A stretch of 64,000 bases of DNA from an uncultured bacterium. Lineage in GTDB: Bacteria; Armatimonadota; UBA5829. The stretch is from the NCBI GenBank assembly GCA_938074205.1, contig CALJES010000012.1, positions 124,001 through 188,000 of the forward strand. The letters run 5' to 3'. Below, one piece after another: positions 1-64,000 of this stretch. Position numbers and translations under genes: made by a program. How positions within the stretch are numbered: position 1 is the stretch's first letter; each line of letters opens with the position of its first letter. The notes under the pieces are model-generated. The model had not been told where the DNA came from. It made no database searches and saw only the letters and a program-made list of their open reading frames with translations.

Positions 1-1
1 G

Positions 2-1135
2 CAGCGGTTGACGGACCCCATGTTTTTCTACCGCACAGCGCCCAACAAGAACGGCGAGCCGTGCTGCGAACGCTGGATGGAAATCGCGCGAGTAGTCGGT
101 ATAGGTAAGTATCAGGATCTGGTTATCGGCAAATTCGACCCCGCCACGGGCAACTGCATTGGCGTTGAGCCATCTGTGACGTTCCGGTTTCAAGCCATTG
201 ATAACGATGCTTTTGAAGGAGCCTATTCGGAGGAGAAAGGCTCCGAGTACCCGAATGTGGTTCCTGCTACCTATCTGGCTTCCTACGGTTATTGGATAGA
301 CAACCACCTCACTTCCACAGGCGCCCAGATCAACTGGTCTGTTACGGTCTTCCGCAACGACAACACTATTGCCTACTCGACAGACGTGGACGACCGAGGT
401 CATCTTGTCATCCTCAAATACGAATACTCCGGCGGCAGTTGGAAGATGCCTGAGCGGACGTTCGACATCACTGAGTATCTAAACACGGGCAGGATCACAA
501 GCGGTAGCACCAATCCGGTTGAGATGGCGTTCACGGTTGACTTGAACAAAGGGAAAGTCATTTTTGCCCTGGATCCTCCACGGGTTGGCGGCGGGCGGAC
601 CGGACCTGTGTGCCTACTGGATCCTGCGGCTATAAACGCGGCTTTCTACAATGTTTTCCGGACGGATCGTGCTGGCGCAAGACGAATGGCTATTCTTGAA
701 ACATTCGATCCGGCCTCTCCATGGTATTTGCCAAATGCGCGCATCGTTCCCGGAAGTGAGCGGGTGGTCGGACCCGATATGAACCCGGGTTCTCATTACG
801 GAAAACCCGTTAGATACGAGCGTGTACCATTGAACTTGGGCGATGCAGGTGTCAATCAATATAAGATCAACTACGATACTGGCGAGATATTCTTCAGCCC
901 TCGTTATGGTCAGGATCTGCCGGTCGTTCCAAATTCGTCCGGTCAGGGGAACCAGCCGATCGAGGTGACTTATAAGATTCAGTTTAATCGAGAGGGCGAC
1001 GTAGTAAAAGGTGACTACGTAACCAAAAGCCTAGTGACGATCCACATGGGTATTCGTATGTTCGATCCGGAGACTGGCAAACCTCATGCTATTGACCTGA
1101 CGAACTCTGTAAAGGTGAGAAATGCTCACAGGTAG
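2..1135 (+). CDS. Unrecognised protein, 5'-truncated by the window edge
   Basis: The reading frame is open to the window edge. The first in-frame start-like codon is a TTG at 8, but no stop lies before it, so the real start is probably outside. The visible 375 or so residues have no membrane segment and look like an extracellular beta-rich protein, with many Gly, Pro, Asp and aromatic residues and short strands. I recognise no family. It overlaps the following PilX-like gene by 14 bases, so the two are probably co-translated. A hydrophobic pilin-type N-terminus could lie outside the window, which would make this a large minor pilin; that is inference only. Confidence 0.7.
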   Translation, partial: QRLTDPMFFYRTAPNKNGEPCCERWMEIARVVGIGKYQDLVIGKFDPATGNCIGVEPSVTFRFQAIDNDAFEGAYSEEKGSEYPNVVPATYLASYGYWIDNHLTSTGAQINWSVTVFRNDNTIAYSTDVDDRGHLVILKYEYSGGSWKMPERTFDITEYLNTGRITSGSTNPVEMAFTVDLNKGKVIFALDPPRVGGGRTGPVCLLDPAAINAAFYNVFRTDRAGARRMAILETFDPASPWYLPNARIVPGSERVVGPDMNPGSHYGKPVRYERVPLNLGDAGVNQYKINYDTGEIFFSPRYGQDLPVVPNSSGQGNQPIEVTYKIQFNREGDVVKGDYVTKSLVTIHMGIRMFDPETGKPHAIDLTNSVKVRNAHR

Positions 1136-3950
1136 ACTTCCTGCTCACAAGGGTACTTTTGCTTTTATGTCAAGGCGACGCGGCCAGACACTGGTAATCG
1201 CGATTATGGTGATGTTCATCCTTGCAGCTGTGGGTGCTGTCTTTGTCGCGATGGTCGCTCGCAACTTGCTGAGGTCGCAGCGGTTTTCGGACATCGATGT
1301 TGTTGCCCAGTTGGCAGAGGCAGGTGTGCGCTACGCTGATACGATGCTTACTAGAAGCGAGGAGGGTGCCGATTGGCGGCCCAAGCCAGACAACGACGGC
1401 GTTGAGACAAATCCGGATGGCACGGTCAAGATCGGCTCCGATGGAAAGCCCGTTCCGGCCCCGAATTGGCAGCAGATGAGGGACCAATATCCCGACTTTC
1501 AATGGACCCGTGCCTACTGGCCCGAGGAGCTGGGGTACGCTGGTCCTACAGGCGGGTTCACCACGTTTCACATGGGAGAAGGACGATTCCTATTGCGGGT
1601 CTCTTACAATCCCGATCCGACAGACCCATTCTCCAAATACATCAAGATCGAATCAATAGGCCGCCTAGGAGTCTTTGACAAGGACGATCCTACAACCTAC
1701 AAGGGTCACGGGTATACGCAGCTTCGCAGAGAGGTAACTGCATATAAGCCGATAGGGATCACGGACTACCTCCGTTTTGTCACAAACAAAGACAACAGAC
1801 CTCGCGAGTTCGCAATTGGTTGTCCCGGATTCAGCTTGAATTTGGGGAGACTTGACCCGGGACCTACTCGCAAGAACTGGTTTAGAGGCGGACCTGTGCG
1901 AGTGAACGGTGACCTGACCTGGTATTCCGATCCCGCCATAAACATATACCTGCGGGGAGTTGAGACCTCTGGTGGTGAGCTTACTCCCCTGGAGCGGATA
2001 GAAGTTGCCGGCGAGATAAAGCTTGCGGAGCCCTCCGCGATCATCTTGTTGACGAGAATGAAACCGGATGGATCGCCTATCGATACCACACCCATTGCGC
2101 TACGTCCGAGCGACGATCCGGGATTCACCACCGCCGGCGGCTTTTTCCGCGACGGCAGTGACGGCACTGATGCCAACAAAGCTCCTAGAGGTATCCGCAG
2201 GATCGATCCGCCGATCATAGATACGCTTGACCTCACCCGCAGCGTGCACCGCTACTTGATTCTGACACTTTATTCCGGAGAGCGTGTGCGAGCTCGGGTG
2301 GGTGGCAGGTGGCGCTGGATAAACTTGGGAGAGTACGGATGGGGCCGCGGTATCTATATCGGTAACACCAACGACAAGCAGGACGAAAGTCAGACCCTGG
2401 TCGGCGGTTACACAATGCGAGCCGATTGGTTAAAGCCGAACAATCCGATGTCTCCGTACTGGAAAGGTCCATTCTACGTACCGCCTGGGGTTATCATAAC
2501 CCTTCACCCTGGTGATACTGACGGCGATGGGCAGCCCGATCTGACAATCACACGCACTGATGCGCCGGGTGGGCGAAAGTACGTATGGCGCGACGCATGG
2601 GGCAACGAGCGTCCGGAGTGGGGTTCCAGCGTTACAATGCCATATCCTGATCCCAACAAGGGTCGCGTCGTCTACGACCGAGATCAGTTCGGTAATATCA
2701 TCTGGAGCCGTAAGAAGGAACTCGAGGGTAACGGGGTTATATATGCTGAGGGCAACATTCGAATTCGGGGAATGCTGCCGCCGGGAATGCAGCTTACAGT
2801 AGTTTCGAACCGTACAATTTACATAGAAGGCAATTTGTTGAAATACCGGGATCCGTCCAAACCGATAGATCCGTCCGGCGGTCCGATGGATCCTTGGCGG
2901 GGAGCTGACAATACCTGCGGGCTTGCCCTTCTCGCTCGGGAGAACATATGCATCAACACTACCCAATTCTTTTCTCCGCTCAACTCGATAAGTCCGGAGA
3001 ATGTGGGATCTGACGCCGGCGATGGATCTCCTCCGTTTCACGTTATCGTAAACGCCAGTCCGGAAAGTCGGATGAGATGTGTCTTTGAGTTTGGTCCTTG
3101 GGAATCGGAAACCTCGAACAGTCCGCCTGCTGCGTGGGCTTTGTACCTCAGGCACAGTGGGCAGTACGGTCCGAGCTACATAAACGCCTGGTTGAATCCT
3201 ACCAGCGGCTTGCCTGACTTCGGCTTGCTGTATCTCAACCTATCACAATGTCCGGATCTTCCCAAACACGTTTGGGGAGTAGGAGACATGCGATACAATC
3301 CTCCAGGGTGGGGCATCGATGCTTCGTTTGTGTGCGACGTGTTTGGTCTCGATCCAGCCATAAATGCTCATCTCAGAACACAGCCGGGAATCATGAACCT
3401 GCTTCAAATAGCGCTCGACGAAACCACTTATACTCGCAACAACTATCTGCTCGGCGGACTTGCAGTACAGCCGATGGACATCCGGATCGAAGCCGTATTG
3501 TATGCGCAAGAAGGGTCTTTCTACGTCATACCAGGCCAGTGGTTTAACCCCAACCCCGAGGATACTAGCGAGGCGTTCATAAGAACGGGTTTGAGACCCG
3601 GCGGAGTTAAGTCGGCGTTTCCTTTCCACGGAGAGCCTCTCGACATCAGGATCATAATCGACGGAGCCGTAAGCGAAAACGTTACTGCGCCCATCAGCGA
3701 CGTCGAGGAATGGATGGCGAAGTGGGGGAACATACCTCTGACCTACGGCTCATCTCAGCTACCAACTGCGCATCCAGGCGAAGGACTTACAATCCTTTAC
3801 GACGATCACGCAGGTTGGCCGCTTGCAGACTTGCGAAGTGCACCGAAGCCGAGTAAGCCAATTAGACAGGACAAGTTCGGCAGGCCGCTTCCAATAGCGC
3901 CGCGCCTGCCCGTGTGTGGAAGCCTGCTGTACGTTGGAGACGTGATGTAG
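1122..3950 (+). CDS. Giant PilX-like minor pilin (prepilin-type N-terminus, large surface domain)
   Basis: 942 residues from the ATG at 1122, which has a GGTGAG-type ribosome site overlapping the end of the previous gene; an ATG at 1167 (residue 16) is the alternative. Residues 17-50 hold a short basic stretch, then GQTLVIAIMVMFILAAVGA, followed about 25 residues later by AEAGVRYADTML. This is the PilX N-terminal pattern of type IV pilus minor pilins. The usual Glu at position +5 is absent (Ile), as often seen in PilX-like proteins. The remaining 880 or so residues are a Gly/Pro/Trp-rich, probably extracellular part with no family I recognise. PilX proteins are normally under 250 residues, so this is very large. 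Expected at the inner membrane or pilus tip, working with the pil genes at 18061-24749. Confidence 0.75.
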   Translation: MLTGRLPAHKGTFAFMSRRRGQTLVIAIMVMFILAAVGAVFVAMVARNLLRSQRFSDIDVVAQLAEAGVRYADTMLTRSEEGADWRPKPDNDGVETNPDGTVKIGSDGKPVPAPNWQQMRDQYPDFQWTRAYWPEELGYAGPTGGFTTFHMGEGRFLLRVSYNPDPTDPFSKYIKIESIGRLGVFDKDDPTTYKGHGYTQLRREVTAYKPIGITDYLRFVTNKDNRPREFAIGCPGFSLNLGRLDPGPTRKNWFRGGPVRVNGDLTWYSDPAINIYLRGVETSGGELTPLERIEVAGEIKLAEPSAIILLTRMKPDGSPIDTTPIALRPSDDPGFTTAGGFFRDGSDGTDANKAPRGIRRIDPPIIDTLDLTRSVHRYLILTLYSGERVRARVGGRWRWINLGEYGWGRGIYIGNTNDKQDESQTLVGGYTMRADWLKPNNPMSPYWKGPFYVPPGVIITLHPGDTDGDGQPDLTITRTDAPGGRKYVWRDAWGNERPEWGSSVTMPYPDPNKGRVVYDRDQFGNIIWSRKKELEGNGVIYAEGNIRIRGMLPPGMQLTVVSNRTIYIEGNLLKYRDPSKPIDPSGGPMDPWRGADNTCGLALLARENICINTTQFFSPLNSISPENVGSDAGDGSPPFHVIVNASPESRMRCVFEFGPWESETSNSPPAAWALYLRHSGQYGPSYINAWLNPTSGLPDFGLLYLNLSQCPDLPKHVWGVGDMRYNPPGWGIDASFVCDVFGLDPAINAHLRTQPGIMNLLQIALDETTYTRNNYLLGGLAVQPMDIRIEAVLYAQEGSFYVIPGQWFNPNPEDTSEAFIRTGLRPGGVKSAFPFHGEPLDIRIIIDGAVSENVTAPISDVEEWMAKWGNIPLTYGSSQLPTAHPGEGLTILYDDHAGWPLADLRSAPKPSKPIRQDKFGRPLPIAPRLPVCGSLLYVGDVM

Positions 3951-4014
3951 CCGGTGGGGGACTTTTGAGTTCCTGTCGGTGCAGTCGACAGGTCGGCCGG
4001 AGGTGAGAATACTT

Positions 4015-7000
4015 ATGCGTGCTATAACTCGCTTAATTAGCTTTGTCTTTACATCCCTGATGCTGGCTTCGTCGCTCTACCAGGCAGACGCACAAGCCTT
4101 TCAGTATGCCGGAAAGCGGCGCAAGATCAATTGTGGTGTGGTCTGGCTGAGCGTAGATCCCAATAACCGCAGCAAACCGCCCAGTAACCAATCAGTTGGC
4201 GCCGGAATGGATGCAAACGGGTTGCCACTAACCGGTGGAGGCGTAGGTGACATATTCTATTTGCTGGAGATGCGCGCTGACCTAAAGCCTGCCGGCTGGA
4301 CATTCGACAATCCGCTTGCACCAGGTGGACCCGCAACGGGACTTTCCAAGGCAGATCCAGTGTATTGGCAAGTAGACCTGAGCGCTGAACCCGATTTATC
4401 TAGGATGCACGTCTTGTATCTACCTGCTCATGGAACTGTGAGACTTACTTCTCACCAGAGAGAGGCGCTTCGGAAGTTCGTAGACGGAGGCGGCGTACTG
4501 TGGATAGATAACGAGGGGACAGGCGGTCAACTTGATTTTGCTGATACATTCTTCATTCTCAACTTCAAGTTCCAGGGTGTGAACGGATCGCACTACGCAG
4601 TTAGCCGCCAACATCCGTTGCTGACCATCCCCTACTGGCTGAACGACTGGGACATTGCCAACCTAGGTGTCAATGCCGGTACCTCAGTGTGCATCCCCGG
4701 GTATGACCCGGGTGCCGTCGGCGGATGGGGCTCCGTCAGCCAACAGCCCGTGTGTTTCGACGTGCTATATCCTGTTGTCGGAAACACGAACGGTTCAGGT
4801 AAACCCTGCGTCGCCGGGAATGCCTACGGCAGCGGCCGCATCGTGGCGACGGCAACATATGTAGGCAGGGGCTGCTACTACAACAATCCAGCTTGTCTTA
4901 AATTCGCGTATAACGTTATCGCGTGGTCGGCTTCATGGACTCATCTTCGCAAGGATCCCAGACACAGCGGTTCCTCGATTGATACTGTGGGCGGCACTGA
5001 GTTGTTGGAGCTCTGGACACTGCCAGTTTCGGCAGGTAGCTCCGGATCTGGCCAGCAGGACCCCATCGGCAACGCGCCCGTGATTTACAAGAATGCTGTG
5101 TTCTACACTACAGGTAGCTCGTTGTATGCTCTCGATCTGTATCCGCAGGAGGATCTGGACCAAGATGGTAATCCCGACGACGGATTCCAGAGCGTAGGCG
5201 GGATGTCCGACCGAGGCCAGGACGTTCTCTGGGTTTTCGAATCCTCAAGCGGCAAATTGTCTCCACCCACGGTAGTTACTGCCCAACACCCGTTGGATCC
5301 TGCACAATCTATAGAGGTCGTGCTGGTTGCCTCTGCGGACGGCGAGGTCTACATGCTGCCCGCGTTTCCAACGGATGGTCAGGGTCGGCTGGTGCAGTCG
5401 GGTCCGATTACTCCGATAATAACCGTGCCTGGCGGAGACCCAAATCCGAATCCTTCACCACCTCTTTATGTTAACGGCTGGATATACGTGATAGACGGCA
5501 AGGGGCGGCTTCGCGCTTACAATCCTTCACTAGAAGCATGGACAGGATCTGGCACGGGTAGAACCGCATACTACCAGTGGGCAGTGCCAACAGACAACGC
5601 AAGCGTGATATCAGGAAGTGCGGAGCCCCGGACAGGTCCCGCTTTTGGTTATGTCGAGAGCGAAACTGGGAGCGCTATAGCAGCGATGGTCTACTGGTTC
5701 GCCGGACCTTGGCAAAGTCAGGCGCCGCTTCCCGGGGAAGAGCAGAATGATCACGTGTACGCCGTGCCCGTTACTGTGGCTAACGACCGTGTTCGCATCG
5801 AGCGCATCAGCCCAAGTCGAAAGTTTGCGGAGTGCCGGATCACGTACAGCAGAGCTTTCATTGCCGACTTTCCCGAACCCGTCGCATACATTCGAACCGG
5901 CGGTTCTTCGATGGTGCAGGCCGTGAAGGTGTATCCGAACGCGCGCTTCAATGGCGACAGTCCACCTGACCCAACCGTTCGCAGGCCTGGGCACGTGGTT
6001 GTGGAAAGCCCTATTCCGCTGGATGAGAACTCCTTCATATACGCAACGTACAACTTGGACTATGCATCGCCGGAGGGGATTAACTATTCGTTTAGTCCTA
6101 CCGTCCGACAACCGCTCGAGCCTCGTTCTAATTCACAAAACGGTGTTCCGCGAACGACAATTGTTTCTATGCCTGCGGTGGGAGCCAACAATATGATTTT
6201 CCTAGCAGGCAAGCGCGAGGGGACAAATGCTCCCCCGGCAATCTACGGCCTGAAGAACGATGGAAACAACCAGATTTCCCGTTGGATTTACATGCTCCAC
6301 GGTGGTGTAAATCCAAGCCTCATGACCGGTCACGCTGGAGCTGATGTGCCAGTTCCGGGTGTCGTTTACGATCCCAAGACCGGAGCGTCAATGGTTAATC
6401 CGCAGGTATACTCTTCTCCGGCGGTTTGGCAGGACAAAGTTTTTGTGACCGTGAGTGGCGACGCGGCCAACGATCCTTTTACTGGGTTACCCGGTCCCAC
6501 AGCAGCGTTGCTCTGCTTCAAGGCCGATTCCGACTTTGTCATTCGAATTACTGAAAGTGCCGGTTTCGGGACGGGCGGCGTGAGTGTAAAGAGACCCAAG
6601 AGCTTGCGCGATCCTGTGACCGGGCGCCGACGAGATATTAAGCTTTGGCAGCCGAACCTCTTAGGCAGTAGTGGAACGCCTCTCACGCCGCTTCAGATGG
6701 CGCGCCCAGCAAGTTCGGCAAGTGGTGTTTCGGTCGACTACGACAAGGGCACCATAACATTCGATAATTTCGACAAAATGAAGCTGCTCGGGGGGCCGCT
6801 CGGCGTTCAACTGACTAACTGCTTTTCTCCATCGCTGCCGGTATGGGTTTTCATCGACAATGTTGAGGTGCCTATAGATTGGAGTACATGGGCGCCCGTT
6901 AAGAACACTTGGTCAAAGCTTGGAGGTGGCAAACCGTTCCCCACTGTTTCAGGTGATTCAGTTGACCTCAGCGGTTGGAACAATCTTTTGTGGTTCTTTG

Positions 7001-8664
7001 TGGTGCCTCCTCATCCAGAAGGACCCTGCAAGGGCATACATTCCTCGCCGGTTGTAATAGGGAATAACGTATACTTTGTCTGCGACGACGGCTACATATA
7101 CGCCTATCCTACGGAACCCGGGGAGACCTCAGGCGGACCGGCTGATCCGAAACTATTACTTTGGCAGGGTAAGATATCAACTTCCGGAGGTCAGGCAGCG
7201 GGCACCGCCAACCTTTCAATAGCGGGCTCCAACGGCGTATTGCTCATCCCAACACCCACAGGTCTTCACGCATACGCCAATGCTAATACGCTCATAGCGG
7301 ATACAAACCGAATTGTCGAGGCGGATGGTGCTGGGGAGATCAGCTGGTCGCTGAGTTCCATATCTTGGCCTATCTCAGTTCCGAAAGGCGGAATGCCGCC
7401 TATGACAAACGGCGCCGTCAACAAGCCCACGAAAGTTAAGTACATCTCCTCGAACGAACTGCTTGTCGTCAACACGGGTGCGAACCAAGTGTGCAGAATA
7501 GACAAAAGCGGTATGGCAGGCATAGGCGGACTTGCCGGTAAGTATATTAGGGGTATCTATGACAAGTTTGCCGACCCGAAGAACCTGCTGAGGCCCGGTC
7601 AACCGACCTATTTATCCAGCCCGACGGACGCAATCTTCTGGCAAGAATACGAGAAAGAGGGCAACGTGATCCGTCGAGTGGATCACTGCTTGATCGCAGA
7701 TTCAGGCAATCACCGCATAGTTGATCTCGTCTATAGGTTCAACCTCGACTCAAACGGCAACCCAATAAGTTTAGCGGCAACGGACAAGCCCGGCGAACAG
7801 CCTGATCCGTCTACAGGGTTCTATCTGCCGGAGCTCAACTGGGTCAGCGTTACCGAATCGGTAAACGAACGGTATAGTTACGAGTGCATCGAGTTAGTGA
7901 GAAATGCAGATGGCAGTCAAGACGTGTATGCAGCGGTCTCCAACTACCGTGGAATGCTGCCGCCTGAGACTTTGAATGTGGCGACCATGGGTCTGGGCGG
8001 AGCCATATTCGCTTTACGTTATAGGGTGCCTACGCCCAACGGATGGAATTACGCCACTGAGGACTCGGGGAGGATAATAGCGGCCTGCGATCGCATAATT
8101 GATGCGCCCGGATTGATTGCACAACAAGCTGGCCAAACTCTCCCCTTGGCGTGCCCTCGGTTCTTCCAAGTAGTAGATAGATCCTCCGGCAGGCACCTCA
8201 TAATCTGCGATAACTACGGAGTGTATGAAATCGGTCCTTTAGGACCGGCTGCCCCGCCGATACGTCGCGGGTTAACCGACGGGTTATATCGTACTATTCC
8301 AAGGCAGATGAAGGACTTTGCCGACGGATCCATTGTAGGCGAGAGAGCGCTGGGCGTTCCGCTGATGGCATCCAGCGTTCAGGAACTCAAGAATGGCAAC
8401 TGGTTGATTGTCAACAGCTATGCCGGTTATGACGTATCAGCCACCGGCACAAGAAACTTTTTTGGGGAAGTGTTTGAACTTAGTTGGCAGGATGATGGGG
8501 TTACGCTAAGACGTATTGAATGGTGTACGCCTTCGCTTTACGTGCTTACAGAGCCCGACCCGAATAACCCGTCGGTCAAGATTCCGCTGTGGGATACCTG
8601 GAAACAGCGGCTGGAAAGCAGCTATATCTTTCAGCAGCCGCGGTCGGCGATTCGCAGGATGTGA
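4015..8664 (+). CDS. Secreted beta-propeller protein with DUF4159-like N-terminal domain
   Basis: The frame is open from a GTG at 3979, but the ATG at 4015 follows a GGAGGTGAG ribosome site (about 3999-4007) and begins a clean signal peptide ending near ADAQA, giving 1549 residues. Residues about 70-180 resemble DUF4159 (glutamine-amidotransferase-like fold), including YLPAHGTVRLTSHQREALRK and GGGVLWIDN. From about residue 340 onward come PQQ/WD-type propeller blades, recognisable as repeated 'SPVVIGNNVYFVCDDGYIYAY'-style strands, and near residue 1235 an NHL-like segment, LIADSGNHRIVDLVY. No catalytic residues can be assigned. It follows the PilX-like gene by 64 bases and is likely co-transcribed. 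A surface or periplasmic scaffold or adhesin role is inference. Confidence 0.75.
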   Translation: MRAITRLISFVFTSLMLASSLYQADAQAFQYAGKRRKINCGVVWLSVDPNNRSKPPSNQSVGAGMDANGLPLTGGGVGDIFYLLEMRADLKPAGWTFDNPLAPGGPATGLSKADPVYWQVDLSAEPDLSRMHVLYLPAHGTVRLTSHQREALRKFVDGGGVLWIDNEGTGGQLDFADTFFILNFKFQGVNGSHYAVSRQHPLLTIPYWLNDWDIANLGVNAGTSVCIPGYDPGAVGGWGSVSQQPVCFDVLYPVVGNTNGSGKPCVAGNAYGSGRIVATATYVGRGCYYNNPACLKFAYNVIAWSASWTHLRKDPRHSGSSIDTVGGTELLELWTLPVSAGSSGSGQQDPIGNAPVIYKNAVFYTTGSSLYALDLYPQEDLDQDGNPDDGFQSVGGMSDRGQDVLWVFESSSGKLSPPTVVTAQHPLDPAQSIEVVLVASADGEVYMLPAFPTDGQGRLVQSGPITPIITVPGGDPNPNPSPPLYVNGWIYVIDGKGRLRAYNPSLEAWTGSGTGRTAYYQWAVPTDNASVISGSAEPRTGPAFGYVESETGSAIAAMVYWFAGPWQSQAPLPGEEQNDHVYAVPVTVANDRVRIERISPSRKFAECRITYSRAFIADFPEPVAYIRTGGSSMVQAVKVYPNARFNGDSPPDPTVRRPGHVVVESPIPLDENSFIYATYNLDYASPEGINYSFSPTVRQPLEPRSNSQNGVPRTTIVSMPAVGANNMIFLAGKREGTNAPPAIYGLKNDGNNQISRWIYMLHGGVNPSLMTGHAGADVPVPGVVYDPKTGASMVNPQVYSSPAVWQDKVFVTVSGDAANDPFTGLPGPTAALLCFKADSDFVIRITESAGFGTGGVSVKRPKSLRDPVTGRRRDIKLWQPNLLGSSGTPLTPLQMARPASSASGVSVDYDKGTITFDNFDKMKLLGGPLGVQLTNCFSPSLPVWVFIDNVEVPIDWSTWAPVKNTWSKLGGGKPFPTVSGDSVDLSGWNNLLWFFVVPPHPEGPCKGIHSSPVVIGNNVYFVCDDGYIYAYPTEPGETSGGPADPKLLLWQGKISTSGGQAAGTANLSIAGSNGVLLIPTPTGLHAYANANTLIADTNRIVEADGAGEISWSLSSISWPISVPKGGMPPMTNGAVNKPTKVKYISSNELLVVNTGANQVCRIDKSGMAGIGGLAGKYIRGIYDKFADPKNLLRPGQPTYLSSPTDAIFWQEYEKEGNVIRRVDHCLIADSGNHRIVDLVYRFNLDSNGNPISLAATDKPGEQPDPSTGFYLPELNWVSVTESVNERYSYECIELVRNADGSQDVYAAVSNYRGMLPPETLNVATMGLGGAIFALRYRVPTPNGWNYATEDSGRIIAACDRIIDAPGLIAQQAGQTLPLACPRFFQVVDRSSGRHLIICDNYGVYEIGPLGPAAPPIRRGLTDGLYRTIPRQMKDFADGSIVGERALGVPLMASSVQELKNGNWLIVNSYAGYDVSATGTRNFFGEVFELSWQDDGVTLRRIEWCTPSLYVLTEPDPNNPSVKIPLWDTWKQRLESSYIFQQPRSAIRRM

Positions 8665-8696
8665 TACGACCGGTGCCGCAACCAGAGTTGAACTTA

Positions 8697-9926
8697 TTAG
8701 AATCGCCTTCTACGCAACAGTCCTATGCCTGCGCCGGTGAAAGCTAGTAGAGAAATTGCCGACGCTGGTTCCGGAATGACAAGCGGAGAGAAGCTCGTCA
8801 CATAGATTAGCTTTGCCGATTCGCCCACAGTGCCGTCGAACTCTGACGGCGGCAGCGAGGTCCAGGTGGTAGTTCGAAGTGCTCTCAAAGTGCCGTCTTC
8901 GCTGGTGTACCAGAGCACAGCTCCATCCTCTGAGGCTGCGCATTGATGCCCAGTAGTTAGTGGAATCTCTGCTGAGACGATGTCGTCCATCAACGGGATC
9001 CAGTCGTTTGACGGATCGAGAGCTATTTTCCATGCCGCGCCTAACCCGGACGCGCGACCAATGACAGCTAAGTAGGAGTTTCCCCCCAGCGTGAACGCTG
9101 CTATGTCGTCGGGGATCATACCCGGTGCAAGCGGGGTGGCTCCGGTTCCCTTGGGAGTGCCTGTGGCTGCGTCTACAGCACGGATGCTTCCCATTGTGAA
9201 CGTGTTGTCGGTGTTGTAGTTGGCTACGTAAGCGTAGCCGTCGACTCCCGCGCCTGCCAACATTGCTACCGCCCTGGCATTATAGCTGTTGGGGAGCAGC
9301 GTGTACGCATCTGATACTGCCACTCCAGTGGCTTTGCAGGTCCACGAGCTTCGAGTGCTGGGAGTGTCTTTTATGTGTGCAATTATCGCGTTCTGTCCGG
9401 ACCTAGTGATTGCTACGTCTGAGATTGTCGCGCCAGATAGCTCGCCGATAGATACGATCGGGTCTGACCAATTCCCGCCATTCGGCCTTACGTGTGCGAA
9501 ATAGGCCTTGCCTTCCGACACACCGCCAGTCACATAAAAACCTCCCAGACCATCTGCAGCAATCTGACGCGGAGAAGGGACTTCGTTGCCGCCCGCGCTT
9601 AGAAGAGTGACGACCGCAACTTCCTGCCAAATGGGATCCTCAATTATGTTCCCAACAGTTCCTACTACTACAGACCGCGAGGTTTGGTCCACAACATATA
9701 CATACCTGCCGTCGCTAGCGACGCCTGCAAGCGCGGAGTTCCCAGGCGTTATGCTGAAGAGCCGCGCCCAAGACTTGGAACCCCACTTGCCGCTGTCACG
9801 GAACAGAAATAACTCGCTCGGCGTGGTCGCAAGTGCATAGCGGGGCTGACAGACTCCTGAATGAGTTGCAATTGCTGCTGCCATCGCCGCGAGCAAACAC
9901 GTATAAAACAGTTGCTTCGTTTTCAT
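8697..9926 (-). CDS. PEP-CTERM sorted exported protein, propeller-like
   Basis: 409 residues on the minus strand, starting at the ATG whose complement is 9924-9926, just after a GGAGG site (about 9929-9937 on the plus strand). An N-terminal signal peptide (first 26 residues, ending near SGVCQ) is followed by repeats typical of a beta-propeller, such as GVASDGRYVYVVDQ and GFYVTGGVSEGKAYF. The C-terminus is a textbook PEP-CTERM signal: VIPEPASAIS, a hydrophobic stretch, then GLLRRRRF. Such proteins are handled by an exosortase, which is not in the window. The gene is convergent with the previous one (32 bases between stops) and divergent from the next. It is the only clear minus-strand gene here, so it is an independent unit. 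Confidence 0.85.
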   Translation of the reverse strand: MKTKQLFYTCLLAAMAAAIATHSGVCQPRYALATTPSELFLFRDSGKWGSKSWARLFSITPGNSALAGVASDGRYVYVVDQTSRSVVVGTVGNIIEDPIWQEVAVVTLLSAGGNEVPSPRQIAADGLGGFYVTGGVSEGKAYFAHVRPNGGNWSDPIVSIGELSGATISDVAITRSGQNAIIAHIKDTPSTRSSWTCKATGVAVSDAYTLLPNSYNARAVAMLAGAGVDGYAYVANYNTDNTFTMGSIRAVDAATGTPKGTGATPLAPGMIPDDIAAFTLGGNSYLAVIGRASGLGAAWKIALDPSNDWIPLMDDIVSAEIPLTTGHQCAASEDGAVLWYTSEDGTLRALRTTTWTSLPPSEFDGTVGESAKLIYVTSFSPLVIPEPASAISLLAFTGAGIGLLRRRRF

Positions 9927-9980
9927 CCTCCCTACCTCCGACGCAAGTGCACGGCTGTCTTGCGCACTATTGTGTTTGCA

Positions 9981-10009
9981 CTTTTAGCAGCGCAGAGTTC
10001 ATGCGTCAA
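9981..10009 (-). promoter_or_regulatory. Candidate sigma70-type promoter for the PEP-CTERM gene
   Basis: On the minus strand TTGACG (complement of 10004-10009) is followed after 17 bases by TAAAAG (complement of 9981-9986), about 55 bases upstream of the PEP-CTERM start codon. The -35 matches 5 of 6 and the -10 matches 4 of 6 consensus positions. It lies in the 356-base divergent gap 9927-10282, which otherwise holds only the second candidate promoter below and no gene I can support. Confidence 0.4.
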
Positions 10010-10158
10010 TAACACCTTCTCCCAATGGTCATTTCCGTCCTTTATTGAATTCATGATGGCCGTCGCGGGCTTTCTCACGCGTCACATTTTTCCATAAGGC
10101 GTCACGGGCGCTGCCTGTCGCTCAAACTGGACTAGCGCCATCAACATCTACCGTTTAA

Positions 10159-10189
10159 TTGTGCATAATCTGTGCCAGTGCTATATAAT
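10159..10189 (+). promoter_or_regulatory. Candidate promoter for the 2547-residue secreted protein
   Basis: A perfect TATAAT (10184-10189) lies about 94 bases upstream of the start codon at 10283. The best -35 is TTGTGC (10159-10164) with a long 19-base spacer, so the assignment rests mainly on the -10 box. The leader of roughly 85 bases has a GAAGGGA ribosome site just before the start. Confidence 0.35.
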
Positions 10190-10282
10190 TGCTTCCGACC
10201 GCCAGACCGACCCGTCTTCTCATAGGGGAACAATAAATATGTGTGCAAGGTCGAAAAATTGGCTTCGGAAGGGACACTGTAG

Positions 10283-13200
10283 ATGCATATGATGCATTTT
10301 ACCCCTAGGATGGTCAAACTAATCTTAGCTGCCGCTTTTGCGGTACAGGTCTTTTCGTCGTGCGCTCTCGCGCAGGCGACGCATAAGGTGGTTTGGCCTA
10401 CGTACCATATGGACAGCCTCCGCCGCGGTCAGAACAAAGACTGCACCGACATCACAAACCCCGCTTCCCTTAACCTGATTTGGGTGTTTCCGCGCGGGCT
10501 AGGCTCTGCTGCGGACGAAGAGCTTGCCACTGTTGACGACCAGGAGCCCGAATTTATCGCGGCCGATCCCTGGGTCGGCGGACTTAGATCCGACCAGAGT
10601 TGGGAGGGGCATTTTTATTGGACTTGGGCTAAGAGTCGAACCGATGTCGACTCGGCCGGCAAGCCGAACTATCAGAAAGTGTCCGTAATATGGGAGTTTC
10701 CTAAGTCGCTGCCAAGGGGCAGGTATCAGATTATGGTATGGGTGCCTGCCATTTATCAGGACGATGTAGATCCGGAAGGTAGGCCACTTCATAACAATAC
10801 CACCCGGGCGGAGTACACCGTTTACGACAACACCGGCGCTACCACTATCAAGTTTGATCAGTCGATCGGCGGAGAGTGGAGACTCCTTACCAATCGGCAG
10901 TTCGACTTCAGCGGGACAGGTTACTACAGGGTTGAGCTGTCAAACGTCACAGACGACACAAAGGAAGCTATCGAAGCCGGCCGAATTATAGTTGTCGCGG
11001 ATGCCGTAAAATTCGTTCCAGTTACGGGTCTTGAGATATACGCTTCTGTTGCCAGTGCCCAAATCCCTTGGCAGGGGTCATGGGAAGAGTTCAAGGACAA
11101 AGACATAACGGGTCAAGAGGTTACGATACCGGCGGGTTCGTGGAGCGGGGTGATACCCGCGGTGTATGCGTGCTCCGTAGAATCACCGCTGGCAAGTTCT
11201 TCGACAGCACCGGATACCGGCGCAGTCTACTGCATTAACAGCGTCACGACCTCCCTCAACGCCTATAACGATACTGGGAAGTTGGACTGGCAGCGCAACT
11301 GGGCACTTTCCAGGTTCTTGGGCACTACTATCTGGCGATATCCGAGAAGCGCCGAGCAGCGGTATACAGGGTCCACCGTGAGCGGAAAAACGGTGCCACC
11401 AAACGAGATCGAAGGTCCTATCGAGGGTGGAATTTATGCATCGCCCACGCTGGCTCGAATAAACGATCCGAACCATCCCTTGGTTTGCTATGTTGCAGCC
11501 ATGGATAGACAGGTTTATGCTCTAGACGCGGAGACCGGCGAGCTCCTTTGGAAGGGACCGGGTGTTACTCTAGGTGAAAGAAGCCCTCAGAGCATTTTAA
11601 ATCCGGCAGCACAAGCGATTAGACCCGCGGATGCGTTCGGAGGAGAGTACCACATAGTGCAGTGTTCCGGCTCCGATTCTGCTCCTGACGCTGTGGTGTG
11701 GAACTTCACGGAGGAACTGCGAAAAAACAACGGCGGTGAGCCTTCTGAAGGGCTTGCCTACGCGATTTATGTGTGGATTCCACCTGCTCACGGTGAGACC
11801 AAGCCCAGAGCCCGGGACGCGACGTACACAATCACCTACGTAGGGTCGTCCGGCGGCACTGCCACGACAGAGATTAGACTCGACCAGTCAAGCACAGACA
11901 ACCAGGGCAAATGGGTCCAACTCGGCTCTTCTTATTTCAATGTCAGTAAGGTATCGCTTTCAACGAGGACTAAGCAAATAGAGGCAGGTAGGACGGCAGG
12001 AGACTATGTCGTCGTAGCGGATGCGTGTATGATAGTGCCCAATACCGTTGGTGCATTCGGCTATTGTACCCCTGTAGTCGACATAGATACTGATCCTAAT
12101 CCACCCCCGCCTTCTCCGACGCCCCTTGCGACTAATGTCTTCGTCGTGAGTGCAAACGGCCGCGCACTGGCCTTCTATGCGGGTGTTACCAACACCAACA
12201 AGGTTGGCACGCTCAAGTGGATCTACCCGAAGGTCCGCACAGCCATAAAAGTCACCGGGGATGCTGACATAGATGATCCTAGTATGGGCGAGATGGGGGC
12301 GTCCCCTGCTTACTGGAATGATCAGCTGTTCATCGCGGGTTTCGACGGCAAGATCCGTAAGCTGACGCGTGTGAAAAGTGCCTCGTTTGCCGATCTGCCG
12401 GCCGAAGCGTGGAAATGGCCCTCGGACGATACGCTCGATATCCAAAGAGCCGGCTTTACATCTACTCCAGCAATTGATAAGGACCGCAACCAATTCGTCA
12501 TCGGCTCGATCTACGGCATCTTCTACTGTTTCAGCACTACCGGCACGGGCGGACCTAACAACGACGGGCTTCTTTGGAAGTATCCGGACATCGATGAGAA
12601 CAGACCCAGCAGGCAACTTCCGCTCGGTGCGTTTAGGTATTCGACTGCAGCTATTGCCGACGTTGCTGGTATGCACCGGGCGTGGATCGGCAGCACAGAC
12701 GGAAGAGTGTATTCTTTTGATCTGTCGACAAATGCTCAAGAGAGACGACTGCGGGTCGAATTCAACGATGACGGATCTGTAAAAGCTGTTCATGGTACCT
12801 GGTACCTCGAACCTAACGCCTTAGCTCCTATACAAGCTGCGCCTGCTTTGGATGGAGGAAACGGATCTACCAAGCGATGTGTGATGTTTGTCGGCGACAT
12901 GCGCGAAAAAGGAGTTCTGCACTGGTACGATGCGAACACGGGAGCTAGCGACTGGCGGTTCGACCCGAACAATCCCAACAGTTCAACCGGAACCGTTTAC
13001 CAGGGCTGGCGAACAGAAGGAGTCCTTTTTTCCTCTCCGAACCTAACTAGTTTTCAAGTGTCGAACACGAACGTAAGCTACGTTTACAACGGTTGCAGCG
13101 ACGGACGCGTATATGCGTGGTCGCCTCACGGCGGAGCTTGGGGCGGACGTTGGGCAGGTGGTGATTGGCCGTTTGAAGGACAGCCAGATGAGCGTCAACA

Positions 13201-16200
13201 AGCCGAAGTTGCTCTGGCCCCGGATACCGACATTCAGTTTGATATTTTCCCATATGATTTTTGGAAGTCGTCCCACGACTACGCGGAAAGGTGCAATCCC
13301 AAAAAACGCGACGCCAGCGGCAAGGATCGCTATATACTGCCTGACCCTTGGCCGCCCTCCGGCGATTGGCCTGCCATAGTTAGTGTCAACATGAAGCAGC
13401 CATCTGCATCGCTGCTCAACAAGACGGATGACGAGATCAACAAAGAGCTTCTGAAATATGCTAAGGAACGCCGAAATCACGTATTCCCGAGCCCTACAAG
13501 GCGCACGAGTGGTGGCACTATCTACTTCGAATGGGGCGAAAAGATAAACATTATACTTTGGAACCTGCCAGGGCTGGATTACCTCTATCCGGGAGGTACC
13601 AGCAGCGTTAGCGCAAAAAGGGCGCAGATAAGATTCAATCTTGTTAACGAAAGTCCCGGAGCAAGCGCCGGCAGCCAGATCAGAATCTCTGGCACTGTTT
13701 CGAGACTGCAGGAGTATACCGTTCTCGACAAGACTCCGCAGACTGCATACGCAGATCCAAACAATCAGAACCCGTTTACATACTACGATCCGCTTCAGTA
13801 CCAAGATGGGACCGAGGTCAAGCGCTGTTTCGCTGTCGCGCAGATAGACCTCAGAGGAACAGGGTCGACTCCGCCCAGCCCGGGCCCCAACTGGAAACTT
13901 ACTGTCGAGATTAGAAAACTGAGCAGCACGGCTCGAAATGCTGCCGTGATCCCTATTACGATCCCGCTTGCAAAGTTAAAGGCAGGAGATTCTGATTCCA
14001 TGAACGCACCCGTCCCAGTGCTTACGGCTGCCTCGACGACGGATCCGACACTTAAGAACTTCGTCCCGCAGGACCTTGGTATTAATAATCCACTCGCTAT
14101 AAACACTGGAACGGGCAAACTTGCGTGGAGCTATGTGCCCAACCGAGATGATCCGGAAGCCCACTTCAACGGCAACGGGGCATTTACGTCCACCGGCGAG
14201 TTTGTGTCTGGGCCGCTTTCGTTGGATCTTGGTTCGGTAGGTCACGGCACATCGTCGCCGGTTCGGCTCGTGGGCATAATGGATAGAAGTGCAACAGGTC
14301 TGCCCGACAGCTCCGGCAGACAAAACAAAATCGACCAGTTCCGTTTAGCTGCTTCCGATCTGTGGTGGCGCGGCGGTTACCAAGCCATAGAAAGCTCCGG
14401 GGGGATATTCTTCCCCTGGGAATTCAGACCTGAATCTGCTGACTATCCGCACATCTACAAGAGATATCAGCGCTACCGAAAGGCCTATGATGATGCTGAC
14501 CCCTCAAGATCAGCCACCACGCTTCCACCGCTCGTTCCGGATTCCATAGACCAGATGACTTACGACAAAGCGCGGCTCACACCTGATACGATTCAGGTTT
14601 CAGTGGAGGTACCCAGGTTCCAACCGGCGAACACACTGGGATACCGCGCTGTGATGCAAGCTTACGTGGACTCGAATCGCAACGGCACGTTCGATTCTGG
14701 TAACGTCGTTTACGGAAGACCTACAACGTACCAGGAAGCGTATCGAGAGTTCAGAGCTTCGCTGACCGTTCCGCCGGATCCCAAGATAGAGGTGGAGGAA
14801 CAGATCATCGATATAGGTGCCGTTCCCCACGGGTTCGGGATGTTCCTGGGAGATTTCACCTCGGTAAACCCTGATCCGGCGGTCAAGCAGTGGTTCAAAC
14901 GAGTTACCATAAAGAACGCCGGTAACGTCAACCTCTACAACGTTCGCATTGGTGATCCAAATGTGCCGCTGGTTCTAGTCCAGGATCCGCGGGCTCCGGG
15001 GCGAGCGCTTGCTGCTAGCCCTGTCTTGCCGGGTACGAACATTCGCAGCTCAGTAGAACTTATTATGCCAGCAGCACCCTGGCTACAGTCGATGAAGTTA
15101 GAGCCCTTCATCACTCGCGATCCGTCGAATCCGGCTGATCCGAGTCGGTTCGGTTATACCATCAGCAAGCCAAGAGTGGGCGATCCTGATCCCTCAGTTA
15201 TGACGATACCCGACCGCAGAAAGTGGTCGATGGATTACAGATATTCCGGGGCTGGTCCTACGCCGATATATACGCAGCAAGCCGCGAGGGATGCATACCG
15301 CGCAGCACTCATAGGAGCCGGCATGAATCCGGCTCTGGCGGACAATCTGACAGACCCGTTTCCGACGGAGGTCTGCGTAACGGTTCCTGTCAGTCAGCCA
15401 GTCGGTACCTACGTTGCCCCGTTCGTGCCGGTATATGCCCAGTTCGGCAGACCCGGGGAAAATCGCTTTGCTGTTGCTGCGCCTACGTTTAGTTTGAAGG
15501 TTACAGTCAAGGAAACGCAGGTGACTGGCGATGCATTCCCTGCAGCGCTGCCGCATATAGACATCAGTCCCGTACCGCGGTTCGGAGATGCAACTCCTGC
15601 GGCGTTCCGCGATCTGCAGACCGGTAACGTATACCTGTTCTGGTCGAGCAACCGAGTGTACGACGATGCGATTAGAGCTGCCCTGGCGAATGCTACACCT
15701 AATGATCCGAAACTCCAAGAGTTCGCGTCCGCGCCGTGGTTTATAAACAGGGCACTGTTGGCTTGGGATAGCAATACAAACAGTTGGGTGCCCGCTGGCC
15801 CGCAGATGTGGGGTTTGCCGGGTCCGAATGACTACCCTATCCTGCCTTTCTTTAGGGATACTAATGCCCAATGGCCTCCGCTTATAGGTTCAGCTGCTGG
15901 GCGGGTTGTAATGGACTGGTCGTTCGGCGGCATGAAAACGGGGCTACAGTCGGTTCGGCACTATTCGCCTTACGTTGCTGAGAATGAAGATGTTCCGGCG
16001 GACTCGAATTTAGGCAGAACATGGCTGGTTTGGGCAGGAACTGCGAACATTGTTGATCCGGACGGCAAGATAAGCAACGAACACCGAATCTTTTATACAG
16101 ATGCAACGCACGGTAACGTCATCGCTCAGGACCGCAAAATATATTCGATAGAGCACGATCCTGCCAGCGAAAAGCGCTATCCAGCTTTGTCGGTTTTCGA

Positions 16201-17926
16201 CACAGGCGGGAATAGGCACCGGATGTGGTGTTTCTGGCAGGGTGGAGATGGTGGCCGCTGGTCGATCTACTATTCCATCAACGACGAAGCGCCGGTGTTC
16301 CCGAACACGGTTTCTGACCCGGTGAACGGCGTTCAGCGCGACGCATGGTCTCCTGATGCCAGACTGCGAACTCCAGACTGCCTTGTTTCTGTAAGCTCAC
16401 CCAACCCAGTGCATCGGCAGTTCTGGATAGACCTCCGTCCAGATACCCCTAACCCTGCGGGGTCACGCCACTTGTTCGACGTGGTATATGCTGGGATAAA
16501 CAGGCTCAACCAAACCGCGGACATAATGCTAAGCCGTTACGCGGCAGTCGGTCCTAACGACGGAGACAGGGCTGCGCAGCCTAGTTCGCGTGCTCAACCG
16601 CTGCCGCGTGTTTTCAGCGAGAAACTGATGCGCGATCCAAAATACGGGTTCTTCACGTCACAGCACCTTGCGTGGATTCGGCTCGATCCCAAGCGAGTCG
16701 CACAGGGGCTTGAAACTCCGCCTGCGCTGGATGATTGGGGTGGTTACGATTTTGCAAGCCCCAACCCGGACTTGCCGTATATCCGGGTATATTTTCCCGG
16801 CGGTTATGAACTGGATTCTGTAACTGTGCTTCCACCTGGCTCGTTCGTCAGCGGTACCGACGGTACAGTGCGCGATGCCAACGGCAACTTCCTGTATAGA
16901 CCGCCAGCTCCACTCAGACTAGACAGCGCGGCTACCGAAAACGACTTCAGGCTGGAGATTGATCAAGCCACGGGCATCTACACATACAAGTATCCCAAAG
17001 ACAGCCTGACGCAGCGAATCCTGGGTGATATGTTGGTGGATTTCTCGGCCGGAATAGTGCGGTTTACAAACCCGTTGAAGGAACTCAAGAAACCGGACGG
17101 AACGGTTGTTGCGCCAGAGGTGCGAGCGGACTATACGCCTCAGACTTGGCGGCTCACAACTGATATGGCTGTAGACAATAGCCCGCGCGCATTCATTGAA
17201 AAAACTGCTATGAATCCATTGTCGAATCCTGGGATGTGCAGGTGGGAGACTTCTACCGGTTCACCGAAGTCAGCACCTGTCGACAGACTCTGGGTGCTCT
17301 GGCGCAAGGCAGGACCCGGAACAGACAGCTCTACAATCTTTTGGAAGACCTACCGGGTAGGTATCGATATATCGAAGTACGTGGACCAGACAGGTAAGCC
17401 GATGCCGCCTATCCCTATGAACGCGGATGGTACGGTATCAAGTGCTGCTGAACTTCAGGTCGAGAACAACCTGGGACCGTTCGAAGTTGACCGCAGCGGC
17501 ACCAGGATGTACTTCACCCAGGTCGACGAACGATATAGGTCGCTCTTTAGAAGTGGCTCGGCAAGCTTCCTAATCGGCGCAACTACTCCCGGAGCCGTGT
17601 GGAACGCAGGCGCTGGTTTACCAGTCCCAATTACTGTGTCGTATAAAGACTCCGACGGTAATGTGCGCAGAATCACGGCCTACGACGTATTCTGGCTGGA
17701 AGAGTTGCCGGAGCAGTCGTTGTTTGGTTTTGTCGGCAGTGCGAGTGTGAATGAGGGAAGTGTATACGCGTTTGCCGATCTGTATACGGCCGAGAATGTG
17801 CCGGGGGTGTCGGGGCAGATTGGTCCACGTCAATACTCGAAAATCTGGGTGTTCTGGACTACGACTCGAGGCGGAACTACCGATTTGTGTTGGGCAAACC
17901 TGACGCCGAATTTCGGAGCACGCTGA
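10283..17926 (+). CDS. Giant secreted protein with beta-propeller and two golvesin-like domains
   Basis: 2547 residues. ATG codons at 10283, 10289 and 10292 cluster behind GAAGGGA (10267-10273); the first is used here. A signal peptide spans about residues 1-35, ending near ALAQA. Two related domains resemble the golvesin C-terminal/xanthan-lyase-associated fold: about residues 85-240, ending AGRIIVVADAVKFVP, and about 450-590, ending GDYVVVADACMIVP. Between and after them lie PQQ-type propeller blades, for example VYALDAETGELLWKG near residue 410 and IGSTDGRVYSFDLS near 800. The second half (about 1400-2547) has Ig-like, bacterial-neuraminidase-like strand patterns that I cannot name. Extracellular or surface location is expected. 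No neighbour shares its strand closely upstream, and pilM follows about 130 bases later. Confidence 0.75.
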   Translation: MHMMHFTPRMVKLILAAAFAVQVFSSCALAQATHKVVWPTYHMDSLRRGQNKDCTDITNPASLNLIWVFPRGLGSAADEELATVDDQEPEFIAADPWVGGLRSDQSWEGHFYWTWAKSRTDVDSAGKPNYQKVSVIWEFPKSLPRGRYQIMVWVPAIYQDDVDPEGRPLHNNTTRAEYTVYDNTGATTIKFDQSIGGEWRLLTNRQFDFSGTGYYRVELSNVTDDTKEAIEAGRIIVVADAVKFVPVTGLEIYASVASAQIPWQGSWEEFKDKDITGQEVTIPAGSWSGVIPAVYACSVESPLASSSTAPDTGAVYCINSVTTSLNAYNDTGKLDWQRNWALSRFLGTTIWRYPRSAEQRYTGSTVSGKTVPPNEIEGPIEGGIYASPTLARINDPNHPLVCYVAAMDRQVYALDAETGELLWKGPGVTLGERSPQSILNPAAQAIRPADAFGGEYHIVQCSGSDSAPDAVVWNFTEELRKNNGGEPSEGLAYAIYVWIPPAHGETKPRARDATYTITYVGSSGGTATTEIRLDQSSTDNQGKWVQLGSSYFNVSKVSLSTRTKQIEAGRTAGDYVVVADACMIVPNTVGAFGYCTPVVDIDTDPNPPPPSPTPLATNVFVVSANGRALAFYAGVTNTNKVGTLKWIYPKVRTAIKVTGDADIDDPSMGEMGASPAYWNDQLFIAGFDGKIRKLTRVKSASFADLPAEAWKWPSDDTLDIQRAGFTSTPAIDKDRNQFVIGSIYGIFYCFSTTGTGGPNNDGLLWKYPDIDENRPSRQLPLGAFRYSTAAIADVAGMHRAWIGSTDGRVYSFDLSTNAQERRLRVEFNDDGSVKAVHGTWYLEPNALAPIQAAPALDGGNGSTKRCVMFVGDMREKGVLHWYDANTGASDWRFDPNNPNSSTGTVYQGWRTEGVLFSSPNLTSFQVSNTNVSYVYNGCSDGRVYAWSPHGGAWGGRWAGGDWPFEGQPDERQQAEVALAPDTDIQFDIFPYDFWKSSHDYAERCNPKKRDASGKDRYILPDPWPPSGDWPAIVSVNMKQPSASLLNKTDDEINKELLKYAKERRNHVFPSPTRRTSGGTIYFEWGEKINIILWNLPGLDYLYPGGTSSVSAKRAQIRFNLVNESPGASAGSQIRISGTVSRLQEYTVLDKTPQTAYADPNNQNPFTYYDPLQYQDGTEVKRCFAVAQIDLRGTGSTPPSPGPNWKLTVEIRKLSSTARNAAVIPITIPLAKLKAGDSDSMNAPVPVLTAASTTDPTLKNFVPQDLGINNPLAINTGTGKLAWSYVPNRDDPEAHFNGNGAFTSTGEFVSGPLSLDLGSVGHGTSSPVRLVGIMDRSATGLPDSSGRQNKIDQFRLAASDLWWRGGYQAIESSGGIFFPWEFRPESADYPHIYKRYQRYRKAYDDADPSRSATTLPPLVPDSIDQMTYDKARLTPDTIQVSVEVPRFQPANTLGYRAVMQAYVDSNRNGTFDSGNVVYGRPTTYQEAYREFRASLTVPPDPKIEVEEQIIDIGAVPHGFGMFLGDFTSVNPDPAVKQWFKRVTIKNAGNVNLYNVRIGDPNVPLVLVQDPRAPGRALAASPVLPGTNIRSSVELIMPAAPWLQSMKLEPFITRDPSNPADPSRFGYTISKPRVGDPDPSVMTIPDRRKWSMDYRYSGAGPTPIYTQQAARDAYRAALIGAGMNPALADNLTDPFPTEVCVTVPVSQPVGTYVAPFVPVYAQFGRPGENRFAVAAPTFSLKVTVKETQVTGDAFPAALPHIDISPVPRFGDATPAAFRDLQTGNVYLFWSSNRVYDDAIRAALANATPNDPKLQEFASAPWFINRALLAWDSNTNSWVPAGPQMWGLPGPNDYPILPFFRDTNAQWPPLIGSAAGRVVMDWSFGGMKTGLQSVRHYSPYVAENEDVPADSNLGRTWLVWAGTANIVDPDGKISNEHRIFYTDATHGNVIAQDRKIYSIEHDPASEKRYPALSVFDTGGNRHRMWCFWQGGDGGRWSIYYSINDEAPVFPNTVSDPVNGVQRDAWSPDARLRTPDCLVSVSSPNPVHRQFWIDLRPDTPNPAGSRHLFDVVYAGINRLNQTADIMLSRYAAVGPNDGDRAAQPSSRAQPLPRVFSEKLMRDPKYGFFTSQHLAWIRLDPKRVAQGLETPPALDDWGGYDFASPNPDLPYIRVYFPGGYELDSVTVLPPGSFVSGTDGTVRDANGNFLYRPPAPLRLDSAATENDFRLEIDQATGIYTYKYPKDSLTQRILGDMLVDFSAGIVRFTNPLKELKKPDGTVVAPEVRADYTPQTWRLTTDMAVDNSPRAFIEKTAMNPLSNPGMCRWETSTGSPKSAPVDRLWVLWRKAGPGTDSSTIFWKTYRVGIDISKYVDQTGKPMPPIPMNADGTVSSAAELQVENNLGPFEVDRSGTRMYFTQVDERYRSLFRSGSASFLIGATTPGAVWNAGAGLPVPITVSYKDSDGNVRRITAYDVFWLEELPEQSLFGFVGSASVNEGSVYAFADLYTAENVPGVSGQIGPRQYSKIWVFWTTTRGGTTDLCWANLTPNFGAR

Positions 17927-17941
17927 GACTTTTCGACTCAA

Positions 17942-17971
17942 TTGACACGGTAACTGATTTGATGCTAGCAT
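17942..17971 (+). promoter_or_regulatory. Promoter of the pil operon
   Basis: TTGACA (17942-17947), an 18-base spacer ending in TGC, then TAGCAT (17966-17971): a perfect -35 with an extended -10 type element, about 90 bases before pilM. The same arrangement (TTGACACG, 18-base spacer, TGn, TAGCAT) recurs upstream of the hydrogenase operon at 51191-51220. Confidence 0.65.
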
Positions 17972-18060
17972 ATGCCTTGTGCAAGCCTGTAGGCGATTGG
18001 ATCAAGTGCAAAAATCCCTGTCGCACGATATGCTGGTGTCTACATAGCGGATGATTGATT

Positions 18061-19587
18061 ATGGCACGCAAGTCTAAGCCTTCTGCAATGGTGGGCCTCG
18101 ATATAGGCACCGACTCGATAAAGGTCGTGGAGGCTAAGCGCGTAAAAGACACGCTAACCATCACTGGCCTAGGCGTGGCGCGACTTCCTGAAGGCGTCAT
18201 AGAAAACGATGTTGTCGTTGACCCGAAAGCGTTGGGCAACGCTATAAAAGCCCTGCTGGCAGAGGCGGGGATCAAGACCAAGCAAGTCACCAGTGCTATC
18301 GCAGGACAATCGTGCCTGGTGGTGCGCGTGATCGAGGTGCCCAAAATGTCGCCCAGCGAGCTCGCTGAGACCATGAAATGGGAGCTCGAAAGACAAGTCC
18401 CATGGCCTCCCGATGAGGTCATAATGGATTATCAGGTCATCGAAAAGCCTGGCGCGGATCCTGATGCTAAGAACGCTGAGGTTCTGCTGGCTGTTGCACG
18501 GCTTGAGGCTGTCAACAGCCACGTCCAGGCTTTGCTTGCCGCCGGTTTGAAGCCAGTAGCAATCGATATACAGCCTCTCGCAGCAGGCAGAGCCCTCATC
18601 AATATATCATCAAACGGTGCAAAGGACCAGATAATCGCTATCGTCGACATAGGAGCCACGGATACGGAGTTGGCAATTTTTGAAAAAGGGGTTATCACAT
18701 ACCCGAATCCTCAGGTGCCGATCGCCGGTCTGAGCTGCACTCAGGAAGTGGCTGATGTTCTGGGTCAGACACTGGAACAAGCAGAGGCAATCAAGAAAGA
18801 GTATGCTGTGGTAAAGCTGGACAGGCTCGGTGTGCCGGAACTGCCAGAAACGGCAGCTTCGGGCCAGCCTCAAACTGAGGATCGAACAACTGCATTTGAC
18901 ACGGCTTTCGGGCCGGGAGTGGTGTCGGCTTTCGATATTGAGGAAGGTCCCCAGGAATCGGTGGGCGCGGAGCCCGTACAGGCGGTGGGTGTTCCTTCTC
19001 CTGAGTTTAAGGATACGACGGAAGGTCCTGTGTTCGAGTCTCCGGATCTCGCGATAGGTATTCCCATTGAACCTGACGTGCCAGAAGTGCCGACGGGTCC
19101 TGCTTTTGATCTTGGCGAGGAGGAAGGAGCTGCGCCTGCTTTTGATCTTAGCGAAGAGGAAGCAGAAGTTGAGCCGCCTATAACACCTGTCTTTGACCTG
19201 GAAGAGGAGGAACCAGAACCAACTCAGGAAGAACCACAGACTGCTGCGCTGCAGGAGGCAGTGTCGCCCGAATCTATGGAGGATCGGGTATTTGATGCAA
19301 TTTCCGAAGTGTTGGTTGATCTGGCCACGGAGCTTCGCAGGTCGATCGAGTACTATTCGACTCGCTACGGCAAAATGCCAGAACGGGTGCTGCTGTGCGG
19401 CGGTACGGCGAAAATGCCGCACCTGGACGAGTTTCTCTCTCGCGAATTGGGTATTCCGGTTGAAGTTGCTGATCCGTGGAAGAATCTACAAGTCTCCGTT
19501 GCATCTGTTTCCGCGCAGTATCTAAAAGAAATTTCGCCGATGTTTCCCGTAGCGGTTGGTTTGGCAATTCGGGATATGATTGATTAG
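18061..19587 (+). CDS. pilM: Type IV pilus assembly protein PilM with a long acidic insertion
   Basis: Actin-like cytoplasmic ATPase-fold protein that binds the PilN N-terminus and anchors the pilus alignment complex. ATG 18061 is preferred over the in-frame TTG at 18055; 508 residues. VGLDIGTDSIKVVEAKR near the N-terminus is the phosphate-1 motif, IIAIVDIGATDTELAIF (about residues 187-203) phosphate-2, and VLLCGGTAKMPHLDEFL the adenosine-binding motif. PilM is usually near 350 residues; the excess is an acidic, Pro-rich insertion of about 140 residues (roughly 259-400) with repeated FDLxEEE units, placed before the last subdomain. First gene of pilMNOP, with PilN starting on the base after its stop. 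Confidence 0.93.
   Translation: MARKSKPSAMVGLDIGTDSIKVVEAKRVKDTLTITGLGVARLPEGVIENDVVVDPKALGNAIKALLAEAGIKTKQVTSAIAGQSCLVVRVIEVPKMSPSELAETMKWELERQVPWPPDEVIMDYQVIEKPGADPDAKNAEVLLAVARLEAVNSHVQALLAAGLKPVAIDIQPLAAGRALINISSNGAKDQIIAIVDIGATDTELAIFEKGVITYPNPQVPIAGLSCTQEVADVLGQTLEQAEAIKKEYAVVKLDRLGVPELPETAASGQPQTEDRTTAFDTAFGPGVVSAFDIEEGPQESVGAEPVQAVGVPSPEFKDTTEGPVFESPDLAIGIPIEPDVPEVPTGPAFDLGEEEGAAPAFDLSEEEAEVEPPITPVFDLEEEEPEPTQEEPQTAALQEAVSPESMEDRVFDAISEVLVDLATELRRSIEYYSTRYGKMPERVLLCGGTAKMPHLDEFLSRELGIPVEVADPWKNLQVSVASVSAQYLKEISPMFPVAVGLAIRDMID
18836..19260 (+). repeat. Coding repeats in the PilM acidic insertion
   Basis: Inside pilM, three clear copies of a (P/A)xFDLxEEE unit occur: PAFDLGEEE from 19099, PAFDLSEEE from 19135 and PVFDLEEEE from 19186. 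A weaker relative, SAFDIEEGP, is near 18930. The rest of the insertion is rich in Pro, Glu, Thr and Ala and is expected to be disordered. Confidence 0.8.
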
Positions 19588-20454
19588 ATGAGTATCATAA
19601 AGATCAACCTACTTCCGCATACGATTGATCAGAAGCGTGTCGTCCGAAATACGGCCATACTGATGGGGGTCATTCTTCTGCTCGTGATTGGGGCAGGGGT
19701 TGCCTACTCGGTCAAGCTGCAAACCAAAGTCGAGGAAATGGAGAAACTAGCGGCTGAAACTGAGGCGTGGAAGGCAAGGGTCGAGAACATACAAAAACAA
19801 GCGCAAGAAGTTCGAAGCCAGACTGAGCCGATAAAGCAGAAACTGGAGTTCATAAACAAGGTCCTGCAATACAACCTCGAATTTCCCAAGCTTTACGAGG
19901 AAATTGCTAAGTGGACCTATGCAAAGGTTCAACTGATGAGTTTGCAATGCGATGGCCAGCAGGTTGTTATGCAGGCTTACGTCAAGAGGCTAGATGACCT
20001 CGGGCGATACCTGCTGAATATGTATCGCGCCGTGGACCTTTTTACAGAGGTTACCATATCTGGAATCCCAGGCTACAAACAAGAGGCTGGCCAAACAGGC
20101 GGTACATCGGGCATTCAGCCGCTGGTAGGCGGTCAAATAAGCGGATCTATGGCGCCTCTGGCGGGCATTCAAGCAATTCAAGCAGGCGTGCAGCGAGCTG
20201 AAGCAGCAGGCTATGCACCTTCCGGCATCACTTTTACCGTGACATGCAAACTCAAGAAACCCATAGTGGCACCTCAGTTTGGGGGAGCTGCTCAAGCTGG
20301 TCAGCCTGGTGTGCCAGGAGCTCCAATGGGTGGTCCGATGATGCCGGCAGAGCCGATGGCTGCTGAGCCGATGGCAGGACCGCCTGGCGCACCACCAGGA
20401 GCTCCACCGCCCGGTGCTCCTCCTGGTGCTGGTGGGCCGCCAGTGGGAATGTAA
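19588..20454 (+). CDS. pilN: Type IV pilus assembly protein PilN
   Basis: Inner-membrane bitopic protein of the pilus alignment complex. 288 residues, with ATG directly following the pilM stop. It starts MSIIKINLLPHTIDQKR, carrying the INLLP motif that docks in the PilM groove. One membrane helix spans about residues 21-42, followed by a coiled coil (about 45-85) and a ferredoxin-like periplasmic domain to about 165. The last 110 residues are unusual: a low-complexity tail rich in Pro, Gly, Ala and Met (GAPPGAPPPGAPPGAGGPP), which most PilN proteins lack. Heterodimerises with PilO, next downstream. Confidence 0.9.
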   Translation: MSIIKINLLPHTIDQKRVVRNTAILMGVILLLVIGAGVAYSVKLQTKVEEMEKLAAETEAWKARVENIQKQAQEVRSQTEPIKQKLEFINKVLQYNLEFPKLYEEIAKWTYAKVQLMSLQCDGQQVVMQAYVKRLDDLGRYLLNMYRAVDLFTEVTISGIPGYKQEAGQTGGTSGIQPLVGGQISGSMAPLAGIQAIQAGVQRAEAAGYAPSGITFTVTCKLKKPIVAPQFGGAAQAGQPGVPGAPMGGPMMPAEPMAAEPMAGPPGAPPGAPPPGAPPGAGGPPVGM

Positions 20455-20487
20455 AAAGCTGCTGTTTTCGCGGGCGTAGGAACACAA

Positions 20488-21171
20488 ATGAGCCTTTCTA
20501 AACTCAAACAGATACATGTCGTAATTATTGGTTCCGTGTTGTGCGTGATCGCGGCGGCAGCTATGTTTTTCCTGCTCGTCAAGCCTAAGCAGGAAGCATA
20601 CAAGGCTGCGGAGGCGAGGTACAACGCTGCCAAGGACCTGGGTAACCAGGCAGCCGAGGACAAGGCTATACGCGATCTCAACCAAGCTATTTTGGAAGCG
20701 AACGTGGTAAGGCAAGCATTCGACGCGCAGATGAGGAGGCGGATGCCGGATCTAAGTTTCGCGCGACGCGATATCGGTATGCTTTCCCTCTGGAACGAGC
20801 AGATCAAAACTCTCGGTCCACTGCTGGAGAGTTTTGCCAGAGATCAGAGAGTCAATATCCTCAGCGCTAATTTTTCGATTCCCCCGCCTCCGGTGAACCC
20901 GAACGATCCTGTGTTCGATCAGGATGTTTTGGTGTTTCCCGTGGGGAGCGTGCAGGCGATGGGGAATTTCAAGGATCTCATGAATAACATTCGCCGTTGG
21001 AACAACTGCCGGCGCCTGGTGATGGTGGGGCCGCCGCAGCTTCAGGGAACGAGCCCGAGGCTGGTTGTGTCATATTCGATAACGTGTTACATATTCCCTA
21101 GGGCTAAAGGTGGTCCACAGATACCTATCGCAGGTGCAGCACAAGCTCAGGCAGGGCAGACGACGTTCTGA
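20488..21171 (+). CDS. pilO: Type IV pilus assembly protein PilO
   Basis: 227 residues, ATG 20488. Inner-membrane bitopic partner of PilN: a short cytoplasmic start, a membrane helix at about residues 9-31 (VVIIGSVLCVIAAAAMFFLL), a coiled coil with EARYNAAKDLGNQAAEDKAI, then a periplasmic ferredoxin-like domain. Sequence similarity to the family is modest, and the assignment leans on topology, length and its place between pilN and the PilP-like gene. It ends in a short Ala/Gln-rich tail. Confidence 0.85.
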   Translation: MSLSKLKQIHVVIIGSVLCVIAAAAMFFLLVKPKQEAYKAAEARYNAAKDLGNQAAEDKAIRDLNQAILEANVVRQAFDAQMRRRMPDLSFARRDIGMLSLWNEQIKTLGPLLESFARDQRVNILSANFSIPPPPVNPNDPVFDQDVLVFPVGSVQAMGNFKDLMNNIRRWNNCRRLVMVGPPQLQGTSPRLVVSYSITCYIFPRAKGGPQIPIAGAAQAQAGQTTF

Positions 21172-21183
21172 TGCAATGTCAAA

Positions 21184-21203
21184 GCTCCGTCTTGTTTCGG
21201 AGC
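21184..21203 (+). other. Small hairpin between pilO and the PilP-like gene
   Basis: GCTCCG (21184-21189), an 8-base loop, then CGGAGC (21198-21203). There is no run of T after it, so it is not an intrinsic terminator. It could mark an RNA processing or stability site inside the operon. Confidence 0.35.
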
Positions 21204-21224
21204 CTTGTGGAGTAAGCGTCTAAT

Positions 21225-22031
21225 ATGGAGTGGCTTAAAGACAAGAAAAATCAGCCGATTGTAGCGGCTATTCTAGCCGTTGTGATTGTCGGAGCCGGGG
21301 TTGCGGTCTACTTTACGATGTTCCGCGGAGCAGGCGAGCAAGCTGCTCAAGTTGCCCCTACAACGACTACAGAAACGGCGCCTACAACGACGGCGGAACC
21401 AGGAATGGCAGGTCCGCCCGCAACGCCTCCGCCAGGGGTAGAAACTATGCAGCCTGGAATGACCGGAACACCGGGAACGGCGGTGCCTGGTGCTGCTCAA
21501 GCTGCTACAATGCAATCTCCTCCGGGAGGTTCGACACCTATGGAACCCTGGCGGGATGATCCGTTCTTGCCGATAGGTTACAAGCCGAAAAAGGTCGGGC
21601 CCAAGCCCAAGCCGCCTATCAGAGATTTTCCTTTCCAGAAATTTGCTCGGTGGGTTTCTCCTGAGAAGAAGCCACCGCCGCCGGATCTGGATCAGCCGGC
21701 GAGAAGAGTGGCGGGAATCATCGTGAGCGACCGTGTTTACGCGATAATTGAGACCATTGGCAAACCGAACATGGAGATTGTTCAGCCGGGTGATGTGTTG
21801 GAAGACCGTTTGGCAAAGGTTGAGCGTATTGAGCGCGATAGAGTTGTGCTTAAGAGCCTAGACAAGGTGCCCAAGTACATAACTGTCCCGCTCACGTCTG
21901 CGCCAAGGACTACGACGACGGCTGTGACACCAGCCTCGACAACTCCCGGACTGGGACCGACGCCTGGGCCTCGCGGCCGGCTGCCAGGTCCCTATGGAGC
22001 CGGTGCAGGCGAGCCGATGGCTCCTATGTAG
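21225..22031 (+). CDS. pilP: PilP-like pilus assembly protein
   Basis: 268 residues, ATG 21225 behind GGAG. One membrane helix at about residues 11-31, a long Thr/Pro/Gly-rich linker (about 40-105), then a compact domain around residues 160-225, RRVAGIIVSDRVYAIIE to VVLKSLDKVPKYITVPL. That domain fits the PilP/GspC homology-region fold, which reaches across the periplasm to bind the secretin. True PilP is a lipoprotein; here the N-terminus is a transmembrane helix with no lipobox, closer to GspC-type anchoring. Position after pilMNO and before the secretin supports the role. The C-terminal tail is again Pro/Gly-rich. Confidence 0.75.
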   Translation: MEWLKDKKNQPIVAAILAVVIVGAGVAVYFTMFRGAGEQAAQVAPTTTTETAPTTTAEPGMAGPPATPPPGVETMQPGMTGTPGTAVPGAAQAATMQSPPGGSTPMEPWRDDPFLPIGYKPKKVGPKPKPPIRDFPFQKFARWVSPEKKPPPPDLDQPARRVAGIIVSDRVYAIIETIGKPNMEIVQPGDVLEDRLAKVERIERDRVVLKSLDKVPKYITVPLTSAPRTTTTAVTPASTTPGLGPTPGPRGRLPGPYGAGAGEPMAPM

Positions 22032-22203
22032 GAAACTTGGCGCTATCCACGCTGCGCATGGTGGCGTGCATTGTTGGAAACCGAGACTTTGGAACAGCAG
22101 AGGCACGAACCAGGTCATAGCAGTAGTGGTGTTGGTACGGAATGATAGGGTAAGAAGGAATCTAGTGGCTTCTCAGATGAGGCCTGGTTCGGAGGTAAAA
22201 CTA

Positions 22204-22950
22204 GTGAAAGCAAGAAAGCAAATTATGGCGTTGTGCGCGGCAGCAGTTGCAGTTCTGGCACTCGCGTCTGCTGCTGTTGCTGCGAATGGCGAAGATCAAA
22301 CTATCAATCTTGACCTGAAGGATGTGGACGTAAGAGCCGCGATTGAGGCACTTTTTAAGAACACAGGTCGCAACTATGCAATAGACTCCGCGGTTCAGGG
22401 TGTTATCCCTAGCGTCTCGTTCAAGGACGTACCGTTCGAGCAGGCGCTGCGCAACCTGCTTAAAACGGCGGGGCTGGTGTATCGTGTGGATGGCAACATA
22501 TACTACATCAGCAAGAAGCCTGATACAACGATGGCGCCGACCTCCGGGCTGACTGCAGTCACCACAGACGTTACTGCGACAGTAGATACCACAACCGCTG
22601 AGGAAACCATCATTGAAAAGGTACCGCTGAGTAACACTGGTGCAAGTGAGATCCTTGCCATGATGGGCGGAAGCGGCACAGGCTACGGTGGCTACGGCGG
22701 CTATGGCGGCATGATGGGTGGCTACGGCGGTTACGGCGGCATGATGGGTGGCTACGGCGGCTACGGCGGCATGATGGGTGGCTATGGTAGCTACGGTGGC
22801 TACGGCGGTTACGGCGGCAGCTACGGACGTTCTAGCTACGGTGGTTACGGAGGCTACGGCGGAGGCGTTGGCAGCTACGGTGGTTACGGTGGATATGGCG
22901 GCTACGGTGGCTACGGCGGTTACGGCGGCAGCAGCTACCGCAGATGGTAG
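22204..22950 (+). CDS. STN-domain protein with Gly-Tyr repeat tail (truncated-secretin-like)
   Basis: The frame extends upstream into pilP, but GTG 22204 follows GGAGGT (about 22190) and opens a signal peptide, giving 248 residues. Residues about 32-105 form a secretin/TonB short N-terminal (STN) domain, from INLDLKDVDVRAAIEALF to YRVDGNIYYISKK, like the one in PilQ next door. Then VPLSNTGASEILAMMGG matches the opening of a secretin N1 domain, but the protein switches at about residue 159 to a 90-residue repeat of GYGG and MMGGYGGYGG units ending SSYRRW. There is no beta-barrel region. Probably periplasmic or outer-membrane-associated and partner to the secretin; function unknown. Confidence 0.8.
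   Translation: MKARKQIMALCAAAVAVLALASAAVAANGEDQTINLDLKDVDVRAAIEALFKNTGRNYAIDSAVQGVIPSVSFKDVPFEQALRNLLKTAGLVYRVDGNIYYISKKPDTTMAPTSGLTAVTTDVTATVDTTTAEETIIEKVPLSNTGASEILAMMGGSGTGYGGYGGYGGMMGGYGGYGGMMGGYGGYGGMMGGYGSYGGYGGYGGSYGRSSYGGYGGYGGGVGSYGGYGGYGGYGGYGGYGGSSYRRW
22680..22940 (+). repeat. Glycine-tyrosine coding repeat array
   Basis: About 87 codons made almost wholly of GGC/GGT and TAC/TAT, including three consecutive MMGGYGGYGG-type units (22710-22790) and runs of YGG. The DNA is a tandem array of a 9-base GGCTACGGC-type unit with synonymous drift, so copy number could vary by slippage. Confidence 0.85.
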
Positions 22951-22978
22951 TTGACCATAGAGCAAAACGTAGTATAAT
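22951..22978 (+). promoter_or_regulatory. Promoter upstream of pilQ
   Basis: TTGACC (22951-22956), a 16-base spacer and a perfect TATAAT (22973-22978), starting just after the stop of the STN gene and about 62 bases before the pilQ start codon. This would let pilQ be expressed apart from pilMNOP. Confidence 0.7.
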
Positions 22979-23039
22979 CAAAAGTCCTGGTTCGTGCGAC
23001 AAGATGGGTAATAGACCGGCAAGGGTTAGGAGGATAGAT

Positions 23040-24749
23040 ATGTGCGATCAGCTGAAGCGGCAGCAGCGCATCCGCAGCAGTGTGATTGCTGTTTGCGTTT
23101 GGCTGGCGGCGGCAGCCTGGATAATGCTTTCAGTAGGTGCATCGGCGTCTGACAGCGGCATAACGCTCCAAATTAGGGAAGCTCCTCTAAAGGATGTTGT
23201 CACCTTGTTAATGCAGCAAAGCGGCGCCAATGTGGTCGTTGCCGACAGCTCAATGCTGGAAAGGAGAATCACTGCATCTTTGACCGATGTGCCACTCGAA
23301 AAAGCGCTGGATTATATTGTAAAGAGCGCAGGTGTATCTTACCGCAAAATGCCTGACGGCACATTCATCATTGGAGGCATGTTTGCTGAAGAGCCGATCC
23401 TAACCCAGCAAACGCCGGCACTGCTGCCCCCTGTGGTGGAGCCGGTCACAAGCCCTCAACCTGAAGAGAAGCAGTATGCCGTGGTCAAGCTGATTCATTC
23501 CAGACCTAGTGAGATACTTCGATTGATAGGTTGGGAAGGAACCAATCCTCTCACAAACGCGGAGCCCCCTGTGCCGGATAGGATAACCAGGCGCGAATCG
23601 CGATCAAACCTTGGCGGCGTTTATATGACCACTCTGCGGGGTGATGTCGTGAACCTCCGAGGAGGGCTCAAATTTGAAAATGGACAGCCGGTGGTTCCCA
23701 CAATTGACCCTACAGGCTTGAATCGGCAGCCGGGTTCAGGCCGATCCGCGGACGAGTTTACAGGCGTCGGTCAGCAGTATCCGGGTCGTCCTCCGGGGTA
23801 TCCGCCAGGTTATACCCCTGCTCAGCCTGGTGCGCGGCCGGGCACTACCACAACGGGTCAACCTGGTACTACCACCACTACCACTACCACCACCCAGGCC
23901 GGTAGTTTCCTCTGGCCGGAGGGTGTTGACGATGCGCGTCCATTCGACTTGGACAACTCAATTATTGTTAAAGGCACTCCGGATGGTATAGAGCGTTTTA
24001 AGAAGATCATACGTATGCTGGACGTACCGCCAAAGCAAGTTCAGGTCAAAGCTGAGTTCATCGAGGTGACGACAACCGATGTCAAAGCTTTTGGCATCGA
24101 CTGGGCGCTGCAGCGGCTCAATGAGAGCTTTGCAACCTCGTTCTTGCCGGCTGGCAACGTTGTCTTCGGATTTGCCACAGGCAACTTGACTGCGCAGCTG
24201 CGAGCACAGTTGACGTCTGATGTGGGTAGAGTAATCAACTCGCCACTAATTTCAACCATCAACAATCAGAATGCCTACATATCGATCAGCAGGAATATTC
24301 CTTATTGGGTGAGCATGGCAACGGTGGTGGACAACAACATCATTAACCAGTCCACGCCTCAATGGATTAGCGTAGAGACTTTCCTGGACATTATGCCGCG
24401 TGTCAACGGCGACGGTACTATCACCATGGTGCTTCGCCCAGGAGTCTCTGACACTGGTCAGCAAGTCCGCGGTCCGGACGGGACGGTTATTCCCGAAGAA
24501 CGGACTCAGGAACTATATACCATGCGCCGAGTAGCCAACGGTGAGACAATAGTAGTCGGTGGGTTTATACGAAAGAACGAGAGCGGCAGTATAGCGAAAG
24601 TGCCAATACTGTCTGATCTGCCCATTATCGGGAGCTTGTTCCGAACGAACTCGCGCACAACGGAAGACCGCGAGCTCTTGATCTTTATCACCCCAACCAT
24701 AATACCCGATGTCGGTGCCGGCTCGACAGGACAAAACCTGACTCTGTAA
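23040..24749 (+). CDS. pilQ: Type IV pilus secretin PilQ
   Basis: Outer-membrane channel through which the pilus passes. The open frame reaches 22944, but ATG 23040 lies behind AGGAGG (about 23028-23033) and starts a signal peptide (residues 1-37), giving 569 residues. STN domain at about 39-105 (ITLQIREAPLKDVVTLLMQQ), N1 start near 145 (VVKLIHSRPSEILRLIG), then a Thr-run linker near 275-300 and the secretin core at about 330-560, with NGETIVVGGFIRK, VPILSDLPIIGSLFR and LLIFITPTIIP. Shorter than most PilQ because the AMIN domains are missing. Followed by a terminator. Confidence 0.93.
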   Translation: MCDQLKRQQRIRSSVIAVCVWLAAAAWIMLSVGASASDSGITLQIREAPLKDVVTLLMQQSGANVVVADSSMLERRITASLTDVPLEKALDYIVKSAGVSYRKMPDGTFIIGGMFAEEPILTQQTPALLPPVVEPVTSPQPEEKQYAVVKLIHSRPSEILRLIGWEGTNPLTNAEPPVPDRITRRESRSNLGGVYMTTLRGDVVNLRGGLKFENGQPVVPTIDPTGLNRQPGSGRSADEFTGVGQQYPGRPPGYPPGYTPAQPGARPGTTTTGQPGTTTTTTTTTQAGSFLWPEGVDDARPFDLDNSIIVKGTPDGIERFKKIIRMLDVPPKQVQVKAEFIEVTTTDVKAFGIDWALQRLNESFATSFLPAGNVVFGFATGNLTAQLRAQLTSDVGRVINSPLISTINNQNAYISISRNIPYWVSMATVVDNNIINQSTPQWISVETFLDIMPRVNGDGTITMVLRPGVSDTGQQVRGPDGTVIPEERTQELYTMRRVANGETIVVGGFIRKNESGSIAKVPILSDLPIIGSLFRTNSRTTEDRELLIFITPTIIPDVGAGSTGQNLTL

Positions 24750-24777
24750 AGCAGGTACGCTACCGGTGAAAGACAAG

Positions 24778-24806
24778 GGGGACTGCTACACAGCGGTCCC
24801 CTTTTT
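24778..24806 (+). terminator. Intrinsic terminator after pilQ
   Basis: GGGGACTGCT (24778-24787), loop ACAC, AGCGGTCCCC (24792-24801), then five T: a 10-base-pair stem with one G-T wobble. It separates pilQ from aroB. A TACAAT at 24811-24816 just after it could be the -10 of an aroB promoter, but no good -35 is visible. Confidence 0.88.
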
Positions 24807-24860
24807 CGTATACAATCAAGGCAGAATCGCGGAAAATGCGAGTGATAAGCTGGTGGGCTT

Positions 24861-25955
24861 ATGAGTGACGTGCTGGTCAACCTTGGTGACCGTTCTTACG
24901 CTGTTACGATAGGTGTGGGCGTTTTGCCCCAGACCGGCGCACTAATTGCCAACGTTAGGCGTCCATCTGCTGCGCTGGTTGTGTCGAACCGAAAAGTGGC
25001 AGGTCTGTATGCTCAGAGCGTGCTTTCGAGCTTGTCAGGTGAGCAAATTCGGGCGGAACTATTCCTGGTTCCTTCCGGAGAACGGTATAAGACACTCGGC
25101 ACAGTACGCCGAATCTATGATGCCTTGGTGGGCTCAAAAATGGACCGCGGGTGTGCGGTGATTGCTCTTGGCGGCGGCGTAGTTGGCGATATGGCCGGTT
25201 TCGCGGCAGCCACATATATGCGCGGTGTGGATTTCTACCAGGTGCCTACAACACTGCTCGCGCAAGTTGATGCTAGCATCGGAGGCAAGACTGGTGTGGA
25301 TCTGCCGCAAGGCAAAAACCTTATCGGGGCATTTTACCAACCTCGACGTGTTATCATCGACACGCTTACTTTGAAAACGCTTCCCGCTCGCGAACTTCGA
25401 GCTGGTTTGGCTGAGGTTGTTAAGCATGGTATAATCTGTGACAAAGCGTTATTTGAGTTCGTGGCTACGAACACCCGGCAGCTTTTGGCTCGCCAGGATG
25501 ATGCCCTTCAAGAAGCAATAAAGCGCTCCGTCGAGATAAAACGGGACGTTGTGCAGCAAGACGAGCGCGAATCGGAGCTGCGGACGATCCTTAACTATGG
25601 TCATACCGTCGGACACGCGATAGAAGCACTTACCGGCTACGCCAAATACAGGCACGGTGAGGCTGTTGCGATCGGTATGGTTGCTGAGGCACTGATCGCT
25701 GAGCGAGAGGGTGCGGCTGAGGAAGACGTCTTCGAGCCCGTGCGCGATGTTGTACGGCGGTTGGGTCTTCCTACGACCTTCGATGAGTATTTTTCCCCAG
25801 ACAAAATGCTTGAGGTTATGGAATTGGACAAGAAAGCCATGTGGGGCGAGATTCGAATGGCGCTGCCTGTAAGAATCGGAGAGTGCAGGGTTTTTACCGT
25901 TGAAAGATCAGCTTTACTTGGTGTTTTGCGCGACTTATGCGCGCGGGTTGTGTAA
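24861..25955 (+). CDS. aroB: 3-dehydroquinate synthase
   Basis: 364 residues, the normal length. Second step of the shikimate pathway: converts 3-deoxy-arabino-heptulosonate 7-phosphate to 3-dehydroquinate using NAD and a divalent metal, in the cytoplasm. Diagnostic segments include ALGGGVVGDMAGFAAATYMR (NAD-binding loop), VPTTLLAQVDASIGGKTGVD, GKNLIGAFYQPRRVIIDT, LAEVVKHGII, and LNYGHTVGHAIEAL plus RHGEAVAIGM with metal-binding His residues. All expected active-site Lys, His and Glu positions appear present. It follows the pil terminator; pilMNOPQ-aroB neighbourhoods are known in Proteobacteria, where aroK lies between. No aroK here. Confidence 0.97.
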   Translation: MSDVLVNLGDRSYAVTIGVGVLPQTGALIANVRRPSAALVVSNRKVAGLYAQSVLSSLSGEQIRAELFLVPSGERYKTLGTVRRIYDALVGSKMDRGCAVIALGGGVVGDMAGFAAATYMRGVDFYQVPTTLLAQVDASIGGKTGVDLPQGKNLIGAFYQPRRVIIDTLTLKTLPARELRAGLAEVVKHGIICDKALFEFVATNTRQLLARQDDALQEAIKRSVEIKRDVVQQDERESELRTILNYGHTVGHAIEALTGYAKYRHGEAVAIGMVAEALIAEREGAAEEDVFEPVRDVVRRLGLPTTFDEYFSPDKMLEVMELDKKAMWGEIRMALPVRIGECRVFTVERSALLGVLRDLCARVV

Positions 25956-25974
25956 TTGGTAGGTACTCTGAGCG

Positions 25975-26226
25975 ATGCGTCGTGAGACAAAGACTATAGA
26001 CGAGCTTGGAGGGATGGCAACCATATTGGCGCTTTGGTTCGTAGTATGGACTGTGGCTTTTGTAGCCTCGCCGTTTCTTGCCTCGAGGCTGCCTTGCGTT
26101 TGGGAGATATTCGAAGGTGCAGGTAGAGCTGCTTACGCGGTCGGATTAGCCTTTTTCATAGTTGTGAAACTGCTGCAAATATTCCGCAAAGCCGCGGCTC
26201 AACAGTCGGAGGCAGGCAAGAAGTGA
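25975..26226 (+). CDS. Small two-helix membrane protein
   Basis: 83 residues, ATG 25975, 19 bases after aroB. Two hydrophobic helices, about residues 15-37 and 52-70, with a short loop and a basic, Lys-rich end (FRKAAAQQSEAGKK). No family recognised. It overlaps the next gene by four bases (GTGA), so the two are likely translationally coupled and part of one unit with aroB. Confidence 0.65.
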   Translation: MRRETKTIDELGGMATILALWFVVWTVAFVASPFLASRLPCVWEIFEGAGRAAYAVGLAFFIVVKLLQIFRKAAAQQSEAGKK

Positions 26227-27317
26227 GCAAGTCCAAGGTAGCTGTTCTTAAGACTTCGCCGCAGACTGTTATAGAGGACTATGAGCGCCTTATGCGGCTT
26301 GCGGACTTCGAGGAGCATCTGCCGAAGGACAAAGATACAATACTCAAGATCAACATCTCCTGGCACTATTTCTTCCCTGGATGTTCGACTACACCTTGGC
26401 AGCTCGATGGCGTCGTTCAAGCGCTTAAGAAGGCCGGTTATAAGAACCTGATACCCGCGCAAAACAGAACGGTAGTAGTTGATCCTAAGCTTGGTGCTAA
26501 GAATAATCACCTGGAGTCGGTTATTGAAAAGCATGGACTGGAATTCGTTTACCTCTACGAAGAGGGTGTCAAGTGGATAAAATACGAGCCCAAAGCTGAG
26601 ATGCTTGTCCTAGACAAAGTCTTCCCAGAAGGTATTCTTATTCCGGACATTATGGTTGGGCGCAATGCCATTCACCTTCCAACCCTGAAAACACATGTCT
26701 TCACCACTATGACAGGCGCCATGAAAAATGCGTTCGGCGGCTTGCTCCGCGAAAACCGACATTGGACCCACTCCGTCATTCACGAGACTTTGGTTGACCT
26801 ACTTGTAATCCAGAAGGAGATACACCCGGGAATATTCGCTGTTACTGACGGCACATTCGCTGGTGATGGCCCCGGCCCTCGTGCCATGATGCCTTACGTG
26901 AAGAACTACATCCTCGCTAGCGCTGACCAGGTCGCAATTGATGCGATTGCAGCTAAGATGATGGGCTTCGACCCTATGAGTATAAAGTTCTTGCAGCTTG
27001 CCCACGAGCGAGGGTTAGGCTGCGCCGATCCGTCGGATATAGAGGTCGTCGGAGAGGACATATCAAATGTCAACTTCCATTTTCATTCGAACATGGAGAC
27101 CCTCGCCAGCCGTGGTCAGAAGCTCATCTACCACGGTCCGCTAAAGCCCCTTGAAAACATCCTTCTAAGAAGCTTCATAACTCCCTGGTCCTACTACGCG
27201 TCGCGGCTCTATCACGATGCGTTTTGGTATCGATTTATAGGCAGACCGCGTGTCAAGAAGATGTTGGCCACCGAATGGGGCAAGCTCTTCGAAGAGTATG
27301 GGAGACTACAGTCTTGA
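26223..27317 (+). CDS. DUF362 family protein
   Basis: 364 residues, GTG start overlapping the previous stop. Matches the DUF362 family by KINISWHYFFPGCSTTPWQL near the N-terminus, LPTLKTHVFTTMTGAMKN (about 157-174), DGTFAGDGPGP (about 216-226) and ILASADQVAIDAIAAKMMGF. Many DUF362 proteins carry an extra ferredoxin domain; none is present here, and the C-terminal 80 residues contain no Cys pairs. The reaction is unknown; links to iron-sulfur chemistry in other genomes are only suggestive. Ends in a TTGA overlap with the kinase gene that follows. Confidence 0.85.
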   Translation: MSKSKVAVLKTSPQTVIEDYERLMRLADFEEHLPKDKDTILKINISWHYFFPGCSTTPWQLDGVVQALKKAGYKNLIPAQNRTVVVDPKLGAKNNHLESVIEKHGLEFVYLYEEGVKWIKYEPKAEMLVLDKVFPEGILIPDIMVGRNAIHLPTLKTHVFTTMTGAMKNAFGGLLRENRHWTHSVIHETLVDLLVIQKEIHPGIFAVTDGTFAGDGPGPRAMMPYVKNYILASADQVAIDAIAAKMMGFDPMSIKFLQLAHERGLGCADPSDIEVVGEDISNVNFHFHSNMETLASRGQKLIYHGPLKPLENILLRSFITPWSYYASRLYHDAFWYRFIGRPRVKKMLATEWGKLFEEYGRLQS

Positions 27318-28984
27318 TAGGGCGAATCATTAACTACCGCTATGAGGTTTTGGAGAAGATAGGAGACGGTCCCCTGTTTTCGGTGTACCGAGCGCGCGAC
27401 AAGGTGCTTAATAAAGTAGTCGCGCTCAAGGTAATGCATAAGGAGTTTGCAGCAAACCGCGAGTTTGCCGCCGCGGTTGAGTCGTCATATCGCGATGCAG
27501 CTCGGTTGGCGCACCCCAATATAGCAAGAGTCATTGATGCTGATTCAAGCGGCGAAGAATGCGTAGTTGCGTGCGAGTTCGTGCGCGGTGTCAGTGTCCA
27601 GGAAAGGGTGAAGCGAGCTGGGCCGGTCAGCGTATCATTGGCGCTCGATATCGGCGTAGCCATCTTGGAAGCGCTTGAGTATGCCCACGAGCTCGGCGTT
27701 GTTCATGGCGATATTAAGCCTTCTGACATAATTGTCGGGTCCGATGGTGAAATAAAGCTCACCGATTTTGGCCTGTCACGTGCGCTTGCAGATTTCCCTG
27801 TAATTTACGATCAGCTTCAGCCCCGTTCAATTCACTATCAGGCTCCGGAGGTAGTGGAGGGCGGCCTTCCTACAGCCGCAAGCGACGTCTACTCCGTGGG
27901 CGTCGTGCTTTACCAGATGCTTACGAACGCGCTTCCGTTTGGCGGCGGCACTATAGCATCGGTAGCGCTCAAAAAGGTTAAAGAATCGCCCGTGCCGCCC
28001 AGAAGTATAAACGGTGCCGTGCCCAAATTGCTCAACGATATCATTCTGAAAGCCCTGGAACCTTCCACCGAGCATCGCTACAAATCAGTGTCGGCTATGC
28101 TTGCCGAACTTCGCGCCCTGCGAGAAGCGCTGCGTTTGGGTAGACCTGTGCCTATCTCCGAGCCTGCACAGCCTGCGGAAGCGGAGCCGGAGGGCGAAAG
28201 TGAGCCGCTCGCTCGCAGCTATTGGTGGTGGCTTGGTCTTTTTGTGGTTGCAGTATTAGTGTCTCTGGGGCTCACGATGCTTGTTATTGGACAGCGCGCC
28301 GAGATTCAGGTGCCACAATTTCTGGGGCTTACGTGGGAAGAGGCTCAAAAGCTTGCTGAAGAGCGCGGCATAGAGTTAATAGACGACGGACGCGTGTACA
28401 GCGACACTTACGAGGCTGGTAAGATTTGCTCAGCTATACCTCCGGCGGGAACTATGATATCGAAAAACCGCGCACAGGTGAGGGTTAAGATATCGCTGGG
28501 TCCCAGCACGGTGGAAGTACCTGATCTCACTGGCATGAGCGAGGCCGATGCGAACGAAGCAGCGGTCAAGGCCGGCTTCACTATCGGCAAGGTGCGGCAG
28601 GCTTATTCGGACAAGGTGCCGATTAACGCCGTTATTTCGCAAGATCCTGAGCCGGGTGTTCGGCGACCTCCGGGGACGGCCATAGACCTCGTGATAAGTC
28701 AAGGACCAAAACCAGTTCCGCAGAGCATGGAAGAGCCCGTACCCATGACCCGAGATACCGGCGAGGAAAGGCGATTCAGTGTGTCAATAGAAGTACCGTC
28801 CGATGCCGAGGGAGCACAGGAAGTGCTCATCAAGGTGACAGACGCGGACGGCGAAAGGGTGACATATCAGGAGCTGCACGACCCAGGCGATAAGTTCACG
28901 ACATCGGTGGTCGCCCGCGGGTCTAACATACGCATAAAGGTATATGTAGGCGGCGTGTTGGTGAAAGATGTCTTCTACAAATAG
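27314..28984 (+). CDS. PASTA-domain Ser/Thr protein kinase with altered catalytic motifs
   Basis: The open frame reaches back to 27224, but that part overlaps the DUF362 gene; TTG 27314 at the TTGA overlap gives 556 residues starting at the kinase fold. Kinase domain at about 10-270, then a membrane helix (about 302-325), two PASTA repeats (about 331-465, including EVPDLTGMSEADANEAAVKA) and an unrecognised 90-residue C-terminal domain. The Gly-rich loop, VALKVM lysine and DFG are kept. HRDxKxxN reads HGDIKPSD (131-138), so Arg is Gly and the metal-binding Asn is Asp, and the helix-C Glu is Asp (RDA). PASTA domains normally sense cell-wall fragments. Activity may be weak. Confidence 0.85.
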   Translation: MIGRIINYRYEVLEKIGDGPLFSVYRARDKVLNKVVALKVMHKEFAANREFAAAVESSYRDAARLAHPNIARVIDADSSGEECVVACEFVRGVSVQERVKRAGPVSVSLALDIGVAILEALEYAHELGVVHGDIKPSDIIVGSDGEIKLTDFGLSRALADFPVIYDQLQPRSIHYQAPEVVEGGLPTAASDVYSVGVVLYQMLTNALPFGGGTIASVALKKVKESPVPPRSINGAVPKLLNDIILKALEPSTEHRYKSVSAMLAELRALREALRLGRPVPISEPAQPAEAEPEGESEPLARSYWWWLGLFVVAVLVSLGLTMLVIGQRAEIQVPQFLGLTWEEAQKLAEERGIELIDDGRVYSDTYEAGKICSAIPPAGTMISKNRAQVRVKISLGPSTVEVPDLTGMSEADANEAAVKAGFTIGKVRQAYSDKVPINAVISQDPEPGVRRPPGTAIDLVISQGPKPVPQSMEEPVPMTRDTGEERRFSVSIEVPSDAEGAQEVLIKVTDADGERVTYQELHDPGDKFTTSVVARGSNIRIKVYVGGVLVKDVFYK

Positions 28985-29087
28985 CGGTGCCTTTGGCGCA
29001 CAGCATGTTGACGTTTGATGTAAACGCCTTGGCGACTGCGTTATTCTTTGCGCAAACACCGTTGGGGTTTTCGGAGCGACTAGTTCC

Positions 29088-29762
29088 ATGGTCAAAGAAG
29101 TTAAGATACTGCCTTCTCTGCTTGCAGCAGATTTTGGGAATCTATCCAAGAGCGTCGCGGCTGTCGAAAACAGCGGCATAGCAGGCTTGCACTGCGACAT
29201 TATGGACGGACACTTCGTGCCCAATATCACATTCGGCCCGATGATTGTAGAAGCCGTCCGAAGACTAACGGATTGTCCTCTCTATGTGCACCTAATGATC
29301 GAGCGACCCGAAGATTATCTGGAGCAGTTTGTTGAAGCCGGGGCAGCATCGTTGACCGTCCACGTGGAAGCTTGTGTGCATCTGCACAGGGTTATTCAAC
29401 GAATAAAGGCGTTGGGCGTCAAATCAGGCGTGGCGCTGAATCCTGCCACCCCCATCTGTTCAGTGCAGCACGTTCTGGAGGATATTGACCTGGTTTTGAT
29501 CATGACTGTCAACCCCGGTTTCGGAGGACAGAGCTTTATTGAAACGATGCTCCCCAAAATTGAGCAGCTCCGCTGCCAGGTGGAGAGCGCCGGTCTAGAG
29601 ATTGACATAGCTGTCGACGGCGGCATCGACACATCCACTGCGCCGCGAGTCGTATCCGCAGGTGCGAACGTATTGATCGCTGGAACTGCGCTTTTTAACA
29701 ATGATGTGCCCGCCAGCAAAGCCTGCGCCGACCTCAAGCAGGCTGCTATGTCGAAAGTCTAA
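29088..29762 (+). CDS. rpe: Ribulose-phosphate 3-epimerase
   Basis: 224 residues, usual length, ATG 29088. Interconverts ribulose 5-phosphate and xylulose 5-phosphate (pentose phosphate pathway); a TIM barrel with a divalent metal. Conserved segments: PSLLAADFGNL, HCDIMDGHFVPNITFGP (metal and catalytic Asp), VHLMIERPEDYLEQF, MTVNPGFGGQSFI (phosphate gripper) and IAVDGGID near the second catalytic Asp. It sits ahead of the riboflavin genes, which use ribulose 5-phosphate as one substrate, a fitting neighbour although a shared operon is not proven (a 63-base gap follows). Confidence 0.96.
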   Translation: MVKEVKILPSLLAADFGNLSKSVAAVENSGIAGLHCDIMDGHFVPNITFGPMIVEAVRRLTDCPLYVHLMIERPEDYLEQFVEAGAASLTVHVEACVHLHRVIQRIKALGVKSGVALNPATPICSVQHVLEDIDLVLIMTVNPGFGGQSFIETMLPKIEQLRCQVESAGLEIDIAVDGGIDTSTAPRVVSAGANVLIAGTALFNNDVPASKACADLKQAAMSKV

Positions 29763-29825
29763 TAACTTTAGTGTGTTGTTGGTAGTGGGTAGTCAGACGC
29801 AAAGGTTGCGTAAGCGGGTTATGGC

Positions 29826-30188
29826 ATGGGAAATTCCGCCTTGGTTTGGATAGCTTTGATCGGCATCTTATTCACCGGTACGCTGTTCTTAATAGAAGTA
29901 AGACGCTGGCGCTCGCTGGGACGCTTTGTAGGCAAATGGCAGAAAACGATAAGAACCTCGCTCATCGTTTTAGTAGAACTGCTGTTTTTACTGATGCTTT
30001 TGGGGCCTTACGTCGCTTCCAAACGCAATCCGGTTGCAGCTCTCATATACTGGGCTGTTTGTGTGGTTTTAGCATTTATAGTTCTGGTGCTTGCTGCGTT
30101 GGATTTGAAATACGTGCTCAAGGGCTATATTGCCGTTACCAAGGAAATGTTTTCGAACCTTCGCGACGGAGAGCCTCGGAATAAATGA
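29826..30188 (+). CDS. Small three-helix membrane protein
   Basis: 120 residues, ATG 29826. Hydrophobic segments at about residues 4-24, 43-62 and 70-96, with a basic linker VRRWRSLGRFVGKWQKTIR between the first two. No family recognised. It overlaps ribD by four bases (ATGA), so it is coupled to the riboflavin genes. That placement would allow a role in flavin or precursor handling, but nothing in the sequence shows it. Confidence 0.7.
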   Translation: MGNSALVWIALIGILFTGTLFLIEVRRWRSLGRFVGKWQKTIRTSLIVLVELLFLLMLLGPYVASKRNPVAALIYWAVCVVLAFIVLVLAALDLKYVLKGYIAVTKEMFSNLRDGEPRNK

Positions 30189-31270
30189 TCCACGCGGACT
30201 ACATGAGGCGTGCCCTGCGGTTGGCAGCGCGCGGACGAACCAGCCCCAACCCGATGGTTGGGGCGGTTATTGTCAAAGACGGCAAGATAGTGGGCGAGGG
30301 ATACCACCGCCGAGCGGGCGAACCGCATGCTGAAATCTTGGCCCTCGAGCAGGCCGGCGAAAGGGCGCGAGGGGCTGCGCTTTATGTTACGCTGGAGCCT
30401 TGCTGTCATTATGGGCGCACACCTCCATGCACGAAAGCCATCATAGAGGCAGGCGTCTCTGATGTTTATGCAGCGATGATGGACCCGGATCCGAACGTTG
30501 CAGGCAAGGGTTTTGCTGAGCTCAGTCAATCTGGAATCCGCGTCTATTATCCTCTGCTTGAGGAGGAGGCCCGGCAGTTGAACGAGGCATATATTAAACA
30601 CCGCACCACCGGATTTCCACTGGTCATATTGAAGTCGGCTATGAGCTTAGATGGGAGAATTGCTACACATACTGGCGAGTCAAAGTGGCTGACGGGTGAG
30701 CGCAGCCGCTCGCTTGCGCACAAGGTTCGCAGCATGGTGGACGCAATAGTGGTAGGAGCAAGGACAGTGCGGTCGGATAACCCGAGGCTTACCGCTTGGG
30801 TTGGAAGGAAGGTTTTCTACCCTAGAAGAGTCGTAGTTACCAAGAGTGGGAACGTGCCGTCGGACCTCGCAGTTTTTGCAAAGCCCGGGGAGTGCGTAGT
30901 AGCGTGTCCGCAGGGGATCAGCCAGGAGTTGCAAGACGAATGGATGCGCGCGGGCGCTAGAGTGCTACCGCTCCCGAGTACGGATGGGCGCATATCGATG
31001 AAGTTACTCATGAGAGAGCTTGCTGCTATGGGTTGCCTTTCGGTGTTGGTAGAAGGCGGCGGTGAAACGGCAGCTGCCGTTCTTGAGGAACGCGTGGTGG
31101 ACAAGATCTTGTTTTTCTACGCGCCCAAGATTATCGGGGGCAGAAAAGCTGTTCCTGCGGTCGGTGGCGAGGGCGCGGCTAAGATAGATTGTGCGCCTAC
31201 TGTGCGCGACGTGCGAATCCGCCGAATCGGCAGCGATATCTTATTGGAAGGCAGTGTAGTATATCCCTAA
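30185..31270 (+). CDS. ribD: Bifunctional riboflavin deaminase/reductase RibD
   Basis: 361 residues. N-terminal deaminase (about 1-145) removes the amino group from the diaminopyrimidine product of GTP cyclohydrolase II; C-terminal reductase (about 146-361) then reduces the ribosyl chain with NADPH. Zinc site HAEILAL plus EPCCHYGRTPPCT; reductase motifs KSAMSLDGRIA, VGARTVRSDNPRLT and VEGGGETAAAVLE. Complete, normal length. ATG overlaps the previous stop, and ribE follows after 16 bases. No FMN riboswitch is visible upstream. Confidence 0.96.
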   Translation: MIHADYMRRALRLAARGRTSPNPMVGAVIVKDGKIVGEGYHRRAGEPHAEILALEQAGERARGAALYVTLEPCCHYGRTPPCTKAIIEAGVSDVYAAMMDPDPNVAGKGFAELSQSGIRVYYPLLEEEARQLNEAYIKHRTTGFPLVILKSAMSLDGRIATHTGESKWLTGERSRSLAHKVRSMVDAIVVGARTVRSDNPRLTAWVGRKVFYPRRVVVTKSGNVPSDLAVFAKPGECVVACPQGISQELQDEWMRAGARVLPLPSTDGRISMKLLMRELAAMGCLSVLVEGGGETAAAVLEERVVDKILFFYAPKIIGGRKAVPAVGGEGAAKIDCAPTVRDVRIRRIGSDILLEGSVVYP

Positions 31271-31286
31271 AACGGGTAGTGGCAAA

Positions 31287-31925
31287 GTGTTTACAGGGCT
31301 GGTTGAGGAAATAGGTGTTGTCGAGGCGCTCCAGGTCGGTGCGGTTGCTCGACTGCGGGTGCGGTCGGAGCTCGTGGCATCAGAGGTGAGCGTTGGGGAT
31401 AGCGTGTCGGTGAGCGGAGTCTGCTTGACCGTTACATCACTCGCGAACTCCTGCATTTCCTTTGATGCCGTGCCTGAAACCTTGGCGCGGACCACTTTGT
31501 GCGATCTCAAATCCGGCGACGAAGTTAACCTGGAGAGAAGCCTGCGCGCCGGCGGCCAAATCGGCGGGCACTTCGTGATGGGACACGTGGACGGTGTGGG
31601 GACTGTGCAATCCATGAAGCGCATCGCAAACTCCGCTGAGATGCGAATCGCGGCTCCGCAGAATGTACTAAGATACGTCGTGGAAAAAGGATCTATCGCT
31701 GTGGACGGTGTGAGCTTGACAATTACATCAGTCGATGATTCCGGGTTCTCCATAGCGCTCATACCCCACACGCTGAACTCGACGACTTTGGGCAAGAAGT
31801 GTGTCGGGGACCGCGTTAACCTGGAAGCTGATATAATCGGCAAGTACGTCGAGAAGTTCCTAAAGTGCCGAGAAGGTAATTCACATCTCACTACGGAATA
31901 CTTGCACGAAGTGGGATTCTTGTGA
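31287..31925 (+). CDS. ribE: Riboflavin synthase (alpha subunit)
   Basis: 212 residues, GTG start at 31287. Dismutates two 6,7-dimethyl-8-ribityllumazine molecules to riboflavin. Two tandem lumazine-binding beta-barrel repeats: the first begins MFTGLVEEIGVVEAL and contains SVSVSGVCLTVTS; the second begins near residue 98 with GGHFVMGHVDGVGTV and contains SIAVDGVSLTITS. Both repeats are complete. The ribosome site is weak; the MFTGLVEE start is invariant in the family and fixes the start codon. Confidence 0.96.
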   Translation: MFTGLVEEIGVVEALQVGAVARLRVRSELVASEVSVGDSVSVSGVCLTVTSLANSCISFDAVPETLARTTLCDLKSGDEVNLERSLRAGGQIGGHFVMGHVDGVGTVQSMKRIANSAEMRIAAPQNVLRYVVEKGSIAVDGVSLTITSVDDSGFSIALIPHTLNSTTLGKKCVGDRVNLEADIIGKYVEKFLKCREGNSHLTTEYLHEVGFL

Positions 31926-31935
31926 GGCTGGTAGC

Positions 31936-34900
31936 GTGATTGAGCTCAGAGCGTCGATTAGATACGCCATAACATGGGCTGTTTCACTGGTAATTATGAC
32001 TATGGGGGTTGTAGAAGTGACTGCTGCAGTTGACAAACTCAATATCAGACCTTTTGCTCTACCGAATACGCCCGCAAACGAGGTGCGCTTTGAGGATCCC
32101 CGGGAGATAGAGCGTGTGGTCGTGACGTTTGCACAATCTGTTCCAGAAAACGTTGGGCTTTCGTATCTGCGAAAGCTTTGGCCTGAGGTGCGAATTGAAA
32201 CCAGGAACCCTTACTTCAGAGTTCAAAGCATAGGCTGGTGGCCTATAGACGACTGGTTTAATTCTAAGTGGCATACTGCCGCCGTCAATACGCGCCCAAT
32301 AAACGAGAAAACAGTTGAAATAACGTTCAAGAACCTCGAAGCTGAGTTTCCAGACTTGGATTATGATGTTACTTTCAGAAGAACTTTAGGCATCAAAGTA
32401 GACTGTCCGGATCCCTCAGAGGTTCAGAAAATCGAAGTATATACGCGCTCTATACCGACTCTGAGTTCCATTAGAGTTACTCTGGACGCAGGGCAGCCTA
32501 CTTCTGCGAAGAAGCTTGAGCTCTCCGCCTACAACGCTGAAATTCTGAGTATCAAGGCTGAATCAGGCGTGGACGTTGAGGGCTGTACGGTCAAACCGCG
32601 TTCGAAAGGCCTCAAGTCGTTCATCGTCGAGCTGAAGCATCTGAAGCCAACACATCTGTACTCATACGATGACGGGCATGTAAGCTTTGCGTCGGATAAT
32701 GATATGTTCACGATATCGCTTGAGTCGCTAGCTCAGGAAGGCCCCATTTGGTTCGAGGACTGGGGCATCTACATAACCCGAGCCGACGACATCACAACAT
32801 TTGACGAGTATAAGGGGAACGCCGAAAAGAAGCTCCGGTACAACCAAATGATCGTTCAAAAAGACCGTGAACAGAGCCTGGGCGGACCTATGAACGGCCA
32901 GCCTAGGCCACACGCAGTTGCATATAGCGTCGGCTGCAAGAATGCATGGCAAAGGTTCTGGATTGAGCCCAATGGCGATATAGTTCTCACACGCAATCAC
33001 GACCCCGCTATTCTAAAGGGCAAGGATGCGGGCAGATACAAGACCGACGGCAACGGCCGGTTCTTTTTCGGATTAGAGAAATGGATTTCTACTGGTAGGT
33101 TTCCCGATCCTGCTCCAGTGCTAGTGTACAACATCCACAAGATCCAAGGCGATCTAGCGCTTGAGCAGAAAACATTAGCTGTGCCACTTTTCAAGAAGAT
33201 TGGTGAGCAGCTTGTCGGTGACGATACGATAATCGGCTTGGTTCGGTTCAGGTTCAAGAATATGGGTGCTGATTCGGTCGTTGCTGAGCTACCCCTCAAC
33301 TATTCCAACAACTCAAGGCGTTCGCGCAACCGCCTATCCGGACGCGGCGGCCAGACGGATTATATGGTTCCGATGGATCCACGTGACAAGCTAAGTTTCA
33401 CGGTATCCGAGAACGGAGAAGTGAGCGTTTACAGCGATTGGCATGGCGAGCGGGTGCTGAGGTGTGCTGTTCAAGGTCAGATGGCACCAGTGCAGTCGGG
33501 TGAAGGGATGGTCTTCCGACGCGAGCTCAAGCCGGGTCAATCGTGCGAGTTAATATTCAAGATTCCATATATAGCTCTCGAGAAGCCTGAAGAACTGGAC
33601 GCGCTGTCAAAACTCGACTTCGAAACAAGTTACAGAGAAGTGGCAGCATATTGGCGAAGCGAATGCAGCAAGGGTTCACAAATTCACACTCCTGAGCCTA
33701 ACCTGAATGCTCTTTACAAGTCTCATTTGGCTCACGTGCACGTTACCGACTTCCGCATGCCTGCCGAGCCCGAGCTCATAAACACCTCGGTAGGCACCTC
33801 TACCTACGGCAACTTTAGTAACGAGTCGTGTATGATTATCCAGGACCTCGAAGAGCGAGGCTTGCATGAGGAAGCGCGGGCTCGATTGGCTACATGGCTT
33901 AAGTATCAGGGTACGAAGGCGCTTCTAGGCAATTTTACCGACCATGATGGTGTGTTCTATGGCTGCGGCGGCTTCGAAGGTGGCGACTCATACGACCAAC
34001 ACCATGGTTGGGTGCTTTGGGCTTTGGCCGAACACTACTTCATGACTGGGGACGCCAAATGGTACAGGAGCATCGCCGATAAAGTTCTGAAAGGGGTAGA
34101 TTGGGTAGCTAGACAACGAAAGCAAACCATGGGCGACCTGCCTCACTCGAGAGGATGGGAGCGCGGTTGGCTGGCTGCTGGTGGTTTGGAGGACGTTGAC
34201 GACTTCTTCTACTGGTTATCCACTAATACCCTCACCTGGCGAGGGGTCGACGCAACTGCGCGCGCACTAGAAGCAATCAACCATCCCGAAGCTGCGCGAG
34301 TGCGGGCTGAAGCCGATGACTACAAGAACTGTCTGATACGCGGGTTCGAGATAAGCCGACAGCATGCGCCACTTGTTAGGTTGCGGGATGGTCGCTGGGT
34401 GCCTACCTATCCGAGCCGGCTCTACCGTCGAGGAAGAGATGTGGGATGGATTAGAGAGGTCCTGGAAGGCTCGGTTTATTTGCTGATATCAGGTCTGTAC
34501 GATGCACACAGTAAGCAGGCTCAGTGGATACTAGACGACTATCAGGACAATAGGTACATAAGCCAGCTTTACGGATATCCGTTCCCGGACGAAGAGCTAA
34601 CTTGGTGGGATTACGGTGGCTTTTCCAACCAGCCTACACTGCTTGCCGGATTGCTGCCCCATATCGAGCGAGACGAGCCGGAGATATACATCTGGATGTT
34701 CTTCAATGCTTGGGCAGCTTGCTACCGCGAAGAGATCAACGCAATGGTTGAACATCCTTCTCCTTACCTGGGTTGGTCCAACTCTGCTCACTTTAAGACG
34801 AGCGACCAGTCCAACGCCGTCAAGTGGTTGCGTTATATGTTTGTTTATGTAACGCAAGACGACGTCCTGCACTTCGGCAGAGCTCTTCCGCGGGCGTGGT

Positions 34901-35184
34901 TTGCGGACGGCGAGGACATATACGCTAGTGATGTCGCAACCAAGTTTGGCAAAGTGAGCGTTAGGTATACATCCGCGGCAGCTGAGGGAACAATAACAGC
35001 AGCGGTCGACCTTGCGCTCAGAAACTCTCCGAGGCAGGTTTTGGTGAGGATCCGCCATCCTGAAAAATCGGCTATCAAGTCGGTCATTGTGAACGGTCGA
35101 AACCACAACAAGTTCGATCCCGTAAAGGGCGACATTGATATAACCGGGCTCACCGGCAAATTGACTATCGAAGCTCGATACTAA
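31936..35184 (+). CDS. Secreted six-hairpin glycosidase-like protein
   Basis: 1082 residues, GTG start 11 bases after ribE. A signal sequence at about residues 10-31 is followed by beta-rich N-terminal parts of about 550 residues. From about 590 to 970 the helix-rich, Trp/Tyr/Gly-rich pattern fits an (alpha/alpha)6 barrel as in alpha-rhamnosidase and related glycoside hydrolases: ALLGNFTDHDGVFYGCGGFE, YDQHHGWVLWALAEHYFMTG and WERGWLAAGGLEDVDDFF. A short beta domain closes the protein. Acidic residues in these segments could be catalytic, but I cannot assign a family or substrate. Its placement inside the riboflavin gene run is odd. Confidence 0.75.
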   Translation: MIELRASIRYAITWAVSLVIMTMGVVEVTAAVDKLNIRPFALPNTPANEVRFEDPREIERVVVTFAQSVPENVGLSYLRKLWPEVRIETRNPYFRVQSIGWWPIDDWFNSKWHTAAVNTRPINEKTVEITFKNLEAEFPDLDYDVTFRRTLGIKVDCPDPSEVQKIEVYTRSIPTLSSIRVTLDAGQPTSAKKLELSAYNAEILSIKAESGVDVEGCTVKPRSKGLKSFIVELKHLKPTHLYSYDDGHVSFASDNDMFTISLESLAQEGPIWFEDWGIYITRADDITTFDEYKGNAEKKLRYNQMIVQKDREQSLGGPMNGQPRPHAVAYSVGCKNAWQRFWIEPNGDIVLTRNHDPAILKGKDAGRYKTDGNGRFFFGLEKWISTGRFPDPAPVLVYNIHKIQGDLALEQKTLAVPLFKKIGEQLVGDDTIIGLVRFRFKNMGADSVVAELPLNYSNNSRRSRNRLSGRGGQTDYMVPMDPRDKLSFTVSENGEVSVYSDWHGERVLRCAVQGQMAPVQSGEGMVFRRELKPGQSCELIFKIPYIALEKPEELDALSKLDFETSYREVAAYWRSECSKGSQIHTPEPNLNALYKSHLAHVHVTDFRMPAEPELINTSVGTSTYGNFSNESCMIIQDLEERGLHEEARARLATWLKYQGTKALLGNFTDHDGVFYGCGGFEGGDSYDQHHGWVLWALAEHYFMTGDAKWYRSIADKVLKGVDWVARQRKQTMGDLPHSRGWERGWLAAGGLEDVDDFFYWLSTNTLTWRGVDATARALEAINHPEAARVRAEADDYKNCLIRGFEISRQHAPLVRLRDGRWVPTYPSRLYRRGRDVGWIREVLEGSVYLLISGLYDAHSKQAQWILDDYQDNRYISQLYGYPFPDEELTWWDYGGFSNQPTLLAGLLPHIERDEPEIYIWMFFNAWAACYREEINAMVEHPSPYLGWSNSAHFKTSDQSNAVKWLRYMFVYVTQDDVLHFGRALPRAWFADGEDIYASDVATKFGKVSVRYTSAAAEGTITAAVDLALRNSPRQVLVRIRHPEKSAIKSVIVNGRNHNKFDPVKGDIDITGLTGKLTIEARY

Positions 35185-35226
35185 CACGCTTCTGGACATC
35201 CGGGGCCTTTCTTCTGCGATGCCGGT

Positions 35227-35312
35227 GATCCTGGGACGCGTTCAGGATCTACCTGGGGTTGATCGGGTGACAGCCGGGACGTTCAAGACGACGTGCTATA
35301 AAGCCTCACCCG
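35227..35312 (+). other. Structured intergenic RNA candidate before ribBA
   Basis: Two perfect inverted repeats lie in the 253-base gap before ribBA: GATCCTG/CAGGATC (35227-35233 and 35243-35249) and CGGGTGA/TCACCCG (35264-35270 and 35306-35312). The second encloses an ACGT/ACGT pair. There is no T run, so neither is an intrinsic terminator, and the conserved FMN riboswitch blocks are not present. A TATACT (35369-35374) that could be a -10 box lies downstream without a good -35, so it is unclear whether this is a 3' end or a leader. Confidence 0.35.
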
Positions 35313-35437
35313 GCCTCGACTATTAGTTCATATTAATTTGGGGCGGAAAGGCCAATTGTCGGAGGTACTATACTCGAGTTAGGTTAATTCGCTTTCGCAA
35401 CTGTTTTGCAGCGGTTTGCGTATTCTAGTAGGGCAAA

Positions 35438-36766
35438 ATGGCGAAAGATAAGGACGTTTTTGCATCCATTCCTGAGGCGCTGGAAGAGCTTCGTGCTGGC
35501 AGGATGCTGATCGTGGTCGACGACGAAGATCGCGAGAACGAGGGCGACTTCGTCATGGCCGCAGAAAAAGTCACGCCTGAAGCGGTTAACTTCATGGCAA
35601 AGTATGGCCGCGGGCTTATCTGCGTGCCTACGACTGCCCAGCGCCTCGAGGAACTTGGGCTGCCGCTTATGGTAGAGCGAAACACTGCTAAACTTGGCAC
35701 GGCGTTCACCGTCAGCGTGGATGCAGTGCACGGAACAACGACTGGCATATCCGCACACGATAGAGCAGTGACCATCAAAGCCTTGGCCGATCCCAACACG
35801 CGCCCTGAGGACCTGGCGCGCCCAGGTCACATTCACCCGCTCAGGGCCGAAGAGGGAGGTGTATTGGTACGAGCAGGTCATACAGAGGCGGTCGTAGACT
35901 TGGTAAAGCTCGCAGGTTTAGGCTGCACAGGCGTCCTATGCGAAATACTCAGCGACGATGGATCAATGGCTCGCCTACCGGAGCTTATCGAGATGGCGCG
36001 AAAATGGAATTTGAAGATTGTAACCATCGCCGACCTTATAAAATACCGACGTACCAACGAGAGGTTGGTCTTTAGGTTTGCGACGTGCCGAATACCCACC
36101 GTTTATGGCGAGTTCGTTGCTCACGGATACCAGTCGACCGTAGAAGCCAGCCCATACATCGCGTTGGTTATGGGAGACGTGTCCACGGGAGAGCCTACAC
36201 TTGTCCGCATCCATTCCGGCTGTTTTACAGGCGATGTGCTCGGTTCCCTAAGGTGCGACTGCGGCCAGCAGCTTCACGAGGCAATGCGCATGATCGCTGA
36301 GGAGGGCAGAGGAGTTATCGTATATATCTACCACCAAGAGGGCCGCGGCATCGGCTTGGTGAACAAACTGAAGGCTTACGTTCTTCAGGACCATGGTGCG
36401 GATACCGTCGAAGCGAACCGCATTCTGGGCTTCCCCGACGATATGAGGGACTACAGCTTGGGAGCGCAGGTGCTTGTAGATCTTGGGTTGAAGAAAATAC
36501 GACTTATGACAAATAATCCCGCTAAATACGCTGCTTTACAGGGGTTCGACCTCGAAATTGTCGAGCGCGTGCCCCTGATTTGTAAGCCTCATCCAGAAAA
36601 CGTAAAATACCTGAAGACAAAATCCCAGAAGATGGGTCACTTGATAGACGACACGCTGCTGAAATCGCCTCTAGCGGAGCCGCAGTCTGAAGCTACACAA
36701 AGTGCGGAATGCGCTGATAGGCAGCCGGTGTCGGACAATCGCAGTGACGAACCCAGTGCGCACTGA
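35438..36766 (+). CDS. ribBA: Bifunctional DHBP synthase / GTP cyclohydrolase II RibBA
   Basis: 442 residues, ATG 35438. Residues about 1-210 make 3,4-dihydroxy-2-butanone 4-phosphate from ribulose 5-phosphate: DDEDRENEGDFVMAAE and RPGHIHPLRAEEGGVLVRAG. Residues about 211-410 open the GTP ring: zinc ligands in HSGCFTGDVLGSLRCDCG, then HQEGRGIGLVNKLKAY and LMTNNPAKY. The zinc-ligand spacing is intact, though the usual HSEC reads HSGC. The last 35 residues are a low-complexity tail. Supplies both precursors for RibD and RibH, and ribH follows after about 18 bases. Confidence 0.96.
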   Translation: MAKDKDVFASIPEALEELRAGRMLIVVDDEDRENEGDFVMAAEKVTPEAVNFMAKYGRGLICVPTTAQRLEELGLPLMVERNTAKLGTAFTVSVDAVHGTTTGISAHDRAVTIKALADPNTRPEDLARPGHIHPLRAEEGGVLVRAGHTEAVVDLVKLAGLGCTGVLCEILSDDGSMARLPELIEMARKWNLKIVTIADLIKYRRTNERLVFRFATCRIPTVYGEFVAHGYQSTVEASPYIALVMGDVSTGEPTLVRIHSGCFTGDVLGSLRCDCGQQLHEAMRMIAEEGRGVIVYIYHQEGRGIGLVNKLKAYVLQDHGADTVEANRILGFPDDMRDYSLGAQVLVDLGLKKIRLMTNNPAKYAALQGFDLEIVERVPLICKPHPENVKYLKTKSQKMGHLIDDTLLKSPLAEPQSEATQSAECADRQPVSDNRSDEPSAH

Positions 36767-36784
36767 GCAAGAGGAGATGTGAAA

Positions 36785-37252
36785 ATGCCAAAAACATACG
36801 AAGGTCAACTAACCGCTGTCGATCTCAAGTTCGGAATAGTAGCAAGCCGATTCAACGAGTTCATCACCCAGAAGCTCTTGGAAGGGGCGTTGGACGCTCT
36901 GAGGCGCCACGGGGCAAGCGAAGAAGCCGTAGAAGTGGCGTGGGTGCCGGGGTCGTTTGAGATACCTCTAGTAGCCAAGAAGATGGCAGAGTCTGGTAGG
37001 TATGACGCAGTAATATGCGTCGGCGCTGTTATACGTGGGTCTACGCCGCACTTCGAATACATAGCTGCTGAGGTAACCAAGGGCATAGCCCAGGCGTCTC
37101 TGACTACGGGCGTGCCGGTTATCTATGGAGTTATAACTACGGACACGCTTGAGCAAGCAATCGAGCGGGCGGGTACCAAGGCAGGCAACAAAGGCTTTGC
37201 TGCGGGCGAGTCTGCAATAGAAATGGCGAACTTGCTGAGGTGTTTGGGCTGA
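36785..37252 (+). CDS. ribH: 6,7-dimethyl-8-ribityllumazine synthase
   Basis: 155 residues from ATG 36785, which sits about 8 bases after GAGGAG (36771-36776); a GTG at 36779 is too close to that site. Condenses the RibB and RibD products into lumazine, the RibE substrate, usually as a hollow 60-mer or pentamer. Markers: [45 protein letters not shown] and [15 protein letters not shown], with the catalytic His in STPHFEYIA. Its TGATG overlap with the HtrA gene suggests coupled translation. Confidence 0.96.
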
Positions 37253-38472
37253 TGAGAAAGTTCATTTCTTATTTTGCCGTATTCTGCATAGGTTTTATCG
37301 TCTGCGCATGGGTGATCCTGACATTCTACGGGTCCCCGAATCGCTTTGCCGGCATATCCGAAAGTCAAGCGCCGCGGCCATCGGTGAGCTTCGTGAAGCC
37401 GGGACCGAACGTTGTTAGAGAAGCGGCCAAAAAGGTCAGTCAGTACGTGGTGAACATCGATACGGTCGGCCGTCCCATCACGGTAAATCCATTTGGCGAT
37501 TTTCCAGACTTCTTCGGCTTTCGGTTTGGTCCCGAAGAAATAATCCCGCGCGGTCAGGCCTCGGGTGTGATCTTTACCCCTGACGGTTACATCCTCACTA
37601 ACAACCACGTCGTGGCGGATGCGCAAAAGCTGATAGTTACTCTCGAGAACGGTAAACAGTATAATGCCAAGCTCATAGGTCGCGATCCCGTCACCGACCT
37701 GGCGGTTATCAAGATAGATGCAAGAGGACTGAAATACGCCACATTCGGTGATTCGAGCTCTTTGCAGGTTGGCGACTGGGTAATTGCAGTAGGCAGCGCT
37801 CTGGGATTTAAAGGAACTGTGACGGTCGGAGTTGTAAGTGCGATAAGGCGTGCCGAAGATATCGGCAATAAGCTGCCTGTTGAAGGCATAATCCAGACCG
37901 ATGCGGCTATCAACCGCGGAAACTCAGGCGGAGCGCTCGCAGATCTTAACGGAAACCTCGTGGGCATCAACACTGCTATTGCAACCCCTTCCGGAGGCAA
38001 CGTCGGTATCGGTTTTGCCATTCCGAGTAATGTAGCGAAGAAAGTCGCACAGCAGTTGGTGAAGCACGGCAAGGTCGAAAGACCCTCCGTAGCTCCTCAG
38101 CCCGGCAAAGAAAAGCCCAGAGCTTGGATTGGTATTGCCTACAGTGGGTACACGGCTGAGGTGAAGGCACGGCTAGAGCAGTTCGGTGTACGTAACCTAC
38201 CGAATGAAGAAGGAATAATTATTCATGAGGTCGTCGCCAATAGTCCCGCTGCGAGAGCCGGTTTGGAGCCCGAAGATATAATCCTAAAAATAAACGGAAA
38301 GCCTTTGTCCGGCACGTTGCGCCCTGAACGGGGCAAGGTTACGCTAGCTGATGAAATCAGAAAGGCTAAACCGGGCGACAGGATTACTCTTGAGGTGTGG
38401 CATGCGCGCACAGGGAGACGTGGCATCGTAGTAGTTCGGCCAGTTGCGCCACCGGAGGGCTTTCCGCAGTAG
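37252..38472 (+). CDS. HtrA/DegP-family serine protease, membrane-anchored
   Basis: 406 residues from ATG 37252 (overlapping the ribH stop); an in-frame GTG at 37240 is less likely. An N-terminal membrane helix (about residues 3-24) places the protease in the periplasm. Trypsin-like domain at about 55-265 with a complete triad: His119 in TNNHVVAD, Asp149 in VTDLAVIKID and Ser225 in RGNSGGALAD. One PDZ domain at about 280-395 (EGIIIHEVVANSPAARAGLE). Degrades or refolds damaged envelope proteins; the single PDZ resembles DegS-type members, but no sigma-E system is seen here. Confidence 0.93.
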   Translation: MRKFISYFAVFCIGFIVCAWVILTFYGSPNRFAGISESQAPRPSVSFVKPGPNVVREAAKKVSQYVVNIDTVGRPITVNPFGDFPDFFGFRFGPEEIIPRGQASGVIFTPDGYILTNNHVVADAQKLIVTLENGKQYNAKLIGRDPVTDLAVIKIDARGLKYATFGDSSSLQVGDWVIAVGSALGFKGTVTVGVVSAIRRAEDIGNKLPVEGIIQTDAAINRGNSGGALADLNGNLVGINTAIATPSGGNVGIGFAIPSNVAKKVAQQLVKHGKVERPSVAPQPGKEKPRAWIGIAYSGYTAEVKARLEQFGVRNLPNEEGIIIHEVVANSPAARAGLEPEDIILKINGKPLSGTLRPERGKVTLADEIRKAKPGDRITLEVWHARTGRRGIVVVRPVAPPEGFPQ

Positions 38473-38500
38473 CTATTACCACTGTCGGAGTCGTTCTGCA

Positions 38501-39076
38501 ATGAAGATAGGGGTTATAAGCGACACACACGGCAACATTGAGGCTTGGAACAGTGCATTTCGCCACTTCAATGATGCAGACCTAATCTTGCACGCTGGTG
38601 ATGTGCTCTATCATCCGCCGAGACTGGGCTGGATGGAGGGCTACAACATCCCGCTGCTTGTGGAGGCTTTAAACAACTGCAAGATACCGCTGGTGATAGT
38701 TAGGGGCAACTGTGACGCACAGGTCTACGAGGAGCTTTTGAAAATTCCAGTGCAAACGGATCACGCGATTGTGCAATTCGGCGCGATTAGAATTGTTCTG
38801 AACCACGGTCATTCACTCACTAAACAGGGCATGGCGGAGCTTACTCACCGATACGGAGCTAACTGCTTCATATTTGGCCATACGCACGTTCCGGAACTAG
38901 AAAGGGCCGACGATGTGTTATTAATGAACCCAGGTAGCCCTTCCATCCCCAAACTGGAAATCGACGGAAGACCAGTTCCAACCGTAGGTCTAATAACAGA
39001 CACGGCAGTGCTTATAATCAATATAGAGGACGGGTCGGTAGTAGAAGAGATAAAAATGTCCTGGCAAAGTCGTTGA
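38501..39076 (+). CDS. YfcE/MJ0936-type metallophosphodiesterase
   Basis: 191 residues from ATG 38501; the upstream part of the open frame overlaps htrA and lacks conserved residues. Calcineurin-like fold binding two metals: MKIGVISDTHGN, ILHAGDVLYH, VRGNCDAQVY, LNHGHSLTKQG and FGHTHVPEL supply the metal-binding Asp, Asn and His residues, all present. Members hydrolyse phosphodiester substrates in vitro; the natural substrate is not known. The gap between the usual DTHGN and GD motifs is normal, but an insertion after GDVLYH (PPRLGWMEGYN) is longer than in YfcE. Confidence 0.9.
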   Translation: MKIGVISDTHGNIEAWNSAFRHFNDADLILHAGDVLYHPPRLGWMEGYNIPLLVEALNNCKIPLVIVRGNCDAQVYEELLKIPVQTDHAIVQFGAIRIVLNHGHSLTKQGMAELTHRYGANCFIFGHTHVPELERADDVLLMNPGSPSIPKLEIDGRPVPTVGLITDTAVLIINIEDGSVVEEIKMSWQSR

Positions 39077-39101
39077 CAACATCCTGGACGTTGGATATGC
39101 T
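39073..39101 (+). promoter_or_regulatory. Promoter of the DUF1559-type prepilin gene
   Basis: TTGACA (39073-39078, overlapping the phosphodiesterase stop codon), a 17-base spacer and TATGCT (39096-39101), about 58 bases before the prepilin start. Perfect -35, 4 of 6 in the -10. Confidence 0.55.
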
Positions 39102-39159
39102 TTGAATACCAGAGGTTTGGTTTAATTGACCAAGCCGACTTCAAGGGGGTGGATTGAAA

Positions 39160-39921
39160 ATGTGGGCGAATCCATCGGGGTCGAAAAAGGGTTTCACGCT
39201 TATTGAGCTGTTGGTCGTGATTGCTATCATCGCAATCTTGGCAGCCATATTGTTCCCGGTGTTCATGAATGCCAAGGCAGCCTCACAGGCGGCCAAATGT
39301 TCGTCCAACCTACGGCAGATCGGTGTTGCTTTTCGGGCTTATTTGGATGATTGGTCCCTAATAGTACCTCCGCCTGCCGATGGCTACATCGTCTGGAAGA
39401 CTCCAGGCGCCGGCAGCGCGTATGTCCCCAACGCTATTGGTTGGACGGAGCGGCTTTGGGCATATCACCATAAGGTTCAAATCTACAAGTGCCCCGCTCG
39501 CCGCGTGAACTTTGGTTACAGCTACAATGGCAACCTCGGCTTAGATGCCCATAGAAGACAAGCATCTGCAAGTCCGAGGCGCCCTGCGAAGCTCATTGTA
39601 GTTTTCGATTCTCCCGGCAGCGGCAGCGGTTTCATTAATCCAAACGGACCCAACGACTTCGCCACCGGCAATGCCGACCAGACCAACGAGGGTCAAACGA
39701 GCCCCAGAATCATAGAGCATGGTGACAGCTTTGAAAGCTACCAATGGTTGGTCCCTAAGCCAAGTGGTATCGGTTCTGGTGCTAAAGACCAGCTTCACAG
39801 CCAATTCTTCCTTCCCGGCCCACACGGCGGCAAGCTTAATGTGTTGATGTGGGACGGTCATATAGAGAGGATCGGCACCTGGGTTCCTGGCGCGATGTAC
39901 CTCGATCCGCTGATGAGGTAA
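39160..39921 (+). CDS. DUF1559-type prepilin with H-X9-DG tail
   Basis: 253 residues from ATG 39160, about 8 bases after AAGGGGGTGG; TTG 39154 is a weaker alternative. Prepilin peptidase site KKG|FTLIELLVV followed by a hydrophobic helix (IAIIAILAAILFPVF), with the +5 Glu present. The body is a pseudopilin-type fold beginning CSSNLRQIGVAFRAYLDDW, and the C-terminus has the HGGKLNVLMWDGH form of the H-X9-DG motif. Such genes occur in large families in Planctomycetes and Armatimonadota. Likely processed by the type IV pilus/type II secretion peptidase and membrane-anchored by its N-terminal helix; role unknown. The 244-base gap after it holds nothing I can name. Confidence 0.92.
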   Translation: MWANPSGSKKGFTLIELLVVIAIIAILAAILFPVFMNAKAASQAAKCSSNLRQIGVAFRAYLDDWSLIVPPPADGYIVWKTPGAGSAYVPNAIGWTERLWAYHHKVQIYKCPARRVNFGYSYNGNLGLDAHRRQASASPRRPAKLIVVFDSPGSGSGFINPNGPNDFATGNADQTNEGQTSPRIIEHGDSFESYQWLVPKPSGIGSGAKDQLHSQFFLPGPHGGKLNVLMWDGHIERIGTWVPGAMYLDPLMR

Positions 39922-40165
39922 TTTTGCGCAGCTGGCTGTCCACTTCGAATTCAGTCCGGTCATTTGGTGGTCTTGAGTTGGGCGCAGGATCAAGCGTTGT
40001 TGCCGTAGGAGTGACCTCCTTCTTGGCAGAATGACCATTTTATTGGATTACCTGACGCTTCTCTCCACCGAAACCAACACCTCATGCGCCGTGCGCGGTT
40101 GACACCCTACAGAGGCTGCAGTATAAATGAGCACAGGATGATGCGGGCTCAAACTAGGGGGTACC

Positions 40166-41116
40166 GTGAGAAGGCGCGATTTTCTCAGACTTACAGCAGC
40201 GGGCGTGGCAGCAGGATTCATCGCCTGCCCCTCAAACAGTGCGTCCAAGCCTCTCCTCAAGAGATCACTCGGCAGAACTGGTGAGAGTCTCTCCATCGTC
40301 GGTTTCGGCGGCTTGGTTGTAGTAGGCATGGACCAGACGGCTGCCGACAAGGCGGTCTCAGAAGCTATAGAGAACGGAGTAAACTACTTCGACGTTGCTC
40401 CCAGCTATGGCAACGGGGAAGCCGAAGAGAAACTCGGTGCTGCCCTAATCGGCAGGCGTGACAAAGTGTTTCTGGCGTGTAAGACGGGAAAACGAGACGG
40501 TCCGGGTGCGATCAAGGACCTGGAGCGATCTCTCAATCGCCTGCGTACAGACCACTTCGATTTGTACCAGCTTCACGCATTGACGTCGCTTGAGGATGTG
40601 GACAAAGCTTTAGCGCCGGGCGGCGCGGTAGAGACGCTTCGTAACGCTCAAAAGAGGGGCCTCATAAGGTACATTGGTTTCTCAGCACACACGGTTGAAG
40701 CTGCCTTGGCCGCTATGGAACGCTTTGACTTCGATACTGTTCTTTTTCCCATCAACTGGGTCTGTATGTTCCAGGGCAATTTCGGGCCACAGGTCATCGA
40801 GAAAGCCGCAAAAAAGCGCATGGGTATTCTTGCAATAAAGGCAATGGCCCGGGGTCCCTGGCCCAGAGGTGCCAAGAGAGAGTATCCGGGGTGCTGGTAC
40901 CAACCGTGCCCTGATCCTGAGGAAGCTGCCCTTGCTCTGCGGTTCACGCTGTCGCAGCCCGTTACCGCCGCAATTCCACCGGGAGACGTAAGCCTGTTTA
41001 CCATGGCTGTGGGAATAGCTCAGAACTTTAGGCCTATAAACGAAAGCGAAGCGCAAGCTCTCAGGGAGAAATCGAAGGGCATCCAGCCCATATTCTCATA
41101 CAAACCCGCACAGTAA
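40166..41116 (+). CDS. Tat-exported aldo/keto reductase
   Basis: 316 residues, GTG 40166 behind AGGGGG. It begins RRRDFLRLTAAGVAAGF, a twin-arginine signal with the RRxFL core, so it is probably moved folded, with its cofactor, to the periplasm. The reductase barrel follows: FDVAPSYGNGEAEEKLG (catalytic Asp and Tyr), FLACKTGKR (Lys) and DLYQLHAL (His) give the full tetrad. Substrate unknown; NADPH use outside the cytoplasm would need an already bound cofactor. A second reductase follows after 11 bases. Confidence 0.9.
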   Translation: MRRRDFLRLTAAGVAAGFIACPSNSASKPLLKRSLGRTGESLSIVGFGGLVVVGMDQTAADKAVSEAIENGVNYFDVAPSYGNGEAEEKLGAALIGRRDKVFLACKTGKRDGPGAIKDLERSLNRLRTDHFDLYQLHALTSLEDVDKALAPGGAVETLRNAQKRGLIRYIGFSAHTVEAALAAMERFDFDTVLFPINWVCMFQGNFGPQVIEKAAKKRMGILAIKAMARGPWPRGAKREYPGCWYQPCPDPEEAALALRFTLSQPVTAAIPPGDVSLFTMAVGIAQNFRPINESEAQALREKSKGIQPIFSYKPAQ

Positions 41117-41127
41117 GGAGTGATAAA

Positions 41128-42069
41128 GTGAAGTATGCTCAACTAGGAAGAAGCGATCTGGTAGTATCTCGAATCTGTTTCGGCTGTTGGCAACTCTCGC
41201 CCAAGTTCTGGGGAGAGATCGACTTGGAACAGTGGCGTGAGGCGCTGGACGTTGCCCTGGATGTGGGTGTCAATTTCATCGACACTGCCGACGCCTACGG
41301 CGACGGCTTTGCCGAGAGCTCGCTCGGGGATTGGCTCGAGAGCCGCAAGTGCCGTGACCGCGTGATTATCGCCACAAAGTTCTATCACAACTTCGAGATT
41401 CCCGACGAGCGTGTTCCTGATACCAGTTACGACTACATTATCCGCGAGTGCGAAGCATCGCTCAAACGCCTGAAGACCGACTACATCGATCTTTATCAGA
41501 TACACGCCTGGGATCCGCTGACTCGACCTGAGGAAGTCGCCGCCGCCCTCCTTAAGCTGCGCAAGGAAGGCAAAGTGCGCTGGTTTGGCGTTTCCAACCT
41601 CAACGCAGACCAGATAAGAATGTACGCGCGATATTTCGAAGTCACATCCCTGCAGCCCCTATACAACATGCTCGACCGCCAGGTTGAAGAGCGCGAGCTC
41701 CCGCTGTGTCTTGAAAAACACATCGGCGTTCTCACTTATTCAACGCTTGCTCGGGGCTTGCTTGCAGGCAAATACACACCGGAGAGCACTTTCAGCGATC
41801 ACCGCGCAAACAATCCTCGTTTCCAGGGCGAGACGTTCAAGAGGATCCTTGACGCGGTGGATAACCTTAAGCCCCTCGCGGAGAAGCACGGGCTGACCGT
41901 CGCCCAGCTGGCGGTTCGATGGGTGCTGACGCATCCTGCCGTGACTACCGCAATCGTGGGTGTAAAGAAAAGAGAACATATCGAAACTATTGTCAGTGCA
42001 GCCGAGGACGTTCTGCCAGCGCGTGACTGGTGGAAAGCTGCATCCATAATCGCTCGCGCTAAGGTATAA
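41128..42069 (+). CDS. Aldo/keto reductase (cytoplasmic)
   Basis: 313 residues, GTG start 41128 behind AAGGAG. NADPH-dependent reductase of the YdjG/Tas-like group: FIDTADAYGDGFAESSLGDW (Asp, Tyr), VIIATKFYHN (Lys), IDLYQIHAWD (His), and the late cofactor loop VTTAIVGVKKREHIE. No export signal, unlike its upstream neighbour. The pair is probably one transcript. Substrate unknown; sugar or small aldehyde is a guess from the family. Confidence 0.93.
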   Translation: MKYAQLGRSDLVVSRICFGCWQLSPKFWGEIDLEQWREALDVALDVGVNFIDTADAYGDGFAESSLGDWLESRKCRDRVIIATKFYHNFEIPDERVPDTSYDYIIRECEASLKRLKTDYIDLYQIHAWDPLTRPEEVAAALLKLRKEGKVRWFGVSNLNADQIRMYARYFEVTSLQPLYNMLDRQVEERELPLCLEKHIGVLTYSTLARGLLAGKYTPESTFSDHRANNPRFQGETFKRILDAVDNLKPLAEKHGLTVAQLAVRWVLTHPAVTTAIVGVKKREHIETIVSAAEDVLPARDWWKAASIIARAKV

Positions 42070-42083
42070 AACGAGGCTAACAT

Positions 42084-43457
42084 TTGCCTCCTATGAGCCG
42101 AATAGATACAAGCAGGATTATCCGAACTGCCCTGTTCGGAGCAGCCGCTGGGATGGCCAATTTCGTGGTCCAGGAGCCGCGGGTCCGGGCATATGAGCAA
42201 GCTGCCCAGGGTGGGACGGGTGCGATTCCTCTCAACGCCTTTGCCGAAGCTGCGTTCATGTTCGGCATCCTGGGTTTGTTTGTCAGCGTAGCTATCGTGC
42301 TGAGCGAGGAAATCTATTCCTACTCAGCGGCCAGGATCTTGACGAAGTGCGCTGTTGCGCTTCCTGCGGGAGCGATTCTGGGAGGCGCCGCAGGATTCGT
42401 GGGCCAAGGTGTGTTCGCGTTTCTGCTTCAGGGCGGTCTCGCCGTGCTTATACTCGCGCGCACCCTAGGCTGGGCTGCTGTGGGCGCTGGGATCGGCTTG
42501 GCAGCAGGTCTGCCTTCGGGCAGCGCACGCAAATGTCTGCAGGGCCTGATAGGGGGGTTCATCGGGGGTACCGCAGGGGGTATCGTATTCGACCTTCTGA
42601 GCTTGCCCTTCGCAGCGGGGACTATAAGCCGTTTCGTCGGCGACACCGCGATCGGTGCCGCAGTAGGCGCAGCGGTTATGCTAGTTGAAGAAGCCGCGAA
42701 GGTTGCTTGGATTACTGTCGTTGTGGGGCGTAATGAAGGCAAGCATTACGTCCTGTCGAAACCTGTCACAACTATTGGCCGCGACGAACTGGCCGACATC
42801 CCTCTTTTCGGCGATCTTGGCGTCGAGAAACGCCACGCTCAAATTCAAACATCCGATTGGCGTACGTTCGTCCTGCAGGACCTGGGCTCTCGCTCTGGCA
42901 CTTACGTGAACGGCGTCCGGGTTACTGAGCACGTCTTAGCCGACGGGGACGGCATCCGGATCGCCACATTCCAACTACAGTTCAATCAGCGGGCGCAGGC
43001 GCCGATACCCGGTGGGGTTACATTTCCAAGTGAGCCTTTCCAGAAGCAAGAAACCATTGCGCACTCGGAAACTACTACATGCCCGTACTGCGGAGGACTG
43101 CGAGATCCTGTAACCGGGGCTTGCCAGTGCACACCTATTGCTGACGCGCCTGCCGCGGTTCCAATCAGGGCGGCTCGGTTGGTCGGCATAATGGGCGTGT
43201 ATGCAGGGCAGACGTTTTATTTGACAGGCGACCGAGTAGAAATCGGCAGAGATCCTGCAAATTCGCTGTTACTAGATAAGGATCAGATGGTTTCCCGGCA
43301 GCATGCTGTGTTACTGAGACAAGGCAATGCTTACGTCATCCAGGACCTAGGCAGCACAAACGGTACCTACGTGAACGGTGTTCGCGTCGAGTGGGCGCCG
43401 CTGAAAACTGGTGATCTCGTGCAGATCGGCAGCAGTTACTTCCGCTTTGATTGCTAA
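42084..43457 (+). CDS. Membrane protein with two FHA domains
   Basis: 457 residues from TTG 42084, 7 bases after GAGG; ATG 42093 is the alternative. The first 200 or so residues contain several Gly/Ala-rich membrane segments (GAILGGAAGFVGQGVFAFL, GGFIGGTAGGIVFDLLSLPF). FHA domain 1 lies at about 220-300 (TIGRDELADIPL, RHAQIQ, GSRSGTYVNGVRV) and FHA domain 2 at about 370-457 (EIGRDPANSLLL, SRQHAVLL, GSTNGTYVNGVRV). Both keep the phosphothreonine-binding Arg, Ser/His and Asn. A CPYCG...CQC cluster between them could bind zinc. Likely reads out phosphorylation by the window's Ser/Thr kinases. Confidence 0.88.
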   Translation: MPPMSRIDTSRIIRTALFGAAAGMANFVVQEPRVRAYEQAAQGGTGAIPLNAFAEAAFMFGILGLFVSVAIVLSEEIYSYSAARILTKCAVALPAGAILGGAAGFVGQGVFAFLLQGGLAVLILARTLGWAAVGAGIGLAAGLPSGSARKCLQGLIGGFIGGTAGGIVFDLLSLPFAAGTISRFVGDTAIGAAVGAAVMLVEEAAKVAWITVVVGRNEGKHYVLSKPVTTIGRDELADIPLFGDLGVEKRHAQIQTSDWRTFVLQDLGSRSGTYVNGVRVTEHVLADGDGIRIATFQLQFNQRAQAPIPGGVTFPSEPFQKQETIAHSETTTCPYCGGLRDPVTGACQCTPIADAPAAVPIRAARLVGIMGVYAGQTFYLTGDRVEIGRDPANSLLLDKDQMVSRQHAVLLRQGNAYVIQDLGSTNGTYVNGVRVEWAPLKTGDLVQIGSSYFRFDC

Positions 43458-43475
43458 AAATTACTTAATCAGGTC

Positions 43476-43505
43476 TTGACAAGCGCAAATTGGTAGTACC
43501 ATACT
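43476..43505 (+). promoter_or_regulatory. Promoter of the HAF-like secreted protein gene
   Basis: TTGACA (43476-43481), 18-base spacer, CATACT (43500-43505), about 69 bases before the start at 43574. Perfect -35, 4 of 6 in the -10. Confidence 0.5.
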
Positions 43506-43573
43506 GCAATATGGGCGGTGTGACTGACGCACCGTTACGCAATTCGATTACTGAACCTAGGAGGTGCTGCGGA

Positions 43574-45064
43574 ATGGAGAAGGCAAGTGCACGAATTTGG
43601 TTGGCTGTTGTTGTGCTCGCTTTATGCAGTGTGAGCGCTTTCGGTTCCGTGGTGGGCGCTTGGCTTGAGAACTTGGGCCTAGGCGTCCCGACGGGAGCAG
43701 TGATGTACGGGGACCATCCCGTAGTGGTCTTCCACAATACCAATACCGCCGGAACCCTTGGCGTGTTTCTATGGAGTACGCTGCACGGCACGGTTCAGCT
43801 TGATACTGCAGGCGATTCGGCAGGGGTTGCCGTGCAGGGCATGAACCTCGTGGTGGCAGGTAATGCTACTGCGGGTGCATATGAGGCTCGTTACTGGCAG
43901 GGTACACCGGATGGCAGTGGGACATGGACTACCCTTCCTCTCGTGGATGGATCTAGAATCTGGATGGCAAGAGGGATAGCCGCGTCTGATACCCAAATAC
44001 TGGTGGTGGGCTCTTACAAGGACGCAAACAACTGCGACGGTGCCTGCCGCTGGAGATGGGACGTTAACTCTGCCTCTTCCCTCCAGCTTCCCAGAGGGAC
44101 GAACTTCCCAACGGCTTACGACAGCTACCACAATAATTCTATGATTTACGGAGTTTCTGCCGCGGGACCCAACCCCGGAATGGGCACGATGGCCGGTCAA
44201 TCCCAGTATATGGGTTCTGGATGCACGGGGGGTGCAAGGCAGCCAATCGGCGGTTGGCATCTCAGTAGATCTTGTCTTTGCGGTTTCAAGAACCTTAACG
44301 GCTATCCGGACAACAAGCGGGAGTCGGTTGCGAGAGTTGTTGCGCGCGATGGCAGCAGGATTGCCGGTTTCAGCTATGAGCCGTCGACCATCAGCAACAA
44401 CCGCTGGGCTTGCTACTGGGATGCGCCGTTCACTGAGCACGGCGTAGAGCCAACGAAGATCCCGCTTCTGCCGGGCCACAACTACGCTGAGTCTTGGGCG
44501 ATTAGTGAGGACGGTTACGTCATAGGCGGCTTCTCGCTAGATACGGCCAATAACCCCGGCAGTCGCACTGGCTGGATTTGGGATCCTGTGAATGGCACTA
44601 GAGACATCCGCGACATCCTAACCGAGAACGGTATAGATATCGGCGGCTGGCAGTTCACCAACGTGACCGCGATCTGCGATGGCGGCTCCGTGATAGCGGG
44701 CACTGGATGGCGTGACGGCGACACCACGAAGGTATACGCTTGGGTGGCGACTGGTTTGCCGAAGCCTCCGAGGTTCACATCGAAGGGAATAACCAGCGTG
44801 GGTGCATATGCGCCGGTTACACACTCGGCTAGAGCGGTGTTCCCATTTGTAGTCTGGGGTAGAGTTGTTAATGACACCTATCTGACATCAAATTCGTTCA
44901 ACCTGGACGATGGCACGGGTAAACTAGTCCGTGTGTTCTCGAACAACGGTCATCCTGCATACTATCCGGGGGCCTACGTGAGGGTGAAAGGCTGGCTGAC
45001 CAGGACCAGCCCGCCCCTAGTCTTGACGACTTACGACGACGTGCTGATAATACCTGATTTTTAG
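43574..45064 (+). CDS. Secreted HAF-repeat-like propeller protein with OB-like C-terminal domain
   Basis: 496 residues from ATG 43574, behind AGGAGGTG (about 43559-43566); the frame upstream is the promoter region. A signal peptide (residues 1-26) is followed by repeats of the form 'AWAISEDGYVIGGFS...GWIWDP', close to HAF extracellular repeats and beta-propeller blades. The last 85 residues form a small barrel-like unit with FVVWGRVV, FNLDDGTGKLVRVFS and YVRVKGWLT, resembling an OB fold as in some secreted nucleases. No catalytic site is visible, no PEP-CTERM signal. Monocistronic: own promoter and terminator. Confidence 0.75.
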   Translation: MEKASARIWLAVVVLALCSVSAFGSVVGAWLENLGLGVPTGAVMYGDHPVVVFHNTNTAGTLGVFLWSTLHGTVQLDTAGDSAGVAVQGMNLVVAGNATAGAYEARYWQGTPDGSGTWTTLPLVDGSRIWMARGIAASDTQILVVGSYKDANNCDGACRWRWDVNSASSLQLPRGTNFPTAYDSYHNNSMIYGVSAAGPNPGMGTMAGQSQYMGSGCTGGARQPIGGWHLSRSCLCGFKNLNGYPDNKRESVARVVARDGSRIAGFSYEPSTISNNRWACYWDAPFTEHGVEPTKIPLLPGHNYAESWAISEDGYVIGGFSLDTANNPGSRTGWIWDPVNGTRDIRDILTENGIDIGGWQFTNVTAICDGGSVIAGTGWRDGDTTKVYAWVATGLPKPPRFTSKGITSVGAYAPVTHSARAVFPFVVWGRVVNDTYLTSNSFNLDDGTGKLVRVFSNNGHPAYYPGAYVRVKGWLTRTSPPLVLTTYDDVLIIPDF

Positions 45065-45112
45065 TCGGCGCGATTCGGCATTCGGCACGACGTAATATGA
45101 TCTGGCTTACAG

Positions 45113-45141
45113 AGCCCGAGGGCGCAAACCCTCGGGCTTTT
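45113..45141 (+). terminator. Intrinsic terminator after the HAF-like gene
   Basis: AGCCCGAGGG (45113-45122), loop CGCAAA, CCCTCGGGCT (45129-45138), then T residues: a perfect 10-base-pair stem. Confidence 0.88.
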
Positions 45142-45287
45142 AAGTTATAGATAGCTACTTAAGGCGCTTGACAACGTAAAGAGGGCAACGCATCATGTCA
45201 GTGAGGCGGACCAAATTCGTTCAGATCTTGTTTACTGTTGGCCGCCTGCTGCGTGTGTTTTGTTTTAATGTGGGAGCAAATGCGAAC

Positions 45288-46565
45288 ATGGCGGGTCAGA
45301 GTATTGGAAGATTTCAGATAATCCGAGAGATAGGGCGAGGAGCTGCCGCTGTAGTTTACGAGGCGTTGGATACGCGCATTGGGCGGGCGGTGGCTTTGAA
45401 GGTTTTAGCTGTCGGCACTGGTTTGACAGGGGCTGCGCGTCGAGAGGCCATCGAGCGTTTTTACCGCGAGGCACGTGCAGCCGGCAGACTCTCGCACCCC
45501 AATATTGCCCAGATATACGACGTGGGAGAGGATAAAGACAGGCACTACATTGCGATGGAACTATGCCAGGGGGTAAGCTTGCGCGATGTGCTGCGGTTTG
45601 AGGGGCGCATAGCGGAAGCTCGGCTTAAGTTCATAGCGCTCCAGATTCTGAATGCCTTGGAGGCGGCTCACGCGGCAGGCATCGTTCACCGAGATATTAA
45701 GCCGGAGAACATCATCCTAGGTCAAAAGGATTTGGTAAAGCTTACAGACTTTGGTATCGCCAAGGCCCTCGGCGAGTCTACAATGACTCAAACCGGTGTT
45801 ATGCTCGGAACCCCGGCTTATATGTCACCTGAGCAGGTGCTTGGCAAAGGGGTGGACGCTCGGAGCGACCTGTTTTCACTTGGTGCGGTTCTCTATGAGT
45901 GTCTTTCGGGACGTAAAGCGTTCGAAGGTGAGAGCATCACGGAGGTTACGCATAAGGTCGCCTATGAGGATCCTCAGCCACTGAAGCACGTAGCATCGCC
46001 ATGGTCTGAGATCGTGATGAAATTGCTGGCCAAGAATCCCTCGGATCGGTATCGGTGTGCCACTGATGTAATCTCAGACGTCCGCGCAGACCGAGCGCCG
46101 TTCCAGCCCCAGCGGACGGCACAGCCTTCTCAGCAGCAGGTAAATCAGACCGTCTATGCCCCGGATCCTTCCTTGGCTTCCGGGTACTCGTCCAGACAAT
46201 CGCAGGTTCAGCGTTGCACGTCGTGTGGAGTAGTCCTCAGCAGCAATTTCTTGGTCTGTCCAAACTGTGGGCGACCACTGCGCCACTTTCACGCAGCTGA
46301 GCCACGGCCATCTGCAGTAGATATACCGAACAATCTTCCTTGGTCTATCGTGGTAACTGTTCTATGTTGTGTGCCTTTCGGGATAGTGTCGATCGTAAAA
46401 GCGGTTGAGGCGCAATCAAAGAAGGACTTTGGTGATTACGCAGCCGCACGGGCCGCTTACATGCAATCCAGGCAGTGGATGTGGGTTGCTGTGGTCGTGG
46501 GGATCATCGGGTGGTCACTATGGTTCTTTATATCGGTGCTGGAATTTTTGATCTCGGGGCAATGA
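45288..46565 (+). CDS. Ser/Thr protein kinase with zinc ribbon and CD225-like membrane domain
   Basis: 425 residues from ATG 45288; an in-frame ATG at 45195 would add 31 residues unlike kinase sequence, and a TTGACA at 45168 fits either. Kinase domain at about 6-265 with intact motifs: IGRGAAAVVYEA, VALKVL, HRDIKPEN and DFG. A Pro/Gln linker leads to a four-Cys zinc ribbon (C310, C313, C324, C327: CTSCG...CPNCG). Then about 345-420 matches the CD225/dispanin pattern: NNLPWSIVVTVLCCVPFGIV, a polar loop with DYAAARAAYMQSRQW, and a second helix. Ends in an ATGA overlap with the DUF2752 gene. Confidence 0.88.
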   Translation: MAGQSIGRFQIIREIGRGAAAVVYEALDTRIGRAVALKVLAVGTGLTGAARREAIERFYREARAAGRLSHPNIAQIYDVGEDKDRHYIAMELCQGVSLRDVLRFEGRIAEARLKFIALQILNALEAAHAAGIVHRDIKPENIILGQKDLVKLTDFGIAKALGESTMTQTGVMLGTPAYMSPEQVLGKGVDARSDLFSLGAVLYECLSGRKAFEGESITEVTHKVAYEDPQPLKHVASPWSEIVMKLLAKNPSDRYRCATDVISDVRADRAPFQPQRTAQPSQQQVNQTVYAPDPSLASGYSSRQSQVQRCTSCGVVLSSNFLVCPNCGRPLRHFHAAEPRPSAVDIPNNLPWSIVVTVLCCVPFGIVSIVKAVEAQSKKDFGDYAAARAAYMQSRQWMWVAVVVGIIGWSLWFFISVLEFLISGQ

Positions 46566-46978
46566 GAGTCTTTGGTTCTAGAGGAAGAGCTTTGCCTTCG
46601 GTGGTTGTGCTGCTTGCTCTGTCATTCTCGGTGGGCGTGTACCTAGTCCAGCCTGGTGAGGCACAATTCATTCCGCCGTGTCCGTTTTATGCGGTGACAG
46701 GTTTCTACTGTCCCGGCTGCGGTACGCTTCGTGCTCTCCACCGGTTTCTGCACGGGGATATTTGCGGTGCGTGCAGATGCAATCCATTGGCGATTATCCT
46801 GTTGCCCATTCCGCTATATGACATTGTATTTCGGTCAGCAGCTGCAGTTGTCGGCCGGCTGGTGAGTCAAATTAATGTTCCCTCGAAGGCTGGCTGGGCA
46901 ATTTTGATTGTGACCGTGCTCTATTGGGTGTTGCGCAATATTCCTGTCTACCCCTTCAAGCTTCTCGCACCGCACTAA
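46562..46978 (+). CDS. DUF2752 membrane protein
   Basis: 138 residues from ATG 46562, overlapping the kinase stop (ATGA); the longer open frame runs inside the kinase gene. The family core is clear: CPFYAVTGFYCPGCGTLRAL, then LHRFLHGDI and NPLAIILLPIPLYDIVF. Membrane segments at about 13-30, 76-100 and 108-126. DUF2752 has no known function; in other bacteria it is often beside CD225/TM2-type small membrane proteins, which fits the CD225-like end of the kinase upstream. Confidence 0.9.
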   Translation: MRVFGSRGRALPSVVVLLALSFSVGVYLVQPGEAQFIPPCPFYAVTGFYCPGCGTLRALHRFLHGDICGACRCNPLAIILLPIPLYDIVFRSAAAVVGRLVSQINVPSKAGWAILIVTVLYWVLRNIPVYPFKLLAPH

Positions 46979-47119
46979 TGATCTCCCAATATGGTGCGGC
47001 TGCCGATCCTCACATCGCTGCGGCTCACTTTTTAGTACTGCCGTAGGCCTGCGCAAAAGGAGAAAGTTTGGTTCGCGTTGAAGTGGAAGTTTGGTTAAAC
47101 CCTGTCGACTGTTCCTCTT

Positions 47120-49672
47120 ATGCGAAGACATTCCTGTCCAATAGTATTACTTGTCATCTTGCTCTTGCGCTCGCCCGCATTCGCCAAGGTGAAGCTCGTT
47201 GTGTGGGGGCTTCAGCCCAGCGAGGAAGCTGCAGGCTTGCGTGCCCAAGTGCGCGAATTCGAGCGCCGCAACCCTGGAGTAAAGGTGAGCATCCTGGGGA
47301 TGGGCGCGGGGCAGATGAATCCTCAGAAGCTCATGACTTCCATCGTAGGTAGAACTCCTCCCGACGTCATCAACCAAGACCGTTTCACAATCGGTGACTG
47401 GGCGTCCCGCGACACGTTCATGGACCTAACACCTCTCATAAAGCGCGATCGCAACAAACCAGGCGGCATCAGGCCCGAAGATTTCTACAAACCCTGCTGG
47501 GAAGAAGCAAACTACAAGGGCAAGGTCTACGCCATACCCAACTCAACCGACGACCGCTTCCTCTATTACAACAAAACGCTCTTCCGAGAAGCCGGTCTGG
47601 ACCCCAACCGACCACCCCTTACCTGGAACGAGCTTCTGGAATATGCCAAGAAGCTCACGAAGCGGGACAAGTCTGGTGCGATCCGCCAGATCGGTTTCAT
47701 CCCCAACTGGGGCAACAGTTGGCTTTACCTATACTCGTGGCAGATGGACGGCGAGTTTATGAGCCCAGATGGTAGGCGCTGCACGATGAATAATCACAGG
47801 TCCATTGCAGCCCTGCGATACATGGTAAGCGTATACGACGCCCTCGGCGGCGCCAAAAAGGTAGATCAGTTCCAAGCTGGTTTCCAGGGTTACGCTCTTG
47901 ATCCGTTCCTCACTGGCAAGGTCGCAATGAAGATAGACGTCGACGGAGCAGCTAACAATATCGCCCGCTTCAACCCAGATCTTGATTTCGGCGTCGCGCC
48001 CGCACCCATTCCCGACGAGCGGTTCAGAACGACACTCTCAAACGTGCGCTTCGACCGCAACGGCGTCCCGATAGCCCTGCCTCCTAATCCACGATTGCTC
48101 ACTCCGCGTCCGCGGTACATCACTTGGTCCGGAGGCTTTTCGTGGGCGATACCTGTTGGAGCCAAGCACGTGGAACTTGCGTGGAAGTTTATTAAATGGA
48201 TGTCCAGTCCGGAAGCCGGTCTCATTGCAGCGGATGCGCAGAGGCGCTATAACTTGAGTAAGGGAAGGCCGTACGTTCCGACCATGCACGCGAACTGGCG
48301 CGTCAACGAAGCCGTGTTCGCGAAATACGCGCCCAGGGATCCCAAGTTCAGAAACTGCTTGCGGTTCGCGCTTTCGATGATGCCTTACTCGCGGTATCGT
48401 CCTGTTACGTTCGTCGGGCAGCAGCTTTGGGACGAGCACGTCCGAGCATTTGACCTGGCGGTTCACCACGCCGAAACCGGTTACACTCCCGAGCGGGCTA
48501 TGAATGAGGCAGCGCGAGTTGTTCAACGGGAGCTTGATCGGGTCTTTTCGCGCGAGAAATACCCGCTTGTTCCCATGTGGATCTTGTGGTGCGCTATCAT
48601 ACTTGCGATCCTAGTGCTGACAGTGGTCGTCTGGCGACTGGCGAGCCGGTCGGAGAAGGTGGGCACGCTTATGCGGGGCGAAGCCTATGCGGGATTCCTT
48701 TTTGCTTCGCCGTGGATAATTGGCTTCCTTATCTTTATGATAGGTCCCATCGTGGCATCAGTCGTATTCAGCTTCTGCAATTACGACGTCCTGCATCCGC
48801 CGAGATGGGTGGGGTTGGCGAACTACAAAGGCTTGGTGACCTACGACTGGGGGCTACTCTCTAAAGCTCTTTACAACGCGGCGTTCTTGGCTGTGATAGG
48901 TCTGCCCCTTGGCATAATAACCGGTTTGGCGATCGCTATGCTCCTGAACACAAATGTCAAAGGGATGAGCTGGTATCGAACGCTTTACTATTTGCCTTCA
49001 ATTGTGCCGGTGGTGGCTTCAGCTGTGCTGTGGCTTTGGGTGTTGAACCCGCAGTGGGGCATTGTAAATGCTATATGGCGGATGACCTTGACGCAGTGGT
49101 TTGGTTTGCAGCCGCCTGGATGGATCGCGCAGCCTGGGGAGTTCTTTGGGGTTCTCGCGTGGCTTTGGAAACACACTCTTGGCGCACTGGGACTGCCTCT
49201 GCCGGGTCCGCTTGCCCACCCGCCTTCGTATTTTGGCGCTAAGTCGGCTCTGATTGTGATGGGGCTTTGGGGAGCTGGCGGAGGGATGATAATCTGGCTG
49301 GCTGGTCTGAAGGGGATCCCGTCGTCATACTACGAGGCAGCGGAGATCGACGGCGCCACCCGCTGGCAGCAGCTCCGACACGTAACACTTCCTATGCTCA
49401 GCCCTTATATCTTTTTCAACCTAATTATGGGCACGATAGGTGTGCTACAAACATTCGACAACGTTTATGTAATGACCAACGGCAGCGGAGGACCTGTGGA
49501 TTCCACCTTGGTGCCGATGCTCTACCTATTCAACAAGGCCTTCCGCTATTTTAGCATGGGATATGCGTCGGCGCTTGCGTGGGTGCTGTTTGTTATCATT
49601 CTTGCGTTCACGATCTTGCAGTTCAGGATAGCCCCGCGGTGGGTTCACTATGAGGTTGAACGAGGCAAGTAG
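47120..49672 (+). CDS. ABC transporter: sugar-binding protein fused to MalF-type permease
   Basis: 850 residues, ATG 47120; an in-frame stop 24 bases upstream fixes the start region, and no good ribosome site precedes it. Residues 1-22 are a signal peptide (no lipobox Cys); about 23-450 are a family 1 extracellular solute-binding protein (VWGLQPSEEAAGLRAQVREF, NQDRFTIGDWASRDTFMDLT, IPNSTDDRFLYYNKTLF). A membrane helix at about 485-507 ties it to a MalF-like permease (about 515-850) with its coupling loop YEAAEIDGATRWQQLRHVTL near residue 738. The binding protein is thus tethered to its own permease. Works with the next gene; no ATPase gene is in the window. Confidence 0.92.
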   Translation: MRRHSCPIVLLVILLLRSPAFAKVKLVVWGLQPSEEAAGLRAQVREFERRNPGVKVSILGMGAGQMNPQKLMTSIVGRTPPDVINQDRFTIGDWASRDTFMDLTPLIKRDRNKPGGIRPEDFYKPCWEEANYKGKVYAIPNSTDDRFLYYNKTLFREAGLDPNRPPLTWNELLEYAKKLTKRDKSGAIRQIGFIPNWGNSWLYLYSWQMDGEFMSPDGRRCTMNNHRSIAALRYMVSVYDALGGAKKVDQFQAGFQGYALDPFLTGKVAMKIDVDGAANNIARFNPDLDFGVAPAPIPDERFRTTLSNVRFDRNGVPIALPPNPRLLTPRPRYITWSGGFSWAIPVGAKHVELAWKFIKWMSSPEAGLIAADAQRRYNLSKGRPYVPTMHANWRVNEAVFAKYAPRDPKFRNCLRFALSMMPYSRYRPVTFVGQQLWDEHVRAFDLAVHHAETGYTPERAMNEAARVVQRELDRVFSREKYPLVPMWILWCAIILAILVLTVVVWRLASRSEKVGTLMRGEAYAGFLFASPWIIGFLIFMIGPIVASVVFSFCNYDVLHPPRWVGLANYKGLVTYDWGLLSKALYNAAFLAVIGLPLGIITGLAIAMLLNTNVKGMSWYRTLYYLPSIVPVVASAVLWLWVLNPQWGIVNAIWRMTLTQWFGLQPPGWIAQPGEFFGVLAWLWKHTLGALGLPLPGPLAHPPSYFGAKSALIVMGLWGAGGGMIIWLAGLKGIPSSYYEAAEIDGATRWQQLRHVTLPMLSPYIFFNLIMGTIGVLQTFDNVYVMTNGSGGPVDSTLVPMLYLFNKAFRYFSMGYASALAWVLFVIILAFTILQFRIAPRWVHYEVERGK

Positions 49673-49704
49673 ATGCCTAAGCGGAGGATACTCAGGAATC
49701 GGGT

Positions 49705-51030
49705 ATGGAGTTTATTGTTTGGATATTAGTCGTAGCTTTAGGTTACTTCGCTGTAGGCAGGACGCTGTTTGTTTTGATAACTGCGTTCGCTGAACGGAAG
49801 TTAGCACGTATACCTCTGCTTTTTGCAGGGGCAGTGGCTTCGCACGCGATTACGCTGCTGTTGGTTTACGTTGTAAATAGATTGGGTGCGGTGCATGTAT
49901 CGACGCTTTGGATTGCGACGGCCGATCTGGTTATATTCGCGGCGTTTCTGGTGATTCAGGACAGTGGCAGTGATCAGCGGCGCCCATGGAAAGAGGTCAA
50001 ATGGAGAAAGCAGCTCTCCCGGCAAATCCAGCTTCACCTCGCGCTTCTAACGGGAGCGATCGTATTCTCCGTGCCTTTCTATTGGCTGGTAACTACCTCT
50101 CTCAAACCCGACGAACGCACCAATATTTTCCCGCCGGACATTATTCCGATGATACAGCGAACGGTCAGGCTCGATGGAGAGGAGAGAAAGGTCTACGTTG
50201 TCCAGCTGAATGGGGACGAGATCAGGGCGGTGAAGCTGGCGGAGCTTCCAGGTGGTGTTTGGAGGATGCGCACACTGGATGGGCAGGAAGGGGTGATATC
50301 GGTCAACGCGTCCGACGCAAAGCCGGATCTCAAACCGACGGCGCTATGGTCCAACTACCGAGACGCGTTGAACTTCCTGCCTCCGGAGTATCGGAAAGGA
50401 CTCGTGCCGCTTTGGAATACGATCTACGTGACGGTGCTGGTAATTGTGGGCACTACGCTGTCTAGTTCGCTCGTAGGGTTTTCGTTTGCGCGCCTTCGCT
50501 GGCCCGGGCGTGATTTGTTGTTCTTTATCATGATAGCCACAATGATGGTGCCGGGGGCAGTCACGATGCTGCCGGTGTTTCTTGTATATCGGTGGCTAGG
50601 CTGGGTGGATACTTTGAGGCCTTTGTGGTTTGGTGCGCTTTTCGGCAGCGGGTTCAATATTTTCCTTTTGAGGCAGTTTTTTATGACTATTCCGACCGAT
50701 CTCGAGGACGCTGCCAAAATAGACGGCTGTTCTTATTTCCGAATATATTGGAACATAATGCTGCCACTTATAAAGCCGGCACTTGCTGCTATAACGATAT
50801 TTGCGTTTATGGGTAGTTGGAACAACTTCATGGGTCCACTGATCTACATCAGTTCACCAGAGAAGATGACCCTTGCATATGCACTGCAGTTATTCCAGGG
50901 TTCGCACGGAGGAGAGCCGGCGATGATGATGGCCGCCGCCACTTTAGTTATGCTTCCTGTATTGGCTGTATTCTTCTTCACGCAGCGGTATATGATTCAG
51001 GGAGTGACTCTTACAGGCTTGAAGGGGTGA
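49705..51030 (+). CDS. MalG-type ABC sugar permease with extra N-terminal and periplasmic parts
   Basis: 441 residues, ATG 49705. The C-terminal two thirds is a normal MalG-like permease, with the coupling loop LEDAAKIDGCSYFRIYWNIM near residue 333 and a final TQRYMIQGVTLTGLKG. Two additions stand out: about 110 extra N-terminal residues with three membrane helices, and an insertion of about 95 residues (about 138-232) after the first canonical helix that should face the periplasm (VRLDGEERKVYVVQLNGDEI). Usual MalG-type permeases are near 280 residues. Pairs with the fused protein upstream. Substrate unknown. Confidence 0.92.
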   Translation: MEFIVWILVVALGYFAVGRTLFVLITAFAERKLARIPLLFAGAVASHAITLLLVYVVNRLGAVHVSTLWIATADLVIFAAFLVIQDSGSDQRRPWKEVKWRKQLSRQIQLHLALLTGAIVFSVPFYWLVTTSLKPDERTNIFPPDIIPMIQRTVRLDGEERKVYVVQLNGDEIRAVKLAELPGGVWRMRTLDGQEGVISVNASDAKPDLKPTALWSNYRDALNFLPPEYRKGLVPLWNTIYVTVLVIVGTTLSSSLVGFSFARLRWPGRDLLFFIMIATMMVPGAVTMLPVFLVYRWLGWVDTLRPLWFGALFGSGFNIFLLRQFFMTIPTDLEDAAKIDGCSYFRIYWNIMLPLIKPALAAITIFAFMGSWNNFMGPLIYISSPEKMTLAYALQLFQGSHGGEPAMMMAAATLVMLPVLAVFFFTQRYMIQGVTLTGLKG

Positions 51031-51167
51031 TGAGAGCAGTGATCAGGTGTTTCTCCCACTGCCGATCGGCGATGTGTCCTACTACTGTCGCCCCAACACA
51101 TGCCGCGTGCGTTATATCTGATGGGGCATCATGCCATCGCAGATAACAGAGACGTAGTCGCATTTTG

Positions 51168-51190
51168 TAGCCCAAAAGGCAATTGGGCTA
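51168..51190 (+). promoter_or_regulatory. Inverted repeat abutting the hydrogenase operon promoter
   Basis: TAGCCCAA (51168-51175), 7-base spacer, TTGGGCTA (51183-51190): perfect 8-base arms ending exactly where the -35 box begins. It could be a protein-binding operator. A hairpin marking the end of the ABC transporter transcript is the alternative, but there is no T run. Confidence 0.5.
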
Positions 51191-51220
51191 TTGACACGTA
51201 AGTTTTGAAAATGTTAGCAT
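51191..51220 (+). promoter_or_regulatory. Promoter of the hydrogenase operon
   Basis: TTGACA (51191-51196), 18-base spacer ending TGT, TAGCAT (51215-51220). It predicts a leader of about 190 bases before the first start codon. The 389-base gap 51031-51419 contains this promoter, the inverted repeat before it, the hairpin after it, and no supported gene. Confidence 0.65.
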
Positions 51221-51242
51221 AGTTTGCGGGCTGCGCCTGCTG

Positions 51243-51277
51243 ACTCGGTAAGCATTCCTTTTCGGAATGCCTCGAGT
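51243..51277 (+). other. Hairpin in the hydrogenase operon leader
   Basis: ACTCG (51243-51247) and GCATTCC (51252-51258), loop TTTTC, then GGAATGC (51264-51270) and CGAGT (51273-51277): a two-part stem with a 4/2 internal loop, lying just after the predicted transcription start. No T run follows. It does not match the molybdenum-cofactor RNA motif as far as I can judge. Confidence 0.5.
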
Positions 51278-51419
51278 AGGTAGTTTGCCCTCTGTGTGTT
51301 GTGCTCCGTCGGCTGGAAATCAACCTGGCTCTACAACTGCGGCTGGGAGCGCGACCGGGGGGCTTTAGCGTGTACGAACCGACAACTAAAAATCCGAGTA
51401 TGCACTACCGGGGGCTGCA

Positions 51420-53369
51420 ATGAACGACAAACCGACAACGTGCGGGTTCTGCAGTTGCGGCTGCGCACTTTATGTAGAACCCAGAAAATCAGGACTCGGT
51501 ATATCAGGATTGTGTCCGAGCACTACCCACCCCGTCAGCACCGGCAGACTGTGTATTAAAGGTTGGAATGCCACAACATCCCTCATAAGAGTAGATAGGT
51601 TACAAACACCTCTCGTCAGGAAAGGCAATGAACTGCAGCCTGCTTCTTGGGAAGAAGCGCTCTCTGTTACAGCCGACGTATTGAAAAGGGTCATAAGCAC
51701 ATCCGGGTCCGAAGCAGTCGGTGTCATAGGATCAGCGAAGACAACCAACGAGGAGTGCTACTCCCTGGTAAAGTTTGCAAGAGCAGTTCTGCGCACGCCC
51801 AACATAGACGGAGCGTGCAGATTTTATGATGCCTCGCTAATACCCGCACTGATCGATACCATTGGTATTCCCGCCTCTCAGATAGGCGTCGAGCAGCTGG
51901 CAGAAGCAGGTTCTATGCTTATCGCTGGCGCGAATGTAATGGAGCAGCTTGCCCATATAGGCTCTCGAATTCAGGACGCTGTTGAGAATGGTTGCAAGGT
52001 TGTTGCAGTTGATCCGCGGAAGTCGAGGCTTGCACCCCAAGCGGGTTTGTTTTTGCATCCGAAGCCCGGATCGGATCTGACATGGGTTCGAGCGCTCCTT
52101 AAGACGATACTTGACCGCAAGCTCTACGTCGATGCCGCGCCTCAGATGCCGGGATTTGAAGAACTGCGAGCTTCTCTGGACGATGTGGTTATAGGCGTTC
52201 TACCGCAGGTGTGTGGAATCGAACCTGAGGCAGTGGTTGAAGCGGCTACGATTCTCGCAGAAAACGAGCCATGCGTGGTGATGTTCGGTTTGGGAGTCTT
52301 GCAGCAGCAGGACTCAACTATTCTCGTAAAAGCCTTGGCGAATGTTGCGCTGCTTTTGGGCGGTTACGTGATGCCGCTAAGAGGCCAAAACAACGCACAA
52401 GGCGCCTGCGACATGGGCGTTCTCAAAGATTACCTGCCGGGATACGAACCCATCAGCAGCGTAGAAACTCGGGCGAAATGGGAATCCGCTTGGCAGTGCG
52501 CAATCAATCCGCAAGCTGGATTGAGCGCCATTGAAATGGTTCAGGGCGGTGTGAAGGCGCTGCTGGTCTTTGGCGAGAATGTTGCTCTGTCGGCCCCCAA
52601 CACTGAGCAGACGATTTCTGCATTAGAAAAGCTGGACTTTCTTGCAGTGAGTGACCTCTACCTTACTGAAACGGCTCAACTGGCTGACGTAGTTTTCCCG
52701 GCTTGCTCGTTCCTAGAAAAGGATGGAACGTTTACCAACATTGGCAGGAGAGTTCAACGTGTGCGCAGGGTGATTGACCCGATCGGTGAATCCAAGTCGG
52801 ACCTTGAGGTCATAGTAGGGCTCGCTTCCGCCTTCGGCAAGGAGATGGCCACAGATCCATCAGCTGTTATGAAAGAGATTGCTGCTACCGTTCCTCTGTA
52901 TGCCAATTTCAGTTACGAACAGTTCGAGACCGGATGGGGCGAGCCATGGCGAGCTAGCACGCCAACGCCACGCCTGGCACCGATTCATGCTACCGATCTC
53001 CCGCCTGAAGAACCTGATTACCCGTACCAACTTTTAGCCAGCAGAATCAACTTCCACACACAAACAGGGACTATGTCTGCGAGGTGTGGTATCCTGACTC
53101 GGGAGTATCCTGAGTCGGTGGTTGAGATAAATCCATCAGACGCTGAAAAACTCAAGCTCCGACCCGGCAGGGTGGTGCGAGTAAGCTCGAAGACAGGTAG
53201 TCTGACGAGGCGGCTGGCTGTGAGCGACGCGGTGCCACAAGGCTGCGTGCATGTGCCGCACTATTTCGGAGGGGACTCGGCGAACATGCTTGCAGGTTAC
53301 GAATGCGATTCGATATCCGGAGTGCCCGTGTACAAAGGCTTACCAGTTAAGATAGAGGCGGTGTCATGA
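51420..53369 (+). CDS. Formate-dehydrogenase-like molybdopterin protein lacking the Mo-binding Cys/Sec
   Basis: 649 residues, ATG 51420. Belongs to the FdhF branch of molybdopterin oxidoreductases. C8, C11, C15 and C45 form the N-terminal [4Fe-4S] site; SAKTTNEECYSLVKFARAVL, LRGQNNAQGACDMGVL near residue 325 and the C-terminal cofactor-cap domain (RINFHTQTGTMSARCGILTR) are typical. At the site where FdhF has Arg-Val-Sec-His, this protein reads RFYD: Tyr136 replaces the metal ligand and Asp137 the conserved His. The codon is TAT, so this is not a missed selenocysteine. Formate oxidation is therefore unlikely; an electron-relay or structural role, as for NuoG, or an altered substrate is more plausible. 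First gene of the operon. Confidence 0.9.
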   Translation: MNDKPTTCGFCSCGCALYVEPRKSGLGISGLCPSTTHPVSTGRLCIKGWNATTSLIRVDRLQTPLVRKGNELQPASWEEALSVTADVLKRVISTSGSEAVGVIGSAKTTNEECYSLVKFARAVLRTPNIDGACRFYDASLIPALIDTIGIPASQIGVEQLAEAGSMLIAGANVMEQLAHIGSRIQDAVENGCKVVAVDPRKSRLAPQAGLFLHPKPGSDLTWVRALLKTILDRKLYVDAAPQMPGFEELRASLDDVVIGVLPQVCGIEPEAVVEAATILAENEPCVVMFGLGVLQQQDSTILVKALANVALLLGGYVMPLRGQNNAQGACDMGVLKDYLPGYEPISSVETRAKWESAWQCAINPQAGLSAIEMVQGGVKALLVFGENVALSAPNTEQTISALEKLDFLAVSDLYLTETAQLADVVFPACSFLEKDGTFTNIGRRVQRVRRVIDPIGESKSDLEVIVGLASAFGKEMATDPSAVMKEIAATVPLYANFSYEQFETGWGEPWRASTPTPRLAPIHATDLPPEEPDYPYQLLASRINFHTQTGTMSARCGILTREYPESVVEINPSDAEKLKLRPGRVVRVSSKTGSLTRRLAVSDAVPQGCVHVPHYFGGDSANMLAGYECDSISGVPVYKGLPVKIEAVS

Positions 53370-54457
53370 ACGTCGGCGACAAGCTTATCCTGAAAAAGAA
53401 CAACGTCTCAGATTTCTTCTATAGTCTACAAGAGCAGATGCAGTTGATTGCGCCCAAACAGCGCTTTGCTGGGGATGTTGTTTTCGATCTAGTGAATTCC
53501 CCAGACGAGATAGTTTGGGAGTATGGTCACGACATTTATCCTCCTGGCAAGCGGTATCTGTTTCCTCATTATGAGGACATGTTCAGCTACAGGCAAGGGG
53601 AGCAGATAGCCATTGATGTTGCCGCAGATGTGCCGAGGCAGGCAATAGTCGGAATACGTTCGTGCGACGTTACTGCAGTTAGGTTCCAGGAAAGGTTCTT
53701 CAGCTCGCCCATAGTCGATCCTTTCTACAAGACTCGATCTGATAACACGGTGCTTTTCAGCCTCGTATGTAACGAGCCGCCAAAGAAAGATTGTTTCTGC
53801 ATATGCTGCGATGCGGGGCCATATCTCGAATCAGGGTTCGATGTCCAGCTTACCGACCTGGGCGATCGGTTCCTTTACGAAATCGGATCTGAGAAGGGAC
53901 TCGATGTAAGCGAGCCGCGTGAGAAGTATTTGGAAGCTTCCACGGAGCAAGATATTGCGGAGCGCAAGCGTATAGAGCTGCACGCTGATTCCCTGTTCCA
54001 GACGGCTTCATATATAGCTAAGGCGATCATTTACATAACAAGCGACGAAGTGCCAGATGAAGTTTGGGAGGAACTTGGATCTACCTGCTTCCGGTGTGCG
54101 GCGTGTACCAATTTGTGTCCGATCTGCACTTGCTACACCGTTGACGATCGCCCTGAACCTGATGGGTCGTTTACCAGGTGCAGATCCTGGGATTCGTGCC
54201 AATACGCCGGATTCACCCGCGAAGCCAGCGGTCACAATCCTAGACCGACGTTCGGAAGTCGAGTCAAGAGACGCTTTTATCATAAGGCAAGTTTCCAATA
54301 CATTATGCGCGACGGCCGGCACGGCTGCGTAGGGTGCGGCAGATGTGTCAGTTCGTGCTTGACAAAGCTTGACTTACCCAGCGTGGTTAAGAGAATCAGG
54401 CGTGCTATGCACGACTACATTGAACCGATAAGCAAACCTACCGCCTTCTTAGAATAA
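53366..54457 (+). CDS. HydB-like iron-sulfur protein (sulfhydrogenase beta-type subunit)
   Basis: 363 residues, ATGA overlap with the previous gene. Matches the HydB/anaerobic sulfite reductase A-type family: an N-terminal domain with IVGIRSCDVTAVRFQERFF and CNEPPKKDCFCICCDAGPY, then two ferredoxin-type [4Fe-4S] clusters, C241/C244/C247/C251 and C321/C324/C327/C331. In group 3b hydrogenases HydB passes electrons between the flavin subunit HydG and the hydrogenase. Here its partners are the HydG-like gene next and the molybdopterin protein before it. Confidence 0.92.
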   Translation: MNVGDKLILKKNNVSDFFYSLQEQMQLIAPKQRFAGDVVFDLVNSPDEIVWEYGHDIYPPGKRYLFPHYEDMFSYRQGEQIAIDVAADVPRQAIVGIRSCDVTAVRFQERFFSSPIVDPFYKTRSDNTVLFSLVCNEPPKKDCFCICCDAGPYLESGFDVQLTDLGDRFLYEIGSEKGLDVSEPREKYLEASTEQDIAERKRIELHADSLFQTASYIAKAIIYITSDEVPDEVWEELGSTCFRCAACTNLCPICTCYTVDDRPEPDGSFTRCRSWDSCQYAGFTREASGHNPRPTFGSRVKRRFYHKASFQYIMRDGRHGCVGCGRCVSSCLTKLDLPSVVKRIRRAMHDYIEPISKPTAFLE

Positions 54458-54463
54458 GGCGGT
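54440..54463 (+). other. Hairpin overlapping the HydB-like stop codon
   Basis: ACCGCCTT (54440-54447), 8-base loop, AAGGCGGT (54456-54463): perfect 8-base-pair stem spanning the TAA. No T run, so not an intrinsic terminator. Confidence 0.55.
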
Positions 54464-54471
54464 GAAAGAGG

Positions 54472-54492
54472 TGCTTGCTTAAACAGCAAGCA
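54472..54492 (+). other. Second hairpin between HydB-like and HydG-like genes
   Basis: TGCTTGCT (54472-54479), loop TAAAC, AGCAAGCA (54485-54492): perfect 8-base-pair stem directly after the previous hairpin, with no T run. The HydG-like ribosome site follows at 54519. Confidence 0.55.
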
Positions 54493-54530
54493 AGAATTAC
54501 CAACTGAGCGTTCAAGACGGAGTGAAAAAC

Positions 54531-55436
54531 GTGAGTACCGAGGTTCAAGCGCCAACACTAACCGGAGCAAAACCGAGGAATATGTGGGGAGTTACGGGCG
54601 TCCCCACGGGAAACCTCTACGTTCCAATGCCTGCAGTTATCGAGAAGATAATTGTCGAGACCCCAGACACAAAAACTTTCAGACTGAGGTTGGAAGATCC
54701 GAAGCATGCCGAATGGTTCACGTGGGAACCAGGTCAATTTGTTGAGGTGAGTGTATTCGGCGCTGGGGAAGCTCCGATAGGTTTCGCGTCCAGCCCTTTG
54801 GAGAGGTCTTGGTTCGAGCTTACCGTTGTTAACCGCGGCAAGGTTACAGGTCTTATGCACGAACTCAAAGAAGGCGACAGGGTCGGCATTAGAGGACCTC
54901 TAGGCAACTGCTGGCCGCTGGAAGATATAAAGGGCAAGGACATTTTGATAATAAGCGGCGGATGTGGCTTGGCGCCGCTCAGGCCGGCCATCCTATACAT
55001 TCTGGCGAATAGGGAAGACTACGGTGAATTCTGGCTGCTTTACGGCGCCCGTACGCCGGCAGACATCAACTATAAGTATGACCTAGTGGAGTGGGAGAAG
55101 CGCAACGATTTCCACGTTCTACAGACCGTGGATGTAGGCGATGAATCCTGGACGGGAAATGTGGGTGTTGTTACGACCCTGCTCGACCAGGTGAAATTAG
55201 ATGCGGCAAATGCCGTTGCCCTGACTTGTGGACCTCCGATTATGATCAAATTCGCCACGCTTGCGCTTGTGAAAATGGGCTTTTCGGAAGATCGGGTTGT
55301 TACAAGTTTGGAACGTTATATGAAGTGCGGTGTTGGCAAGTGTGGGCACTGCTGTGTTAATCACGTATACCTGTGCACCGAGGGGCCGGTGTTTACATAC
55401 GCTCAATTGCAAGAGTTTCCGGAGACACGTGCTTGA
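54531..55436 (+). CDS. HydG-like FAD/NAD(P)-binding subunit (sulfhydrogenase gamma-type)
   Basis: 301 residues from GTG 54531, 8 bases after GGAG; GTG 54522 is the alternative but lies on top of that site. Ferredoxin reductase-like family shared by HydG, AsrB and PyrK: FAD domain at about 30-125 (TKTFRLRLEDPKHAEWFTWE, IGFASSPLE), NAD(P) domain at about 130-255 (IISGGCGLAPLRPAI), and a C-terminal [2Fe-2S] site, CGVGKCGHCC with a further Cys in YLCTEG. The hydride-exchanging end of the complex, so NAD(P)H is the likely soluble partner; whether NADH or NADPH cannot be told from what I see. Confidence 0.92.
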   Translation: MSTEVQAPTLTGAKPRNMWGVTGVPTGNLYVPMPAVIEKIIVETPDTKTFRLRLEDPKHAEWFTWEPGQFVEVSVFGAGEAPIGFASSPLERSWFELTVVNRGKVTGLMHELKEGDRVGIRGPLGNCWPLEDIKGKDILIISGGCGLAPLRPAILYILANREDYGEFWLLYGARTPADINYKYDLVEWEKRNDFHVLQTVDVGDESWTGNVGVVTTLLDQVKLDAANAVALTCGPPIMIKFATLALVKMGFSEDRVVTSLERYMKCGVGKCGHCCVNHVYLCTEGPVFTYAQLQEFPETRA

Positions 55437-55477
55437 GGGCGTACATCGGGTCGTGCCGGAGGGTTGGTTAACCTAGA

Positions 55478-56011
55478 GTGGATCTTGCTGAGGATCTGGC
55501 AAGCGAGGTTTTACAAGCCAGGGCCGACACGGTTTTGGTGGTAGGAGTCGGGGACGAAGAGCACGGGGACGACGGTGTCGGTCCGCTGGTGGTTCAGCTG
55601 GTTGAAAAAGCGGTCGGTCAAGATTCGAGTAGTTGTGCGTTCAAGACGCTGGATGCTGGCAGGGCACCGGAATTGGAAACTTGGCGAATAAGAGAATTAG
55701 ATCCTGATTTAGTGTTGTTCATCGATGCTGTGGATTTCGGTTGTGCTGCGGGGGATGTGGCGCTTCTAAAACCGGAGCAACTCAGGGCAAGCGGTTTTGA
55801 TACACACCGCGCACCCCTGCGGTTGACGATGCAATACGTGGAATCGGAGTTGGGGGCGAAATGCCGACTGATTGCCATACAGCCGAGGGACGTAAGGTTG
55901 GGTTCTGAAATGTGTGCCGAAGTTCGCTCTGCGGCAGAGAGTGTTGCTTCGTTGATCGCTGACATTTTTAAACTACAGGATTTGAAAACGCCTGATGGAA
56001 GTGAACTATGA
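55478..56011 (+). CDS. [NiFe] hydrogenase maturation protease (HycI/HyaD family)
   Basis: 177 residues, GTG 55478. Endopeptidase that trims the C-terminal tail of the large subunit after nickel insertion. Family signature GVGDEEHGDDGVGPLVV (residues 23-39), where GDDGVG and the nearby acidic residue contact nickel; a second Asp is in LFIDAVDFG and a His in THRAPL. Slightly longer than HycI. Overlaps the large-subunit gene (ATGA), whose 29-residue tail is its expected substrate. Confidence 0.92.
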   Translation: MDLAEDLASEVLQARADTVLVVGVGDEEHGDDGVGPLVVQLVEKAVGQDSSSCAFKTLDAGRAPELETWRIRELDPDLVLFIDAVDFGCAAGDVALLKPEQLRASGFDTHRAPLRLTMQYVESELGAKCRLIAIQPRDVRLGSEMCAEVRSAAESVASLIADIFKLQDLKTPDGSEL

Positions 56012-57696
56012 GTCCTGAGACTTTGCAGAAGAAATTCTTGAAAGGGCTAACTGAGCAATTCCCAGACATATTGGGAAAGCTTCGGGAGTACGTACCGGGT
56101 CAGCTTATAGCTGTTTTGTCGCGGGATGAACTGCCCAAGGTTACCAAGTACGCAGTCAATCAACTCGGTGCGCGATTTGTGATAACCGTCGCGACTGATC
56201 AAAGGGATAAAACGGGCGATTTCGGGATCAGTTATATCCTCGCCTTTGACGAGGAGAAGCAATTTCTTGTACTGCACTCGAACTTGCCCGCGGATGACCC
56301 CAGAATAGAGTCCGTTACCCCAGACGTGCCGGCAGCCAACTGGGCAGAGCGCGAGGCGTATGATATGGTGGGAATAGTTCCGGAAGGGCATCCTGATCCT
56401 AGACGGCTCGTCCTTCCGGACGATTTTCCGGCTGGTATTCATCCGCTTCGGAAGGAATACGAGTATAACACCCGATTTCCGAGCGAGCCACAGAACGCAC
56501 CACCGAGAATGCCTCCACCAGAAGGTTCTACTGTTGTTCCTCTTGGTCCGTTCTATCCTACACTTGAGGAGCCAGCTTACTTCAGGCTTTTCCTTGACGG
56601 CGAGCGTGTAGTGGGTTCGGACTACCGCGGATTCTACAACCATCGTGCGGTAGAAAAACTGGGGGACAGTGAGCTCAACTACAATCAGGTGCCGTTTGTT
56701 GCACAGCAGATATGTGGAATTTGCGGTCAGGTCCACTCGTGTGCGTACGTTGAAGCTGTTGAACGGGCTTGCGAGATAGAAACGCCAATGCGGGCGAAAT
56801 ATATTCGAACTATCCTGCTGGAACTCGAACGAATACACAGTCACCTGCTTTGGGTTGGACTAGCCGGCCACATAATCGCCTTCGACACGGTGCTAATGCA
56901 GCTCTGGCGCATCAGGGAACCCGTGATGTGGTTGATGGAACGGGTGACTGGCAACCGCAAGCATTATTCTTCAAACCTAGTGGGCGGTGTCCGGTTCGAT
57001 ATCACTCTTGAAGCTGCAGAAGATATCAGACGCGTGCTTGACAAAGTTGAAGAAGAGTTCAAGGCGGTCGTCGATGCGGTGTTGATCGATACGTCCTTGA
57101 TGGCGAGGTTGAAAGACGTAGGTATTCTCACTGAAGAGAATGCTCGCGCACTAGGAGCTGTCGGACCGACAGCGAGGGGTTCCAACGTAGCTATCGACTG
57201 CCGGGTAGATCATCCTTATGCAGCTTACGACCAGCTGGATGTGCAGAAACAGGTTCAAGACGGCTGTGACTGTTGGGCTAGAACGCTTGTACGGCTTTAC
57301 GAAGTTTTCGAGTCGATTCGATTGGTCCGCAAAGCTTTGGATCAGATGCCGGGTGGGCCAATAATGGCAAAGATCGATGGGTCGCTTCCGGCTGATAGGA
57401 TCGGTTTGTGCTCAGTAGAGGCGGCACGCGGCGAATCGCACCATTATGTTCGCACAGGTGATAACAACAGGCCGTACAGGTGGAGGTTGCGAGCGCCGAC
57501 TTATCCTAACCTCCAAGCTGTCGGCTGCATGATCCAAGGCGTGAACTTGGCAGACGTGCCCATCTGCATTGGAAGCTACGATCCGTGTTTCTCGTGCACT
57601 GAACGCGTGGAAACACTTGACGTGAATACAAACGAAATCCGCGTGTATACACGCGAAGAACTGCAAGAGCTTTCGAGGCGGAAGACGCTGGGGTGA
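56008..57696 (+). CDS. [NiFe] hydrogenase large subunit, NuoC-NuoD/HycE-type fusion
   Basis: 562 residues. Residues about 1-165 are a NuoC/HycE-N domain (ANWAEREAYDMVGIVPEGHP), the rest a NuoD/HycE catalytic subunit. All four Ni ligands are kept: C236 and C239 in QQICGICGQVHS, and C527 and C530 in YDPCFSCTERVET. This separates a true group 4 hydrogenase from complex I. Predicted processing after Arg533 would release 29 residues. The usual ER before CGIC is QQ. Overlaps the protease gene upstream; the ferredoxin gene follows after 4 bases. Hyp accessory genes needed for the Fe(CN)2CO site are not in the window. Confidence 0.95.
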   Translation: MSPETLQKKFLKGLTEQFPDILGKLREYVPGQLIAVLSRDELPKVTKYAVNQLGARFVITVATDQRDKTGDFGISYILAFDEEKQFLVLHSNLPADDPRIESVTPDVPAANWAEREAYDMVGIVPEGHPDPRRLVLPDDFPAGIHPLRKEYEYNTRFPSEPQNAPPRMPPPEGSTVVPLGPFYPTLEEPAYFRLFLDGERVVGSDYRGFYNHRAVEKLGDSELNYNQVPFVAQQICGICGQVHSCAYVEAVERACEIETPMRAKYIRTILLELERIHSHLLWVGLAGHIIAFDTVLMQLWRIREPVMWLMERVTGNRKHYSSNLVGGVRFDITLEAAEDIRRVLDKVEEEFKAVVDAVLIDTSLMARLKDVGILTEENARALGAVGPTARGSNVAIDCRVDHPYAAYDQLDVQKQVQDGCDCWARTLVRLYEVFESIRLVRKALDQMPGGPIMAKIDGSLPADRIGLCSVEAARGESHHYVRTGDNNRPYRWRLRAPTYPNLQAVGCMIQGVNLADVPICIGSYDPCFSCTERVETLDVNTNEIRVYTREELQELSRRKTLG

Positions 57697-57700
57697 GTTC

Positions 57701-58237
57701 ATGTTCAAGGCCAAGCTGAAAGAAGCTATCATCTGTTTCGGAGCCGGCCGGGTTACTCTGAAGTACCCGTTTGAGCCGTCTCCTGTACCGCCTAAGTTTC
57801 GTGGCAAGATAGAATTTGACGCGCGCAAATGTATTGCATGTGGGGGTTGTGCGAACGTGTGTCCTCCTCGGTGCATTGTGATTGAGGATATGGGTGAGGT
57901 TGCCAAGATTACGTTCAACCTCGACCGATGCATTCAGTGTGCACGGTGCTACGAAGTGTGCCCCGAGAAAGCAATTTGGCCCACAGACGAGTTCGAGACC
58001 GCCACACCAGACAAGTCTGATTTGACATCGGAGATGATAGTGTGGATGTCGAGTTGCCAGCGGTGTGGTCGCTGCTTCGAAACCGATAATGCGATCGACA
58101 AGTTTGAGAGCAAGCGGTGGCGCGGCCGAGGACCCGGAGAGGCTAACAAACACGGAATATTCCCGGTTAAACCGCCGATAGACTTTACGCTGCCAGGTTC
58201 GCTTGTTCGAGAGCCGGAGGGGGAACAGGTCCAATGA
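57701..58237 (+). CDS. NuoI/HycF-like ferredoxin subunit
   Basis: 178 residues, ATG 57701. Two [4Fe-4S] sites of the 8-Fe type: CIACGGCANVCPPRC and CIQCARCYEVCPEKA, as in the ferredoxin subunit that wires complex I and group 4 hydrogenases. A third Cys group, C119/C122/C125 (CQRCGRC), occurs in the C-terminal extension, followed by a basic Gly-rich stretch; most NuoI and HycF lack it. Overlaps the small-subunit gene by four bases. Confidence 0.93.
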   Translation: MFKAKLKEAIICFGAGRVTLKYPFEPSPVPPKFRGKIEFDARKCIACGGCANVCPPRCIVIEDMGEVAKITFNLDRCIQCARCYEVCPEKAIWPTDEFETATPDKSDLTSEMIVWMSSCQRCGRCFETDNAIDKFESKRWRGRGPGEANKHGIFPVKPPIDFTLPGSLVREPEGEQVQ

Positions 58238-58752
58238 TATCCGATCTGTGCAAGAAGATGCTCAGCAAGTCGCTGTGGCTATTTCACACCAACTGCGGTG
58301 CTTGCAATGGGTGTGATATAGAGGTTATCGACGTTCTCACACCATACTACGACGTTGAACGATTTGGGATGAAGCTGGTTGGCAGTCCTAGGCACGCAGA
58401 TGCATTGGTGATTACCGGTTCTGTTTCGCGCCAAGTTGCTCCGGCCTTGAAGAGGCTATACGAGGCAACGCCAGATCCTAAAGTTGTAATTGCTGTTGGC
58501 ACTTGTGCAGTCGGCGGCAATATTTGGTTCGATACCTACAACATACTCGGCGGCGCTGATAAGGTGGTGCCAGTAACTGTGTACATACCCGGTTGTCCCC
58601 CGAGACCAGAGGCGATTATATACGGCGCAGCCTTGGCTCTCGGAATGGTCCCGAAGAAAGTGAAACCACAGCGCGAACAGCACGTTCCTCGGGGCTTCGA
58701 TCTCGATGCTTATATAGCAAGGTGGCAGGACACACCGGTTGTGACCCGCTAA
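58234..58752 (+). CDS. NuoB/HycG-like hydrogenase small subunit
   Basis: 172 residues. Carries the single proximal [4Fe-4S] cluster next to the Ni-Fe site: C24 and C27 in CGACNGCDIEV, C91 in VGTCAVGG, C121 in IPGCPPRPEAI. Length and motifs fit group 4 hydrogenases, the CNGCDIEV form matching HycG/EchC rather than complex I, which has CC. It ends the peripheral-arm genes; the membrane genes begin 137 bases later. Confidence 0.94.
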   Translation: MISDLCKKMLSKSLWLFHTNCGACNGCDIEVIDVLTPYYDVERFGMKLVGSPRHADALVITGSVSRQVAPALKRLYEATPDPKVVIAVGTCAVGGNIWFDTYNILGGADKVVPVTVYIPGCPPRPEAIIYGAALALGMVPKKVKPQREQHVPRGFDLDAYIARWQDTPVVTR

Positions 58753-58778
58753 ACATGTTCGGTCGGAAATCATCATTA

Positions 58779-58795
58779 TGCGGACTGATTCCGCA
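58779..58795 (+). other. Hairpin after the small-subunit gene
   Basis: TGCGGA (58779-58784), loop CTGAT, TCCGCA (58790-58795), followed by AGAATTTT. The short stem and broken T run make it at best a weak terminator. Confidence 0.4.
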
Positions 58796-58803
58796 AGAAT
58801 TTT

Positions 58804-58846
58804 GCGCGGGGACTAGTATTGTTTATCGTCTTGCAATCCCCTGCGC
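58804..58846 (+). other. Larger stem-loop before the first antiporter-like gene
   Basis: GCGC-GGGGA (58804-58812) pairs with TCCCC-T-GCGC (58837-58846), leaving one bulged T and a 24-base loop. With the preceding hairpin it fills most of the 137-base gap between peripheral-arm and membrane-arm genes, the longest gap inside the operon. Confidence 0.4.
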
Positions 58847-58889
58847 AGCATATTCAGCTTGATCAGTATTCAGGAGGAGATCGCGGATT

Positions 58890-60338
58890 ATGCACGCGAT
58901 GGTAGCTGCCGTAATAGGTGTTCCGATCGCAGGCGCAGTGTTGTGCCTTGCTGTTCGGGACAAGGCCTCGAAATACATAGCCGTGCTTGCGACGGCCGTT
59001 GCAGCTGCGTATGCGTCTGCTATCGCAGCAGCGCAGTCAAAGGTAACAGTTGTATTCGGCGGGTTGCCTTGGTTGGGCGAAGGCGCCGCGAAGGCTCTTT
59101 TTGGCTATCAGGTTGATCCGCTGGCTTCGATAATGCTGTTAGCTGCAACCATTATTGGACTAGTTACAGCCATCTACTCATTCGGCTACGTTTCTGTGGG
59201 AAACCGCGAACACAGCACTAGTTCGGGCCAAGCACGCTACTTCTTCTGGTTAATGCTCTTCGTAGCGTCAATGTGTGGGATTGCGCTATCTCCGAACCTC
59301 TTGCAGCTCCTCATTTTCTGGGAAATGACAACATTATGCTCCTGGGCGCTCATTTCTTTTTATGACAACGAAGAAAGCCTTAAAGCCGGAATGAAAGCCC
59401 TGATTATGACCTCGTTTGGGGGATTGTTTTTTATCGGCGGACTCGTTTGGGTGTTCAGCGCAACAAAGTCTATGGGGTTTGATGCTCTCGCTTTGATGAC
59501 GCCAACTGCTCGAGCATGGGCATTCGTGCTGTTTCTGATAGCGGCGTGGGCAAAGAGTGCTCAGCTACCATTCCACACGTGGTTGCCGGATGCTATGGCG
59601 GCTCCGACTCCGATAAGTGCTTACCTACACGCTGCATCAATGGTGAAGGCCGGCGTATTTCTGGTTGCGCGGCTTCTGCTCGCAGGTTGGCATTTGCCCT
59701 ACGATGCAGCGTTGCTTCTAGTAGTCGCGGCTTTAGTAACAATGTTCTCCGCGTTATATTTCTACTTCTTCCAGAGCGATGCGAAAAGGCTACTGGCCTT
59801 TTCGACGATAGCACAGCTGGGATACATAATGCTCGGACTTGGAATCGGAAGTATGGGTGCAGACCTTGCGACCCGTGGTGCAGTATTGCACATTCTAATG
59901 CACGCCTTCGCTAAAACTTTGCTCTTTTTGAGTATTGGAGTTGTAGCATATACCCAAGGAACGAGGGAACTAACCAAACTTTCCGGCTTGGCAGCAAAGG
60001 CACCCGTGGCAGCATTCGGATTTTTTGTGGGTGCATTCGCACTTTCGGGAGTGCCGCCTTTGCCGTGTTTCTGGAGCAAACTTTACATGTTGTCCGGCGC
60101 CCTGCAACTGAAAGGATCATTCGGACCTGTTATACTCGTTCTGGTAATGCTTGAAAGCCTTGCAACTTTCGGTTGGTTTTTGTATGTAGGCCAGAGGATC
60201 TTCTATGGCAAACCTGCCAACGAGGACCCGTGCGGTATACCGCTAAGCATGAACGCGATTTTGATAGCTCTCATATTGGCAACAATTCTGGTGCCAATCG
60301 CGGGGATTCCAATAGCTGCACAGATAGTCGGTCTGTGA
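58890..60338 (+). CDS. NuoL/HyfD-like antiporter-type membrane subunit
   Basis: 482 residues, ATG 58890 behind GGAGGAG. About 13-14 membrane helices, of the family of Na+/H+ antiporter-like subunits in complex I and group 4 hydrogenases. Charged residues of the ion path are visible: Glu145 in WEMTTLCSW, Lys222 in AWAKSAQLPFHTWLPDAM, Lys in LHAASMVKAG, and a later Lys in FAKTLLFLS. It lacks the long C-terminal lateral helix of NuoL. A short insertion, REHSTSSGQARYF, lies between two early helices. Confidence 0.93.
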   Translation: MHAMVAAVIGVPIAGAVLCLAVRDKASKYIAVLATAVAAAYASAIAAAQSKVTVVFGGLPWLGEGAAKALFGYQVDPLASIMLLAATIIGLVTAIYSFGYVSVGNREHSTSSGQARYFFWLMLFVASMCGIALSPNLLQLLIFWEMTTLCSWALISFYDNEESLKAGMKALIMTSFGGLFFIGGLVWVFSATKSMGFDALALMTPTARAWAFVLFLIAAWAKSAQLPFHTWLPDAMAAPTPISAYLHAASMVKAGVFLVARLLLAGWHLPYDAALLLVVAALVTMFSALYFYFFQSDAKRLLAFSTIAQLGYIMLGLGIGSMGADLATRGAVLHILMHAFAKTLLFLSIGVVAYTQGTRELTKLSGLAAKAPVAAFGFFVGAFALSGVPPLPCFWSKLYMLSGALQLKGSFGPVILVLVMLESLATFGWFLYVGQRIFYGKPANEDPCGIPLSMNAILIALILATILVPIAGIPIAAQIVGL

Positions 60339-60374
60339 TCATTTTGAAAAGCTGTGGAGCAAGAGGAGTGACTT

Positions 60375-62372
60375 ATGTTCCAAAGCAACGTTGAAATAAC
60401 TTTCTTGGTGCTCGTTGTGGGAGCATTGATTTCAGGGATGTCTAGATCCTGGCGAACAGCGGGATGGGTAGCTGCGGTATTTGTGGGTGCAGCTACTGTC
60501 TTGTGCTGGATAGACGTAGTCAATGTGCTTGTTGGCTCAAAGACTATACACCACACTATTCTTCACCTGCCGCTGTTTGGAACGTCCCTTGCAGTGGACT
60601 TGGACCCCCTAGGGGCAGGATTTCTCTTGCTCACGATCGCAATAACTTTTCTTGCCACCATATATTCAATCGGCTACATGGGTGGGGAAGTAACTGAGAA
60701 GCCATTGCGCTTCTACACACCGCTACTACTTTTTGCGGCAGGGATGATCGGGGTAGTAAGCGTACAGGATTGGCTAGCATTCTTTTTATTCTGGGAACTA
60801 ATGACTCTGGCCTCATACGTTCTCGTAGTTTTCAATCGCGAGGACCCAGTCGTTCAGCGGGCAGGCCTCAAATACTTTATAATGACCCACGTAGCCTCAG
60901 CGGGACTGTTGATTGCAGCTCTTGTTTTGTGGCTCAAGACAGGTTCATTCTCCTTTGGGGAGCAAGCCACCGCGCTAAAAAGTTCGACGGATTGGCTTAG
61001 GAATACGCTTCTTGCTCTTTACTTTCTGGCATTCGCTACAAAATCAGGTGTGTTTCCATTTGGCGATTGGCTTCCAGACGCGTATCCTGCGGCGCCATCG
61101 GGTGTCTCCGCTATACTCTCGGGCGTAGCAGGAAAGCTGGGGGCGTACGGAGTCCTGCGTGTGTTTTGGCAAATGATGGGCGACAGCCTGACGCGTGCGG
61201 AGCTTATGACCTGGGGTGTCGTTATAGCCGTGTTCGGCACAGTTTCGGCATTCGTCGGCGGCGTTACGGCTATGCGTGAGAACGACTTTAAACGCCAGCT
61301 GGCGTTTTCCAGTATTGGTCAGACCGGTTACATATATTTGGCACTTGGCATAGGTATAGCGTTGCTTAGGTCTGAAAGGCTTGAGCCGATAGCACAGCTT
61401 GCACTACTAGGCGCGGGATTCCATATCCTAAATGATGCAGTTTATAAGTCGCTGCTCTTTATGAGCGCCGGATCAGTTTTGTATTCCACTGGAACACGTG
61501 ATCTGAACAAGGTCGGGGGGCTTGCGGCTGTCATGCCCTGGGCTGCTGCAGCTGCTTTTGTGGGGGTCCTAAGCCTCTCAGGATTACCGCCGACCAACGG
61601 CTTCGCATCCAAGTGGGTTATCTACCAATCTTCTATATCTGCGGGATTGGAATTTGCCCCATTCCTTATAATGGCGATAGTAGCTTTCTTTGCCGGTTTG
61701 AGCACCTTCGCATACTCACTCAAATTCTTCTATGGAACGGCTTTCCTTGGTACACCGTCGGCTGAGCGCGAGCCGAAACGCTTACCGCGAACCATGACCA
61801 TTGCACAGGTAGTGCTGGCGGCAATATGTGTAATAGTGGGAATGGTCCCGGCTACTGCTGTTAAGCTTGTATCTTCTGCGTTTCAGCTGGACAATCATGC
61901 GCTTTACAGAATCAGTTCATACGGAGCACTGTCCACTCAGCCCCATATACATCCTTTGGCAGCATATTGGAACCCAGTTGGGCTTGCGATTGCCCTGGGG
62001 GTTTGTGTTCTGTTTGCAGAATTTATTAGGACGGTAGGCAGGCCTGGCAAGCGCGAGGTTCCAAATTGGTATTGTGGAGAAGAGCATGTGGAACACGAAG
62101 TTCGGTTCCGAGCTCAAGACTTCTATTCAGCTTTCAACGAGATCTTTGCTAAGGTCTATCCGCGACTGCCTGCACCAAGATTACCCGGCGTAAAGAAGCT
62201 CAGGTCAGTATTGGATTTTGATGAGTGGCTGTATCAGCCGATAACCGCATCGGGTAGGCGCATTATAACTAAAATAAGTCGTTCCCATGCTGGTGTACCG
62301 CAGCTCTACATAATTTGGCAAATTGCTGGTATGGGAATAGTCTTGGCCATTCTACTTTTCACAATTAGGTAG
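60375..62372 (+). CDS. HyfB-like antiporter-type membrane subunit
   Basis: 665 residues, ATG 60375 behind AGAGGAG. Second, larger antiporter-like subunit with about 14-16 helices: Glu near 141 in FWELMTLASY, Lys in AFATKSGVFPFGDWLPDAYP, and YKSLLFMSAGSVLYSTGTRD. The C-terminal cytoplasmic segment (NWYCGEEHVEHEVRFRAQDF) is typical of HyfB/HycC and links to the HyfC-like subunit next. Two antiporter-type subunits suggest more than one ion-translocating channel in the complex. Confidence 0.93.
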   Translation: MFQSNVEITFLVLVVGALISGMSRSWRTAGWVAAVFVGAATVLCWIDVVNVLVGSKTIHHTILHLPLFGTSLAVDLDPLGAGFLLLTIAITFLATIYSIGYMGGEVTEKPLRFYTPLLLFAAGMIGVVSVQDWLAFFLFWELMTLASYVLVVFNREDPVVQRAGLKYFIMTHVASAGLLIAALVLWLKTGSFSFGEQATALKSSTDWLRNTLLALYFLAFATKSGVFPFGDWLPDAYPAAPSGVSAILSGVAGKLGAYGVLRVFWQMMGDSLTRAELMTWGVVIAVFGTVSAFVGGVTAMRENDFKRQLAFSSIGQTGYIYLALGIGIALLRSERLEPIAQLALLGAGFHILNDAVYKSLLFMSAGSVLYSTGTRDLNKVGGLAAVMPWAAAAAFVGVLSLSGLPPTNGFASKWVIYQSSISAGLEFAPFLIMAIVAFFAGLSTFAYSLKFFYGTAFLGTPSAEREPKRLPRTMTIAQVVLAAICVIVGMVPATAVKLVSSAFQLDNHALYRISSYGALSTQPHIHPLAAYWNPVGLAIALGVCVLFAEFIRTVGRPGKREVPNWYCGEEHVEHEVRFRAQDFYSAFNEIFAKVYPRLPAPRLPGVKKLRSVLDFDEWLYQPITASGRRIITKISRSHAGVPQLYIIWQIAGMGIVLAILLFTIR

Positions 62373-62383
62373 GGAGGACGCTG

Positions 62384-63286
62384 ATGTCTGCGGCGATTCC
62401 GATCATAGTAAATGGGGCCATAGTTCTGTTACTGGCTCCCCTGTATGAGGGTGTTGTGCGTAAAATTAGGGCGATTGTACATTCTCGTCAGGGTCCACCC
62501 GTTACTCAGGTCTACAGAGACATTTTGAAGCTACTAGGCAAAGAAGACTTGCGTTGCACGCGCAATGTGCTATTCCGTTATGGACCAGCGGTGGCGTTTG
62601 GCTCTTTTCTGGTGGCGGCCCTTTTGACACCAATGGGCGTACGGCCTGGCACGGGGCTGGGCGGTGACGTAATCACCTGGATTTACTTTCAGGTTCTAGG
62701 GGCTGCTGTGATTAGCCTTATGGCCGTCTCTTCTGGCAATCCATTCTCGGAAGTTGGTAGCGCCAGAGAGATGATGTTGCTGCTGTCGGTAGAGCCAGTT
62801 ATTGTAGCTAGTCTTATCGCTGCGGCGGTAAAGAGTAATTCGCTGGGGCTAATTGATATGGTCGATTATAATCTAGCGACCGGCCCGACAGTGTCGTTAA
62901 TATGCGGCGGGCTAGCGGTTTTTCTAGCACTGCAATTGATGCTCGGAAGGATTCCCTTCGATATCGCCGAGGCCGAAACGGAAATTGTTGAAGGTCCGTT
63001 GATGGAGCAGAGTGGGCCAAATCTGGCGCTTCTCAAGATGGCTTTGCTTATAAGGCAGATGACGTATTGTTTTATGCTTGTCCAGGTGTTTGCGCCGTGG
63101 CCGAAGATTGAACCTTGGCCACTTGCAGTCATTGTGGCGTCCATCAAGGTTCTTGTCCTATTTGTCTTAGCTGGAGTAGTCGAAGCAGTAATGCCGAGGG
63201 TGCGTATAGATCACGCGCTGAACTATATGGCCAGGGTATTGTTTGTGGCGCTTGCATCACTTGCGTTCGCTGCTATTGGAGTGTGA
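62384..63286 (+). CDS. NuoH/HyfC-like membrane subunit
   Basis: 300 residues, ATG 62384 behind GGGAGG, 11 bases after the previous gene. About 8 membrane helices; it docks the peripheral arm to the membrane arm and forms the quinone-like cavity region in complex I. Motifs: RKIRAIVHSRQGPPVTQVYR, DILKLLGKEDL, GNPFSEVGSAREMMLLLSVE, and the acidic loop PFDIAEAETEIVEGPLMEQS. All fit HyfC/HycD/EchB. Confidence 0.95.
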   Translation: MSAAIPIIVNGAIVLLLAPLYEGVVRKIRAIVHSRQGPPVTQVYRDILKLLGKEDLRCTRNVLFRYGPAVAFGSFLVAALLTPMGVRPGTGLGGDVITWIYFQVLGAAVISLMAVSSGNPFSEVGSAREMMLLLSVEPVIVASLIAAAVKSNSLGLIDMVDYNLATGPTVSLICGGLAVFLALQLMLGRIPFDIAEAETEIVEGPLMEQSGPNLALLKMALLIRQMTYCFMLVQVFAPWPKIEPWPLAVIVASIKVLVLFVLAGVVEAVMPRVRIDHALNYMARVLFVALASLAFAAIGV

Positions 63287-63290
63287 GAGC

Positions 63291-63977
63291 ATGACAGAAA
63301 TAAGCCCCAAACTTGTTCACACGCTGAGCCTGATTATGGTTTTGACAAGTTTCGCGGCGGTCGAGGCGCGGAACTTGCGCCATGCTACAGTGGCATATCT
63401 TTGCCAAGCTTTGCTAATTTGTGGTCTTCTGGCTGTGTATTCTATTGAAAATACCGCTCTCCTTTACTGGGCTGTGACGGCACTTGTAACGAAAGCCGTG
63501 TTGGTGCCGGCATTCCTCTGGCGCTCAACTGAAGGTGTTCCCAACGAGAGTCGCTCGCTTATAGGTTTCGGTACATCCAGCATCGTCGCGATATTGGTTC
63601 TGGCCTTGATGTACGTATTCACGCATGCCCACGCCAGGTTTTTCGTTCAGAGTGGTACGTATCAGGCCGCAACTCCAAGCACATTGCTTTCCATAGCTGA
63701 AACAAACTTAGCAGTGGCGTTTACGGTTTTCGTATTGGGTCTTTATGCGATCCTCACACGTCGAGATGCTATAAAGACTGTTATCGGATTATGTTTGCTG
63801 GAAAACGGCGTCCATCTGAGTCTGGTGAGCCTAGCACCAACAATAAGGGAGACTGCCCTGGCGGGGATATCAACGGAGGTAGTAGTAACGGTATGGTTAC
63901 TGCTTTACATAATAGGTGGTATCAGAGACAAATTCGGCACTACCGACACATCCAAGCTGTCAGAACTGCACTGGTAG
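63291..63977 (+). CDS. HyfE-like membrane subunit (NuoK-related)
   Basis: 228 residues from ATG 63291; the longer open frame overlaps the HyfC-like gene. About 7 helices. The C-terminal half has the NuoK-like core: LYAILTRRDAIKTVIGLCLL, ENGVHLSLVSLAP and the ending GGIRDKFGTTDTSKL. HyfE of hydrogenase 4 has the same length and order, next to hyfC in related operons. Confidence 0.9.
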   Translation: MTEISPKLVHTLSLIMVLTSFAAVEARNLRHATVAYLCQALLICGLLAVYSIENTALLYWAVTALVTKAVLVPAFLWRSTEGVPNESRSLIGFGTSSIVAILVLALMYVFTHAHARFFVQSGTYQAATPSTLLSIAETNLAVAFTVFVLGLYAILTRRDAIKTVIGLCLLENGVHLSLVSLAPTIRETALAGISTEVVVTVWLLLYIIGGIRDKFGTTDTSKLSELHW

Positions 63978-63988
63978 GAGAGTAGAAC

Positions 63989-64000
63989 ATGCCAACTGTA
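63989..64000 (+). CDS. Start of the next hydrogenase operon gene (cut by window end)
   Basis: ATG 63989, about 8 bases after TAGGAGAG, reads MPTV before the window ends. Position after a HyfE-like gene suggests a HyfF/NuoN-like antiporter subunit, but four residues cannot show it. Confidence 0.4.

Follow-up and report, generated by a model that had tools for sequence, protein, structure and literature searches.

What does a formate dehydrogenase (FDH) alpha subunit do in a hydrogenase operon when its metal ligand and its catalytic His have both been replaced? The question is raised by the window, a stretch of 64,000 nucleotides (positions 124,001-188,000) of contig CALJES010000012.1 from an uncultured Armatimonadota bacterium, whose relevant features are collected in Table 1. 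A first-pass annotation of this DNA had noted that residues 134-137 of an FdhF-like ORF read RFYD where FDHs have R-V-(Sec/Cys)-H, and had proposed a former FDH that turned into an electron relay or toward another reaction.

The replacement is evident in the DNA, where positions 51819-51830 read AGA TTT TAT GAT and encode R134-F135-Y136-D137. This stretch aligns without gaps to the R-(L/V)-(Sec/Cys)-His of solved FDHs and of E. coli FdhF, with Y136 and D137 placed on Sec/Cys140 and His141 of the latter by both phmmer and MAFFT. The [4Fe-4S] cysteines (C8, C11, C15 and C45) and the RGQNNxQGACDMG segment (RGQNNAQGACDMG) are present, as had been claimed. The further claim, that the remainder of the fold has survived, holds for the fold itself: an AlphaFold2 prediction with a mean pLDDT of 89.5 can be superposed on FDHs along its entire length, with Z up to 47. 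It does not hold for the columns that are invariant among 21 canonical FDHs, since only 91 of these 196 are unchanged in all six Tyr-Asp orthologues, about half being altered in at least one. In this clade, a six-residue loop ahead of LRGQNN is also deleted and H181-P182 is changed to Leu/Val-Ala. The ORF matches the Fdh-alpha model TIGR01591 with an E value of 1e-147 and 492.8 bits, below the NCBIfam equivalog cut-off of 666.25. It has the full-length fold and N-terminal [4Fe-4S] motif of an FDH and lacks the Cys/Sec ligand and the catalytic His.

The six orthologues, which come from a search of 291 Armatimonadota genomes, are the window ORF (genome G000) and its counterparts in G232 (L002, 85% identity), G231 (L003, about 70%), G225 and G224 (61% each), and G223 (59%), and they span two families. 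Beyond them identity falls to 40%, and the matches are mostly canonical FDHs. All six have Tyr-Asp, preceded by Phe or Leu, and none has Cys or Sec at the site. A scan of GenBank contigs returned two orthologues and one distant homologue only; these two orthologues occur in the genome set as well. A sequencing error or one-off mutation is therefore barely credible: six orthologues agree, two of them in both collections, which puts Tyr-Asp beyond chance or error. C133, which had been named as an alternative metal ligand, was rejected because its counterpart in FdhF is Ala137 and G223 has Ser there. Tyr is also found at the Cys140 position in other dead subunits, those of G034 (L096) and G200/G201 (L088, L089), followed there by Cys or Ser, and so may be ancestral or recurrent. 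In two FDH loci, L017 (G229) and L033 (G209), the matched pieces on either side of the catalytic position are separated by a single in-frame TGA, a probable selenocysteine codon.

In most carriers, loss of the site is accompanied by an apparent lack of the means to fill it. MoeA, MoaC and FdhD are absent from five of the carriers (G000, G232, G223, G224, G225), which are 97-99% complete. In the same five genomes, MoaA is represented only by radical-SAM matches below the cut-off, which were excluded from the pathway counts, MobA only by partial matches, and the DMSO-reductase family by no match other than the FdhF-like subunit. MobA, like the molybdate permease ModB, carries little weight here, as the two cross-match nucleotidyltransferases and other transporters. 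MoaE was rejected as an uninformative marker, being absent everywhere tested, including FDH-bearing genomes such as G196. For comparison, MoaC is present in 161 of the 291 Armatimonadota genomes and in 22 of the 24 behind loci L010-L033 (Fisher p 2e-4, although the genomes are not independent). Both MoaC and MoeA are absent from twelve operon carriers that are at least 95% complete (the five above and G206, G207, G208, G034, G267, G270 and G272). Judged by gene content, cells with the Tyr-Asp form apparently cannot synthesise the molybdenum cofactor (Moco).

The sixth carrier, G231 (67% complete), is different. There a single contig carries moeA, moaA, moaC and fdhD together with NuoE/F-like genes, so that the bis-MGD synthesis and FdhD expected of an FDH host are found in this genome and not in the other five. 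A second, canonical-looking FdhF fragment lies on a separate contig; the two contigs are C249 and C266 (L068 and L067). The G+C content of the contig with the Moco genes agrees with that of the operon contig, and together with the second fragment this indicates that G231 probably has an ordinary FDH besides the Tyr-Asp subunit. G231 shares a genus with close relatives and yet differs from them by the moeA-moaA-moaC-fdhD cluster.

Table 1. Features of the FdhF-like gene and the hydrogenase operon, in window coordinates.
Feature	Position	Strand	Remark
FdhF-like subunit, 649 aa, catalytic residues replaced	51420..53369	+	three FdhF molybdopterin-oxidoreductase domains
C8xxC11xxxC15	51441..51464	+	first three ligands of the N-terminal [4Fe-4S] cluster
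C45-I-K47-G-W	51552..51566	+	C45, fourth cluster ligand; K47, K44 of E. coli FdhF
Tyr136-Asp137 (TAT GAT)	51825..51830	+	position of Sec/Cys140-His141
RGQNNAQGACDMG	52380..52418	+	retained pocket segment; R321, R333 of FdhF; six-residue deletion ahead
HydB/AsrA-like iron-sulfur protein, 363 aa	53366..54457	+	
HydG/AsrB-like FAD/NAD(P)-binding diaphorase subunit, 304 aa	54522..55436	+	DHODB-type Fe-S motif
HycI-type hydrogenase maturation protease	55478..56011	+	
HycE-like fused NuoC/D [NiFe] hydrogenase large subunit	56008..57696	+	both CxxC motifs
CGICGQVHSC	56713..56742	+	L1 NiFe ligand motif of the HycE-like subunit
DPCFSCTER	57580..57606	+	L2 NiFe ligand motif of the HycE-like subunit
HycF/NuoI-like ferredoxin subunit	57701..58237	+	
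HycG/NuoB-like small subunit	58234..58752	+	
HyfD-like antiporter-type membrane subunit	58890..60338	+	
HyfB-like antiporter-type membrane subunit	60375..62372	+	
HyfC/NuoH-like membrane subunit	62384..63286	+	
HyfE-like membrane subunit	63243..63977	+	true start uncertain; name inferred from location and from a homologue that related operons carry there
Further antiporter-like subunit	from about 63989, past window end		

The FdhF-like gene is the first of an operon that continues with HydB, HydG (FAD), HycI, HycE, HycF, HycG and HyfD, B, C and E. In the HydB-like protein, most cysteines are conserved among 34-38 homologues, and in the HydG-like protein the four Fe-S cysteines are conserved in 38 of 38; the pair resembles the HydB-HydG module of sulfhydrogenases (group 3b) at the domain level only, all equivalog cut-offs being missed. 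The large subunit has E. coli formate hydrogenlyase (FHL) HycE as its best PDB match (7z0s_E, E 2.7e-128), and, with its two ligand motifs present, the NiFe site appears intact. Both CxxC motifs, a HycG-like small subunit and a membrane arm are those of an FHL/Hyf-like group-4 [NiFe] hydrogenase. This reading is supported by HycI within the operon and by HypA, HypE and HypD, which follow the last antiporter-like subunit 3' of the window (the Hyp names were read from the sequence, without a family search). Elsewhere in the window, a single 850-aa ABC transporter ORF (47120-49672) joins an extracellular SBP_bac_1 solute-binding protein to a BPD_transp_1 permease; behind it comes another permease, whose N-terminus carries a long extension (49705-51030). 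Two other large ORFs are one of 2547 aa (10283-17926), in which Golvesin_C (residues 132-245) is the sole recognised domain, and near it one of 1561 aa (3979-8664), for which Pfam gave no match at E 1e-8.

The operon has many relatives in the phylum. A search with the large subunit gave close homologues (51-59% identity) in about 40 more Armatimonadota genomes, and 39 stretches were analysed. The usual gene order is FdhF-like, HydB, HydG, HycI and Hyf/Hyc subunits. In about 30 related operons, wherever the site is readable, the FdhF-like subunit beside HydB-HydG lacks the Cys/Sec-His pair, which is replaced by Gln-Cys, His-Ser, Gln-Arg, Asp-Ala, Tyr-Cys (G034) or Tyr-Ser (G200, G201); in other cases this segment is shorter. 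The N-terminal cluster cysteines are kept in all of the related subunits except that of G061, and the NiFe CxxC motifs in every large subunit of complete sequence. An intact RLCH was found in just three hydrogenase operons, those of G275 and G261 and the second one of G262, and all three are without HydB and HydG. In G275 and the second operon of G262, both of which were inspected, a Fer4_11 HycB-type ferredoxin occupies their place. Loss of the site thus accompanies replacement of the formate-to-HycB path by the NAD(P)H module. In the second operon of G262, which is RLCH-type and FHL-like, two further genes separate FdhF from the HycB-like ferredoxin, one for a redoxin and one for a ferredoxin-thioredoxin-reductase beta chain (L084, 14699-15723).

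In a maximum-likelihood tree of FdhF-like subunits, canonical FDHs form one group (support 100), to which the Tyr-Asp clade is attached ahead of the remaining dead subunits (100). With no root and with long branches among some of the dead subunits, the tree is compatible with one loss as well as with several. In the tree of large subunits, the RLCH operons are nested within the dead ones with weak backbone support, which suggests exchange of modules.

The Tyr-Asp clade differs from the other dead subunits in what is left of the cofactor pocket. On a list of 20 conserved presumed contact positions, drawn up before the data were viewed and not taken from coordinates, the clade keeps 15-17, whereas it keeps about 51% of the remaining conserved columns (p 0.003-0.035 for each sequence, the sequences not being independent), and dead homologues of similar divergence keep 5-7. 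A comparison made without the list gives 18 columns that are kept in all six Tyr-Asp orthologues and lost in equally diverged dead homologues. Among the 18 are N176, D202, R333, Q335, R581, H585, N662 and K679, which are presumed bis-MGD contacts. Ligand binding may therefore persist in the clade. Its pocket could have been retained because Moco was lost recently in these lineages, because another ligand is bound, or because the structure needs it.

The explanation that we consider best, with a probability of about two in three, is that the FdhF-like subunit is a molybdenum-free former FDH alpha subunit, which, as a scaffold or as a relay, acts as a connector within a group-4 [NiFe] hydrogenase linked to NAD(P)H. 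That it is a former FDH, as the first-pass annotation had supposed, is well supported: Tyr-Asp is fixed, the alternatives of Cys/Sec in orthologues and of C133 at the metal failed, and the Moco pathway is missing in five of the six host genomes. The subunit would have lost formate oxidation and would most likely hold neither molybdenum nor tungsten. The gene order suggests that the encoded subunits assemble into one complex, with the NAD(P)H module of HydB and HydG in the place of the HycB formate path of FHL. By analogy with FHL, group 3b enzymes and the architecture of complex I, electrons from NAD(P)H would enter at the FAD of HydG and pass through the HydB clusters to HycF, HycG and HycE. 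The FdhF-like subunit would bridge HydG/HydB and HycF-HycG-HycE structurally, its single N-terminal [4Fe-4S] cluster possibly lying in the path. The Hyf membrane arm would couple ion movement to the reduction of protons or to the reverse reaction, and the assembly would be an NAD(P)H-linked hydrogenase that sits in the membrane and translocates ions. The relay that the annotation had proposed fits the operon and the retained cluster, but a purely structural role is equally compatible with them, and nothing was found in support of a turn toward another reaction.

Two observations argue against this explanation: an empty pocket need not keep the presumed bis-MGD contacts selectively, and G231 encodes MoeA, MoaA, MoaC and FdhD together with a second FdhF fragment. 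The conserved pocket leaves a ligand-binding role of the subunit open. It is conceivable, at well below even odds, that selection has maintained a molybdopterin-enzyme fold in cells without Moco synthesis, an intact dinucleotide pocket binding a metal-free ligand or scavenged bis-MGD within an NAD(P)H-driven [NiFe] hydrogenase. The more specific proposal that the metal is gone and the nucleotide-binding residues are under selection for a structural ligand other than Mo-bis-MGD, such as guanine nucleotides or another pterin, would account for the eight pocket residues and the excess of contacts kept relative to dead homologues, and for the absence of Moco genes. We regard it as unlikely, as the retained residues could serve structure or an interface, the contact list does not come from coordinates, and we know of no such ligand in the FDH-type family.

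Still less likely is that Mo- or W-bis-MGD is bound, with Tyr136 or no protein residue as ligand, the cofactor being obtained from other cells or by an unrecognised pathway and used for a relay or another reaction. Conservation of the residues equivalent to K44, R333, R581 and others is consistent with this, as are the Moco genes of G231; arsenite oxidases, in which the metal has no protein ligand, can likewise be superposed on the model (Z about 32). However, five near-complete genomes are without MoaC, MoeA and FdhD, His141 is replaced as well and the loop ahead of LRGQNN deleted, and bacterial uptake of mature bis-MGD is, to our knowledge, without precedent. An active FDH with an altered site, which would make the complex a true NAD(P)H/formate-linked hydrogenlyase, is highly improbable: the full-length fold, the cluster and Arg333 are those of an FDH, but the metal ligand and the catalytic His are replaced in every orthologue, and the FdhD sulfurtransferase is missing in five of the six genomes.

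Of known systems, E. coli FHL (FdhF and HycBCDEFG; PDB 7z0s/7z0t) resembles the window operon in HycE, HycF/HycG and the Hyf-type membrane subunits, and its FdhF superposes on the FdhF-like model with Z 44.5 over 645 residues. The present operon differs in having Tyr-Asp for Sec140-His141 and HydB-HydG for HycB, and in a host genome where no Moco pathway was found. In HydB-HydG-linked FDHs (e.g. L069, G194), FdhF likewise has HydB- and HydG-like neighbours, but there RLCH is kept, and no hydrogenase genes were found in the 10-kb contig. NuoG of complex I is a catalytically inactive former molybdoenzyme domain within an electron-transfer complex. StnC likewise carries a catalytically inactive FdhF-like domain (PMC10482914). 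The FdhF-like subunit is comparable to both in this respect, but unlike them it retains most of the presumed pocket residues. It is also far closer to FDH than to NuoG (TIGR01591 493 bits, against 127 for the NuoG model TIGR01973). A NuoG orthologue was in fact rejected, as the latter score (126.7 bits) falls below the cut-off of 470 and the ORF begins at Molybdop_Fe4S4 (residue 4), without the N-terminal [2Fe-2S]/extra [4Fe-4S] domain.

The same gene content has been described in Saganbacteria RX5A, with relatives in Zixibacteria and Omnitrophica, as an "enigmatic" group-4 [NiFe] cluster whose molybdopterin protein could not be classified as an FDH (Matheus Carnevali et al., 2019; PMC6349859). 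The passages of that paper on the cluster do not discuss active-site residues or Moco synthesis. Our literature search found no tyrosine ligand or dead FdhF in such hydrogenases and no earlier report of a dead site or a missing cofactor pathway for this cluster type. New here are the fixed Tyr-Asp pair, the rule that links site loss to HydB-HydG, the lack of a Moco pathway, and a pocket that has been preserved selectively. Besides NuoG in complex I, this would be a further case in which an ion-translocating complex of the complex-I superfamily keeps a former molybdoenzyme after its chemistry has gone. One phylum holds intact (RLCH) forms, Tyr-Asp forms with their pocket residues, and partly deleted forms, so that the transition is open to study. 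An FDH-like annotation of such genes does not indicate formate metabolism, and the HydB-HydG module of the operon is a candidate for the electron input of a hydrogenase cluster that was unexplained in 2019.
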